Assembly: GCA_030765065.1 (NCBI GenBank)
Contig: CM060977.1
Coordinates: forward strand, 95,187,795 to 95,251,794
Direction: 5' to 3'
DNA length: 64,000 bases
Source: Deroplatys truncata
Lineage: Eukaryota > Arthropoda > Insecta > Mantodea > Mantidae
In this document: positions 1 to 64,000 of the stretch, piece after piece
Position numbering within the stretch: the stretch's first letter is position 1
Layout of the letters: each line of letters begins with the position of its first letter
Translations under genes and position numbers: made by a program
The notes under the pieces: model-generated
The model's input: the letters and a program-made list of their open reading frames with translations, nothing else
Databases searched by the model: none
What the model was told of the DNA's origin: nothing

Positions 1-591
1 ACGTATAGTTTATGTATTATTACATACACACATTGCCTTTAAGGCGAGCTGTTATTTTATTTTATTTTATTTTATATAATTAGACTGAAATCATTTAAGT
101 GTTAAAAATACTGCTTCACATTTCAATGAGCTTAAACAGAATGGAACTGCTGATGCGGTTCTGTTGGTCTGATGGCAAATTGTGATTAAACCAACAATTC
201 TGTTTAAAGTCCTGCTGTAGTGCAATTAATCACACATCTGAAGCATACAGAAGCATTTTAATGTCTATCAAGGCTTATTGTGATAAATAAAGGCTACGAT
301 ACTGATACCTGGGATCAAAGCGTACGCATCCATTAAAATCTTCAATAAAATTAAATAAATTATGAGGATACATACGGCACCACTGTGATGCAGAAGTTAA
401 TGGTGTTTAAAACTCCAGAAATGTCGGGAAGTTAGTCTGTATTCAATTAGATTAAATGAGATATTTATTTTTCCACCAAAACACAAATGTTATTAGATAG
501 GCCATAGTTTTCTATACAAGCATAATAATATAAAATGCAACTAAAGTCTAGATTCAAAAACAATTTTTACTCTAGCATAGTAGACAGAAAA

Positions 592-728
592 GGTTTTGCA
601 TTCCACGATTGATAAACATTTATTTAGAAACATGTGTGTGTTTATCTGTGAAAACAGCATAACTCGAAAACGAATAAAAACCAAACTTGTTACTAAAGTT
701 CAGTACCTTCCAAAGATGCAATGTAGGC
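592..728 (+). repeat. family A repeat, head fragment
   Basis: This is a short piece of the head of the family A repeat. It has the sequence of family landmarks seen in longer copies: a TTGCATTCCA start, the AAACATGT box, the AACAGCATAACTC box, then the CTTCCAAAGATGC box. It is truncated on both sides and has no coding capacity that I would defend. Confidence 0.6.
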
Positions 729-799
729 TGCACTTCTGCATCACAAATATACGCGTTAGTTTTTTCATCTTGTGGATTGGTAACTAAGCATTTTACAGA

Positions 800-1350
800 T
801 GATGCCAAATGCAGGTGCTGACACGGCATTCACCAGACCGCTGATTAGAGCTACGGTGGTACTCGTAAACGTGCTCTAGTAGTGCGATAGTTAACATGCT
901 GGGAAGTCATGGAGAAGGTCGGAACTTCAAATCACGTAACAATTTGGAATTTAATTAAATTCACATAATTAAACTAATAAAGTGAAACGACACCTCCATG
1001 CCTACTATCAGTTATTGTTAAATTTACTAAACATAAAAGTAGGTACCTTCAAGTGGCAGTATTTGAACCTGGGACCTTCACCACTGAAGGCCAACAACGC
1101 GCATACTGTTGCACTACGAGTGCAAGTCACTGCACGCATAGCGGTGCAAAGCAGTCATCTCGGCCGAAATTGATACGACGCAAAGCAGTGGACAGTGTTT
1201 ACAGCATAGTTAATACAACGTCGGGATTGCATAACTTCTCAATCCGCAAGCTGAGAACTCTCACCAGGTATTTTGTATTAGGGGACAAACTCTCCAGAAA
1301 CAAATGTCACAAATCCATATGGATTCGAAATGAGCATAATAGAAACATAA
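800..1350. other. unassigned non-coding stretch
   Basis: Only short reading frames are present, including one of 100 codons at 1053-1355 that shows no recognisable domain. A phrase near 1060-1110 (tttgaacctgggacctt) resembles the B-box region of a tRNA-derived SINE, but I cannot see the rest of such an element. Confidence 0.4.
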
Positions 1351-2092
1351 TCTGATTTGTTACATTCACATGACCTTCTATGCCCATTCTTCAAAAAACT
1401 ACTCTTACAAAAGTCTTCTGGTTACTTCATGTTAATCAAGATAAATATTTGTACAAATGGTTTAAATGCGGATTTCCTTGTAGGTACAAGAGAATGTGGG
1501 AATACAGTAGACTTAAGCGATAGTCAACTCTTTTGAGAGCTGGTTGCTATGTGATTGCTTTAAAATTCCTATCTCTTTTAATGGACAGGAAGAAAAAAAT
1601 AAGAAGAAGAACGATTACCCGTTGGAGAAAATTATAAATATTACTAAATTTAAACCAATAACAAGAAACACCTCGAAATTGTTAACTGCAGAAAAAATCT
1701 ATGGTATATAAATTGAGTGGTTTAACGAGATTTACATTTTTTGTGTAGTATGTCCTACGGTTTACCAGTTATGAAAAAGTCATTAAGAATGAAGAGCACT
1801 TCAGAGGCTATTCCTGCAAAATTCAAGATATGCATTTGATGTGTCAAAAAATATCTTTAAAAATTATGTTTTAAACAATACTGTTAATATTTTCGTTAAA
1901 GTCTGAATTTTCGAAACATTTACTATGTAAGGGGTAGTTTTCTTGAAAATCTTCGTATCTTATTCTTGGAAGATACCGACTTTACATTTAAGTTTAGTAT
2001 TTAATCGTCTTTTCGTTTTTGAATTCAGTTCTTCACAAACACTTGCACGGATAGACACACAGACACACACATACACGCACACAAATAAATCC
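1351..2092 (-). repeat. family A repeat, minus orientation
   Basis: A diverged copy of family A in reverse orientation. It opens with the tail landmark (TGTTACATTCACATGACC), contains the AGCGATAGTCAA and GAGCTGGTTGCTATG boxes, and ends in the CA/TG-rich stretch that follows the AACAGCATAAC box in other copies. Its 5' head is missing and another copy follows at once. Confidence 0.65.
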
Positions 2093-2095
2093 TTT

Positions 2096-3080
2096 TCTAA
2101 AAACGCGATATTTTGCACTCACATGACTTTTTCTACTCTTGTAAACTTTTTCTACTGTATTTTTACAAACGTTTATTCTCCATCTACTTCATATTAATCG
2201 AGAAAAACATATGCAGAAACTATCTTACTACTAATTTTCTTGTAGATGAAAGGGGAATATGGTAGGCTTTAAGCGATAGTCAAATATTTTAAGAGCTGGT
2301 TGCTATGTTGAACATTCCATTCTCTGTATGTACAGAACATTAAGAAAAATAAAAAATAACGAATTCTCTTTTGAGAAAATGTATAAGCATTGGAAAGTTT
2401 AAATAAATAAATAACAAGGAATATCTCGGAAATAGCTCGACAGAAGGTAAATGTATGTGACATAAATTGTACGTTTTAACGAGATGTACATTTTTGATAC
2501 TAATATTTTGTCTATTTCTTATGGATTACCAGTTATGCAAAACTAATTCAAGATGATGAGGACTTTTGGGGACATTCCCAGAAAATTCAAGATGTACATT
2601 TCATTTCCCATAAAAATATCTCAAACTTATAGTATTTTGATCAAAGTCGTTCGCGCCATTTTTGAGAAAATCAAAACTTTCCATAGTTATTCCATGTAAA
2701 GTAAAGGTGGGGGATTTTGTGTCGCATCTTTGGAAGATATTGAACCTAAATATCAAGATTGTATTTATCCGATTTTTCGTTTTGGAGTTATCGTGTTCAC
2801 AGGCGCACACAGGCAAAAAAATAGACACATACATGTTTCAAAAATGCTTTATTTGGATTCAGGGGGCCTCAAAACATATTTTCGGTAAAATCTCGGTACG
2901 TAATTTTTAGGCGGAAAACATTATTTCCCCTACTTACTATACGTAGTGAAGAAATTAAGAATTCGTTTTTGGATTCAGTTGGAACCTCAAAACGTGTATT
3001 TCCAGTGAAATCTCATTATAAAATATTGGGTGGAATACAATACTTCCTATGCTTACTATAAATACGCAGCAGAGAAATAG
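2096..3080 (-). repeat. family A repeat, full length plus extra head
   Basis: A near-complete minus-strand copy of family A runs from the tail at about 2105 to the head (CTTACTATACGTAGT) near 2950. A second head fragment at about 2960-3080 repeats the box with tttccagtgaaatctc, so the copy ends in a duplicated terminus. No long ORF is present. Confidence 0.7.
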
Positions 3081-3831
3081 TTATAGTATTTATAACTCAA
3101 TATGCTGCTCAATACCCTTAATTGATATCCGATCATATTTAGTTTAAAAATTAGGTAAGTATATCCTGTACTCCAATTTATACATTCATCAAACATTTCA
3201 CATAAGAACCTGCTATCAGACCATCTAAATAAGGTACCTATGTTGGAACAAACAATTATTATTAATTAAAACATACAGCGTATAACAAATTAGAACAACA
3301 AACCAGTTACTAGTGTCACTTTTATACCTCATACATTTGTGTAAAGATCGTAAAGGGGATACTTGTATTAATTTCAGAATTAATCCTTGGACTAACGTAA
3401 CTGGATAAGAAATACAGCACTATTGCTAAATATAACATTTTTATATCATCACACAAATGAAAAACTCATGTGTTGCAATTACATGACATTCTCTACTCAC
3501 CCTTCTACAAACTACCGAGCGTTAGCTTTGTGACCTGGCCACGAACACCTGCGTCATGCCCTTGCCTATAATGACTCAGTATGTTCCACAACTCCTTATT
3601 GATAAGGACCCACTCAAGGCTAGGCTTTATTGGGTATGAATGTCAACTGTCAGTTGCTGCTTTTCTGTGTATGCTGTAAAAACTAGGGTTTGTTTATTGT
3701 GCATCCCAAAAGTAAAACCTGAAGTGGATTATTTGTTTGCCCCACGTATGGGAGCCAATTTGAAGTAGAATATATTTGTTGGTAGTTGGAAGATGCTTCA
3801 TGTTTATCTGCACAACGTATGGGAGCCAATT
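3081..3831. other. AT-rich stretch with duplicated PBS-like motif
   Basis: No credible ORF. Near its right end the phrase CACGTATGGGAGCCAATTTG or a close variant occurs twice, about 85 bp apart (around 3745 and 3815). On the minus strand it reads TGGCTCCCATACGT, which looks like a retrotransposon primer-binding site next to the LTR at 3832. Confidence 0.4.
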
Positions 3832-4664
3832 TGTCGCGGTCACTTCGTGTTATCTATTGCTGGGCGCCTTTTATTGTATATTAGTTTAAATTTTGGGTTC
3901 TTTGTCCTCCGGCTAGCTATTATTACTACTCAGTCGAGCATATCTCTTAAACAGGGTGTGTAAACGGAAAGGATTTGTTACTGAAAGATAACACTGATTA
4001 GAGAATTTGTTTTTACACTTTTATTACGGTCACAATTAATAAATTTCACATATTGACTCTTGATACACGCCAGACTGAAGCTGTTATATTTTGTAATATC
4101 ACTATAATCACTTATTTGCTGCACATTATTAATTCGCGTTTTTCACAATTATAACAAAGTTTCAGACGCGAGAGGTTCTGTAGAATTGCGCGACGTATAA
4201 CGCGTGAAGGATTCTCTTAAACTGTGCGATGTGTAACCCACGAATACTTCTGTTGAACTGAGCGACGTATAACCTTTGGATGATTCTATTGGACTGAGCG
4301 ACGTTTACCTCGTGAATTATTCTGTCAAACTGAGCGACGTGTAATGCGCGAATGATCCTGTTGAACTGGACAATACTTGCCTCTGGCTTTAGCTTTTTAT
4401 ACTCCCTCACCCGATATGCCTAAAGATTATAACCGAGCTGCTATTGGTTAATAAAGCGCGCCAACATTAACGTCTGTTTTTATATCCAATCAAAATTACG
4501 AACACATGCTCTAGGGAAGAAATTCCCGCCATTTCTAAGAAAAGCGCGCTAATCTGACGTCATTTGCTTGTCTCTAATAATTGATAAACAACTCGCCCCC
4601 TAGCTCATCGTTACCAGCTCTTATTGTCAGTTTCAGTGAGGCCGTGTAAACTTATTTCCTAACA
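3832..4664 (-). mobile_element. candidate LTR of a retrotransposon
   Basis: Read on the minus strand this segment begins TGTTAGG and ends GCGACA, the TG...CA ends of an LTR. It is followed by a TGG-starting, PBS-like sequence. A TATA box (TATAAAAAG) lies at about 4395-4403 on the same strand, and transcription from it would pass through the 36-bp repeats at 4165-4375. The second LTR and any gag-pol are not visible, so this is a solo or broken LTR. The superfamily (BEL or Gypsy) is not decided. Confidence 0.5.
4165..4375 (-). repeat. 36-bp tandem repeat inside the LTR
   Basis: The box GAGCGACGT or a variant recurs at about 4187, 4224, 4260, 4296 and 4332, giving a 36-bp period and between five and six units. 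The unit length is a multiple of three, so the minus strand has an 82-codon open frame of 12-residue repeats (VAQFNRII-like). I take the frame as a by-product of the repeat and not as a gene. Confidence 0.7.
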
Positions 4665-4844
4665 AAGCTTGTAATTAACAAACATCTAAAATCAATGCCA
4701 TACAATAATGCTTATTTACACTACAATCACTCTGGCATTTACATTATTGTGATACAAATTACTGACACAAACCTTATTCAGACATCTGTGTTGTGTGAAT
4801 TACTTTAGAATCTGCTTATTATTTTTGCTGTTGTCATGGTAGGG

Positions 4845-5985
4845 CAACTTTAATCCCTTGATGAGTATCAACTTCTTGGTAAGATTATTTTAATTATTGT
4901 GTAGTATCAACTTCATGGTAGGATTGTTTTAATCCTTTTATGGGTATTAACTTCACGGTAGGATCATTTTATTCCTTTGAGTATCAAATTCATGGTAGAA
5001 TCATTTTATTTCTTTATGAGTATCAACTTTATGGTAGGATCATTTTATTTCCTTTATGAGTATCAAAGTTATTGTAGGATCGTTTTATTCCATTTATGAG
5101 TACCAACTTAACGGTAGAATTATTTTATTTCTCTTATGAGTAGCAACTTCTTGGTAGCATAATTTTGTTCCTTTTATGAGTATCAACTTCATCGTAGAAT
5201 CATATTATTGCTTTTATGGGTATCAACTTCATGGTAGAATCATTTTATTTCTTTTATGAGTATCAACGTTATGGTAGAACCGCTTTATTCCTTTTATGAG
5301 TATCAACGTTATGGTAGGATCGTTTTATTTCTTTTATGAGTATCAACTTTATGGTAGGATAGTTTTATTCCTTTTATGAGCATCAACTTGATGGTAGAAC
5401 CGTTTTGTTACTTTTATGAATACCAGATTTATGGTAGGATCATTTTATTCCTTTTATCACATATCAACTTCATGGTAAAATCGTTAAATTACTTTTATGA
5501 GTATCAATTTTTGGTAGGATCCGTTTTATTCCTTTTATGAGTATCAACTTTATGGTAGGATCGTTTTATTCCTCTTATGAGTATCAACTTTATGGTAGAA
5601 TCGTTTTATTCCTCTTATGAGTATCAACTTGATGGTAGAACCGTTTTATTCCTTTTATGAGTATCAATTTTTGGTAGGATCCTTTTATTTCTTTCATGAG
5701 TGTCAAATTTATGGTAGGATCGTTTTACTCCTTTTATGAGTATCAACTTGATGGTAGAATCATTTTATTCCCTTTATGAGTATCAGCATCATGGCAGGAT
5801 CATTTTATTTCTTTTATGAGTATCAACTGTATAGTACGGTCGTTTTATTCCTTTTATGAGTATTAACTTTATGGTAGAATCGTTTTATTCCTTTTATGAG
5901 TATCAACTTTAGGATCGTTTTAATCCTATTATGAGTATAAACGTCATGGTAGGATAATTTTATTCCTTTCAGTATCGACTTTATG
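4845..5985. repeat. 39-40 bp minisatellite array
   Basis: About 28 imperfect units share the words ATGAGTATCAACTT, ATGGTAGGATC and GTTTTATTCC. Units vary by point changes (GGATC/GAATC, ATTCC/ATTTC) and a few short deletions. There is no continuous open frame. Flanks are AT-rich with no obvious mobile element ends. Confidence 0.85.
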
Positions 5986-6566
5986 GAAGGTTTAGATTTA
6001 TCCCGGGAGTATTAAATCCAGCAATTTAACCACACTACCCGAAAAGAATTGTTCTGAATTGCAGAGAGTCGTACGTCTGTATGAAACAAGTATAAGAAAA
6101 ATGTTGCGAAATCATTGTGTCGCGCACAAGTGATGAAACTCAAATTTTACATGCATGCCTACACATAACTGCTCCAAGCTGCAAATGGAACCGCGTACCA
6201 TTGTGGGTGTGCCTGATCCACCTGATAGGTATATGTATTTTTAACTAAGGTCTAATGGGTGCACAGATTAATTGACATTATTCATTGGAGCAAATTTCGT
6301 TCTATTGTTTCTTTTACCTGATGAGATTTTGAAAAATAATGGAATTGTGACTCTAATGGATATTACTAGTTTTCTGTTTATCCTATAAAGTGCCACATTC
6401 AAATGCTATGCATAAAAATAGCTTTCATTTTAAACAAGTGTCGGTATGCATTGTAAACCATCACAAGCTGTGGGCATTAATCTCTATCAAGGTCTCATAA
6501 GATAATAAAATAGCAATAATGCTTCAATAGCTAAAGATTAAAGAGACTACATAACGTATTCCTATA
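5986..6566. other. unassigned non-coding stretch
   Basis: No convincing ORF, RNA gene or element end is visible between the minisatellite and the retroposed segment that follows. Confidence 0.4.
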
Positions 6567-6841
6567 CACTGACTCTACTTCGTCGCCGATTTCAGCGCTC
6601 CCCATATGGCCTGTGATGTTCAAGAGTTACCTCGTGGTTAACCATTTCTGAAGTGGAGGCACCCAGCGGGCGGAATACATCGTCTCCGATCGTAGGGTGA
6701 TAATGAGGATAGCGGTGGGAAGAGAGGACCTACAGGTTTTACCACGTTGATCCTTGGGTATACACAAGTCAGAGATGAAGCCGTGGATATCGCCGACTTG
6801 AAATCGCCGGGAATAGACTCACTGACTCTACGTTTTGTTTG
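6567..6841. mobile_element. short retroposed segment with 12-bp target duplication
   Basis: A GC-richer block of about 250 bp (6579-6829) is bracketed by the exact direct repeat CACTGACTCTAC at 6567-6578 and 6830-6841. This fits target-site duplication by a retroposon. No poly(A) tail is obvious on either strand and I do not recognise the source. Confidence 0.5.
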
Positions 6842-6889
6842 AGAAATCGTAACTTGATTAGCGTCAATTATTTGGGCTCAATAGCCCCA

Positions 6890-7205
6890 ACCATGGTGTT
6901 ACGGGCTAGACGGTGGAGCTCTGGTTCGCCGTTAGGATATGTGTATGGATTCGATCCCTGGGGTACGGATTTTAAGTCCCTGGTATAGGGCCTGTGTCCA
7001 CTCAACATCCTGAGGAGCTTCGATAGGCAGCGATTCTGGCTTCATAAGCCAGCTTTTCGGATGGAGGAAGCGTGATACTGGCCATGTCACCTCCCCGTAT
7101 CGCTTGGATTATCGCCCACCTCTGCCAGACGTAAGTGGGCATTAGACCGGCAGTAGGTTTGGCAGGTCCAAGATTTTCGCGGGCTGTAGCGCCACAAGAT
7201 TTATT
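6890..7205 (+). mobile_element. tRNA-derived SINE
   Basis: The head at about 6897-6962 looks like a decayed tRNA: GGGCTAGACGGTGG in the A-box position and GGATTCGATCCC in the B-box position. A GC-rich body follows (CACCTCCCCGTATCGC) up to the family A repeat at 7207. It would be transcribed by RNA polymerase III and moved by a LINE in trans. Confidence 0.55.
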
Positions 7206-7206
7206 T

Positions 7207-8074
7207 TATTTACTTTCTCTACTACGTATAGTAAGTAGGGGAAGTATTGCATTCCACCCAAAAGTTTGATACCGAGATTTCACCGGAAATACATGTTTTG
7301 AGAACCCCGAATCCAAAAAATTTATTTTTTGAAACATGTCCGTGTGTATGTCTGTCTGTGTGTCTGTCTGTGTGTCTGTGAACAGCATAACCCAGAAACG
7401 AAAAGTCGGATAAACACCAAACTTGGTACTTAGGTTCAGTATCTTCCAGAGATGCGACACGAAGGTTTTCAAGAAAATCCTCCCACCCCAGATTACCCTT
7501 TACATGGAACATTTTTCGAAAAATTAATTTTCTGAAAAATGTCTCTAACGACTTTGATTAAAATATCGTATGTTTAAGATATTTTCATGAAAAATGAAAT
7601 GTATATCTCGAATTTTCTGGGAATGTCTCCAAAAGTATTCTTCATTGTGAACGACTTTTGCATAACTGGTAAACCATAAGAGATAGACAAAATTTTACTA
7701 CACAGAAAATGTAGATCGCGTTAAAATACGCAATTTATGTCATATAAATTTTTTGGTTGCGTGAACCATTTTCGTGATATTCTTGTTATTCCCTTAATTT
7801 TTCCAATACTTTTTACTTTTTGTCAAATTCATTATTAATTTTTTTTGTCCTGGTAATGCAAAGAGAATGGCATACTCCGCATGCAACCACCTCTTAAAAT
7901 ATTTGACTATCGCTTAAAGCCCACCAATTCCCCTTACATCTACAAGAAAATTAGCAATCAGATTTACATCTCGATAACTCGATTAACATGAAGCATATGG
8001 AGAATAAGCGTTTGTAAAAATAGTTTGTAGAAGAGTAGAGAAAGTCATGCGAGTGTAACACATCAGATTTTTTT
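7207..8074 (+). repeat. family A repeat, full length
   Basis: A good reference copy. The head is CTTTCTCTACTACGTATAG and the tail ends GTAACACATCAGATTTTTTTT. Inside, in order, are the TTGCATTCCACCC box, the TGTCTGTCTG-rich segment, the AACAGCATAAC box, the CTTCCAGAGATGCGACACG box, the AAATGTAGATCGCG box and the TTGACTATCGCTTAAAGCC box. A TCTCTAC motif near the head faces GTAGAGAAAGT near the tail, giving short subterminal inverted repeats. No coding frame spans it. Confidence 0.75.
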
Positions 8075-8262
8075 TTAGTCCCGACCTACTGAACGGGACG
8101 GAGTGACTAGGAATCTATTCCGTACCGCACACGTTTTATTCATTTCCTCCTGAATGAAAATCCTGACAGAATTGGCCATGGATTGACTACCAAGTTGCCC
8201 TATTGGCAATGTATTGATATGTCTTTGCTACCACGTAATATTTTGCTTTAAGTAATTTTATA

Positions 8263-9550
8263 CAGAGTGTATCTTTATTGGTGTCATATATTTGGGGGGG
8301 GGCGTGTTCCTGAAAACAAAACAGTAAAACAACTTCATATGTACATGGGTCTCAAAATCAACCGTTTCGTTGTTATAGGTGAAAGAAGATGTATTCTATG
8401 AGTTAACAGACGGATATGCACTACACGTATGGCCGTGAAGACGACAATGCAGCACGAGCGCGTGAACTTTATTCAGAAAGGTACCCTGACAAGCAGATAC
8501 CGTGTGCAAGAACATTCGCACGAATTCACCAACGCTTGAGAGAGAATGACGCATTTGAGAGGAGTACTGGGGATTATTAGGGATGTTGGGAGACCAAGAG
8601 CGGTACGAAGCATTGAGCTTGAAGAACGAGTTCTTCGTGCTGTGGATGCAAACCTATCACAAAGCACAAGACGTATGGCTGTAAGGGAAAGTGTTAGTCA
8701 TATGGCTATTTGCAGAGTTCTGCATGAAAATCTTCTGTACCCGTATCACCTTCAACATGAGGGAGGATTAAATGAGGTGGACTTGGAGCCAAGAAGACGT
8801 TTCTGTCAACGCATGTTACAGCAGTGCCCTGTATTCATAAATTTCGTAGCCTGTATCTTATTCACGGATAAGGCTGGTTTTACTTGCGACGGCATCTTCA
8901 ATTTTTCACTCATAACTGGGCATTTGAAAATTCTAATGAGGTACGACAGGATAACCATCAACAGAGGTTCTCTTCTAACGTTTGGGTAGAATCATTTATG
9001 ATCACCTTATTGATCCTACTTCTTCCCCCCGCGTCTGAATGGACAAACCTATCTCCAGTTTCTCAGAAATGAGTTGCATCGCTTAACTGATGAAGTGCCT
9101 CTGGACATCATCCAACGAATGTGTTTTTACACGATGGTGCCCCATCTCATTTCAGTATGATAGTTCGTAAGTTTTTGAATGATCGATTACTGCAAAGATG
9201 GATTGGACGAGTGGGCCCCATTGCATGGCCTGCTCGATCGGCTGATTTGAATCCAAAGGATTTCTTCGTACCTGATGTTGACATTTTGATAGGACGTATC
9301 CAAACTGGATTTGACCAAATACGAAACACACCAGGAATTTTCAACAGAGTATGCCAGAGCATGGAAGGCAGGCATACTGCATGCATCGAAACAAGAGGAA
9401 GCCACTTCGAGCAATTTTTGTAACTTTTGATTATGTGTTGTAACTCTGAAATAAACGATTTTCAGACCCATGTTAATTAGAATTATTTTTACTGATCTGA
9501 TGTCAAGAACACGTCGCCCAAATATATGACACCAATAAAGATACACCCTG
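8263..9550 (+). mobile_element. mariner-like DNA transposon, 1.29 kb, broken
   Basis: The two ends are inverted repeats of about 33 bp. The left starts CAGAGTGTATCTTTATTGG and the right, reversed, starts CAGGGTGTATCTTTATTGG. They are flanked by TA on both sides (8261-8262 and 9551-9552), the target duplication of the Tc1/mariner superfamily. Size and single transposase fit a mariner-type element. The coding region is frameshifted, so it can move only with help from another copy. Confidence 0.9.
8416..9423 (+). pseudogene. mariner-like transposase pseudogene
   Basis: The first ATG in the transposase frame is at 8416, followed by a helix-turn-helix-like N-terminus (RELYSERYPDKQIP). The frame then shifts several times. 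Catalytic landmarks of the DDE/D superfamily remain: FTDKAGFT near 8866 for the first aspartate (usual E after D is K here), LHDGAPSHF near 9127 for the second, and SADLNPKDFF near 9237 for the third acidic position. A stop follows at 9421. About 335 codons in total fits a mariner transposase, but no single frame spans it. Confidence 0.85.
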
Positions 9551-9566
9551 TATAGTTATATTTTAT

Positions 9567-9567
<1 letters not shown>

Positions 9568-9624
<57 letters not shown>
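9568..9624. repeat. AAT microsatellite
   Basis: An uninterrupted run of about 19 AAT units directly to the right of the mariner-like element. Confidence 0.95.
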
Positions 9625-9625
<1 letters not shown>

Positions 9626-9754
9626 TGATTCTTTTTTCCTTTCAGGTATTTTAAATAACATTGATTTAAGTTTAATTATACATTATGTATAGAAAAAACA
9701 CTAACAATGCTTAATATGTTGGGCAGAACATTAAAATAAACATTTTTAAGAGGT

Positions 9755-10490
9755 AACCCATGTCCTGAATTACATGGTTTGGACGCTGTGAGGCGTCAAA
9801 GTTGACCAACGTTGGACAGACGAAAATTAGCGTGCATAATGGTTAGAAGTAACCATACAATGTTATCCGCCTCGGGTCGTTAATGGGCAGTCACCTACCT
9901 CTATGTCTAGCGATGTTCTACGAAGAATCGGCTAGGAGTGCGAATAATCTCAGGTTCAGCCTCGCCATCCGCTGATTAGGTTCTTTAGAATGTTGCAGGT
10001 AGCTTATGAGTAAAGATAGGAGAAAGGATTCGATAAGCTCTGGGTTCGCTATCTAAGTTAAACCCCAGTGATTGTTTAGCAACAGCACTTGTCATTAATG
10101 AATCCTGCAAGCTCTCTTAATTTTGAGATATATTGGGATCCAAAATAAATTATAATTAGTTCTTAGTGATATATAAGTCTGCAATCCGGATCAATTTTAA
10201 GCACAGTGTGAATATTAAGTACCATGTATCATATTGTTATCCATATCAATTATCGTACTGTAAAATCGCTCCGGCAAGTATTCAGCTAATCTTAGTCCTT
10301 ACCTGCCGTTCTTTTGACGTACTCTTAACCATATTCACATATTATGAACGAGACGATGAACAATTATACGCAAGAAAACAATAATACTGGCGGGTTGTAC
10401 TTAGTTGACGCGAATACTTAACACATCCCGTGCAATATCAAGTGTTCTCATTACTTTGTAATTAGCACGCTTTACTAGGGTCCGCGTAAA
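9755..10490. other. unassigned stretch with a GC-richer block
   Basis: About 9755-10080 is GC-richer than its surroundings and has the look of an old retroposed sequence, but I see no A or B boxes, no direct repeats at its ends and no ORF of note. The remainder to 10490 is AT-rich and featureless to me. Confidence 0.3.
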
Positions 10491-10494
10491 CTCT

Positions 10495-10790
10495 TTAAGT
10501 CGTCTTCTTTGGTGTAGTGATTACATAGATACTAGCCTCTAGTTCCGAGGTCGCGGCTTCAAACTCGGTGGAGGGCGATGGATTTTTTCAGGCGTAAAAA
10601 TCCTTAGCATGGCTTCTTTCGGAAGGGAAGTAAAGCCGGTGGTCCCGTGTCGCACATTTACGGCCAGTAAAAGTACCTCAAGCCTGATATAGTGGCCTCT
10701 GAGCAAAATTACCGGTCTTTCACGCCCAATTTAATATGGTGACGCTAAGCACACAACAGTTAAAGGGCGTCCATAAATTAAAAACTCAAT
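10495..10790 (+). mobile_element. tRNA-derived SINE, copy 1
   Basis: The head carries an A-box-like TGGTGTAGTGATTAC and a B-box-like GGCTTCAAACTC about 40 bp apart. The body includes GGCTTCTTTCGGAAGGGAAG and GGCCTCTGAG. A second copy with the same order of landmarks lies in opposite orientation at 16985-17275, which confirms a dispersed family. Confidence 0.7.
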
Positions 10791-11267
10791 TTAAGTAAAC
10801 TGTTTAAGCGTCAATTTCTAAAGTAGGTGAATAAGTCAACTGCCTCGAAAATCTCCCTAAGACTAACTGAAATACTAGTAATGAGAGACTTCGAATTTTT
10901 CTCCACGGTCAAATTTCCTCACAATTAGCTGTTTCATGCTTCTGGGCTTAAACTTATTTGTGCATTTTTTCAAAACTTTAAATAAATATCAACGGTAACA
11001 AGAAGGATCGTTGAGGACGCGACTCTCCAAATCATAAAAAATGCTCGCCCCTTTTGAATATGCTGGAAACACGGGACTTTTATCACCCAATCTTAGGCTG
11101 CTACAAAAAACTGGGTGTTACTTCAGTTGTATTTATTTACATAATCTTTCAGTTTTCGCTGCGTAACTATTTTGACGTTTATTTATAACTCTTCATGAAA
11201 TTAAAAACATATATACACTTTTAATGCTATTGTATAAATTAATTATACTTTTAATAGATCTTAGCCT
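10791..11267. other. unassigned AT-rich stretch
   Basis: No ORF, RNA gene or element end that I can support. Confidence 0.4.
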
Positions 11268-11570
11268 GGTCTTGGCAAGTTTTTAATATAGAGTCAACTG
11301 AAAAATTGAACGCCACAGGCGGGCGTTGAAATCCATTTAGCCAGCACTGAAGTACTTTGCGATAAGCAGGTTGCCGCTAAGATTGTTAATCTCGAGTGAG
11401 ATGCCTTAGTGGTCTGTCTGGGAAACAACTTGCGTCAATTGGGGAAACTCAATGTCCCACCGGCATGTTGTCACATTAGCTCAATGGTTAGAACAACCGC
11501 ACGGAGAGCGGAAGAACCGTGTTCAAATCCCGGCTGTGGCGTTGAATATTTCAGTTGACTATATTAAAAG
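11268..11570 (+). mobile_element. tRNA-derived SINE with reversed tail at its left
   Basis: A tRNA-like head lies at about 11473-11545: A box TAGCTCAATGG and B box GTGTTCAAATCCC. After it comes TTGAATATTTCAGTTGACT. The left part (CTGGTCTTGGCAAGTTTTTA) is the reverse of the tail that follows this head in the copy at 27150-27565, so this copy is rearranged or made of two copies in opposite directions. Confidence 0.65.
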
Positions 11571-11739
11571 ATATATACACTTCTTTAGGGCTTTCAGGTG
11601 ATGTTAATTTGAAATAATTCGGGCCGGAATTGCTGATAATTTCTATTTCGGACGCTAATTAATGGCTAATAACACCTTAATTAGCATTAGATAACTATTT
11701 AGTTTTATGCAGCCGGAAATAACGCTACAACCAATACAG

Positions 11740-11910
11740 GTTCAGTGTGAACGTAAGGGCTGGGATAATTAGTGACCAGATCATTGGGCCTTATCTACTT
11801 CCAATCAGACTAACAGCACCGACATACCTCACTTTTGTTAAAGATGTTCTTCCTAATCTACTTGATGTGATGCCTTTTTCATTAGGTAACGTGGCTACAA
11901 CGGCACCACC
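11740..11910 (+). pseudogene. mariner-like transposase fragment
   Basis: The translation from about 11747 reads GIISDQIIGPYLLP then TYLTFVKDVLPNLLD. This matches in type the segment between the first and second catalytic aspartates of the mariner-like transposase at 8416-9423 and related insect copies. It is truncated on both sides, with the LINE pseudogene joined on the right. Confidence 0.65.
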
Positions 11911-11926
11911 TGAACGCCACGTACTT

Positions 11927-13345
11927 TTTTCCGAGTGGAGGAGAAAATGATGTAATCACTGACCCCAGCCCCGATGGGAGTCGGGACTGAGAGTGTGGGA
12001 CTCGCCAATAGTCGGCATACCCACTAAAAACTCCTCCACCAGATGGAAAAAGGAAGAAGGAAAGTGGAATGGCGTGGCTTTGTGCCGTCCCGCATAGCAC
12101 CCGCGTTAGTAATTGAAGGCTGTTGGCTATGGACGGGAGCTGGTAAAGATAGTTACTAGGTTACAGCCATGAAACCTGACTGCAACACTAGTGGGAATGG
12201 CGAGGGTTAGGAAGAGATTGGAAGTTAGGATTGAGGATGGTACTAACGATGCTGTTGTTTTTGGTTGAACTCCTTCATTGCTGCAAGAAGTTCGCGACTC
12301 TCTCCGGGTTGCTCTTCAGTCTGGGGCCAAGAGATGAGACACGGATGGCTTCGGTGATGGCTGTTAGTCTGGAGTGCTGAAGTGCTGTCGAATTGCCCAG
12401 CCAGGAAAACCTGTTGAGCAACTGATGATGTTTGAAGATCCCTGATGAGTTCCTCCAGGGCTGTCAGCTTCGTCGTCATGTTCAGGAAATCCGATTGGAG
12501 ATCCTGAACGGCGTCACGTAGGCCCTGGACTCCCTCGATGATCGGCGTGAGCGATAGTGCTGGTGTCGGCGCTGGTGATGGTCCTGGTGTCGGCGTCTGT
12601 GGAACTGTCACTGGCTGCGGCGTTGGTGCTGGTGGCTTCAGCGGTGCCTTCCTGTGAGGATGCAGGGGGCAGAGCGCTTGGCCGATGAAGTGCGTTGACC
12701 CTCCACAGATTGCACAGAAACAGCGTCGGCAGCGCAGGTCGTGCTGAGTACACGTTGAGTTGGTGCAGGCGGAACTACAGTAGTGGCACCTAGGTTGTGC
12801 TGAGCAGGTCGCCTCCTCGTGTCCGTACGCACAGCAGCGCCTGCAGGGTACCTGGTGTTCTATCGGCTAGCCTCGATGCATAAGCATCGCCCTAACAAGG
12901 GAAAGCCCGCCCTCAAGGCAGCTTCATAGTTGCCAGGGTCTGCGAACTCGATCCTCACGAGCGAAGTCGATCCCTGAGCTACGATGATTCGAGTGACCTT
13001 CAAGGCTGAAGGCCACTGCTGGTGAGTTGCGCTGTTGAGGAACCTGACTGGCAGGTCCCTCGGGACTCCTCGAATAACAGCGCTGTACCTCCCAAGAAGT
13101 GCAGGCTGTATCTATAGAGGCTGGGTGCTTCCCAGGATTGGCGGCGTGGGTGCCGGTGAAGGTGTCGGCAACTGCGGAGGCAGTCGCGGCGATGCTGCGC
13201 TTGCTGGCGGCGAAGCGGCGGTTAAGGCAAAGGTTGCCCTAGGCTGCGGCGAGCTCTCCTCAGCAGATGCCGGAGGAGATGTAAAGGTTCCTGCCTTAGC
13301 AGGAGCGGCGACAGAGCGAAACTTCTTCTTCGCCATCTCGGAGCT
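11927..13345 (-). mobile_element. LINE remnant: ORF1 and 3' region without ORF2
   Basis: Minus-strand retroposon piece. From right to left it holds an ORF1/Gag pseudogene (13336 down to 12243) and then about 300 bp of non-coding sequence ending in an A-run at about 11927-11932. No reverse transcriptase is seen between the ORF1 stop and the A-run, so ORF2 was deleted or this is a non-autonomous derivative. It abuts the mariner fragment at its left. Confidence 0.6.
12243..13336 (-). pseudogene. LINE ORF1 (Gag-like) pseudogene with zinc knuckles
   Basis: Starts at the ATG at 13336 (MAKKKFRSVA). A Pro/Ala-rich N-terminus is followed by a fold-like stretch (YSAVIRGVPRDLP) of the type found before zinc knuckles in Jockey-, I- and R1-clade ORF1 proteins. 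Next come C-x2-C-x4-H-x4-C (CRRCCAYGHEEATC) and further Cys pairs, then a Pro/Thr-rich linker and a coiled-coil-like C-terminus (LRDAVQDLQSDFL). An in-frame stop near 13112, another near 12870 and a frame change before the zinc knuckles break the gene. ORF1 proteins bind the LINE RNA. Confidence 0.7.
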
Positions 13346-13349
13346 GAGT

Positions 13350-13949
13350 GTTTAATAGATTGGTAGAGATGGACCAGTGCCATGAACACCTCATCTTACA
13401 CCTCTTGACTATTTTCTCTGGAGTACTAGACTATGATGTATGCTACCCCTGCAACATCAGAGGAGGATCTTATCGCACGAATCCTGAAATACTGAATGCA
13501 AGCCGCATATATTTAACCATGCGCGTCTGTCTCTACACCGCCGATGTATGCTGTGCATTCAAGTAGTAAGTCAATAGTTTGAACCCCTTTTGTAGTTTAC
13601 TTCATGGTATGATGTTTTTGTTGCGTTTTTAAAGAAACGGGGAGCGCACATTCATCAACATATCCGAACCGTTCGCAAACTTGGACACCGCACAGCGTTC
13701 AAACTGTGTATTTCTGGACATTGGTTCCCTCATGAATGTTAACCTTAATATCCCGCTCAACATACTAAGCGTTGTTGATGTTTTTCCTATCACACTGTAA
13801 AATTTAAAACTCTCTTATACAATTAGAAAGTATCTGATTTCTGATGTGTATTAAATAAGAATACAGAATACATTTACTGGATAGGTATTCCTATTTCCAT
13901 ATTTTATTAAGTGAAGCCTTAGGATTGTTAGAAATGTTGACTCCTGTTT
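13350..13949. other. unassigned stretch
   Basis: Small frames only. I see no conserved motif or element boundary. Confidence 0.4.
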
Positions 13950-14660
13950 TCTTTCTCTACTACGTATAATAAGTAGGGGAAGTCTGGGAACAGCATAACT
14001 CAGAAACGAAAAGTCGGATAAATACCAAACTCGATATTTAGGTTCAGCATCTTTCAAAGATGCGACACGAAGATTTTCAAGAAAATCCCTCCGCCCCAGA
14101 CTACACTTTACATATAAAAATTTTCGAAAATTCTGATTTTCCCAAATATGTCTCAATATGTTTAAGATCTTTTTATGACAAATGAAATGTGTATCATGAA
14201 TTTTATGGAAATGTCCCCAAAAGTCCTCTTCATTCTGAATAAATTTTGCATCACTGGTAAACCGTAAGACATAGACACAATTTTTGTAGGCACAAAACGT
14301 AGATCTCGTTAAAACACACAATTTATGTCATGTACATTGTTATTGAGGAGTGAACCATTTCTGAGATATTCCTTGTTATTTGTTTCAATTCTCCAATACT
14401 TATACTTTTCTCAAATGCGAATTCGTTATTCGCTTTTTTATGTCCTGGATATGCAAAGAGAATGGAATGCTCCAAATAGCAACGAGCACTTAAAAGATTT
14501 TACTTAAAGCCTATATCATATTCCCCTTGCATCTACAAGAAAATTAGCAAAAGGTTAACATCTCGATTAACATGACGCATGTGGAGAATAAGCGTTTGTA
14601 AAAATAGTTTGTGCAAGAGTAGATAAAGTCAGGTGAGTACAATACGTCAGATTTTTTTAT
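13950..14660 (+). repeat. family A repeat with internal deletion
   Basis: Head TTTCTCTACTACGTATAATA joins directly to the GAACAGCATAACTC box, so about 130 bp of the head region are missing. The rest follows the order of the copy at 7207 and ends AATACGTCAGATTTTTTTA. Confidence 0.75.
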
Positions 14661-15595
14661 TACAATTAATACAATGGGGTCGTCTGCTAGGTGTTCCCTC
14701 CGTTAAGTAGTTTTATCCTATCCTATAGGCTATGTAGCATTTCAAGAACTTGGAAGATGTCGTGGGGAGGTTAAGGAAGTCAGACGTTACGTGGATGTTT
14801 TACATTCTTTTGAATATCGGGTGATTTTTCATCTGTTTATTAGGGATAAAGGGAATGATTTACTATAAAAACCCTCTGGAGTCTAGGTTATTGTACTATA
14901 ATTTCATAAAGAATAGAGTAGTACATGACATTAATTCGTCATTCTAGTTTATAAGCAAACGTCGAGTAAGAAGGTAGTTCTTAATGTATAAAAGGTGTAT
15001 TTCAATTTGTAATGCGTGAAGATAATGTCTTAAGTGTTGACCATCTGACTTTAGTATATAGTAGTGCCTAGATGACTGTGTATAAAGTACAAAGAAAGAA
15101 GGCACAATAACCTGTCAATAGCCTATGCCCCTTTCAACACTTTCTTTTTTACTTGTTTGTATCCTTATTTTGAAAATAATGAGGCAGGTAGCCAAAGGCA
15201 GAGTTTCCGGAACTGGAAAGATTTGCCACTTGAGTGCAAGTTGTTTCTCTTTACTGAAAGATGAAAAATAATGTAAAGCTCCCTCCATCTTTGTGAAGTG
15301 AAAGTGTGTTCCTAGTAGTACCACTTTGAACTCAGAAGTTCTCCACTGCTTACCACACGCCACGTTACCTGCTCTTCGAGATCAAAAGGAAAGGACTCAA
15401 GTGCCGCGACTGTTTTGTCCATAAAGTCATTTTGAGAGTCCGCCTCTGTGAACATACATTGGAAAAGATGGCGCTTTCACTTTCCCTTGCCTTAAAGGAA
15501 GGAACGTTCCTTTTTCCGTAGGAGAATTTGATAGCTGAGGAGCAAGACAAGCATGCCAGTGGAGACTATACACGGTGTTCCCAAATACACGTTCA
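14661..15595. other. unassigned stretch with two adjacent minus-strand ORFs
   Basis: Minus-strand frames of 61 codons (15365-15550) and 82 codons (15115-15363) lie next to each other in different frames. Neither shows a domain I recognise. Base composition is like the flanks. They could be a decayed coding remnant or chance. Confidence 0.3.
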
Positions 15596-16200
15596 ATTAA
15601 GCATGTATAATCAGTAAACGCTAAGGCATAGTCGAAAACCTACTACACGAAAAACATAAATCTCTTTAAAATGTATAATTTATTTCAAATAACTTCTTTT
15701 GTGGCATTAGCAACTTCCGTTATTAACGGTTCGAATTGTTCAATACTCATCCATTCTTTTAAAAGAGCTGTCGATTTTCAGTAGTTTCTCGCGAAGCCAT
15801 GGAAAGAGTGTGGAATTCATAGATTATTGCCAGAAAATTCATGATATAGCTTTTCTTTGTCATGTAGATATCATTTACATGTGATACTTTAATCAAAATA
15901 GTTAGAGCCACTTTTTAGAAAACCAAACATTTTGTAAAAATCTTTAATGCAAAGGGTAATTGCGCGGGGGAAGATTTTCTTTAAAATATACGTGTCGTAT
16001 TTTTATAAGATACCTATTGAACCTAACTTCCAAGTTTGGTGTTTATCCAATTTTTCGCTTTTAAGTTATGCTGTTCATACACACGCACACGAACATATTT
16101 CTAACTTTATTTATTCATGGGCATCAAAACATGCATTTCCGGTGAAATATCGGTGTCGAATTTTCGGGCGGAATGCAATACCTTCTCTACCCACTATGTC
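15596..16200. repeat. family A fold-back: plus piece joined to minus piece
   Basis: At 15596-15825 family A landmarks are in plus orientation (GTCGAAAACCTACTACACG, TTTCTCGCGA). From about 15826 to 16200 they are in minus orientation (AGAAAATTCATGATATAGC to the head at CCCACTATG). The two halves meet head to head, as in fold-back or template-switched copies. Confidence 0.6.
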
Positions 16201-16212
16201 ACCCGTGGACAA

Positions 16213-16680
16213 CTAAAAATGAGAAGTCTTGAACGTCCTACATGGCACAGCGCCTTGTTTACACCACACGGAATATAGTCTCCGTAAGAGGGGTTTCGAT
16301 CCCTTGAGCTGCCGTAGTTCCGGCGCTGCAAGACGCATTACTAGAAGTACGCTGGGCCAAACGTCCGAGTCCCACCCGTAGAGGTATAGTTTGGACTGGG
16401 TTGGACTCGGTAGGGCCATGGGAGATTGGGTACGTCTGTGCGGATTTCTGTACAGGCGGGGTTGTGAGACGCCTCAAGATCCTCCGCTACCGCACTGGAT
16501 AGCCGGTAGACAGGCTTGGCTTTCGCGAGGATTGGCTTTTCAGACTCCAGGTATTGGCCTCGTGGGGAACCCCACGGGTTGCAGAGTCACTCGGTTGACG
16601 CCTTCCCCTGGATTTAGGAGGGTAGCTTGGGCTCTGGCTCTTGCTCTGGTAGACCTTCGCTTTACATACAGAATATAGTT
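16213..16680. other. GC-rich dispersed-looking segment
   Basis: Composition changes sharply to GC-rich. A B-box-like TTTCGATCCC occurs at about 16287-16296. A 95-codon plus frame (16391-16678) has no recognisable domain. It looks like a retroposed segment inserted in AT-rich DNA, but I cannot name it or find its direct repeats. Confidence 0.35.
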
Positions 16681-16984
16681 GTGTAGCAAGTTGTTGTACG
16701 GTATTACTAGATATTCTATCTTTGCGTGTGTTTTCTATAGAGCTGCGGCAAAGTGTAGGGAACTTCTGTGGTTACAACACAGGTTCACTTCTCGCATGTA
16801 GCACACACCCTTTTTCTTGGTGTTAGGTATGTTTAATCAACGCACAAAAGCTTCTTATTTTCCATAAACTGCATTTCCTACATGGCATTCACTATAGTTT
16901 ATAATATAATAGTTATTATAGTACTTCTTTAAGGGTTTCTTCTACCTAACTGTATACGAAACCACTGATAAACAATTAAATTAC

Positions 16985-17275
16985 GTTAAATTTATGGACG
17001 CTCTTTATATACTATGGTCCTTAGCATTCCATTCTATATTGGGCGTGAAAGGCCAGAAAGTTTACTCAGAGGCCTGTTTGTTAGGATTGAGGTTATTTTA
17101 CGGGCCGTAAATCTACGACACGGCACCACTGGCTTTACTTCCCTTTGGAAGGAAGCCGTGCTAAGGATTTTTACTCCCGAAAAAAAATCAATCGCCCTCC
17201 GCCGGGTTTAAACCCGCGACCTCGGGTACTATAGGCTAGCATGGTAACCACTACACAACGGAGGACGACGAAACC
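16985..17275 (-). mobile_element. tRNA-derived SINE, copy 2
   Basis: Reverse-orientation copy of the SINE at 10495-10790. The tRNA-like head is at the right: TGGTTACCATGCTAGCC as A box and GTCGCGGGTTTAAACCC as B box when read on the minus strand. The body keeps TTCCTTCCAAAGGG and the tail GGGCGTGAAAGG or equivalents. Confidence 0.7.
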
Positions 17276-17339
17276 ACCGATAGGCAAAAGTATCAGGCCC
17301 GAACAGGTTCTCTTTCAGTGAACCATACCGCATTTGACA

Positions 17340-18475
17340 ATGGCAGAACGCGCATACAGACGTAGGCACAAAGAAGTCTCTCCTTGCACTAACTGGGTGT
17401 TCTGCTCGTGAAGCTGTAGCTCGTACTAGAGTCCCTGCAGCTACCCGCAGAGATGGGCGACATTATCCAGGGAAGGGATTGAACGCCGTCGTCCTGGTTT
17501 AGGAAGAAGACGTGTTTCCACTGACCTCCTTGTTCAACGGATTTTAACCCTATTGAAAATGTTTGAGCTGAGGTGAAAAGGGAGGTGCGCTCGAATTTAC
17601 CTGCAAATGCGCGAAGAGCAAAACATGGCTTCTGGGCATAAATTAAAGATGCCTTGATACAGCTTTAATTGCAGCAGTAGAGAGGAACCCTTCCAAACTG
17701 CTTCTGAAATTAAGGATCAGCTCCAACAGCTCTATGACGTATAGATGACGCAGGACTTCTTTTACGAACGGTAGCTAAAAACAACATTTGACAGACGATC
17801 ACAGATTGTTTCGCCTCGTGTTGGCTGAGGAAAATGCCAACCGCGACAGGAGCAACACGATATTCTCAGACGAGATGACATTTTATTCCACATGTATGGC
17901 AAAGATGATTGTATACCATCCAAAGGGGCCCCGATACGATGCAAAATACTTGACTTCACAATTTCATCATGGTCGTCCGTCTGTATCTTGTTGGATATCA
18001 AGAGACGGTCTAGGTGTGTTGTGGCAACTTGACGATACATTGAACAATGCGCAATATACGGTAATACTTGAGAATATTTTGATCCCTCTGTAAGGATGAG
18101 ATATTCTGATGGGAGTGTTGAATTCGTAAAGGATAATCATTCTGTCCACATAAGTCGAAAGGTTTCAACTTGATTCTCAGGGAGGCATTAAATTAGAGGG
18201 ATATACTGACCTCCTTGTTCAATTGATTTCAACCGTATTGAAAATGTTTGAGCTGAGGTGAAAAGGGAGGTGCGCTCGAATTACCCTGCAAATGCACAAA
18301 GAACAGAACATGGCTTCTGGGCATAAATTAAAGAAGCCTTGGAACATTATAGCTTCTCGTCCACGTTTCTGCAGCGAAACACTGTCATTTATGCCCAAAC
18401 GATTGAGGCAATTATACATGTTAAGGGGGAAAACCCCGATATTAATTTTGCTTATTTTTATGTGTTTTAGAAGAT
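17340..18475 (+). pseudogene. Tc1-like transposase pseudogene with duplicated 3' part
   Basis: The N-terminal part near 17410-17515 encodes an Arg-rich DNA-binding segment (ERRRPGLGRRR). A C-terminal segment with NPIENV followed by AEVKREVRS occurs at about 17527-17655 and again, with few changes, at about 18208-18335. Between the two copies a decayed central part remains (HFIPHVWQ-like and FHHGRPSVSCW). Many stops and frameshifts are present. Terminal inverted repeats were not found. Confidence 0.65.
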
Positions 18476-18479
18476 AATA

Positions 18480-19142
18480 GTTTATTTACATTTACTTCCT
18501 AGTTATTTAAAACGTGTGTTTTAGTATATTACATTTGGTTTACATAAATATGCCTAAAACTTAGAATGCTGATGTTGTATTAATGCAATATTGCGTTATA
18601 CACAGCTAGTAATAAAATTAACAACAAAAATGTCAAAACCAATGCGAGATTTGAGCCAAGGAGCTTATGAGAGTAATCGGTTCTTTCTTATCTTATCTAC
18701 CATAACGTTGATCCGTGCTCTGTTTTCAGCGGCTTATAACGTGACCATTGCACTCACAGGCACAGATCATTCTACAGTTCCTGCATGTGCGTTGTAAATG
18801 TTACGGAGGAACACGATGCCCTAGACGGCACATGGAATCTAGCGATGACTTTTTTTGTCCACGAATGTTTGTGGTAGAGAAAGTAAAAATGTTTATTTTG
18901 GATACAGAAGACTTCAAAGCATATATTTCGGTGAAATTTTGGCATCAATGTTTTACATGGAATGCAAAGATACACTATGTGTCTATAAAGAACGTGAAAG
19001 GTAATAAAACTTTCGTATGAATAATTTGTATTATGTTTAGTTGGAGCGATTCTTTTGGAATAAGTGATTCATACGATTCGTTCACGATACACGAAGCCTC
19101 CCCTTATCTACTACCCTAGTGCCTCGCCTACAATATTATGAA

Positions 19143-19181
<39 letters not shown>

Positions 19182-19925
19182 TATTATTATTTATTATTAT
19201 TTATACGTAATAGAAGATTGTTATAGTGTAAAAGTATTGTATCGAATTCATTTCATCAAATTCAAGGAATCTTTTATGCATGAGAATACGCTTAGTTATA
19301 TCGATGCATGTTCTTTCTTAGGGTTTTAATATAGATTGCAGTAGGTGTATAAACTAATATTTTAAACATTTTAAACTTTTTAATATTGTGTAATCAAGAT
19401 ATTGTTCTAACAAGAACCTACTTCTCACTCCACTTTGGATATACTGTATATAATAGCTACTACACTGTAATCAGGCAATACAGTGTATTAGATCTCTCTG
19501 TAAAATATTATAAATTAATTCTATTGTTGATATCACATGCTGCAGCCTCCGAACCTCCGTTCATCCGTTGGGAAATGTTTACGAATAATTTTACTGTATT
19601 TTAAGTTTACACACTCCTTATAAATATTACACTATCTCGGCTGAACTCGGTCCTCTTAGGTCATGACATCTCATGTCGAAAAATCGTGTTGATCTAATAA
19701 TTAATATTATCATTCCTAACTATTATTTCAACTAGTACTTCGATGATTCTGGTCTACTACAAATGCTCAATTTCTTGACTGCTGTTTTGTTTTCGTATAC
19801 CATGTTATAATATCATAACGCGTGGTAATTTCCCTACACACCAGCGTACTCACACGGCAGTATTCGCCTTGGCTCGGCTCGGCAGCCAAGGTTGGGTAGT
19901 AAACAAAGTGCAAACGAGAGTGAAT
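18480..19925. other. AT-rich stretch with a family A scrap and a microsatellite
   Basis: A head fragment of family A in minus orientation is recognisable at about 18875-19020 (AGAGAAAGTAAAAATG, TTCGGTGAAATTTTGGCATC). A TTA microsatellite fills 19146-19200. The rest has only short frames. Confidence 0.45.
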
Positions 19926-19929
19926 CGAG

Positions 19930-20830
19930 AACGTCCTTTTGATCCACGATTCATGCATGATTCTTGTGATGCTTTTTGAACGATGATGCATGCACGATTC
20001 TTGCAGATCTTTTTTGAACGATTCATGTACGATTCTTGAGATTTTTATGAACGTTCGATTTATACGACTCTTTTTAAAGGACGATTCATGCACGACTCTT
20101 GTCATTCTTCTTGAACGACAATTCACGCACGATTCTTTTTGAACAACGAATCATGGACAATTCTTGCGATGTTTTTTGAACAACGATTCTTGCGACTTTC
20201 TTGAACGCCGATTCATGCAGATTTTTGTGAGTGTTTTTGAACGATGATTCATGCACAACTCTTGCAGTTCTTTTTGAACGACGATTCGTGCACAATTCCT
20301 GCGATGTTTTTGAACGTACGACGAAGGACGATTCATGTACGATTATTGTCGTTCTTTTTGAACGAAGATTCATGCACGATTCTTTTTGAACGACGAATCA
20401 TGGACAATTCTTGCGAGGTTTTTTGAACGATGATTCATACACGATTCTTGCGACTCTTTTTGAACGCCGATTCAAGCAGATTTTTGCGGGTGTTTTTGAA
20501 CGATGATTCATGCACGATTCTTGCCGTTCTTTTTGAACGATTCGTGCAAGATTCTTTGATTTTTTTAACGCTGATTCATACGACTCTTTTTGAAGGACGA
20601 TTCATGCAAAATTCTTATCATCCTTTTTTAACGACGGTTCATGCACGATTCTTTTTGAACGACGAATCATGGGCAATTCTTGCGATGTTTTTTGAACGAT
20701 GATTCATGCCAATCTTTTTGAACGACGAATCATGGGCAAGTCTTGCATGGTTTTTGAACGACGATTCACGCTAAAACTGACACGATTTATGCGATTTTTT
20801 CTTGTAGTCGTTCATATGAATGATTCGTTC
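19930..20830. repeat. 40-bp tandem array (GATTCATGCACGATTCTT type)
   Basis: Imperfect units contain TTTTTGAACGACGATTCATG and CACGATTCTTGCGA with lengths from about 30 to 45 bp. The words GATTCATG and CATGATTC-like variants occur in both senses, so units contain internal dyads. Both strands have several 60-120 codon frames made of repeats, which I do not regard as genes. Confidence 0.85.
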
Positions 20831-21755
20831 ATAAGTCGCTCCATGTCTAGTTTGCATACCCATTAATAAACAATAGAGGGCAAAGAAAGTCGTGTGAACG
20901 CTATACAGACTTTTTCCTTATGTTCACGAATTTTTGGACACCCTATATACACAAATTACTTAATAGATACCCCTAATTTTCTGAGAGAAGTTAAATGCGG
21001 CGTAAGACGCACAGTGAGCTTAATCTGGTGCTGTAGTTCTGCAAGGAAAGGGTAATAATAATAAGACTAGCAAAACGTTTGAGGTTCTTTGTAGTACAGT
21101 ATCTCTTGCTGCGGGTTGTTGACGTGGCCTTTATTGTGGCAGCTGCATTGCGTAAATTTCCTCCCCCCTTCGCGCACGTATTCCATGCCTACTTGCAGAA
21201 TTCAGGCGGAAGAAATGCGGCACCTCTACACACGTTGGTTTAAATCGCGGGCAAAGCAGTGGGGTAAAGCCTGTACGAGGGCGCACATGCGAAAGTTTCA
21301 TCTTCACTTGTCTACCCACGTGCCTTCTCTCCACAAAATGCAATCAAGCTAATTGCGTTAATTCGTACGTCGCCACGTATAGTTGAGGAATGCTCATTTC
21401 GCCTCCATTGTGAAGCGTCCTCCACGGCGCTTAAAGTGGACGTCGGAATTATACGTAATAAAATGGAACTGTTTAAACATGCAGAAGCTCTCTGACAGTC
21501 GAATCTTGGCATTCCGCGCGTCGTCAGAGCTACCTGCTTTATTAACGTTGACAGCTTCATCAGTAAGCCTGATACATGCACAAGCTCTCTATGCGGAGAT
21601 TACAGGAAGCTTCTGGCATTTCCTTTTGCTACAAAACGTACCTATTCTATCAACAGAAGGAGCATTGGTTCAATTCTGATCATTTTTAAAAATTAAGGAA
21701 TTATAATCTGAGTTCTTATATCCGTAAAGCAACGGCATTTCGTGGTTTTCCTGGG
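20831..21755. other. unassigned stretch
   Basis: Two overlapping short frames on each strand (60-100 codons) but no motif I recognise. No element ends seen. Confidence 0.35.
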
Positions 21756-22845
21756 TCGACAGGCGAATGCTGAGGTGGTTCATCCTCTACCATAACTCTC
21801 CTGCCTCCCATTTATGCACTCATCATCTTCCTTGTCATCCGTTTCAGGGTTGTAGGACCTGGCGATGGTGTTCGCCAGGTTGCACTGTGCGCTCTGTCGT
21901 CCAGGGACTACTCGGCTGGAACATGCCTTTGAGTGCTTTTGGATGGGAGCTCTCGGAGGTTTAGGACCCTTTAGTGGGATTGGGCGGCGTTGTAGGCTTT
22001 CAATCTGGAAACATTAGGGACTCCTGCACCTGTCATCAACCGGATCTGGTGGGCATCTCAGGCAACGTGTCTGCCGACGCCGCTGCCAAATCGGCCATTT
22101 TATCACCCAGATGTTTTACCTGTGTTGTTCCTTCCTCAGATTTTTATGTTATTTTACGTTACCGTATCCTCTCGCGCTGGCACGATGAGTGGGCGGCTCT
22201 TAGGGGGAACAAGTTGCGGGAGGTTAAACCTCTTCCATTAGTCTGGCGTACCTCTTCTCGTTCTTCTCATCGGGAAGAGGTGCTTTTAGCCCGCCTACGA
22301 ATCCGACATTGCCTTTATAGCCATAGATACCTGCTCAGTGGTGACCCCGCACCAGTATGCGAGCAGTGTCCTGCGCCCTTAACGGTGCGTCACGTTTTAA
22401 CAGAGTGTCAAGTTTTAGCTCCATTGCGCAGTCGTGTGGGCCTGCCTGTTGGCATAGCCAACGTTTTGGCCGACGACGCGAATGCTGTAGAATGTCTTTT
22501 ACATCTTATCAATGGAGTGGTTTTAATCGGCGCGTTTGATGCGTTGAGCGTCTTTTAATATTGTGATTTTATATTGCCGTTTTAATGGGGGCTCTACTCC
22601 CCTGTGGACATAGACGCTCATTTCCTATGCGTTCTACAGTTCTTGACACGTTTTACTATTTTATTGAATTGTTTCACGTGTCTTTTGTAGTCGTTTTAAC
22701 TATTCATGACTGATTTTAGAGTATTTGACTATGCGCTTTTTTACTCGTATTTTATTTTTGGACCTTCAATTTTATACTTTGTGAGGGCGCTAATGACCAC
22801 AGCAGTTTAGCGCACTTAAACCGCATATCATCATCATCATCAACC
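21756..22845 (+). mobile_element. 5'-truncated LINE 3' end
   Basis: The right end of a non-LTR retrotransposon: the last part of ORF2 (RNase H and Cys/His end), a stop at 22556-22558, then a 3' UTR ending GCGCTAATGACCACAGCAG, AGCGCACTTAAACCG and a TCA-repeat tail (22833-22845). Such a tail with trinucleotide repeat is common in I/LOA-like arthropod LINEs. The reverse transcriptase and endonuclease domains are missing. Confidence 0.75.
21974..22558 (+). pseudogene. LINE ORF2 C-terminus (RNase H and zinc-finger end)
   Basis: An open frame of 194 codons. Residues about 30-45 read GISGNVSADAAAKSA, the end of the RNase H domain with its last acidic residue. Residues about 130-145 read CEQCPAPLTVRHVLTEC, a C-x2-C-x8-H-x4-C unit that closes ORF2 in I- and R1-type LINEs. 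Upstream RNase H sequence continues in other frames back to about 21770, so the gene is broken there. Confidence 0.75.
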
Positions 22846-23384
22846 GGATCTGGACTCTCTTCGAGTGAATCGTCGTTCAAAAGAGCTTAGAAATTACACA
22901 CGAGAATAAGTCAAGAAACTCAGGAAAGTTACGAATGTATGCATGAATGCGTCTCTGATTTAGAATGGACTAACTTTTCTTAACTTAAGCTTCATCCACA
23001 TAACACTATTCCTACCACGTCCCTTCTCTGGTGGTCCAATCTTAAAATCCTACGTATGTGTTTCTTATCTTGTTGCTAAGCCGTACCTTCTACGTTTTTA
23101 ATTTACCGAATTTAATTTACGTGACTTTTCAAACGTACTGAGGTAAACCCTAACTGCATTTCGGAAACATTTAAGCTAATGTGTTCTATCCTCAGCTGTT
23201 ACTAATGTCTTCCTTTCCTGACTCGCTAATTATCTTTTTTTTCTCTCCCCAGACACATCTTTCAGCTCAAATTAATTACATTATACGTTGATTTAATATA
23301 CGGAAATTGTTTATTGCAAGTATATATCTGGCCTACTTTTATTTCTTGGCTTAATTATTTATATCTTCCTGTCAGTAATTATGG
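22846..23384. other. unassigned stretch
   Basis: The phrase CAACCGGATCTGG follows the LINE tail at 22844 and also occurs inside the LINE at about 22036. No other structure seen. Confidence 0.35.
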
Positions 23385-23705
23385 TATCAAGTGATAGAAA
23401 AAACGTGCTTTACAAAAAGCTTACATCTCTTTAAAACAAAGAATTTATTTTAAGTAATTTTTTGAGGCATAAGCCTTTACGAGATATCGGTTTAGCAAAT
23501 GGTTGGAATTCTTCAGAACTTTGTCATTCTCTTAGCCCTGTTGATATTGAGATGTTTCTCGCGATTGCATGGAAACAGTGAGAAATTTTAAGGCCAGCAT
23601 ATAGCGTTCAGTTCTTAAACATTTAACTATCACTGTTGTCTTTGTATCTCTAACGAAATGTGTAATATGGCCATTTCTATAGAGGTTTATCTTGATGTCT
23701 GGAAA
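23385..23705 (+). repeat. family A repeat, 3' half
   Basis: Contains the CTACAC/AAAA-related start, the TTTCTCGCGATTGCATGG box, the AAGGCCAGCATATAGCGT box and the TTGTATCTCTAACGAAATG box of the second subfamily of family A. Both ends are missing. Confidence 0.65.
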
Positions 23706-24134
23706 TTTAATGAACTCCAACGTATCATTCATTTAGCACAGAAAGGGACCACTCTCTTGTTTGGGAGTTAAATGTTTAAATTAAAAATACTTAAGATATC
23801 AAGGACAGGGTGCATTTCACAATAATCCAGAATGGAAAAAGAATGAGTTAAGCACTAGATCGTGCCCAAACGAAATGATCTAACTCAGCAACTTAGTGAT
23901 GATACTGATATAGAAGAAGCTCGCAACATTTTGAGATGGGAGTTACTTAAAGGCTGTTGAATCCGTGTCGCAAACATTTAAAAACGCTGTGAAAATAATA
24001 TAAACAATGAAGTTGGTAATACTTGCGGGATTAAGCGTAAAGCCTTCAAGTGTCTATGCGCATTCCAGAAAAATGAGAACTCATCATTCCACAAATGCTG
24101 CAGCTGCCCTGTATCTACCACCAAGATAAAAGAT

Positions 24135-25596
24135 GGTCATGGTCATCGTGGTAGTGGTAGTGTGGTGGGTCGTGTTTGTGATAGTGCTGGACGTGATCGT
24201 GGTTGTGGTGGTGATAGTTGTGATTGGGTGGTGGATGTGGTCGTGGTGGTGGTCGTCATGATTGTAGTGGTGGATGTGGTCGTGGTGGCGGTGGTGTTGG
24301 TGTTGGTAGTCGTGATCGTGATGGTGGTCGTCGTGATTGTAGTGGTGGATGTGGTCGTGGTGGCGGTGGTGTTAGTAGTCGTGATCGTGATGGTGGTCGT
24401 CGTGATTGTAGTGGTGGATGTGGTCGTGGTGGCGGTGTTGTAGTCGTGATCGTGATGGTGGTCGTCGTGATTGTAGTGGTGGATGTGGTCGTGGTGGCGG
24501 TGGTGTTAGTAGTCGTGATCGTGATGGTGGTCGTCGTGATTGAGTGGTAGATGTGGTCGTGGTGGCGGTGTTGTAGTCGTGATCGTGATGGTGGTCGTCG
24601 TGATTGTAGTGGTGGATGTGGTCGTGGTGGCGGTGGTGTTAGTAGTCGTGATCGTGATGGTGGTCGTCGTGATTGTAGTGGTGAATGTGATCGCGGCGGC
24701 GGCGGTGGTGTTGGTGGTCGTCATGATTGTAATGTTGGATATGGTCGTGGTGGCGGTGGCGGTGGTGTTGGTGTTGGTGTTGGGAGTCGTGATCGAGATG
24801 GTGGTCGTCGTGATTGTAGTGGTGGATGTGGTCGTGGCGGCGGTGGTGTTGGTGTTGGTAGTCGTGATCGTGATGGTGGTCGTCGTGATTGTAGTGGTGG
24901 TCGTGATTGTAGTGGTGGATGTGGTCGTGGTGGCGGTGGTGTTGGTGTTGGGAGTCGTGATCGAGATGGTGGTCGTCGTAATTGTAGTGGTGGATGTGGT
25001 CGTGGCGGCGGTGGTGTTGGTGTTGGTAGTCGTGATCGTGATGGTGGTCGTCGTGATTGTAGTGGTGGTCGTGATTGTAGTGGTGGATGTGGTCGTGGTG
25101 GCGGTGGTGTTGGTGTTGGGAGTCGTGATCGAGATGGTGGTCGTCGTGATTGTAGTGGTGGATGTGGTCGTGGCGGCGGTGGTGTTGGTGTTGGTAGTCG
25201 TGATCGTGATGGTGGTCGTCGTGATTGTAGTGGTGGATGTGGTCGTGGTGGCGGTGGTGTTGGTGTTGGTAGTCGTGATCGTTGCGGTGGTCGTCGTGAT
25301 TGTAGTGGTGGATGTGGATGTGATTGTGGTGGTGGTCGTGATTGTGATGGTGGATGTGGTCGTGGTGGCGGTGGTATTAGTGGTGGTCGTAATCGTGGTA
25401 GTGGTGGTCGTCGTTATAGTGGTGGTAGATGTGGTCATTGTGACGGTGGTCGTCGTGAACGTGGTGGTGGTCGTGATCGTGGTGGTGGTGGTCGTAATCG
25501 TGGTAGTGGTGGTCGTCGTTATAGTGGTGGTAGATGTGGTCATTGTGGCGGTGGTCGTCGTGAACGTGGTGGTGGTCGTGATCGTGGTGGTGGTGG
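24135..25596. repeat. GT-rich minisatellite, about 60-95 bp units
   Basis: Units share GGTGGATGTGGTCGTGG, TGTTGGTGTTGGTAG, TCGTGATCGTGATGG and TGGTCGTCGTGATTG. The block has extreme strand asymmetry: G and T on plus, C and A on minus. Because stop codons are nearly absent, long frames are open in most phases (over 340 codons on each strand) and code for V-rich, G/R-rich or T-rich strings. No start context, domain or splice pattern supports a gene. Confidence 0.9.
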
Positions 25597-25849
25597 GCTA
25601 CGCTCTGTGGCACTGAACCCTCAACCCTGGGCTACGCTTTGCGACTTAGGGCCATAAATAAGTAGCAACGATCCACTTCGTTGTTTATAATGGTTTTTGC
25701 GTATAAGATGTTGGCAGTACTCCGTACCTTCCGCTAAGTTCGGATTGCCAATGTTGCCATCGAAAGCACTATTCCCATAATACCTCTGGCGGCATTCATG
25801 TGTGTAAGAGGGTGTAAATAGTTGTGATATATGCACCTATATATGCTGA

Positions 25850-26660
25850 AAAATTGATACATTCACATGACCTTTTCTACCAACTATAATTTATTAGTGC
25901 TTATATAAACTATTGTTGCTGAAGCTTATTTTTCTACCTACTACATTTTAATCCAAATAAACCTATCCGAAAAAAATGCTGCATTACACATTTTGTTGTA
26001 GATGGCAAGGGAATAATGTTTTATAACTGGACCTTAAATTCCGTACTCTTTCCATGACAACGCAGGAAACAACTGAAAATCGACAAGGCTTGAAACGAAT
26101 GGCTAAATAATGAACAATTAAAACCATTAAATACGGATATCTTAGAAATGGCTTATGCCACACAAAACTTATTAGAAATAAATTGTGTATTTTAAAGAGA
26201 TCTACGTTATTTGTGTAGTACGTTTTCGTCTGTTGCTTAACACTTATACAAGGTTATACATAATCCCTTCCAAATGAAGAAGGCTTCACAGGCTATTCGC
26301 AGAAACTTCAAGATATACGTTTTATTTGGCATATAAATATGTTTAGTATATGTATTTTAATTTAAATCACTAGAACCATTTTTAAAAAATAAAATATTTC
26401 GAAAAATGTTCCATGTAAAGCATATTTTGGAATAGGGCATTTCCATGAAAATCTTCGTGTCGCATTTTTGGAAGATGCTGAACCTAAATACCAACTTTTG
26501 TGTTTTTTCCGACCTTTCGGTTTTGAATTATGCTGTTCAAAGACATACATGGATTCAATGGTCCTTAAAACATGTATTTCCGATGAAATCTCCGTATCGA
26601 ATTTTTGGGGGAATGCAATAGCTTTCCTACGTACTAAGTACGTGATAGAGAAAGTATTAG
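25850..26660 (-). repeat. family A repeat, second subfamily
   Basis: Tail landmark ACATTCACATGACC at left, head at right ending ACTAAGTACGTGATAGAGA. Central boxes differ from the copy at 7207 (AACCATTAAATACGG, TTTGTGTAGTACG), defining a second subfamily shared with the copies at 49230, 51028, 59737 and 61846. Confidence 0.75.
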
Positions 26661-26708
26661 TACTACTAGTACTACTACTACTACTTCTACTACTACTACT
26701 ACTACTAC

Positions 26709-26775
<67 letters not shown>

Positions 26776-26776
26776 T
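26660..26776. repeat. ACT then AAT compound microsatellite
   Basis: About 50 bp of ACT-type triplets followed by about 22 AAT triplets, immediately after a family A head. Confidence 0.95.
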
Positions 26777-27148
26777 GAATGCACACGCCATTGTTTGAAT
26801 AAACCGAAACTTTAGCAATCAGGTGAGTCACCTGGTATAATCGTGCCCAGGTGGCGGCATTTAGCGCTTTTTATTGCACTCGTAAAGCCAGTTTCCAGTA
26901 TATTGCCGCAAATGAGCTTTCCGGGTATTCATCAAAGGCAAACTCTACCGGACTTCACAGAGCGTGATGCGTAATTCCTAACTCCAAAAACGCATTTCCG
27001 CCACTACGCTGTCCATTGTTGGTGCACTTAAAACTGAGTATGCGGCTAACCCGTAATGAAAACTCGGCTGTTTCGACTGTCAATCTGAATTATTTGCAAC
27101 ACGAAACGGGTAGAATCGTTTCCCATACTCCAAGAGTTTCTTAAGAAA
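26777..27148. other. unassigned stretch
   Basis: No ORF above background and no recognisable element. GC content is somewhat higher near 26850-27080. Confidence 0.35.
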
Positions 27149-27151
27149 CCG

Positions 27152-27565
27152 TTGACTCTACATTAAAAACTTGCCAAGACCAGGCTAAGTTCTCTAAAAA
27201 GTATAATTAATTTCAATTAATTATATACATAATAATGAAAAAGAAAAACCTTAAGAAACGCATAAGCACCCAGTATCAAAGTAGATACTTGCGATGGTAG
27301 GTCGCCGTGAGATGCCTTAATGATCTTTCTGGGAAACAACTTGAGTCAATTGGTGAATTCAATATCCCACCGGCATATTGTCACGGTAGCTCAGCGGTTA
27401 GAGCAACGGCTTGGAGAGGGTAGAACCGCATTCAACTCGCGACTGTGGCATTGAATTTTTCAGTTGACTTTACATTAAAAAGTTTCCAAGACCGGGCTAA
27501 GGTATCTAAAAAGTATAATTAATTGCAATTAATTATATAGATAATAATCAAAAAGGAAAAACCTT
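27152..27565 (+). mobile_element. tRNA-derived SINE in partial tandem
   Basis: A 310-bp unit occurs about 1.35 times. The tail-like segment GTTGACTCTACATTAAAAAC, then CCAAGACCAGGCTAAG, is found at 27152 and again at about 27462. Between them lies a tRNA-like head at about 27379-27450: A box GTAGCTCAGCGGTTAG and B box ACCGCATTCAACTCGCG. It is the same family as 11268-11570. Confidence 0.65.
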
Positions 27566-27639
27566 CTTATGTTGCCTGTTCCAAATTTATCATTGTTCCT
27601 CCCATGTTTAAAATAGTCCTTCTAAATTCTGCCATTTTG

Positions 27640-27800
27640 ATTTCTCTACTTCTCTAAGCATAGGAAGTATTGCATTCCAAAACAAAAATTCGATGTTGAG
27701 ATTTCGAGGGATTTGAAAGTTTTGAGGCCAAAAAATATAATATTTTATAAAAAAAGTCCGTGTGTATGTGTGTACGTGCGTGCGTGTGTGTGAACAGCAT
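27640..27800 (+). repeat. family A head fragment
   Basis: TTTCTCTACTTCTCTAAGC, then AAGTATTGCATTCCAAAAC and a TGTGTGTACGTGCG stretch to GTGAACAGCATAA, where the inverted-repeat element at 27821 cuts the copy off. Confidence 0.65.
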
Positions 27801-27820
27801 AAATACTAAAGTAAAATACA

Positions 27821-28478
27821 GTGCCTTCGTTTTATGCCAAGGCCGCGGATCGCGCGAATGCGTGCTGCGCACAGTCTACTGCACTGCGGCATTTTCCGTT
27901 CCATTACTCTCGCGTTACTTCTCACGAGTGTTAGTAACACACACACATACACACACACACACATATATATATAAAATGACTATCTTGACATTACCATTCA
28001 CACCCATAAGTTCTTCTTGCGTAATGTTCATAAGTTCTGTTTTTATATTGTTCTTAAGTTCATCTATGTTGGAGGGATGATCCTATAAACTTTATTCTTA
28101 AGCGTTTAGATCCGGTTGTTCTAAATTTACATCTCAAAATGTCTCTACCGGAACTCGATAACCAGGAACTTGCTGCTGAAATTGTCTATACACCTGTCTA
28201 CATGATTAAGTTTTCACGTATGTATCGTACATAAAAATACACCGTTCTAACGTGGACTAATCAGAGAATAAAATTCCTAAGGAAATCACATACAACACAC
28301 CTATTGTCTCAACACTTCACAACACGGAGACAAAGCAGCGACTGAGCCAGCTCACAGCTGATAACTCATCCTTGACACGTTCTGCGCAATTGTTACGCAG
28401 TGCCATAATACCATGATTCTGCCGTCTCGTCCGATACACACATAAGGCGTTTGTGGCCTTGACATAAAACGAAGGCAC
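27821..28478. mobile_element. 658-bp inverted-repeat element (MITE-like)
   Basis: The left end GTGCCTTCGTTTTATGCCAA matches the right end reversed (GTGCCTTCGTTTTATGTCAA), continuing to AGGCC, about 24 bp with one mismatch. No transposase is present. A target duplication is not obvious, so the superfamily is open. Confidence 0.7.
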
Positions 28479-29029
28479 TCTTATTATATATATAACAAGC
28501 TAGGTATTTAAGTGTCGGGAACCACGGTACATCCATATAAACATTGATATTAATGTGAATAACGTTATACAACTGTAAATACGCGTATGTTAAATGTAAT
28601 GGAGGCTAGCTATCCGTGTAGGTGAAAGTTAGGTACATGACGCCAAGCGGTACCAGGCAGAGACATTTATGCGTCAGCATAAAACACAGGATATACGCTA
28701 AACATGATTTGCAGAGACGCTAAGGAATTAGAAAGAGATAGCGAGAGACCTGGAACAGAAATGGAAAGTTCAGGCTCGTCATAAGAAGAGATTATGTTAA
28801 TGTAATCAGCCAATCAACTTGGCGCTCTAAGATAGTTAAGAAAAAAGTAGTGCCGTATGCAGGGTATATAAAAGACTAACCCCGAGATTACCACGACTTG
28901 TTACAATATCGTCAGTGAGTGAACTACTTAATGCCACTTTAATGGCGGGGTTGTGAAGAAGCTGTTAGCAATTTAGGATATATATATATATGTATATATA
29001 TATACATATATACTAAACGCATAAGCCTG
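28479..29029. other. left flank of the 17-kb element, promoter-like motif
   Basis: A TATATAAAAG motif at about 28865-28874 is followed by a TCAGT initiator-like word at about 28912. No ORF follows. It may be the remains of an LTR promoter. An AT dinucleotide run occupies about 28978-29012. The last six bases, AGCCTG (29024-29029), are the left target duplication of the 17-kb element. Confidence 0.4.
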
Positions 29030-30169
29030 AGTAGTAGGGAAATGATGGTTCTGGGCCACTTAATATGCATGGAATGTCAATTAATATGCTAATTATCCCC
29101 ACCCCCTCCCCCTCCCCCCTTCCCCCGCTGTGCCCTTGGTAGTTTTAATTGCAGCTGCGGTCGTAAATCTTGTTGAGTACAATGGAGGCTTGACAGTTAA
29201 GCAATTAAGGCTGTCAATCAACTGTCAAAACGAACAAAGGGGTCATAAATATAATGTTCTGTAACAAAGGCGAGATGTTTTTCCTACCCATTCCACATCC
29301 GACCACTTCTGCACTTGTTGCAGTTATCCACTCCACTCCTATTGTTTGTCGAACACGTGGCATACTCATTCCACTAGCTTTTAACAAAAGAACAATGCTT
29401 ACCCTTCAGCTGTCAAAATGAACAAAGCCCATGATGAATTAGGGTTGTGACAAAGAGAACCTAAGCCAGTTAACAGAGTCACAAGTTCTATTGTCCGGTG
29501 CAAGCCTTTATTTCTCATTCCACTGTCCCCATAACAAAGCCGGTCCCTTTCCATTGTGGAAGAGATTCTGTTGTGTGTGCCTTTCTATTGTCCCGGGCAA
29601 GCATTCTTTAGAAAGACCATCTGGCATACTCATTCCACTGCTCCATAACAAAGCCGGTCCCTTTCATTGTGTAAGAGATTCTATTGTATGCCTTTCTATT
29701 GTCCCGGGCAAGACTAGTTTAGAAAGACACCTGCGGCGTTTCCCATTCCACTGCTCCATAACAAAGCCTGACCCTTTCTATTGTTCGAGCACCTGGTAGC
29801 TTAACAAAAGAATTCGAGGGTTGCTTCGTGCTCGTCCTGTCCTTGTTTGCGTGAAAGAGAGAGAAACTTGTTTACCAACTCTGCGTAACAACGTCAGAGT
29901 CGGCCATCATTATTTTTTTGCCCTGAGGGGCTGTTCTCTCCGATGTTCTACGAGATCCTACGAATATACCCGAGCATAGTTAACAAGCATTCTGCTTGGC
30001 CCATTTCAGGCAGGGACTCTGAAAAAGCGCCTAATATACATTTCATTACATGCATTAAACCTCTGTGTGGATATCCATAGATCGGTGCTCGATTCTTGCT
30101 GTAATCAAAAGTTTATTGCTAATGAGAAATTGATGATTCATATTATTATATCATTACCCTAATTAATAA

Positions 30170-30830
30170 AAGGGCGTTCAGAGGATTGTAGCTCGAATCT
30201 TACCAAGTGAAACTCTAACGCGCAATAACTATTAAACTATGCAAGGTCAGATTAAAAAAAATGTATTTATCAAATATAATTTAATTTTTTATATATCATT
30301 ACCCTAATTAATGAAAGGGCGTTCAGAGGGTTCTAGCTCGAATCTTACGCAGCGAAACTCTAATGCGCAATAACTATTAAACTATGCACGGCCGGATTAA
30401 AATGTATTTAATAAATATAATTTAATTTTTATATATCATTACAATAATTAATAAAAAGGGTGTTCAGAGGGTCCTAGATCGAATCTGCGAAACTCTAATG
30501 CACAATAACTATTAAACTATGCACGGCTAGATTAAAATTTATTTAACAAATATAATTTAATTAATGAAACGGTGTTCAGAGGGTTCTAGATCGAATCTGA
30601 GAAACTCTAATGCTTAATAAATATTAAACTATATGAGTATTGGGCGGTCAGATTAAAACGTGTTTAACAAATATGATTTAATTTATACGAGATTACAATG
30701 TTTAACGAGCTGTATTCTTAGGAACCAGAGGCCCATAGTTTGAATCTTACCCTGCGAAACGTTATAATAACTATTAAAATATTGAAGCAGGGGGCGGTCG
30801 GATTAAAAGTGCATTTAGCAAATATAATTA
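30170..30830 (+). repeat. tandem units of 110-150 bp in left arm
   Basis: Five units carry a CGAATC-type box at about 30194, 30339, 30480, 30592 and 30741 (the last TGAATC), each followed by GAAACTCTAATGC or a variant and AATAACTATTAAACTAT. AT-rich linkers TATAATTTAATT separate them. The boxes resemble a Pol III B box but no A box is evident. Confidence 0.75.
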
Positions 30831-30894
30831 TTTATATTAAACCTGGTGCATACTTAGATATCCCGATGCCTAGACAACATTCTTTCTTCTTCTC

Positions 30895-31345
30895 CTCTCT
30901 TTTTCTTTCTATCTATCTCTTTCTTTCTCCACGACTTGTACACATTCAGGCGTTCGCATATACACGAGCACTTGTACACACATCAGCAAACATAAACTGG
31001 TGCAGGCATGCACACACACGCACACACGTACATGTAAGTACACACACGCACACATATACACACACGCAGATACATACAACAGTACACACACATAAACCAG
31101 TACACACACGCATTCACGCACCTCATGCGTATACATACATACACTAGTGGTCTTACACTCAAACATACATATACATGGACACACACATACACGCACACAC
31201 ACTCGCGTACATACATACATACACTGTTACACTTGCACATACGCACACGACCACACACACGTCCAAGCACATATGCCTGTTCACTTACATCCAACAGCGC
31301 CAACCCACACACGCACACACCAACTCATGCGCATGCCCTGAATGA
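30895..31345 (+). repeat. CA/ACAC-rich simple repeat, left arm
   Basis: Long interrupted run of CACA and ACATAC words. It gives open frames on both strands (110-135 codons) that consist of His/Thr or Cys/Val strings and are not genes. The right arm has the matching GT-rich run at about 43855-44275. Confidence 0.9.
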
Positions 31346-31399
31346 AAAGAGACAAAATGATACAATAAAAACTAATTATAGCTCCGATGCAAGGCACAT

Positions 31400-32170
31400 T
31401 TACGATTTGCTCGAAACCGGTCTGGATGCAGGGGTTCGAATCCTAGGAGTGATTACAAATTCATCTTCTAATAACTCCAAAACTAATTAAAATAAAAACA
31501 GTAAATAAGCTTTATTACTTTTATGTCATTAATTCCTTTCTTGTGCATGTATATTAAAGTCCAGGTATCATGGGGTCGATACTTAATTTTAAAATCTCAA
31601 TTATCTCAGAAACTAGAAGGGATTAAGGTGCGGACCAAAGCACGATTTTTAGTTCTTATGATGAACAATTAATGCTTTATATAATTTCCAATCAGTTATC
31701 CCTAGCTCGAATCCCGATCTTTCAGTGACTTCCTTAATTTTCCACTGTGCTCTAGAATATATCACATAGATCGATGCTGTAACTCCATACAGGTCTCTTA
31801 AACACATCAAACTAATATAATAAATAATTTTGTTTCTGGCGTTCTGAGTTCGAATACCGATTCAATGAAGTTTACTTATAAATTTAATAACATAGTAAAT
31901 AATTAAGACAAAGGCACCAAATAAATCTATTACGTTAATAATATCCAGCGGTGTATATTAGGGTACCTGACGTCCTGGGTTTGATCCTTAAGTTTAAATC
32001 TCAATTATTGCAGAAACTAACAGAGATAAAGCTGTAGACGAAAGCATGTTTGATAGCTCATACAATGAACAATTAATGCTGTATATAATTTCCAAACAGT
32101 TGCCCATAGTTCTAATCCCGATCTTTCAATGACTTCCTTAATTTTCCTCTGTACACTAGAATGTAACTGT
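31400..32170 (+). repeat. higher-order repeat of about 135-bp units, left arm
   Basis: Boxes related to GGTTCGAATCC recur at about 31434, 31574, 31706, 31849, 31978 and 32110. Units 31562-31760 and 31962-32160 are especially alike (AAATCTCAATTAT, TATATAATTTCCAA, GATCTTTCA), giving a roughly 400-bp period made of three units. The array resumes the spacing of the array at 30170-30830 on the other side of the CA run. Confidence 0.65.
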
Positions 32171-32393
32171 ATGCAGCTTTGTGTAACGACATTATGCATG
32201 TACTTCGTGAGAGAGAGAGAGAGCGAGAGAGGGAGAGAGAGCGAGAGGAAGTGAAACAAGTAGGGATAGAAGTGCTGAGCGCCTCCGCGCATGCGCAGCA
32301 AGAGATGATGTCATTGAATGCAATAATCACGTGACGTGTAAGCATCACAGCCATGATGACGTAACGACATCGCCTGGAGGGGGTTTAGATCCC

Positions 32394-32400
32394 TATATAA
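32394..32400 (+). promoter_or_regulatory. TATA box of the small spliced gene, left arm
   Basis: TATATAA lies 124 bp upstream of the ATG at 32524, with a TGACGTAA word about 38 bp further upstream. The right arm has the same arrangement, TTATATA at 42781-42787 on the minus strand. Confidence 0.5.
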
Positions 32401-32523
32401 ACAGATATCTGCCCATGTTAGAACTGTTGTGTGCTTATTAACTTTACATTCAAGTTTAAAGAGCATTAAAAGCAACGTGAGCTGCAGGCCGTCTACACAT
32501 TCAGCACATATCAAAACGTGACA

Positions 32524-33505
32524 ATGCAAGGTGAGTTTTACATAACTATACAAAATCACTGTTGGCTTTTACAATACATTTAATTTTGTTTAAACGTTAC
32601 AGTACATGAAAGACGATTCGCTGCAAAGAGCATCATATTTTCTAATCTGTGCTTTACATTCACATGGATTTCACTGCATACTCTTCTCCAGTTCACATGA
32701 TTTTCGCCACACATTCTTCTTACATAAACACTCATACGACTTTCCCCCTCATTCTTTGTTTCACTATACACTCACATGATTTCCTCTACTCATTCTTTGT
32801 TCCCCCTGCAGGTTCATGCTCTGTTAACATTCACACGACTTTCTCTGCACATTCTTTGCTTCCATTAACATTCACACGATCTTCGCTACACATTCTTCTA
32901 ACATAAATATTCATACGATTTTCCCCCACTCATTCTTTGTTTCATTATACATTCGCACACGATTTCCTCTACTCATTCTTTGGTTCTCTGCTGGCTCATC
33001 TTCAATGAACATTCACATGATTTTCTGTACTTATTCTTTATTTCTCTACATATTCAAAGGCGTACTTACAAAACATACACACCCTAGTTCTAATATAAAG
33101 AAGTGTATAACTTGTTCTTCAACTTAAATAATGTAAAGAAAATAATAATTCATGACAATGTCTGTTACAGATTGTTTAGCTGATAGACTTAACAAGATGG
33201 TTGAAGAGCGTAGTTTCCTACCGACTCGTAGAGTAGAAGATCTCGAAACAGGTCTTAACTATGAGATAAAGTCCTTAAAGAGAGTTCAAACAAGATATGG
33301 TACCAGGATCGTATCTTCGCTGGAGGATTGTCAAGTGTTCTTGCCAGAGCGCTATAATTCGTTAACCGATCAAGAGATTGCAGAAATACCTGGGAACGTA
33401 TACCTCCAGTATAATGGCATGGCAGAGACGGGGAAATTTAAGACATGTAAATTGTCTTTTTTACATGCAAAGAAGGTGCGTAGAAGTGTCAAACTTAAGT
33501 ATTGA
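32524..33505 (+). CDS. small spliced gene, OB-fold-like protein, left arm
   Basis: Two exons: 32524-32530 (ATG CAA G) and 33171-33505, joined over a 640-bp intron with GTGAGT at its start and TGTTACAG at its end. The product is 113 residues starting MQDCLADRL. Without splicing the frame would open at 33152. The protein has a K-x-V-T/Q-R-Y-G core (SLKRVQTRYGTRIV) then FLPERY, which I associate, from memory only, with small nucleic-acid-binding-like proteins accompanying arthropod Maverick-like and small DNA virus elements. An AATAAA at 34235-34240 may end the transcript. The function is inferred and not shown. Confidence 0.55.
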
Positions 33506-33714
33506 ATGTTCTCCTATTTCACAATGAAAAATTCATAAATAAAACAACTGACTCATTGATATTACATATAAAGATACAAAAGATGCATATAATAGAATTT
33601 TATAAAAAATTTACGAAATCACAATATCACATGCTATGAGTTTAATTATATCTAGCGCATTGAAATAACTCTAAATATCCGAATGTTTATACAAATCTTT
33701 GTCCTTCATTTTAC

Positions 33715-34056
33715 ATGTATCATATGCTTCATTTTACATGTATCATAACAAAAAATGTAATTCTTTTCAGGTTGCCTTTACTTGGACAAGATAGTTTTCT
33801 AAGACTTTCATTGTGCAATGTTTCAGGGTGTGCAATAAGAGGAAGAAGAAGAGGAATAGCCTGCTGCCATGCAAAGGATACTGACGCTATTGGAGGGTGG
33901 AATAAGCACCATCGGCACCTACAAGAAACATTTCGGCAAGAAACGGGTGCTGAGACATCTACATCACCGAAACACATTAAGACAGGATACTTATATAACA
34001 TTACAGGGTATACGATGAAAAAATACGGCCAATTTTGTATACAATTCAATGCATAG
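33715..34056 (+). CDS. uncharacterised 113-codon ORF, left arm
   Basis: Open from the ATG at 33715 to the stop at 34054. A possible 3' splice site (TTCTTTTCAG) ends at 33770 inside it, so the true coding part may be a later exon of the upstream gene. The C-terminal half contains Cys and His residues (GIACCHAKD, GGWNKHHRH) but no family I can name. The antisense strand is also open for 106 codons, so coding sense is uncertain. Confidence 0.3.
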   Translation: MYHMLHFTCIITKNVILFRLPLLGQDSFLRLSLCNVSGCAIRGRRRGIACCHAKDTDAIGGWNKHHRHLQETFRQETGAETSTSPKHIKTGYLYNITGYTMKKYGQFCIQFNA

Positions 34057-34392
34057 CTGAGAGTTAGATCGAACTAGTCTCCCTATATTCACTGAAATTA
34101 AGCATTGTGAGCAATAATTTAAGTGACTGTGAAAATACTTTAAGTAATGGTGAAATTTGTATCCTAAAAGACTTGAGCCCTGTATACATTAACAGCATTA
34201 AGACTGTTTGCTACGCTGGAATACAAATTATGAAAATAAAATGACTTTCATTTAAATAATAAGGAAATTTGCATAACCTGCTATTGCAAGTGTAATGACA
34301 TATACAGAAACAATGAGTCGGAAGAGAAAGTGATGGAAATGTAAGATAAATAATAACAATAAAAGAATTAAAGTATGCTTTTATATAGTGCT

Positions 34393-34398
34393 TTTATT
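34393..34398 (-). terminator. poly(A) signal of minus-strand unit, left arm
   Basis: AATAAA on the minus strand at 34398-34393 lies about 170 bp past the stop of the capsid-like remnant. It faces the plus-strand AATAAA at 34235-34240, so the two signals overlap in opposite directions and the arm's two units converge and overlap at their 3' ends. Confidence 0.4.
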
Positions 34399-34567
34399 CA
34401 TTAAAAATCATTGCATGCCTAATGAAAAATAAATCATTACAATGATTAGTTTAAGTTATGTCACAATGATCAAAAAGAGAACCGTCTTTAGATGCATTAC
34501 TTGATCTTAAGTCAGAGCACCAAAAATGACAAACACGGCTTCTCCATTTTAGATGTCGTGTCACTAT

Positions 34568-34895
34568 TCAGGTAAATTCCTGTAACACAGCAGGTTGAGT
34601 ATGCAGATCCGTGCTCCTAAACGGGTGAAACAGTGTCTTATCCAGCTTAACAGTCTTGAGGATCTCCGCATCAGAAAGTCGAATCACAAGCCTTCTCCAC
34701 TCGATGAGTACAGGTTTAACAACAGCATTCTCTTCACCCTGAGACGGTGTAAAGTATATAAATGTTCAACTTGACAAGGGATTCTAAGCTCGTTGTTAGA
34801 GTCCAGAGCTGATGTATTATATGGTGAAAACACATGTTTCTCTTCTTAGCGATCTTGTCCTCGAATCTCGGTGTCGGTAACATTGAAGATATCCC
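34568..34895 (-). pseudogene. capsid-like remnant, left arm
   Basis: Two minus-strand coding pieces in different frames. The first, at about 34855-34760, has PYNTSALDSNNELRIP followed by VEHLYTL. The second, at about 34760-34568, has IEWRRLVIRLSDAEIL, then FRSTDLHTQPAVLQ, and stops at 34570-34568. From memory of the family, these resemble the N-terminal and C-terminal parts of the capsid-like protein of arthropod Maverick-type elements, joined here by a large internal deletion and a frame change. The usual middle is absent, so no particle protein is made. Confirmation needs a profile search. Confidence 0.45.
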
Positions 34896-34899
34896 ATGA

Positions 34900-35049
34900 T
34901 TATAGGATTCTGAAGCCCAATAACAGTAGGAACTGCTGATTGCGTGATGTTAACCTGATGGGCGTCAAGGGCAGAGCATGATGTGTGCGTCGAATCATTC
35001 CATTATTATATCCTCGACGTCGTTGACTTCTTCTAAAATCTATAGGCAT
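34900..35049 (-). CDS. 49-residue Arg-rich ORF, left arm
   Basis: Starts at the ATG at 35049 and ends at 34900. The N-terminus is basic (FRRSQRRRGYNNG). It lies directly upstream of the capsid-like remnant in the same direction. Short Arg-rich proteins ahead of the capsid gene occur in related elements, where they may pack DNA, but length and truncation make this a guess. It may be a stub of a longer protein. Confidence 0.35.
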   Translation of the reverse strand: MPIDFRRSQRRRGYNNGMIRRTHHALPLTPIRLTSRNQQFLLLLGFRIL

Positions 35050-35403
35050 TATGCTTATATCCTTGTTTCTAAAGGCAATGATATTGCTGTTATGCTCCCC
35101 TGTTTTCTCTATGAAGCGGATGTTTATGAACAGGTAAAATTTGATTTGATGGTTCCTGTGAAATACGGTATCCTGCCGTAACTGATGGGAAAACTGGTAG
35201 ATGGAGTGTCCACTTTTACTATAGAGGAAGGAGACTGATGCAATACTGCGCTAAATTCGTATGATGCTCAACCTAAATATATTCACTAGGAAATCAGATT
35301 AAGACAACTGATTAGGTGGAATAACTTTGTCACTGAAGGGCCACAGAACGTTCCTATAGAACAATCACTGGAAAAAAATCAAGAGCGAAAGGACATTTTA
35401 ATG

Positions 35404-35404
35404 A

Positions 35405-35445
<41 letters not shown>

Positions 35446-35450
35446 TTATT
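35404..35450. repeat. TTA microsatellite, left arm
   Basis: About 14 TTA units. The right arm has only a short version at 39755-39770, showing replication slippage after the arms separated. Confidence 0.95.
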
Positions 35451-35688
35451 CACTGATCTAATAAAGAAGACATTCGCATCCTAATATGAGGAATCTTTAA
35501 ACGTAGGGCATACAAGTCAAGGTCTATGTTACTCAATGCTTTTTCCGGGACAAGTATAGCCCTCTACCTGAGTTTTTTGAATTCCCTTTCAGGCTCTGTC
35601 TCCTCTTCGTTTCTGTGTTTCTTCCCTTATTCTTCTTCACTCTAAAACCTCTCCCTCTTGCTTCAATTTCTCTGTTACGTCTCATCAT

Positions 35689-36039
35689 TTAAGCAAGTTG
35701 TTTAGCCGCAGCTTTTTTCTTATTTACAGCTGTAGCAATTTGTGATGCACCTCCAGCGGCGGCTCCTAGTGCTGCAATAATTTGTATGAGCGGTAGAAAC
35801 CCTCCTCGTTTCTTCTTTTTGGACCCTCCGCCAACAGATACCTTTCTCTCAATTTTTCTCTTGTGCCTCATCATTTCGGCAAGTTGTTTACCTGCTGCCT
35901 TTTTCTTATTTACTGCTGAGGCATTTTGGGCTGCACCTCCAGCAGCAGCGCCTAGAGCTGCAATAATTGGTATGAGAGGTAGAAATCCTCCTCGTTTCTT
36001 CTTCGTGGTTCCTGCACCTGGAGCTACCTTTCCCTTCAT
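35689..36039 (-). CDS. basic ORF with two core-X/mu-like motifs
   Basis: A 116-residue frame starting at the ATG at 36039, in the core next to the left arm. It is two near-identical units of about 52 residues, each with a Lys-rich stretch, then GGFLPLI and a Gly/Ala helix (AALGAAAGGA), then a basic tail (AEMMRHKRKIE in unit 1). The basic-plus-GGFLPLI pattern matches in kind the C-terminus of adenovirus core protein X (mu) and PX-like proteins of adenovirus-related elements, which condense DNA and may act on membranes. Unit 2 ends at a TAA (35689-35691) where unit 1 has GAA. The frame continues beyond it with a further basic stretch, so the ORF looks shortened by a nonsense change. Confidence 0.6.
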   Translation of the reverse strand: MKGKVAPGAGTTKKKRGGFLPLIPIIAALGAAAGGAAQNASAVNKKKAAGKQLAEMMRHKRKIERKVSVGGGSKKKKRGGFLPLIQIIAALGAAAGGASQIATAVNKKKAAAKQLA

Positions 36040-36592
36040 AATTGCTTTTACTAGTCACGCTGCCAACTTTTTCACCTAATGTACATCAGATGTTTGCACG
36101 CTTTTCCAAGTCGTTTCAGCCAGATCTTGTCAGCAATGTTTCTCGAAGCAGAGTCCTTATGCTGAGCGTGGGCAATGCCGCTAAGATTACACGATTCGTC
36201 TAACGGAATGATTCCAGGGTCTCCTCTCTTTAATTTTTCTCTAGCTTTACCCCAGTTCCACAGTATATGTAACCAGGTAAATGTACTTCAACGGTTGCAG
36301 GCTAGTGAGAGAGTTAATTAAACCGAAAACTCTCGCGAGCTTAACCACCTTATCTCTCACGTTATACTAATTGATTTTTATTCGGGATAGTTCTTTTATA
36401 CTTTCTCATTAGCGTATATACATTAAGAGCGATTTATTTTATTTTAGCTGTCAGGCTAGAGCGGATGAAACAAGAATGCTCACAGCCTATTCATATGTTA
36501 GACTTTTAAACCGACTTTAGACGTGAACTTAGTGGAAAACTGCTTCATGTCAATGTTCTTGACGTGCCCATCCTGTAACCCATTCAGGGAAA

Positions 36593-38105
36593 AGGTGACC
36601 AGCAAAGGGAAAAACGTGACCAGTAAAGGGACAATTGTGACTAGCAAAGGGAAAAAGGTGATCAGTAAAGGGAAAAAGGTGACCAGCAAAGCGAAACACG
36701 TGACCAGCAAAGGGAAAAACGTGACCAGCAAAGGGAAAAAGGTGACCAGTAAAGGGGAAAATGTGACCAGCAAAAGGAAAAAGGTGACCAGTAAAGGAAA
36801 AAATGTGACCAGCAAAGGGAAAAATGTTACCAGCAAAGGGAAAAACGTGACCAGCAAAGCGAGAAACTGTGACCAGCAAAGGGAAAAACGTGACCAGCAA
36901 AGGGAAAAAGGTGACCAGCAAATGGAAAAAACGTGACCAGCAAAGGGAAAAAGGTGACCAGCAAAGGGAAAAAGGTGACCAGTAAAAGGAAAAAGGTGAC
37001 CAGCAAAGCGAAAAACGTGACCAGCAAAGGGAAAAACGTGACCAGCAAAGGGAAAAAGGTGACCAGGAAAGGGAAAAATGTGACCAGCAAAGGGAAAAAG
37101 GTGACCAGTAAAGGGAAAAGTGTGACCAGCAAAGGGAAAAAGGTGACCAGCAAAGGGAAAAAGGTGACCAGTAAAGGGAAAATTGTGACCAGCAAAGGGA
37201 AAAATGTGACTAGCAAAGGGAAAAAGGTGACCAGCAAAGGGAAAAAGTTTACCAGTAAAGCGAAAAAGGTGAACAGCAATGCGAAAACGTGACCAGCAAA
37301 GGGAAAAACGTGAATAGCAAAGGGAAAAAGGTGACCAGTAAAGGGAAAAAGGCGACCAGTAAAGGGAAAAATGTGACCAGCAAAGGGAAAAATGTGACCA
37401 GCAAAGGGAAAAAGGTGACCAGCAAAGGGAAAAATGTGACCAGCAAAGGTAAGAAGGTGACCATTAAAGGGAAAATGTGACGAGCAAAGGGAAAAAGGTG
37501 ACCAGTAAAGGGAAAAATGTGACCAGCAAAGGGAAAAAGGTGACCAGCAAAGGGAAAAACGTGACCAGCAAAGAGAAAAAGGTGACCAGTAAAGGGAAAA
37601 ATGTGACCAGCAAAGGGAAAAATGTGACCAGCAAAGGGAAAAATGTGACAGCAAAGGGAAAAACGTGACCAGCAAAGGGAAAAAGGTGACCAGTAAAGGG
37701 AAAAATGTGAGCAGCAAAGGGAAAAATGTGACCAGCAAAGGGAAAAATGTGACCAGTAAAGGGAAAAATGTTACCAGCAAAAGGAAAAAAGGTGACCAGC
37801 AAAGGGAAAAAAGGTGACCAGCAAAGGGAAAAACGTAACCAGCAAAGGGAAAAATGTGACCAGCAAAGGGAAAAATGTCACCAGCAAAGGGAAAAAGGTG
37901 ACCAGCAAAGGGAAAAATGAGACCAGCAAAGGGAAAAAGGTGACCAGCAAAGGGAAAAAGGTGACACTAAAGGGAAAAATGGGACGAGCAAAGGGAAAAA
38001 CGTGACCTGCAAAGGGGAAAAAGGTGACCAGCAAAGGGAGGAATGTGACCAGCAAAGGGAAAAAGGTGACAGCAAAGGGAAAAAAGGTGACCAGCAAAGG
38101 GAAAA
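36593..38105 (+). repeat. 21-bp minisatellite in the core (about 72 units)
   Basis: Consensus GTGACCAGCAAAGGGAAAAA with one further base, units mostly 21 bp. Frequent variants are CAGTAAAGG and AACGTG/AATGTG/AAGGTG. Because the unit is seven codons, the plus strand is open in pieces of 63-137 codons as VTSKGKK repeats and the minus strand as LVTFFPL repeats. One- and two-base indels break each frame several times. Confidence 0.9.
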
Positions 38106-38109
38106 TGAC

Positions 38110-39050
38110 CAGTATCTCACTCAACTCTCGCATTCTCTGTGCTAACTATCAAGAAAACTTGTACTCTTATCTCTATGAATCCATTTCTAGCTACTTGAAT
38201 CTGCTTGTGCTTAATGAGATAGTTATAATTAACGGAATTACAACTATTATGTGCGAGTGCTACAATATTTTGCTTAGTCTAATTCGGACATGGCTGTCTA
38301 TATACATCAAAACCTGAGTATATATATAAATACATAAATGTTAAAAAACAGCTCAGTCTCGTGTGAAGCGATTACTTTGACCCAAGATTACCTGGATTAT
38401 ACAAGGAATAATGGCTTGAAGATATATTCATAAAATAATTAACAACCGTATTCTTTAGTTTAATAACTCAACATCAATATCACACAAATGATTACAATTA
38501 TCATTCCCTATTTCTTTTTAGAGTTTACAGTTTCAACATTATTATTCGATTACAATTTTTACAATTTGCTTCCTGCTCTCACATTTAAAGCTTTATAGTT
38601 AAACGCCAAGAATAAATATCTCTACCCGACGATAAGTCTTTACCGCTGCCCAATTACCAAAAAAGAATTTTAAATATATTTAGCCGAAAGAGAATTTTGT
38701 ATACCGTGCCGAATGCCTCTATCTGACGTGATCCTGCTTGTTTCCCTCGATAAAGACAGACTGGTTCGTCCTCCCAGCCGGGACGTTCGAGCAGATTGAG
38801 TGTTTTTGCGCCTGCGCAGTCGACGAGTCTCGTGGCGTGACCCACTACGTGAGTCCAAACTTGTGCTGGTTCTTCTTCTTGTAGCGAACTGATTAAAGAA
38901 CTACTACGTTGCTCGTTGCACTTCTTTTTGCCACATTCGGCAGCGTTCCTTTGATACCTGCCCGTCGCGTAATGTATATTTCTCCTGGGAGGGTGGATTT
39001 GGCACACGTGTTATCGTATACAAACTCAACATCTACAGTATACATTGAGT
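38110..39050. other. core segment without a clear gene
   Basis: A minus-strand frame of 117 codons (38654-39007) is the largest here. It shows no domain and no mirror copy. A GC-richer patch with TGCGCCTGCGCAGTCG lies at 38805-38825. Confidence 0.4.
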
Positions 39051-39130
39051 AGTTTATATATACTGCTTGAGCATGAACACTCACAAAGACGGACAATTAC
39101 AGTCAATTTACGAGAATCTTGATTTTTCGT

Positions 39131-39646
39131 ATGTTTCCCAAAAGGGGGAGTAATCGCTTTGTTAAGTGCTGCATATGTAATAGAACTTTAAAAAACAGGA
39201 CAATTTCAAGGCTTAAGCAACATAGGAGAAGAAGCTGTAAAGCAATGGCCAGCTGTGCATTGACTACAACACCCAAACGAGATCCTGAAATCTTCTCAAG
39301 TCCCGAAGAGCGGGATTCAAGATGTACCGTACTTGGAACCAGGTCAAGCGATCCTGTAATAACGTCAAGAGCTACCACTGATGAAACAATGAGAGCAGTT
39401 TCTTTGAATGAGCAAAGTCTGAATAAACACACCAATGAAAGCAAGCATACTAGTGTCAACTCACCTAGATTAGAAGATATATCCAAAGCGAATACAGAGG
39501 AGATGCTATACCGCCACACCGATCCTAATGATTTGGTAAACATGCTAAGGGTACTCATGATGCTTCATACTCCTGATAAAAATGACTTTTCCGATGCGAT
39601 TAGCGACATTATTCAGGATTTAAAGCTGGGTGGTTTTATAGCGTGA
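39131..39646 (+). CDS. zinc-finger-like protein in the core
   Basis: 171 residues from the ATG at 39131. A TTTATATATA motif at 39053-39062 lies upstream. Residues about 12-34 form C-x2-C-x14-H-x4-C (CCICNRT ... KQHRRRSC), which suggests a DNA- or protein-binding zinc finger of BED or C2HC type. The centre is polar and Ser/Thr-rich. The C-terminus is acidic-amphipathic (DLVNMLRVLMMLH, DAISDIIQDLKLGG) and may pair with a partner. It stops 57 bp before the right arm. I cannot name a family. Confidence 0.5.
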   Translation: MFPKRGSNRFVKCCICNRTLKNRTISRLKQHRRRSCKAMASCALTTTPKRDPEIFSSPEERDSRCTVLGTRSSDPVITSRATTDETMRAVSLNEQSLNKHTNESKHTSVNSPRLEDISKANTEEMLYRHTDPNDLVNMLRVLMMLHTPDKNDFSDAISDIIQDLKLGGFIA

Positions 39647-40131
39647 TTAGCATCTGCAGAACCTTGAAACCATGAAAGAGTTAGAAAGATTCGTCATATT
39701 AGGAAGATTCCTCATATTAGGATGCGAATGTCTTCTTTATTAGATCAGTGAATAAATATAATAATAATAAAAATGCCATTAAAATGTCCTTTCACTCTTG
39801 ATTTTTTTTCCAGTGATTGTTCTATAGGAACGTTCTGTGGCCCTTCAGTGACAAAGTTATTCCATCTAATCAGCTGTCTTAATCTGATTTCCTAGTGAAT
39901 ATATTTAGGTTGAGCATCATAAAAATTTAGCGCAGTATTGCATCAGTCTCCTTCCCCTATAGTAACAGTAAGCACTCCATCTACCAGTTTTCCCATCAGT
40001 TACGGCAGGATACCGTATTTCACAGGAACCATCAAATCAAATTTTACCTGTTCATAAACATCCGCTTCATAGAGCAAACAGGGGAGCATAACAGCAATAT
40101 CATTGCCTTTAGAAACAAGGATATAAGCATA

Positions 40132-40281
40132 ATGCCTATAGATTTTAGAAGAAGTCAACGACGTCGAGGATATAATAATGGAATGATTCGACGCACACAT
40201 CATGCTCTGCTCTTGACGCCCATCAGGTTAGCATCACGCAATCAGCAGTTCCTACAGTTATTGGGCTTCAGAATCCTATAA
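40132..40281 (+). CDS. 49-residue Arg-rich ORF, right arm
   Basis: Mirror of 34900-35049, with three or so substitutions in the C-terminal half. The RRRGYNNGMIRR segment is unchanged. Confidence 0.35.
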   Translation: MPIDFRRSQRRRGYNNGMIRRTHHALLLTPIRLASRNQQFLQLLGFRIL

Positions 40282-40284
40282 TCA

Positions 40285-40613
40285 TTGGACATCTTCAATG
40301 TTACCGACACCGAGATTCGAGGACAAGATCGCTAAGAAGAGAAACATGTGTTTTCACCATATAATACATCAGCTCTGGACTCTTAACAACGAGTTTAGAA
40401 TCCCTTGTCAAGTTGAACATTTATATACTTTACACCGTCTCAGGGTGAAGAGAATGCTGTTGTTAAACCTGTACTCATCGAGTGGAGAAGGCTTGTGATT
40501 CGACTTTCTGATGCTGAGATCCTCAAGATGTTAAGCTGGATAAGACGCTGTTTCAACCATTTAGGACCACGGATCTGCATACTCAACCAGCTGTGTTACA
40601 GGAATTTACCTGA
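40285..40613 (+). pseudogene. capsid-like remnant, right arm
   Basis: Mirror of 34568-34895 but more decayed. An extra T near 40382 disrupts the first piece, and a missing C near 40529 shifts the second piece, which is still in frame in the left arm. Confidence 0.45.
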
Positions 40614-41124
40614 ATAGTGACACGACATCTAAAATGGAGAAGCCGTGTTTGTCATTTTTGGTGCTCTGACTTAAGATCGAGTAATGCATCTAAAGGCGGT
40701 TCTCTTTATGATCATTGTGACATAACTTAAACTAATCATTGTAGTGATTTATTTTTCATTAGGAATGCAAGGATTTTTAATGAATAAGAACACTATGTAA
40801 TAGCATACCTTAATTCTTTTATTGTTATTATTTATCTTACATTTCCATCACTTTCTCGTCCGACGCATTGTTTCTGTATATGTCATTACACTTGCAATAG
40901 CAGGTTATACAAATTTCCTTATTATATAAATGAAAGTCTTTTTATTTTCATAATTTGTATTCCAGCGTGGCAAATAGTCTTAATGCTGTTAATGTATACA
41001 GGGCTCAAGTCTTTTAGGATACAAATTTCACCATTACTTAAAGTATTTTCACAGTCACTTAAATTATTGCTCACAATGCTTAATTTCAGTGAATATAGGG
41101 AGACTAGTTCGATCTAACTCTCAG

Positions 41125-41466
41125 CTATGCATTGAATTGTATACAAAATTGGCCGTATTTTTTCATCGTATACCCTGTAATGTTATATAAGTATCCTGTC
41201 TTAATGTGTTTCGGTGATGTAGATGTCTCAGCACCCGTTTCTTGCCGAAATGTTTCTTGTAGGTGCCGATGGTGCTTATTCCACCCTCCAATAGCGTCAG
41301 TATCCTTTGCATGGCAGCAGGCTATTCCTCTTCTTCTTCCTCTTATTGCACACCCTGAAACATTGCACAATGAAAGTCTTAGAAAACTATCTTGTCCAAG
41401 TAAAGGCAACCTGAAAAGAATTACATTTTTTGTTATGATACATGTAAAATGAAGCATATGATACAT
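41125..41466 (-). CDS. uncharacterised 113-codon ORF, right arm
   Basis: Mirror of 33715-34056. The translation is identical to the left-arm copy over all 113 residues, and so is the antisense frame. Confidence 0.3.
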   Translation of the reverse strand: MYHMLHFTCIITKNVILFRLPLLGQDSFLRLSLCNVSGCAIRGRRRGIACCHAKDTDAIGGWNKHHRHLQETFRQETGAETSTSPKHIKTGYLYNITGYTMKKYGQFCIQFNA

Positions 41467-41675
41467 GTAAAATGAAGGACAAAGATTTGTATAAACATTC
41501 GGATATTTAGAGTTATTTCAATGCGCTAGATATAATTAAACTCAGAGCATGTGATATTGTGATTTCGTAAATTTTTTATAAAATTCTATTATATGCATCT
41601 TTGGTATCTTTATATGTAATATCAATGAGTCAGTTGTTTTATTTATGAATTTTTCATTGTGAAATAGGAGAACAT

Positions 41676-42657
41676 TCAATACTTAAGTTTGACACTTCTA
41701 CGCACCTTCTTTGCATGTAAAAAAGACAATTTACATGTCTTAAATTTCCCCGTCTCTGCCATGCCATTATACTGGAGGTATACGTTCCCAGGTATTTCTG
41801 CAATCTCTTGATCGGTTAACGAATTATAGCGCTCTGGCAAGAACACTTGACAATCCTCCAGCGAAGATACGATCCTGGTACCATATCTTGTTTGAACTCT
41901 CTTTAAGGACTTTATCTCATAGTTAAGACCTATTTCGAGATCTTCTACTCTACGAAACGGTAGGAAACTACGCTCTTCAACCATCTTGTTAAGTCTATCA
42001 GCTAAACAATCTGTAACAGACATTGTCATGAATTATTATTTTCTTTACATTATTCAAGTTGAAGAACAAGTTATACACTTCTTTATATTAGAACTAGGGT
42101 GTGTATTTTTTGTAAGTAAGCCTATGAATATGTAGAGAAATAAAGAATAAGTACAGAAAATCATGTGAATGTTCATTGAAGATGAGCCAGCAGAGAACCT
42201 AAGAATGAGTAGAGGAAATCGTGTGCGAATGTATAATGAAACAAAAAATGAGTTGGGGAAAATCGTATGAATGTTTATGTAAGAAGAATGTGTAGCGAAG
42301 ATCGTGTGAATGTTAATGGAAGCAAAGTTTGTGCAGAGAAAGTCGTGTGAATGTTAACAGAGCATGAACCTGCAGGGGGAACAAAGAATGAGTAGAGGAA
42401 ATCATGTGAGTGTATAGTGAAACAAAGAATGAGGGGGAAAGTCGTATGAGTGTTTATGTAAGAAGAATGTGTGGCGAAAATCATGTGAACTGGAGAAGAG
42501 TATGCAGTGAAATCCATGTGAATGTAAAGCACAGATTAGAAAATATGATGCTCTTTGCAACGAATCGTCTTTCATGTACTGTAACGTTTAAACAAAATTA
42601 AATGTATTGTAAAAGCCAACAGTGATTTTGTATAGTTATGTAAAACTCACCTTGCAT
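41676..42657 (-). CDS. small spliced gene, OB-fold-like protein, right arm
   Basis: Mirror copy of the left-arm gene: exon 1 at 42657-42651, intron 42650-42011 with the same GTGAGT and TGTTACAG ends, exon 2 at 42010-41676. It is also 113 residues and differs by two substitutions (T to F in the FLPTRR segment and T to I nearby). Both copies stay open although the arms have diverged. That could mean selection, recent duplication or gene conversion between arms. Confidence 0.55.
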
Positions 42658-43039
42658 TGTCATGTTTTGATATGTGCTGAATGTGTAGACGGCCTGCAGC
42701 TCACGTTGCTTTTAATGCTCTTTAAACTTGAATGTAAAGTTAATAAGCACACAACAGTTCTAACATCGGCAGATATCTGTTTATATAGGGATCTAAAACC
42801 CCTCCAGGCGATGTCGTTACGTCATCATGGCTGTGATGCTTACACTTCACGTGATTATTGCATCCAATGACATCATCTCTTGCTGCGCATCCGCGGAGGC
42901 TCTCAGCACTTCTATCCCTACTTGTTTCACTTCCTCTCGCTCTCTCTCTCCCTCACTCGCTCTCTCTCTCACACGAAGTACATCCATAATGTCGTTACAC
43001 AAAGCTGCATACAGTTACATTCTAGTGTACAGAGGAAAA

Positions 43040-43760
43040 TTAAGGAAGTCATTGAAAGATCGGGATTAGAACTATGGGCAACTGATTGGAAATTATATAC
43101 AGCATTAATTGTTCATTGTATGAGCTATCAAACATGCTTTCGTCTACAGCTCTATCTCTGTTAGTTTCAGCAATAATTGAGATTTAAACTTAAGGATCGA
43201 ACCCAGGACGTCAGGTACCCTAATATACACCGCTGGATATTATTAACGTAATAGATTTATTTGGTGCCTTTGTCTTAATTATTTACTATGTTATTAAATT
43301 TATAAATAAACTTCATTGAATCGGTATTCGAACTCAGAACGCCAGAAACAAAATTATTTATTATATTAGTTTGATGTGTTTAAGAGACCTGTATGCAGTT
43401 ACAGCATCGATTTATGTGATATATTCTAGAGCACAGTGGAAAATTAAGGAAGTAACTGAAAGATCGGGATTCGAGCTAGGGATAACTGATTGGAAATTAT
43501 ATAAAGCATTAATTGTTCATCATAAGAACTAAAAATCGTGCTTTGGTCCGCACCTTAATCCCTTCTAGTTTCTGAGATAATTGAGATTTTAAAATTAAGT
43601 ATCGAGCCCATGATACCTGGACTCTAATATACATGCACAAGAAAGGAACTAATGACATAAAAGTAATAAAGCTTACTTACTGTTTTTATTTTAATTAGTT
43701 TTGGAGTTATTAGAAGATGAATTTGTAATCACTCCTAGGATTCGAACCCCTGCATCCAGA
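43040..43760 (-). repeat. higher-order repeat, right arm
   Basis: Mirror of the 31400-32170 array, including the GGTTTCGAGC/GATTCGAACC boxes near 43740. Confidence 0.65.
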
Positions 43761-44399
43761 CCGGTTTCGAGCAAATCGGAAATGTGCCTTGCATCGGAGC
43801 TACAATTAGTTTTTATTGTATCATTTTGTCTCTTTTCATTCAGGGCATGCGCATGAGTTGGTGTGTGCGTGTGTGGGTTGGCGCTGTTGGATGTAAGTGA
43901 ACAGGTATATGTGCTTGCACGTGTGTGTGTGTGTGGTCGTGTGCGTATGCACAAGTGTAACAGTGTATGTATGTATGTACGCGAGTGCGTGTGCGTGTGC
44001 GTGTATGTTTGTGTCCATGTATATGTATGTGTGAGTGTTAGACCCCTAGTGTATGTATGTATACGCATGAGGTGCGTGAATGCGTGTGTGTACTGGTGTA
44101 TGTATGTGTGTGTGTACTGTTGTATGTATGTGCGTGTGTGTATGTGTGTGCGTATGTGTACTTACATGTACGTGTGTGCGTGTGTGTGCATGCGTGCACC
44201 AGTGTATGTTTGCTGATGTGTGTACAAGCGCTCGTGTATATGCGAACGCCTGAATGTGTACAAGTCGTGGAGAAAGAAAGAGATAGATAGAAAGAAAAAG
44301 AGAGGAGAAGAAGAAAGAATGTTGTCTAGGAATCGGGATATCTAAGTATGCACCAGGTTTAATATAAATAATTATATTTGCTAAATGCACTTTTAATCC

Positions 44400-45055
44400 G
44401 ACCGCCCCCTGCTTCAATATTTTAATAGTTATTATAACGTTTCGCAGGGTAAGATTCAAACTATGGGCCTCTGGTTCCTAAGAATACAGCTCGTTAAACA
44501 TTGTAATGTCGTATAAATTAAATTATATTTGTTAAACACGTTTTAATCTGACCGCCCAGTACTCACATAGTTTAATATTTATTAAGCATTAGAGTTTCGC
44601 AGATTCGATCTAGAACCCTCTGAACACCGTTTCATTAATTAAATTATATTTGTTAAATACATTTTAATCTAGACGTGCATAGTTTAATAGTTATTGTGCA
44701 TTAGAGTTTCGCAGATTCGATCTAGGACCCTCTGAACACCCTTTTTATTAATTATTGTAATGATATATAAAATTAAATTATATTTATTAAATACATTTTA
44801 ATCCGGCCGCGCATAGTTTAATAGTTATTGCGCATTAGAGTTTCGCTGCGTAAGATTCGAGCTAGAACCCTCTGAACGCCCTTTCATTAATTAGGGTAAT
44901 GATATATAAAAAATTAAATTATATTTAATAAATACATTTTTTTTACTCTGACCTTGCATAGTTTAATAGTTATTGCGCGTTAGAGTTTCACTTGGTAAGA
45001 TTCGAGCTACAATCCTCTGAACGCCCTTTTATTAATTAGGGTAATGATATAATAA
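44400..45055 (-). repeat. tandem units of 110-150 bp, right arm
   Basis: Mirror of 30170-30830. GATTCGAGCT and GATTCGATCT boxes recur with ATAGTTTAATAGTTATT linkers. Confidence 0.75.
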
Positions 45056-46044
45056 TATGAATCATCAATTTCTCATTAGCAATAAACTTTTGATTACAGC
45101 AAGAATCGAGCACCGATCTATGGATATCCACACAGAGGTTTAATGCATGTAATGAAATGTATATTAGGCGCTTTTTCAGAGTCCCTGCCTGAAATGGGCC
45201 AAGCAGAATGCTTGTTAACTATGCTCGGGTATATTCGTAGGATCTCGTAGAACATCGGAGAGAACAGCCCCTCAGGGCAAAAAAATAATGATGGCCGACT
45301 CTGACGTTGTTACGCAGAGTTGGTAAACAAGTTTCTCTCTCTTTCACGCAAACAAGGACAGGACGAGCACGAAGCAACCCTCAAATTCTTTTGTTAAGCT
45401 ACAAGGTGCTCGAACAATAGAAAGGGTCAGGCTTTGTTATGGAGCAGTGGAATGGGAAACGCCGCAGGTGTCTTTCTAAACTAGTCTTGCCCGGGACAAT
45501 AGAAAGGCACACACAACAGAATCTCTTCCACAATGGAAAGGGACCGGCTTTGTTATGGGGACAGTGGAATGAGAAATAAAGGCTTGCACCGGACAATAGA
45601 ACTTGTGACTCTGTTAACTGGCTTAGGTTCTCTTTGTCACAACCCTAATTCATCATGGGCTTTGTTCATTTTGACAGCTGAAGGGTAAGCATTGTTCTTT
45701 TGTTAAAAGCTAGTGGAATGAGTATGCCACGTGTTCGACAAACAATAGGAGTGGAGTGGGTAACTACAACAAGTGCAGAAGTGGTCGGATGTGGAATGGG
45801 TAGGAAAAACATCTCGCCTTTGTTACAGAACATTAAATTTATGACCCCTTTGTTCGTTTTGACAATTGATTGACAGCCTTAATTGCTTAACTGTCAAGCC
45901 TCCATTGTACTCAACAAAATTTACGACCGCAGCTGCAAGTAAAACTACCAAGGCACAGCGGGGGGGAGGGGGTGGGGCTAATTAGCATATTAATTGACAT
46001 TCCATGCATATTAAGTGGCCCAGAACCATCATTTCCCTACTACT

Positions 46045-46050
46045 AGCGTG
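46045..46050. other. right target-site duplication of the 17-kb element
   Basis: AGCGTG, against AGCCTG at 29024-29029. Five of six bases agree. Confidence 0.65.
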
Positions 46051-46229
46051 TAATATTTATGGGATTTAAGTCACGGTTAGCTGCGAACAAGTGTTAATGA
46101 ATTAGAGTTAAAGTGAACTTAAACTTTTTATTTCGTCTCCTGTTACCACGCCCTAAAAGCGTTAAGGGTATAGTACAACACAGAAGTGTTGTAGGAACAA
46201 TTTCTTACTGCATATCAGCAACACTCACA

Positions 46230-46735
46230 CTGGGAAAGAAGACGACGAACACCCGAGATGTCCGTCTCAAAGTTCAGTGTCTTCCAAATATGCGACATGA
46301 AAAACAAAATTTAAAAAAGCCCCCCTCACCCCAAACTACACTTTTAATGGAAAAATGTTGGAAATTTCCTATTTTAGCAAAACCGGCTAATACTTTTTTT
46401 CAAAATATTACGTATTCAAGATATGTAATGAGAAACAACATGTATATCTTGAGAATGAAGTCTGCAAAGTCCTCTTCATTCGGAAGTGTTTTGTATAATT
46501 TTGTATAACTGCTCAACCTTAAAGGGTAGACAAAAACATACTACACAAAAGTGTAGATCCCTTTAAAATAAAAGGGATAAAACTATTTCTAGATATTACT
46601 ACTTTGTATTTTTGATAATTTGTTAATTTTTTGAAGTGTTGACTCTATTCAGTTGTTTCTCGCGATGTCATTGAAAAACTATAAAACTATCGCTTTGGTT
46701 TCCTTTATCTTGTGATACTTTATCCCCCATGGACA
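46230..46735 (+). repeat. family A repeat, central part
   Basis: Begins in the CAGTGTCTTCCAAATATGCG box and runs through the CCCTCACCCCAAACTACAC, CTACACAAAAGTGTAGATC and TTGTTTCTCGCGATGTC boxes. Head and tail are missing. Confidence 0.7.
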
Positions 46736-46779
46736 CTGGTAGGCTGCTTGTTGGTGGGTCGTTCATCGCCCTTTATATA

Positions 46780-47870
46780 CAACTCCGGCAGTGAGACAGG
46801 TCTTCCGCGCATCTGTGCCTGTGCCCTGTAATCTCCAGTGGTTACTTCGCTTCATCTGTTCCTCCTGTAAGGTATTGCTCTTATTATCGGAGGGGACTCG
46901 GCGGGGATACAGTGAGGGTATTATACGTATGCCCCCACAAGTGCGCGCCCCCCAGTATAGGGGATGAGGTGAGAGGAGCCAGGAGACACCGCGAAGGAAC
47001 CAGTAGTGACAGCACAGTATTGGCAGGTTTCCTACAGGTTCCAGATGAGGATGCTCCGGCAGTCGGACAGCATACTAGAGACCTTGTCTACACAGACGGT
47101 GCAACGCCCACCCAAAGGACGATCCGTTTTCCCGATAAATAGCCGAATGCCGAGGGACGGAGAAAGTCCCGAACCACCATCGACACTTCCAACTCTGAAA
47201 CAGACCTAACGGGGTGAAGGATGAATGAAATGATTAATGGATTAAATCGACTACAGAGAGGACTCGGCGCAGGTCCGGAGTGGATATTGTACCCACACGC
47301 TACGAGGAGGCGTCTGCGGAAGGAAGAGTGAGGCGAGGGGAGACGCCGGGCTACCGGAACAGGAGGCGATGGTACAGCAATGAAAGGGCAGCAGACGGAC
47401 AGCCAAACCGGGACCCCATCTCACACGGAGGGGATCCAATGCCTCTTAAGAGGGTCGGATACTACGGCAGCCAGCCGAAAGCCGAAGGACGGGGAGAGTT
47501 ACAAAGGCCTTTTCCTCTGCTACGCTGCACCGAAACACCATCACCGACACTTCTGGTCCAAAGAGACCAACGGGATAAAGTTGAATGAAATGAAATGGAG
47601 GGACAGGAAATTCTGGGATGGAAGAAACCACTCCAGCATTCGTCTGGCGATCCGGGAAAACCCAAAAACCCTTATAAGAGTGAGCGGTAGCTGGGGAACG
47701 ATCCCGAGACCACCAAAATGCGGGCCACAGAGGTAACCTCTGAGCCATCCCTCAGGGTATGGTTAATGGAACGATATGGAGACACAGGAAATTCGGGGGA
47801 TGAACCCCAGCATTCGCCTGAACACCCGGGAAAACCTCGTTCGGTTGTATAACCTAACCTAATACATTAG
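46780..47870 (-). mobile_element. composite of GC-rich SINE copies
   Basis: Read on the minus strand, a tRNA-like head begins near 47755 (GGGATGGCTCAGAGGTTA as A-box region, GGTCTCGGGATCG as B-box region). A related body with GAATGAAATGAAATGGAGGG lies at 47580-47650. The left half repeats a unit of about 350-390 bp: the phrases before GATGAATGAAATG (about 47230) and GTTGAATGAAATG (about 47590) match. A partial third head-less copy lies at 47760-47860. The head is shared with 56280-56795. Confidence 0.55.
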
Positions 47871-48384
47871 CTGAAGTATGAATGATATAATTACTATGTT
47901 AGTACGCTCTGCCAATTAGTTAACTGAGATAATATTTAAAATCTCTTGCTAGTGAATTTTGGGATACCTCGCAGAACCAGCCTAGGATAATTCGGTTGCC
48001 TCTTTGCCGCGTTATGCAGCAAAATTAATGTGTGACGTTTCCGGGGAGCGCCTAATAACGTTAACAACATGTTGTGTAGCCTAACAATCATCATTACAAA
48101 ATAAAACATTACAATTTAATGGTCAGTCATTAATTATTGTTAGGTTTCCAGCAAATTGGTAATAATCCACGTTTACGCAAATGTAAAAGCAGAAAATAAT
48201 GAGGATAATAATAATGATAGTAATAAATGACACACATTCATTGGGTTAACGGCTAACCGAGGTAAAGCCCTGGGGCTGCAATAGAGGTTTAGGACACGCT
48301 TTACGTGGATTTCTTTCATACCTAAAACTCAGTTCTGTTTCTAACAACAACATTTTTGCTTTCTTCTCTGTATATCTTTTTACT
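47871..48384. other. unassigned AT-rich stretch
   Basis: CCTAACCTAA at about 47850 is only two TTAGG-type units and is not a telomeric array. No ORF or RNA gene seen. Confidence 0.4.
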
Positions 48385-49195
48385 TTCTATACTACGTGTA
48401 GTAAGCAGGGCAAGTATTGCACAGCACCCAAAAATTAGGTCCCGAGATTTCACCGGAAATACATGTTTTGAGGATCCTGAATCTAAAAAAGCACATTTAT
48501 AAAAAAGTCCGTGTGTGTGTCTGTGTGCTTGTGAAAATAATAGCTCAAAAACGAAAATTCAGATAAATACCAAACTCTGAGATTTTCAAGCAAATTCCAC
48601 CACCCCAGACTACACTTTACATGCAACATTTTTCGAAAATTTAGATTTTCTAAAAACTGGCTAACGATTCTTATTAAAATATCGTATGTTTAAGATGTTT
48701 TTGTGTCAAATGAAATGTATATCTTGAATTTTGTGGAAATGACCTCAAAAGTGCTCTTTGTGACTTCCACATAACTGGTAAAAGAACAGACAAACGTTTA
48801 CTACACCAAAAATGTAGATCCCTTTGAAATACACAATTTATGTCATGTTAATTTTTTTCTCGAGTGAACCATTTCTGATATATTCCTCGTTATTTGTTTG
48901 AACTTTTCAATATTTATACCTTTTCTCAGATAGGAATTCATGTTTGTTTGTTGTTTTTTTTTTGCCTGGACATACAAAGAGAATGGAATGCTCCACATAG
49001 CAACCAGCTCTTAAGAGATCTACCATCACTTAAAATCTACCATATTCCCATTGCATCTACAAGAAAATTAACAGTAAAACAGTTTCTGCAAATGATTAAT
49101 TCGAATAACATGAATTAGATGGAGAACAAGCGTTTGTAAAAACAGTTATTACAAGAGTAGAGAAAGTGGTGTGAATACAACACATCAGATTTTTG
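48385..49195 (+). repeat. family A repeat, full length
   Basis: Head CTATACTACGTGTAGTAAGC, tail CAACACATCAGATTTTT. Same landmark order as the copy at 7207. It forms an inverted pair with the next copy. Confidence 0.75.
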
Positions 49196-49229
49196 TTGAT
49201 ACTTTTATGGTTTCTCCTGGCATTTGTAT

Positions 49230-50042
49230 TATGTAGTAAAAAATCTGATGTACTACATCCACATTGCTTTCTCTAAACTCTATAATTTATTATTTAATGT
49301 AGAAATTATTTCCACGAAAGCTTATTTTATATCTACTTGATTTTAATGCAGGTAAATGTTTGCAGAAACAACTACATTACACAACTACATACATATAAGC
49401 GATAGTCAAATGCATAAGAACTGAACACTACATCCTGGCATTAAAATTCCATACTGTTTCCACGCAAATGGAGATGCAAGCGAATGTTTGCAGGACTTTA
49501 AAAAGAATGACAGAGAATTGAACAATTCCAACCATTAATAACGGATAACTTGGGAAAAGCTTATGCCACAAAAAGGTTTGCTTGAAATAAATTTTGTATT
49601 TTAATGAAATCTAGATTTTTGTATAGCTTAACGCTTAACGTCTTCCAGTTATATAAGATTATATAAAATTCCTTCCAAATGAACAGGACTTCGCAGACTA
49701 TTTCCAGAAAATTCTAGATGTAGGTTTTATTTTCCATACAAACGCCATTAATTTATGGTATTTTAATCCACATTAGCGAAATTTTTTAGAAAATCAAACA
49801 TTTCTAAAAGTTTTTCTTGCAGAGGGTAGTTAGGGGTGGGGAGACTTACTTGAAAATCTTCTTGTCGCATCTTTGGAGTGTATTCAACTTAAACGTTTAG
49901 TTTTTGAGTTATGCTGTTCACATACACCGATAAAAATACATTCAGGGGGTCTCTAAGTATGTATTTCCAGTGAAACCTCGATGTCGAATGTTTAGGTGGA
50001 TCCAATGCCTTATTTATGTATTAAGTACGTGGTAGAAAAAAT
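49230..50042 (-). repeat. family A repeat, second subfamily, inverted partner
   Basis: Starts at AAAAATCTGATGTACTACATC and ends at the head near ACGTGGTAGAAAAA. It faces the copy at 48385 tail to tail across about 35 bp. The two copies belong to different subfamilies, so this is not a simple duplication. Confidence 0.75.
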
Positions 50043-51027
50043 ATAAAGCTGTAAGGCTTTCCAACATCAAAGTGAACAAACCATTCAAAAGACACCTGCT
50101 CAGGAATCTTCAAACATTAAATCAGCTGCACAGTATAGACAAAGATGCATGGGGGCCTGTATATGCATTATGTCTTTTTGAAACAGCATAAAGGTCAGAA
50201 ACCGTGCTATTTTGACAATTGTTTTAATGTCTTTTCTCGGGTTGTCATTTTCGACACATTTGGGCCTTTAATTTGTCCCACACGGTGTACCTTGCGGTAT
50301 GAATCAATGAAATTTTGTATACCTCCTTATTAATAAAAGAAAAACATCTAAGAGCTTAATTTTTGTTAATATGCTTATTTAGAAATAGCGGAATGTCTCA
50401 GACGGTAACCTCTATGTCCAACATTTAAATGGCACAAAGCCGTGGGCCGACCAATCTGACTGGGTTGTTTTTCTCAGTCACCAAGATAAATACAGAATTG
50501 GATATTTAATACCACGACCCAAATTTCCACCATAGGTCTAAAACAAAAGTAAAATGAAAATAGTTGGTAATATCGAATGCTCTGCCATTTATCTAAAGAT
50601 AATGGCAGGAGGTAGGTGGACGACACCCAAATGTCACGTGCCCGGCACGCATAGAAGCACAGGTACAATACCTATATACATGCCATGTGGACACGAGTCG
50701 AAGCTACACTTTGCCTGTCACGGAAGCGGAGGTATAGTTGCTATGCGCATGCCTCTGTGGATGAAGCCAGATGGTACGGTACAGGGATCGGACCTAGACG
50801 GTTAACTATCTGCCACACACCGAACCACAAGGTATCACCTAAGAGATGCTTCGCGTTAATGTAAAAGAAACTTTGGTTTATTTAAAATCACTTCTGAATT
50901 TGAAATCTAAACATTTAAAGATGTTTTAATATGTGAAAAGAAATTTGACATTGCGGGAGGGAAGAAAGAAAGAAATATGTGTTATATTCACATAAGTTTA
51001 TCTATAAAATATCATTAATACTTTCTC
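50043..51027. other. unassigned stretch with a GC-richer centre
   Basis: The block at about 50600-50810 is GC-richer and has a plus frame of 83 codons ending at 50803. No domain recognised. It may be an inserted sequence. Confidence 0.35.
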
Positions 51028-51755
51028 TACACTTATATAGTAGGTAGAGAAGATATTACATTCCACCCAAAGATTTGATTTAGAGATTTCACCGGAAATA
51101 CATGTTTTGAGGGCATCCGAATTCCCCAAAAAAGCATTTTTAGAAAAGCGCTCTGTATCTGTCGGTGAACAGCGTAACTCAAAAACGAAAAGTGGTATAA
51201 ATAAACTTGGTATTTAGGTTCAGTATTCCAAATATGGGACATGAGGATTTTCAAGAAAATGCTCCCTACACTAGCTACCCTTTACATGGAACATTTTTCC
51301 AAAATTTAGTATTTTCCAAAAGCAATTCAAACGATTTTGTTTACATTACCATATATTAAAGGTATTTATATGGCAAATCGGACCTATACCTTTAATTTTA
51401 TGGGAATATCTTGTAAGCCGTGTTCATTCGGAAGGAATTTTCTGCAATTCTGTATACTTGTAAACGTTAAGCGATAGACGAAAACGCTCTACACAAAAAA
51501 TATACACCTCTTTAAAAACACAATTTATTTCAAGGAACACTTTTTTTGGCATTAACGTTTCCGAGATATACATTATTAATGGTTCTAATTGTTCATTACT
51601 TGGTCATTCTCTTAAATGCCTGTCAACATTCAGCTGTTTCTCGCGATTGAATGGAAAAGGTATGCAATTTTAAGGCCAGCATATAGCGCCCTGTTCTTAG
51701 TCATTTAACTATCGCTATTATCTTTGTATCTATAACGAAATGTATACTGTAGCTA

Positions 51756-53092
51756 CAGTGCGTTCGTAGATCGGCCGGACCCGCGCCGCGGCGGCATTGG
51801 ACGGTTGAGGATTGGCGCGCCTTCCGCCATAGTTACACGTAAACGACCGGCAAATCATGGGTACGGAACACTACTATACTACCTTACATTAGGCTTACCG
51901 GCATAACAATTGATGTTAAAATTGATGACCTACAACGCGAATACATCCTTATATCTCCGAAAACAATTCCGGTTTACTCGCAAAACTTCATGTTGACTGA
52001 TCGCCTGTATTTCTCTCGTGATGTTGGGCTCCCTTCTTGTAACTTGTGCGGATTTGATGCGTAAATTTTATTCTTTAACGTTGTTCACAATCCTTGACTA
52101 ATTATTGTCACCATATACACCTCACAATTCATGCATAGATTTCGCAGCAGTGTGTGCTGTAGCTGAATCCTGCTGAAAGTAGCCACACAATATTTCATTT
52201 TTTGTTACTTGCGGAATGATGTATTTAAAATCGAATTTACATAAACAAGTGATGAATCAACGGTTGCGTCGAAAAATATGGGACCGATAATTCTACATGT
52301 AGGTACTGCTGCGCACCAAACCTCAACTTTTGCAGCGTGGCGAGGAACTTCGTGAATTATATGGGGATTTTCGTTAGCCCAGTATCTATTGTTCTGAGTT
52401 GAAACGTGACATTGAAGATAAAAACACTCTTCATCAGTGAAGAACGTTAGAAGTGGGTTCACGTCGCCATTATGAAAGGACAGCAAAAACCAATTGCAAT
52501 AATTAACCATACTTAAAGGATGTTGTGGTTGTAAAGTATGGCGTACAGTTACCTTGTAAGTTTCAGAAGTTTCGTTGCCACAAAAACTGACGTCTTGGAA
52601 ATGTTAACCTCTTATGCTAAACGTCTCAGTGATTTTTAGGGTGAGTGCTCTAACCGGGCTCCTACTCCATCAAGCCTCTCTTCTGTCAGCATACGGCGTT
52701 GTTGAGCACGATTCTTGCTCAAAAAAGATCCTGTACATCTGATTTTACTGAGAAGGTCATGAATAGTTGGCGTGCTAGGAATTCGAACACCTGCTAACTG
52801 ATGCTAAGATTCTCTACGGCAACTTCTTGCAGAAGAGTATTTCACATACGCATCATACAGAAAAATACGTTGCTTTAAAGTGTACTCAACCTTTATTAAT
52901 GGGAAATCTGTCGCCAAGAGACAACACAATAATTTACTCTAAATACGCGCAAAGACGTCTTTCCCTCACGACAGATCCAACTCGACTGACGCGTCAGCAG
53001 TAGCTACAGCGCTACTCTCTGGTAGCAGGCGCGCCACTTCTCACCCATCCATTGCCGCCGCGAAACGTTCCGGCCGATCTACGAACGCATAC
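51756..53092 (-). mobile_element. mariner-like element, 1.34 kb
   Basis: Inverted ends share GCGTTCGTAGATCGGCCGGA and, further in, GGCGCGCC. Both sides have TA. The transposase on the minus strand is broken. The ends are clearly different from those of the 8263 and 60185 elements, so this is a separate lineage. Confidence 0.85.
52203..52930 (-). pseudogene. mariner-like transposase pseudogene
   Basis: A 101-codon frame (52510-52205) has FFTDEECFYL, the first catalytic aspartate region, followed by WANENPHIIHEVP and IIGPIFFDATV, typical of the central part. The N-terminal half, with STPTIHDLLSKI-like and RAQQRRMLTEERL segments, is read in other frames at about 52840-52650. The second and third acidic residues are not seen, so the 3' part is deleted or eroded. 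Confidence 0.75.
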
Positions 53093-53220
53093 TATTTCTG
53101 CAAAGGTTTATCGCTACTAAAGTTTACTAGATAGAAAAATAACTTCAGTAAGAATAATTTGTGTACCCACTAGTAAACGATGGAGAGTAGAGGAAGTCAT
53201 GTGTGTGCATTAGATCAAAT

Positions 53221-55030
53221 TTCTTTTCCGGTTTGACCTTTTGGCCAACTTGCCAATTATGCACTTTTAGTCTAAAGATGTGTTTGTTTAGGATATCTTC
53301 TTGCACAATTCCTGCCACTTTACGTCAATTTTTACTTAACCAACCTAATTTAAAGTGTCTACAGGTGCTTTACTTATATTTTCGTAGAATACCTAGTATT
53401 ATTTGTCTTGTGAGCCTGTTTGAGTTCATTAGTTTAATATATCCATAAATTTGAGCTGTTTTTTCTAATGTCACTGTGAATATTTGTATATGTTTGAATT
53501 TCATTTTTATTTCTGAGTTATATTGGTCACGGCTTCTGAAACAAAAGGTTTCCTTATAATGGTTCATTCTACATACACAATATTTTCTAATATGCTTTCC
53601 GGTTCAAAATTAATTTTTCTGCTCCAGAGAGGCACTTCGGCTTAATTACAGTGTTCTAACGTCTTCATTATTATGTTGTTATTATTTTGAAGTTTATACG
53701 TTTTAATACCCCGAACTAATAAACTGAGGCTGTAAACTGCGGAGGGGTAGTTTAAGTTGCACTCTTCGCTGAAAAACAGCTCTTCTATGGAGATGTGGCT
53801 CTGTCTATAATTATTATATGTGTACTAGCTGGCATACCCGACGTTGTACGGTTGCCTTTTAAAACTCCAGTAGCTAATTAATTTAATTTACCTCCGGCGT
53901 TCTTTATGAAATTGTTATAAAACGATGTAGAGGATTTTATAGTAAATATTACTCTTCACTCCTTATAATTGTATTTCTCATAGTTCCGACTATTTCAAGT
54001 AATGGATGAAAAATCCCCCGATATTCTCGCAAAAGAATTTGAAACATTTTCGGAACGACTACATCTTTAACCTCCTCCCGACAGTCTTCCAAGTTCTGGA
54101 AATGCTGTATAGCATAAGTATACTTTCAAAATACGTATTCTATATAATTATACTACATTAAATTTTAAACGTCTGATCCATAGCTATTTAATAACACAAA
54201 GGCTATGCAATTTTCTACACAGTTTTTATATAATGCAGAAAACCTTAACATATAAAACGAAATAAGATTCCGCACTCCCAGGTCACCAAGTTAATCACTT
54301 TGGAAAAGACACACAAAGTCTACAGCCGCCGAGAAAAATCAGTCTTCTCAGTTAATATAAAATTTCGGTTCAGTGATTTCTAACGTTAGCATTGTTCTCT
54401 CTTTATACAATTATTCAGCATGTTCTGCTAACGAACTTGATTACAACATAACGCAAAGGAAATAAAGCAAAACCCTTTTTCAAGAAAGTTATTAGAAGAT
54501 TTTGGTATCCAGAAACATAAGTGCATACATCTATAGACTTAGAATAAAGATTATTCAGAGGTTTTCACATTGTTTCATTACATATACATCTGCAGTATTT
54601 AATAAATGACAATTAATGAAATAAATACAACACAGGATCGATTGTCGCTTTTTGAACTTTGTCATTTGTTTATTGAATCGTTACATAATGGCCATCTATG
54701 TATATTACTTGCACTAAATGTGACTGGGTTTTGTTTTCATACTCTACGGAGATAAAAATCAATATCAGACAAGACTTGTACATAAAAAGATAATTCAGTA
54801 TGAAATATGTTAGAATATTTAGCAGCCAAGAGATGTACAAAGCAGATTGTAATTTAGATAAGTAATGGATGGGTGTGCTAGCTAATTCCAGGTAAAATAA
54901 TTTTAGGTAGAAGTACACCTCCTTTACCAAGCTAATGAGCACGGAATTAGAAGGAATAACAAGAAGTAGAAAGAGACAGATATAGAAAGGAGAGAGACAG
55001 AGATATTGAGTTTGCTTCTGGACGCGTCAC
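53221..55030. other. long AT-rich stretch without a gene
   Basis: The phrase ACTAGCTGGCATACCCG at about 53824 opens a segment of a kind I associate with a widespread insect repeat, but I cannot delimit it. Longest frame is 90 codons (54670-54942, minus), hydrophobic and without motif. Confidence 0.35.
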
Positions 55031-55560
55031 TGTTACGCGTGAGCGAAACGTTTTGGAGCAGAATATTTTCATACATAATAAGGTACGCGGTATGAGGACC
55101 AATTAGAAATGTGGTTACATATTAAGACTTGAAGGTGAACGTCACTAGGATTAGGTATAAAAGGGGGAAGCAGGTCCCAGATTTTCACTCTCTTAAAGAA
55201 TCTCTTCGACACTCATTGATACTCTGTGAATAACGGATGCACGCGTGTGCATATGGGTGGTGGAGCGTTTGCAGTTAGATTGGGCTCCTAATTTATTATT
55301 ATGGTGTGAATGGTTACGATGGGTAAAGCTAATCACCCATAAGTATTTTATTGATAATAAACCACATTTTAAGGGAAATGCAGTGTGTTTTAATTTGTCT
55401 CACCTATGAAAAACCTGAGACCAGTGAAATTACTTAGATAGGTACTTTGTCAGGAATGGAGAAATCATCAGCCGCTGAGCAGAGGTAGCCAGAAACAAAA
55501 CACTGCAACAGAGGGCATCAACTCAGAGGAGCAACGGTTTCCGCTACATGTGGAGTAACA
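55031..55560 (+). mobile_element. candidate solo LTR
   Basis: Starts TGTTACGCG and ends GGAGTAACA, giving inverted TGTTAC...GTAACA ends. A TATAAAAGGGGG promoter lies at about 55157-55168 and an AATAAA signal at about 55356. No matching flanking duplication and no internal gene are seen. Confidence 0.4.
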
Positions 55561-56279
55561 ACTGTTTGTCCTATTCAATGGCATTCTCAACTAAAACTCA
55601 AGGCCTTCTTCGAAAACATGTGGCTTTATAATTCCATTGTGTTTGTATTCAAGTAATCCATTTTACATCTTCTACTATGCACATGGTGGTTAGAGAAGGA
55701 ATTGCATTGCACCCAAAAACTCGATACCGAGATTTCACCGGAAAGGCATGTTTTGAGACACCTTTAATTCAAACAAATCATTTTTAGAAAAAGGTTAATG
55801 TCTGTTAACATGGCTAAAACCGAAGAGTATCTTGGTATTTAGGTTCAATACCTTCAAAAGATGCGCCATGATGATTTTCAAGAAAATTGTCCCACCCCAA
55901 ACCATACTTTACAAGGAACATTTTACTATTTTATTTATTTTCGAAAAATTATTTTCAAAAAATATTTAGTAGTAAATAAAATGTATATCATGAACTTTGT
56001 GGGAATAGCCTGTAAATCTACTTCATTCGTAAGGAATTTTGTATAATGTTGCATAACTGATAAACATTAAGAGAGAGACAAAAATACACTACAGAAAATG
56101 TAGACCTCTTTAGAACAAAATTTAACTCAAATATATTTTATTGTGATATCAGCCAATTCCGAGATGTCCATTAACAATGGAGCGAATTTTTTAATACTTA
56201 GCATTCTTTTAAAGTACTGTCGAGCTTCAAATGTTTCTGCGCGCTGTAATGGAAAGAGTAGGGAGCTTTAAGGTATGCG

Positions 56280-56795
56280 TAGGATTAGGATTTCTTACGG
56301 AGGTGAACCTAGCACCTCGACCCAAACAGGGATCTTTTGTGCAGACACCTCTAAGAGGAACGGATGAGATGAAAGAACTGCAGGTGACATACGGCTCGGA
56401 GGACCGCTGATCACGCAGCCGAAGAGCGCTCAAGGTAGCCCTACCAAATCGCCGGAGGGTGACCCTCAGCCCTCTTTAGCGGAGACTCGAGCGGTCTCCA
56501 TCTGCGGGACGAGAAGAAATTCGAAAATGCAAGCATCTAAACTATCTGTTCGCAGTCGTCCGACACATAGCGCCGGAACCAACCTGTAACTTGAAACAGG
56601 AGGATGAAATGAGAGCGAATTAGGGAAGAGAAATTCGGGGGAGTCAATGAGTCTTCCCAGCATTCAAATAATAACCCGGGAAAAACCCCCGGAATAAACC
56701 CATGGGTCAGGAACGTCGGCTGCGGGAATCCAACACGCCAACTCCCGAATGCGGGCCACAGACACAACCTCCTTAGCCATCCCGCTCGAAGATAA
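56280..56795 (-). mobile_element. GC-rich tRNA-derived SINE
   Basis: On the minus strand it begins GGGATGGCTAAGGAGGTTG (A-box region) and has GTTGGATTCCCGC (B-box region) near 56735. The body keeps CCCGAATTTCTC and the CATTTCATC motif shared with 46780-47870. It is inserted in the family A box AAGGCCAGCATATAGCG, which is split as AAGG...CCATAGCG. Confidence 0.65.
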
Positions 56796-56957
56796 GCCAT
56801 AGCGTCTAGTTCTAATGCATTTGACTATTGCTGTTCCCTTTGTGTCTATAACGAAAGATTTATCCTGATCAGAATGTAGTAGATATAACAGAATACACTT
56901 TGTAAAACTACTTTGTATGCCTACTAAGAAACGATTGAAGGTAGAGAATGTTATGTA

Positions 56958-58193
56958 CACTATGTAGTATCCAGCCACCTGGCTGAAAATGACGTAAAAG
57001 TTCGTGGCGCCCTCCATCGGTAATGCTGGAGGTCAATATGGTGTTGGCCCACCATTGGGCTTGATGACAGCGTTCACCCTCGCAGGCATACTTTCAATCA
57101 GATGCTGGAAGGTTTCTTGGGGAATGGTAGCTCATTCTTCACGGAGTGCGGAACTGAGGAGAGGTATCGATGTAGGTCGGTGAGGCCTGGCACGAAGTCG
57201 GCGTTCCAAAACATCCCAAAGGTGTTCTATATGATTCAAGTCAGGACTCTGTGCAGGCCAGTCCATTACAGGGATGTTATTGTCGTGTAACCACTCCGCC
57301 ACAGCCCGTGCAGTATGAACGGGTGCTCGATCGTGTTGAAAGATGCAATCGCCATCCCCCAATTCAACAGTGGGAAGCATGAGGGTGCTTAAAATATCAA
57401 TGTAGGCCTGCGCTGTAATCGTGCTACGCAAAAAAACAAGGGGTGCAAGCCCCCTCCAGGAAAAACCTGATCACACCATAACAATACCACCACCTCCGAA
57501 TTTCACTGTTGGCACTACACACGCTGGCAGGTGACGTTCACCGGGCATTCGCCATACCCAAACCCTGCCATCGGATCGCCACATTGTGTACCGTGATTCG
57601 TCACAACACAACGTTTTGCCACTGTTCAATCGTGTAAAGTTGACGCTCCTTACACCTAGCGAGATGTCATTTGGCATTTTCCTACGTGATGTGTGGCTTA
57701 TGAGCAGCTGCTTGACCATGGAATCCAAGGTTTATCACCTCACACCTAACTGTCATAGTACTTGGAGTGAATCCTGATGCAGTTTGGAATTCCTGTACGA
57801 TGGTCTGGATAGATGTCTACCTATTACTCTTTACGACCCTCTTCAAATGTCGGTGGCTTCTGTCAGTCAACAGACGAGGTCGGCATGTACGTTTTTGTGC
57901 TGTACATGTCCCTTCACGTTTCCACTTCACTGTCACACATCAGAAACTGTGGACTTAGGGATGTTTAGGAGTGTGGAAATCTCGCGTACAGACTTCTGAC
58001 ACAAGTGCCACCCAATCATCTGACCACGTTCGAAGTCCGTGAGTTCCACGGAGCGTCCCATTCTGCTGTTTCACGATGTCTAATGACTACTGAGGTCGCG
58101 TATGAGTACCTGGCAGTAGGTGGCAGCACAATGCACCTAAGATGAAAAAGGTATGTTTGTGGGGGGTGTCCGTATACTTTTGATCACATAGTG
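56958..58193 (-). mobile_element. Tc1-like transposon, 1.24 kb
   Basis: Right end reversed reads CACTATGTGATCAAAAGTAT. The left end begins CACTATG and then lacks part of this repeat (GTAGTATCCAGCCACC), so the left inverted repeat has a short internal deletion. TA flanks both sides (56956-56957 and 58194-58195). Confidence 0.85.
57132..58061 (-). pseudogene. Tc1-like transposase pseudogene
   Basis: Starts at the ATG at 58061 with a helix-turn-helix (MGRSVELTDFERGQM, then STLLNIPKSTVSDV). The first catalytic aspartate is in [10 protein letters not shown] at about 57600. The second is in FQHDRAPVHTA and the third position is in SPDLNHIEHLWD near 57235. Stops and frameshifts lie between the N-terminal part and 57728 and again near 57450. 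The central and C-terminal frames are otherwise well preserved, so it decayed recently. Confidence 0.85.
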
Positions 58194-58335
58194 TAAATAA
58201 CACATCAGATTTTACTTCTTAATACCCCCGAAGTATTAATCTTAATTTAAGAATGGTATTTTAAGGGTGAATTCTTCTCTGAAGGACAACTCTTATAGTA
58301 GATGTTGCGCTATGTCTATGATTATTTTATGTATA

Positions 58336-58976
58336 CAGGATGAATCATTTAAGTTGAGACTTTACAATATCTCCAAAACTAAGTGTTGTAGAAAGAAATG
58401 TCTTTCATAAAATTTGCTTGGTTTATGTGGGAAAGTAAATGCCATTAGTCGTGTTTTGTTTGGAGAACATTATGATGGTCATTTTAAGGAAAATTTAATT
58501 TTTTTAAAATTGGAACCTACATTTTGTATGTTTTCTCATTAAAATGGGTTATAAAAAGCCGCTTATTTTGTAATGAATAAGGAAACAAAATCAAAAAGTT
58601 GATTTCAATTATGAAACGTAACTTAACCCTCAAATCATCATCCATGGATGCCCCAACCATTTATTTGGCTTTTCGTACATAGCCATTCAGAATGTTTGTT
58701 GTTATTTACCTTGGGTTACGGCAATTGTAAAGTGGTTTATAAAAAATGTTTAGTTTTTTTTATGAGGAGTGAAAACACAGCATATAAAAGGTAGGTTTCA
58801 ATTTAAAGAAAATTAAACTGACACTAAAATGACCATCACAACGTCCTCGAAATAAAACACGACTAAAGGCATTTACTTTCCTCCATAATATCAAGCAAAT
58901 CATTTTAAAGGCATTTATTTCTACAATACTTAGTTTTGTAGATATTGCACAGTCTCAACTTAAATGGTCCACCCTG
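58336..58976. mobile_element. 641-bp long-TIR MITE
   Basis: Left end CAGGATGAATCATTTAAG and right end reversed CAGGGTGGACCATTTAAG. The match continues inward for at least 160-200 bp with scattered mismatches, leaving a short centre. TA on both sides points to a Tc1/mariner-type mover. No coding capacity. Confidence 0.85.
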
Positions 58977-58984
58977 TATAATGA

Positions 58985-59736
58985 AGTAGGACCTCGACTG
59001 TTGCGCAAAGAGCTTTTGCCCTTGGATTTCTCACCACGGAATTTATATCAAACTGTAATAATATGTTGTTGTGGAATAGACATTTAATATATTCCGAAAG
59101 GGCTTTGTTTGAAGTTGAGAAGTAAGGAACTATGCACAAGGGAGTTACTATCTACGAGTACAAACTTTTGAGTTCCAGGTTGCTACTCGGAGCACCCCAG
59201 CTAAAGGCCGAGTCTCAAGTTTAACTCAAGGAATTCGTGTCACATACACAGGGAAATTAATCATTCCGTGCGACCTATCAAAGGTCAACAAATTCGCTAA
59301 GTTGTCGCCCACAGCCTTCTCCCCAAGCCAACATCTGACATCAGGGAGGAAATTTAAATGAACTTTGACAGGAAATTACGCAGGTTCGAACAAACATGAG
59401 GATGCATGTACTTCCCGGAGTGGTTAAGACAGACATAATGGCGCTAGGATTGCGTTTGGGGTCGAAATGGATTACCCAAACTAACCCTTCACGTCAGGAG
59501 CATGGGAATTCAAGCATTTTGTGTACAGATGTCGCTTTTCTTCCCTTCTGCTTAGTTACAGCATTTCAGTTACGCTATAGGGACTAAAGCAAATCAAAGG
59601 GAACTCAGCACCCGTGTTAGCCTTTGGTTGTACACATGTTTATATAAACACACTAACGCATTACAATGTTAGGATTATGAACGGTTAAGAGGGCGTTAAA
59701 CCGTGAAAGTTACCAAAAAACAACGTTTCTATTGCA
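58985..59736. other. unassigned stretch
   Basis: Short frames only. Nothing recognised. Confidence 0.4.
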
Positions 59737-60184
59737 CTCTCTACTACGTACAGTAAGTATTGCATTCCACCCAACAATTTGGTACCGAAATTTCAAAGGA
59801 AATACATGTTTGGAGTCCCGTGATTCCAAATAAAGTATTTTTGGAAACATGTCCGTATGTGAAGACCATAGCTCAAAAACGAAAAGTCGGAAAATGCCAA
59901 ACTTGGTATTTAGGTTCAATATCCTCCATAGATGCCACACAAAACCCCCCACAACAATCTACCATTTACATGGAACATCAAAATATTTGGTCTTCTAAAA
60001 AGTAGCTACAAAGATTCTGAATAAAATGCCATATATTCTGAAAGATACTTGCATGACAAATAAAATGTATGTCTTGAATTTTCTGGGAATAGCCTGTGAA
60101 GTCCCCTTCATTAGGAAGGAACGTTGTATAATCTTGTATGTTAAGTGATAGACGCAAACGTACTACACAAAAAATGTAGATTTA
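59737..60184 (+). repeat. family A repeat, 5' half
   Basis: Head CTCTCTACTACGTACAG through the CTACACAAAAAATGTAGATT box, where the mariner at 60185 enters. The continuation after the mariner is not clearly the same copy. Confidence 0.7.
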
Positions 60185-61456
60185 CGAGGGCAGTCCCAGA
60201 AGCACCCGATCTGACGTGTATAGAGCGATTTTTGTTTCAAAAATGACTATGATAGAAAGTGCCACCCTTATAAAGTTTAAGTTTGAAGTGCGACGATGCT
60301 ACGTTCTTTAGTAAATGTTTGGCAGCCATTAATGGTGAACGCTCTCAGCAAATTTGTAAACATGGATAAAACTGACCATCGTTGTGTGATACAATACTTT
60401 CATTTGAAAGGTCTTAGTCCAACTAATATTAAAGCTGAGTTAGATTCTACTTTGGGGGAGTCTGCCTCTTTGTTTACAACAGTAAAATATATTGGGTGGC
60501 AAAGTTTAAGCGAGGCCGTACGAGCTGCCAAGACGAACAACGTAGTGGTCGAACAATTGAGGTGACCACGCCAGATATTGCAAAGAAAAGCCACAAAATG
60601 GTATTGGATGACCGTTGAATGAAAGTGCGCGAGCTAGCAGACATCGTAGGAATTTCAAAATGTGCTGTACATCGCATACTAACTGAACATTTAGACATGA
60701 GAAAGCTATGCGCAAGATGGGTGCTGCATTTACTCACAATGGAACAAAAGCAGCGTCGTGATGATGCTTCAGTTGAGTTTTTGACGATGTTTCGCTGCAA
60801 TAAATCCGAGTTTTTCGTCGATTCATAACAATGGATGAAACATGGGTCCAACACTTCACACCTGAGACGAAGTAACAGTCAAAGCAGTGGCTTGAAAGGG
60901 GAGAATTGGCTCCAAAGAAGACGAGGACAGTTCCATCTGCACTCAAGGTCACGGCGTCAGTTTTTTGGAATGCGCGTGGAATAATTTTTATTAATTATCT
61001 TCAAAAAGAAAAAGCAATCAATGGCAAGGATTATGTCAACTTATTGCAGCGTTTGAATGATGAAATCAAGCAAAAACGGCCGCATTTAGCCAAAAAGAAA
61101 GTTGGGCTTACACATCCATTATTGCCATGGTCAAAATCAATTAGTTAAAGTTCAGATTGCTTCCTCATGCACCCTATTCGCCGACGTAGCCCCTCTGATT
61201 ATTTTCGATTTCCAAAGTTGAACAAATGGCTTGGTGGTTAATGATTTGCCTACAATGAAGGGGTGGGGCTTGCAGGTGATGGCTATTTTATAGAACTCGA
61301 CGGTTCTCACTATAAACAGGGTATCGAAACTATTGAACAACGCTGGGAAAAGTGTATAGAGCTGAAAGGAGACTATGTAGAGAAATAAAGACGTTTTTTT
61401 CTCCCAAATTGTTTGTGGTTTCTTTGTTAGGTCGGGTACTTCTGGGGCAGTCCTCG
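60185..61456 (+). mobile_element. mariner transposon, 1.27 kb
   Basis: Left end CGAGGGCAGTCCCAGAAG and right end reversed CGAGGACTGCCCCAGAAG, TA on both sides. The inverted repeat continues about 30 bp. Size and content are those of a canonical mariner. Confidence 0.9.
60362..61388 (+). pseudogene. mariner transposase pseudogene
   Basis: ATG at 60362 (MDKTDHRCVIQYF) with the N-terminal helix-turn-helix, a second helix-turn-helix near 60620-60700 (KVRELADIVGISKCAVH), then MDETWVQHF with the first catalytic aspartate near 60834. The second aspartate region near 61100-61130 has decayed and the third is only partly legible near 61180. The C-terminus SHYKQGIETIEQRWEK is intact before the stop at 61386-61388. 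Frameshifts lie near 60500, 60570, 60820 and 61110. Confidence 0.85.
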
Positions 61457-61845
61457 TACTTAACTATAGTAGTCATATTTTGCACATATTTAAGCAAAAC
61501 ATCGAGGTCTTATGTTTAACATTTATTTTCTCCCAAATTGTAGGATAATAAAAATTAATCCTCACAGTTTATTGATGCAGTAATAGAGAGTTTAATTATA
61601 AAATATTTAGTTTCTTCTAAATCAACTGCATCCTCTGGAATTTTTTTCAAAACAGTAAAAGGAAACTAATTTAAAAAGCATGAATGGAATTTGGTCTATA
61701 CATTACCCATTAAATCCTGATGGATGTATTAAAATTCCAAATTAATCTACCTAATATACGGGATTTTTAAAATTTCACAGATCGGTATCCTTAAGGATAT
61801 CGCTATGAAAAATAAATAGTATGATTATGTTCACAACCTTTTATC

Positions 61846-62310
61846 AGAAAATTGAAATCCTCTTCATTCAGAAGAAGTTTTGTATAATATCGAATGATTT
61901 GTAAACGTTAAGCAATACACAAAAACGTACTACACAAAAACTTGCTCTCTTTAAAACACACATTTTATTTCAAATAAGTTTTTATGGCATAAGTCATTTC
62001 TGAAGGATCTGCTATTAATTGTTGGAATTGTTCATTCCTTGGTATTCTCTTAAAGTACTGTCAACGTTAAATTGTTTCTCGTGATGTCGTGCAAACAGTG
62101 TGGAATCTTAAGGCCAGCATATAGCGTCCAGTTCTTAAACATTTGACTATCGCTGCTCTCTTTGTGTCTATAGTGTAGCTATTTCTGCAAATGTATATTT
62201 AGTTTAAAGTTAAGTACATAGAAAAATAAGCTTTGGTAAGAAGAATTTGTATACCCAGTAATAAGAACAGATGGTGGAGAAGGTCACGTGAAAGTATAAC
62301 ATCAGATTTT
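61846..62310 (+). repeat. family A repeat, 3' half
   Basis: Contains the CTACACAAAAACTTGCTC box, TTGTTTCTCGTGATG, AAGGCCAGCATATAGCGTCC and the tail TATAACATCAGATTTTTTA. At 62311-62400 a minus-orientation head fragment follows (CCAGTGAAATCTCGGTATCG). Confidence 0.75.
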
Positions 62311-62400
62311 TTATCAGTGTGTTTTAAAACGTATATTTCCAGTGAAATCTCGGTATCGAACTTTTGGGTGGAATACAGTACTTCCTTACTTGGCGTAAAC

Positions 62401-63515
62401 AAGAGAAAATTAAAATATGAATATTGTATTTACTACGATAAAATATATCAAAAGTTTAGGAGAAATTACAATAAATAATAAAACAATAAAACTATAAATT
62501 TCATTTTTACACTCCTTTTGAGTTACATTTTCCATGGAATGTTTCAGCAAAAGGCAATGGTTCATACTGTGATAAAACGTGACGCCGAGAAACCGTTCCC
62601 GATTTTATAGATCCTGAGCGATAAGCCCAGTGTGTTGAAAAAACTTGAGGTCACGCCACAATAGTTCAAGGCTGCATAATCTGCGGATCTTGAAACGTTA
62701 GATTGAAATGCTAACACCACTTATTCGCTTGGCCTTCTCTCGCGCGATGTATGTAAATAGAACGTAGCTGACCTCCTCCGGTGATAAATACCATAATATA
62801 TGTTGATGCTATACGTTCTGCTGTCTTCCTGAAGCATTGTTTTTCAGCTCTCGTAATCTCAGTGTAGCAAGTGGTCATCATTTTCTTTCACCAGTTTCTT
62901 AAAGCTCATGCTACAGTTTTAATCCTTTCATTACTTTCGTGATATTGCATTAATATCGTGCTTTTCCTTCACACTGTGGTCAACGCAGCTCGGCCTTCCG
63001 CCGAAACAGTTACAATATCCCCGCAACCGCATATCACGTGTTCATAGTTACAATGGCAGTGATAATAAACACATACCTTATCATAAGAGATGTTGGAAAT
63101 GCTGTCCTTCTCTATCCACACATTTCTGGCATCTTCTCCGGAAATTGTCATTAACACTGAATACTTAAATGTCTGAATTGAGTGCATTTCTCGCCTGGTG
63201 CTTTCTTTTAGCTTTCTTAGTCTAATTCTACCTGTTCACCTTTGTTCTGTACACGGCTAGTGTGAAAGAATAATTAACTATTACGTGACCTTCTTTGCAA
63301 CACTATGAGTCAGACCGAGTAAACTTAGTCCGTAGTAAGTTGTTCAAGTTTCCTGGAGCATTAAATTATGTCTCATCGTTTTTAATCCTTAAAGGAGGAC
63401 TGAACTAAAAATTCAAAGTCTATTTTATAATATTCTACAAGATTTTTTCAGTTAAGAATGCATGAAAACATAAATAATCGAAGCGGTGTCAAAACGTAAC
63501 CGGAAAAATTTTGTT
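62401..63515. other. unassigned stretch
   Basis: Frames up to 72 codons, none with a motif. No element ends recognised. Confidence 0.4.
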
Positions 63516-63519
63516 TGGA

Positions 63520-64000
63520 CAACTTGACTTTTTTCTTCAAATTAAATTACAAACTTTTAAAATGTTCTGCTCCTGAGGCCACACATCTGTTCCAACGTTA
63601 TATCCACTTTGCAAAACACTCAGAGAATCCCTTGTTTCCCATCCTGTTGAGTACACCCGAAATAGCACTATTTAGTTCAGTATCTGTTTCAAAATGGTAC
63701 GCAGGAAGTTTTGTATCACTCGTTGGAGCAGGTGGAAGTTACATGGTGCAAGATCCGGCATATATGGTGGGTTAGGTATGCCTTCAATGCCTAGCTGAGC
63801 GATGAGACATCTCTTCCTCATGAATCACTTTTGGATCCATTTTTCTGCGACTTTTCTGCAACCCAAATCATTACGAATCAGGACTTCAACTGATCCATAA
63901 GACATGCACGTAATGCCTGCAAACTTTGCAATTGTCAATCGTGCTGCAACATGGTGTCAATGGTGTTGCCGTTCAGCTCAGTTTTTTATGTGGAAGGCCC
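63520..64000 (-). pseudogene. mariner-like transposase 3' part, cut by window edge
   Basis: Minus-strand translation has PPYMPDLAPCNFHLLQ near 63745-63770. This is the third catalytic region (PDLAPxD in the family), here with Asn in place of the last Asp. Near 63570-63620 it has RWNRCVASGAEHF, the usual C-terminal end. A stop interrupts the C-terminal helix. The N-terminal part would lie beyond the window. Confidence 0.65.

Follow-up and report, generated by a model that had tools for sequence, protein, structure and literature searches.

Positions 29030–46044 of the 64-kb window (the whole stretch of Deroplatys truncata DNA that was analysed) raise the question of what kind of mobile element gives three quarters of its 17.0 kb to mirrored arms, and of how such arms are kept alike. 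Self-alignment revealed an inverted repeat spanning this interval, with arms of 6,468 and 6,341 bp that are approximately 97% identical and enclose a core at 35498–39703, bearing out the arms of 6.3–6.5 kb and the 4.2-kb core of the original prediction. The inner stretch of the arms (29629–35497 against 45573–39704) aligned at 97.2% over 5,895 columns and the outer stretch (29030–29670 against 46044–45414) at 94.6% over 645 columns, the left arm being longer than the right mainly because of an extra tandem unit near 29511–29784. The flanks of the element, AGCCTG and AGCGTG, match at five of six bases. An Rfam search of the 64-kb window returned no match.

Table 1. Features of the studied element, in positions of the window
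Feature	Positions	Strand	Evidence or remark
Target duplication, left copy AGCCTG	29024..29029		Sequence; perfect 6-bp duplications in 9/12 elements
Left arm, 6,468 bp, starts AGTAGTAGGG	29030..35497	+	Core junction at 35497/35498 common to 8/12 elements
orf118, 118-codon frame, left copy	33149..33505	+	Open in 150/150 scored places (best of 7,428)
Core	35498..39703		
Adenovirus pX-like gene frame, two Adeno_PX stretches	35689..36054	-	PF05829, E 7.7e-9
21-bp tandem array, ~72 units	36586..38105		Length varies among elements
189-aa frame, sub-threshold BED zinc-finger match	39077..39646	+	PF02892, E 0.009, 16.4 bits (below cut-off 20.6)
Right arm, 6,341 bp, left arm reverse-complemented, end CCCTACTACT	39704..46044	-	
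orf118, right mirrored copy	41676..42032	-	98% protein identity with left copy
Target duplication, right copy AGCGTG	46045..46050		1/6 bases unlike left copy

A search of the same 4.29-Gb genome with the arm gene orf118 yielded 7,428 candidate places, the best 150 of which were scored; these fall into 110 clusters, and among them all neighbouring arm-gene pairs face inward (40/40). Twelve elements, the studied one included, were read individually. Every one carries AGTAG at both ends, and in nine, again including the studied element, both ends read AGTAGT, as does a single end of a tenth. The 6-bp target duplications are perfect in 9/12 elements and have a single mismatch in the other three, the studied element among these, and the arm/core junction lies at the identical base in 8/12. 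The same layout recurs throughout, with mirrored arms of approximately 6.46 kb around a core that combines the 21-bp array with a pX-like gene, and nine of the twelve elements measure 15.0–18.6 kb. Their flanks (450 bp on each side) are unrelated, a single 64-bp match excepted. The terminal sequence of the family reads AGTAGTAGGGAAATG... Since the layout recurs at other sites of the genome, the mirrored structure goes beyond chance and is no assembly error. The Maverick-type ends and the 6-bp duplication originally claimed for this locus were recovered in the other copies, on which the artefact reading fails. On the best reading, the studied element belongs to a large family of Maverick (Polinton) derivatives that are non-autonomous; the open-licence literature matches listed include no description of a mirror-armed Maverick-like family.

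Arms within one element are more alike than arms from different elements. Partner arms were sisters in 23 of the 24 tree tests, the exception being the inner segment of the studied element itself, and they differ by 0.3–2.5% depending on the element (mean 1.3%). For this reason, the two divergent gene copies per element that had been predicted are not supported, the arm copies being near-identical. In a rougher projection with gaps, the partner arm was nearest in 70 of 107 windows of 540 bp, a weaker outcome than that of the trees. Private alleles numbered 226 in both arms of an element versus 526 in one arm only. A possible, if somewhat doubtful, account of this likeness is that, after insertion, gene conversion between the arms of a chromosomal palindrome keeps them alike, rather than replication of the mobile form; gene conversion is known for large palindromes. 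Such conversion is consistent with the over-dispersion of arm substitutions (variance/mean 1.4–2.8, and 15.6 in element C1, whose outer 750 bp differ) and with the 250-bp windows along the arms that hold no difference. The arm ends, which lie beside unrelated flanks, differ at 13 of 360 positions within the first 30 bases (3.6%) and by 3.0% within the first 150, against 1.3% overall, as expected if conversion fades there; these less similar ends indicate that end exchange or less efficient conversion also acts at them. Against arm conversion stand the variation of divergence among elements and its spread along the arms (C1 apart), the 526 one-arm alleles that are still unconverted, and the first 30 bases, which are identical between the arms in six of the 12 elements yet different between elements.

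The gene content of the core bears on the class of the element. The pX-like frame matches PF05829 at 35.7 bits against a cut-off of 25 and is stop-free in all nine elements holding it, seven of which are also without frameshift; a pX-like minor protein is a mark of the Maverick/adintovirus lineage. The 189-aa BED-like frame is stop-free in seven of eight sibling elements and frameshift-free as well in just two of the eight. A six-frame profile scan of the left arm and core (29030–39750), which covered 107 fragments of at least 38 aa, returned no match to PolB, integrase (rve), ATPase or transposase. The right arm is a mirror copy of the left arm scanned; the fragment set had been cleared of those lying mostly within the 21-bp array and of four low-complexity ones, and the alignment counts 108 members because the pX frame was entered twice. 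Neither Pfam nor PHROGs matched a capsid, ATPase or protease, but above its cut-offs Pfam names just 2/9 ORFs of a PolB Maverick from this genome as well. Over the left arm and core, these results support the predicted absence of PolB, integrase and ATPase. Regarding the proposed non-autonomous family, its existence and its gene-bearing arms stand, and the three missing enzymes point to its non-autonomy.

It is improbable that the element belongs to a different superfamily, namely a long-TIR (foldback-like) cut-and-paste transposon with a captured pX gene. The lack of any Maverick enzyme match in the left arm and core would suit this origin, as would the long, internally repetitive inverted repeats that are also described for Galileo and Foldback (PMC3573991); however, a transposase match is equally absent from the same fragments, the pX-like gene in the core is a virus gene, and the (AGT)2-type ends with 6-bp duplications fit Mavericks as described in PMC8097293.

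In the arms, orf118 exhibits a pN/pS of 0.39 between elements and is stop-free in 18 of 20 fetched copies (15/20 frameshift-free as well), a sequence pattern that suggests modest purifying selection; the count of 150 open frames among 150 scored places is biased toward intact copies, as the places were ranked by score. No homologue scored among proteins, viral contigs or PDB, and PHROGs produced weak, unnamed matches only. A single-sequence fold was set aside at a pLDDT of 44. The other arm frames tested (33664+, 33732-, 34903-, 29209+, 32828+, 32314-, 29443+ and 32020-) gave no consistent coding signal. The suggestion that genes had been absorbed into the inverted repeats is therefore reasonable for the mirrored orf118, given its modest selection signal, and does not extend to these other frames. 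Slightly less probable again than the foldback-like origin is an autonomous element with unrecognised genes and orf118 as its key enzyme. The open frame, its modest selection and the lack of relatives in the three collections searched would all agree with such a role, but 118 residues are few for a self-sufficient enzyme of replication and integration, and no consistent coding signal comes from the remaining arm frames. Least credible of all is an inverted duplication that arose as an assembly artefact or from a simple element by local segmental inverted duplication: long palindromes are a classic assembly problem, but the pair recurs with its genes facing inward in every case, and the 12 elements read sit at unrelated sites with 6-bp duplications, eight of them sharing one junction.

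A non-autonomous family calls attention to the Mavericks elsewhere in the genome. Of 11,882 PolB candidates, 76 were scored, 12 places lying within a 1,281-aa open frame, and beside one PolB stand a dUTPase and a chromodomain-bearing integrase. A pX-like stretch was detected in a PolB-bearing Maverick of the same genome, weakly (E 0.019). No helper Maverick with the ends of the family was found. One PolB Maverick, of which 18 kb were read, shares no DNA with the studied element, and when 72 PolB places were compared in position with the family copies listed, the closest approach was 68 kb. A AGTAGTAGGG string near one PolB (L010) was considered as a matching end and rejected as a chance match because it lies approximately 330 bp beyond the second PolB match there.

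We consider it probable that the family derives from Mavericks, is non-autonomous and relies on helper Mavericks for its copying and insertion; its giant arms would have been fixed in a founder and since re-equalised, probably during replication. A helper Maverick would provide the protein-primed PolB and the integrase. The giant arms would have a single origin, in which the founder acquired a copy of one genome end at the other, through a template switch or end exchange on the linear replicating molecule, with displacement of the helper genes. In later rounds of replication, the displaced strand may fold into a panhandle by pairing its own arms, or may recombine with sister genomes. A mutation in one arm would then either spread to the partner arm or disappear, and every new insertion would consequently begin with near-identical arms. 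Given that pX is kept and that nine of 12 elements have a Maverick-like length, the family may use helper particles for its packaging. A more tentative extension regards it as a satellite virus of Mavericks, with a pX-like core gene, two mirrored orf118 copies and a filler array, replicated and packaged by the helper near wild-type length, every cycle rewriting its 6.5-kb arms from one another. Knowledge of how Mavericks copy their ends comes mainly from gene content, and a many-copy family with 6.5-kb arms in concert evolution would offer a readable record of end handling. Arm divergence may also date insertions, provided that conversion is ruled out, and the family would demonstrate that, in a large genome, Mavericks can themselves be hosts to high-copy parasites.

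Adenovirus genomes in which one end has been duplicated at the other resemble this family in the proposed route to giant terminal repeats on a linear, protein-primed genome; they are laboratory virus variants and not a chromosomal family. Galileo and Foldback differ from the family in their ends and duplication length. Their likeness lies in long, internally repetitive inverted repeats, and Galileo is grouped with the P element on its transposase (PMC3573991). In protist Polinton-like viruses, the inverted repeats range from hundreds to thousands of bases, 5–6 bp duplications accompany some of the elements, and repeat identity is taken as a sign of recent mobility (PMC12220804, PMC4642659). 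The present family is likewise virus-like with long inverted repeats; the viruses described in these reports carry capsid genes, whereas here just the pX-like gene was recognised, with no capsid or replication gene. Vertebrate Mavericks, as characterised in PMC8097293, span 12.7–24.6 kb, with inverted repeats of 46–1,447 bp (mean 402), the end motif 5'-(AGT)2//(ACT)2-3' and 6-bp duplications. Unlike them, the element studied here has arms of 6.3–6.5 kb that bear a mirrored gene, and no match to PolB, integrase or ATPase came from its left arm and core. In its (AGT)2-type ends, 6-bp duplications, possession of inverted repeats and size of 17.0 kb, it resembles the vertebrate Mavericks/Polintons of that report.

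Self-alignment of the window located the inverted repeat of the Maverick/Polinton-like element exactly where the original prediction had placed it. The arms are 97.2% identical across 5,895 columns, a figure that falls to 94.6% in the 645 columns of their outer part. The element totals 17,015 bp, its termini are AGTAGTAGGG and its complement, and it is flanked by AGCCTG and AGCGTG. The prediction that the standard polymerase, integrase and ATPase are absent agrees with a scan of the left arm and core, in which none of 107 fragments matched PolB, integrase or ATPase; because PolB and integrase were not found in these two parts, the element is not classed as an autonomous Maverick. Around it lie many copies of a dispersed repeat family, whose longest matches span 0.5-0.8 kb at roughly 71-79% identity. 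Searches across the window found no tRNA genes and no Rfam match.

Coordinates of the element and of neighboring features in the window
Feature	Positions	Description	Evidence
Left arm	29030-35497	inverted repeat	self-alignment
Core	35498-39703	between both arms	self-alignment
Right arm	39704-46044	inverted repeat	self-alignment
Dispersed repeat family copies	2158-2958, 7202-8077, 13982-14662, 26027-26656, 48373-49194, 51016-51743 and others		self-alignment
40-bp tandem array	4849-5990	about 29 copies	
GTGGTC-type tandem array	24193-25596	degenerate, very strong strand asymmetry	
GC skew of 0.61	24001-25000	strand asymmetry of the GTGGTC-type array	

The outermost 2 kb of the arm then served as the query for a search of the genome (4.29 Gb, 818 contigs), and the best 40 scored of 4,660 candidates yielded 65 matches. 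Among the matches listed, 14 inverted pairs were detected, the window included, and the remaining places were single arms. Twelve elements, namely the window copy and 11 of the other 13 pairs, were read. The inverted pairs recur together with their 6-bp target duplications, which were perfect in 9 of the 12 elements and carried a one-base mismatch in the other three, the window copy among them. The 450-bp flanks were unrelated, apart from one 64-bp match. The arm/core junction falls at window base 35497/35498 in eight of the 12 elements; in the C8 element the arms are alike only as far as 34633, the core sequence being nonetheless present. Nine core-bearing elements measure 15.0-18.6 kb, and three short forms (L034, 6.7 kb; L033, 8.0 kb; L027/L028, 11.2 kb) have arms of 2.6-3.1 kb and gave no core matches.

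With the arm gene as the query, the best 150 places scored of 7,428 candidates fall into 110 clusters, a minimum for the genome. The frame was open in all 150, although ranking by score favors intact copies. Neighbors up to 60 kb apart among these places formed 40 pairs, against about 0.3 expected by chance, and all 40 were oriented plus then minus, 39 of them spaced 2.7-8.8 kb apart. The one exception in spacing, at C16:291847327-291886932, faces inward across 39 kb instead of about 8 kb, which would be explained by an insertion nested within the core or, alternatively, by a far larger relative that could carry helper genes aboard.

Concerted evolution links the two arms of each element. Trees were built for three segments of the arm, each from 9 to 11 of the 12 elements once arms below 85% segment coverage had been dropped, and in 23 of 24 tests partner arms came out as sisters, the inner segment of the window element itself being the sole exception. 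Arms differ by 0.3-2.5% within an element and by a mean of 4.2-5.9% between elements, divergences that convert into ages only through a substitution rate. Private alleles were common to both arms in 226 cases and confined to one arm in 526. Terminal sequences vary among elements and mostly agree at both ends of one element, the first 30 bases of partner ends being identical in six of the 12, differing at one to three positions in five and at five positions in one. Several observations run against a clean clock: in 540-bp windows, by a rough projection, the nearest arm was the partner in only 70 of 107, and arm substitutions were over-dispersed. Additionally, the outer 750 bp of one arm of the element at C1:139.1 Mb (L023/L024) is unlike that of its partner, as if derived from another subfamily, and partner arms differ by 3.6% in the outermost 30 bases and 3.0% in the outermost 150, versus 1.3% over whole arms. 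Together, these departures indicate that exchange between elements, or post-insertion conversion weakening toward the ends, also plays a part.

Regarding gene content, a core frame bears two Adeno_PX stretches (PF05829, E 7.7e-9, exceeding the Pfam cut-off). This pX-like frame had no stops in any of the nine elements where it was found, seven of them also being free of frameshifts; its pN/pS between elements was 0.57, not below both shifted frames (0.80 and 0.42). An adjoining 21-bp array differs in length among elements. A 189-aa core frame with a sub-threshold BED match is mostly frameshifted in sibling elements, two of eight being free of stops and frameshifts. Each arm carries the 118-codon frame orf118. 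Of 20 copies retrieved, 18 lacked stops in this frame, and 15 lacked frameshifts as well. Comparison among copies suggests, without proving, that orf118 is under selection: pN/pS between elements was 0.39, whereas the two alternative reading frames gave 0.77 and 0.88, and changes common to both arms (12 nonsynonymous, 10 silent) included fewer nonsynonymous ones than expected (p 0.010, or 0.025 when transition bias is taken into account). Single-arm changes numbered 26 nonsynonymous and 12 silent (p 0.09, or 0.20 with transition bias), and the two classes compared directly did not differ significantly (p 0.4). No relatives of orf118 were found among proteins, viral contigs and PDB.

Scoring the best 76 of 11,882 candidates for PolB (PF03175) revealed many PolB genes in the genome, at least 12 of the listed places lying within a 1,281-aa open frame. 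Genes of equal frame length and near-identical match scores occur on several chromosomes among these 76, suggesting recent activity. One Maverick (L041/L042, C3:71.46 Mb) combines an open PolB (1,281 aa), an integrase with a chromodomain and a dUTPase, and has a weak pX-like stretch near its PolB (E 0.019). The enzymes that the element would need thus exist in this genome. The 18 kb read of this Maverick shared no DNA with the element, and no family copy was listed within 68 kb of PolB across 72 PolB places on sixteen large contigs. We propose that a helper, presumably a PolB-bearing autonomous Maverick, would replicate the element from both ends through its PolB and insert it through its integrase. 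The founder may have formed when one end was copied onto the other, and the arms might be equalized via a panhandle or via recombination of replicating genomes. Packaging is conceivable and would be in line with the nine core-bearing copies being close to Mavericks in size; however, common descent accounts for that size equally well, and the three short forms have likewise moved, with 6-bp duplications that were perfect in two of them and mismatched at one base in L034.

A literature phrase search found no paper on non-autonomous or defective Maverick/Polinton elements, and the portion consulted of a giant-transposon review (PMC6431247) makes no mention of a mirrored-arm form. Vertebrate Mavericks are described as ending in (AG)3 or (AGT)2, with 6-bp duplications and with repeats 46-1,447 bp long (PMC8097293, in the part consulted). 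According to the sections consulted of a study of protist Polinton-like viruses, repeats can reach lengths from hundreds to thousands of bases, and those from 100 bp to 8 kb were accepted (PMC12220804), so that great repeat length by itself has precedents; there, repeat identity has already served as a sign of recent movement.
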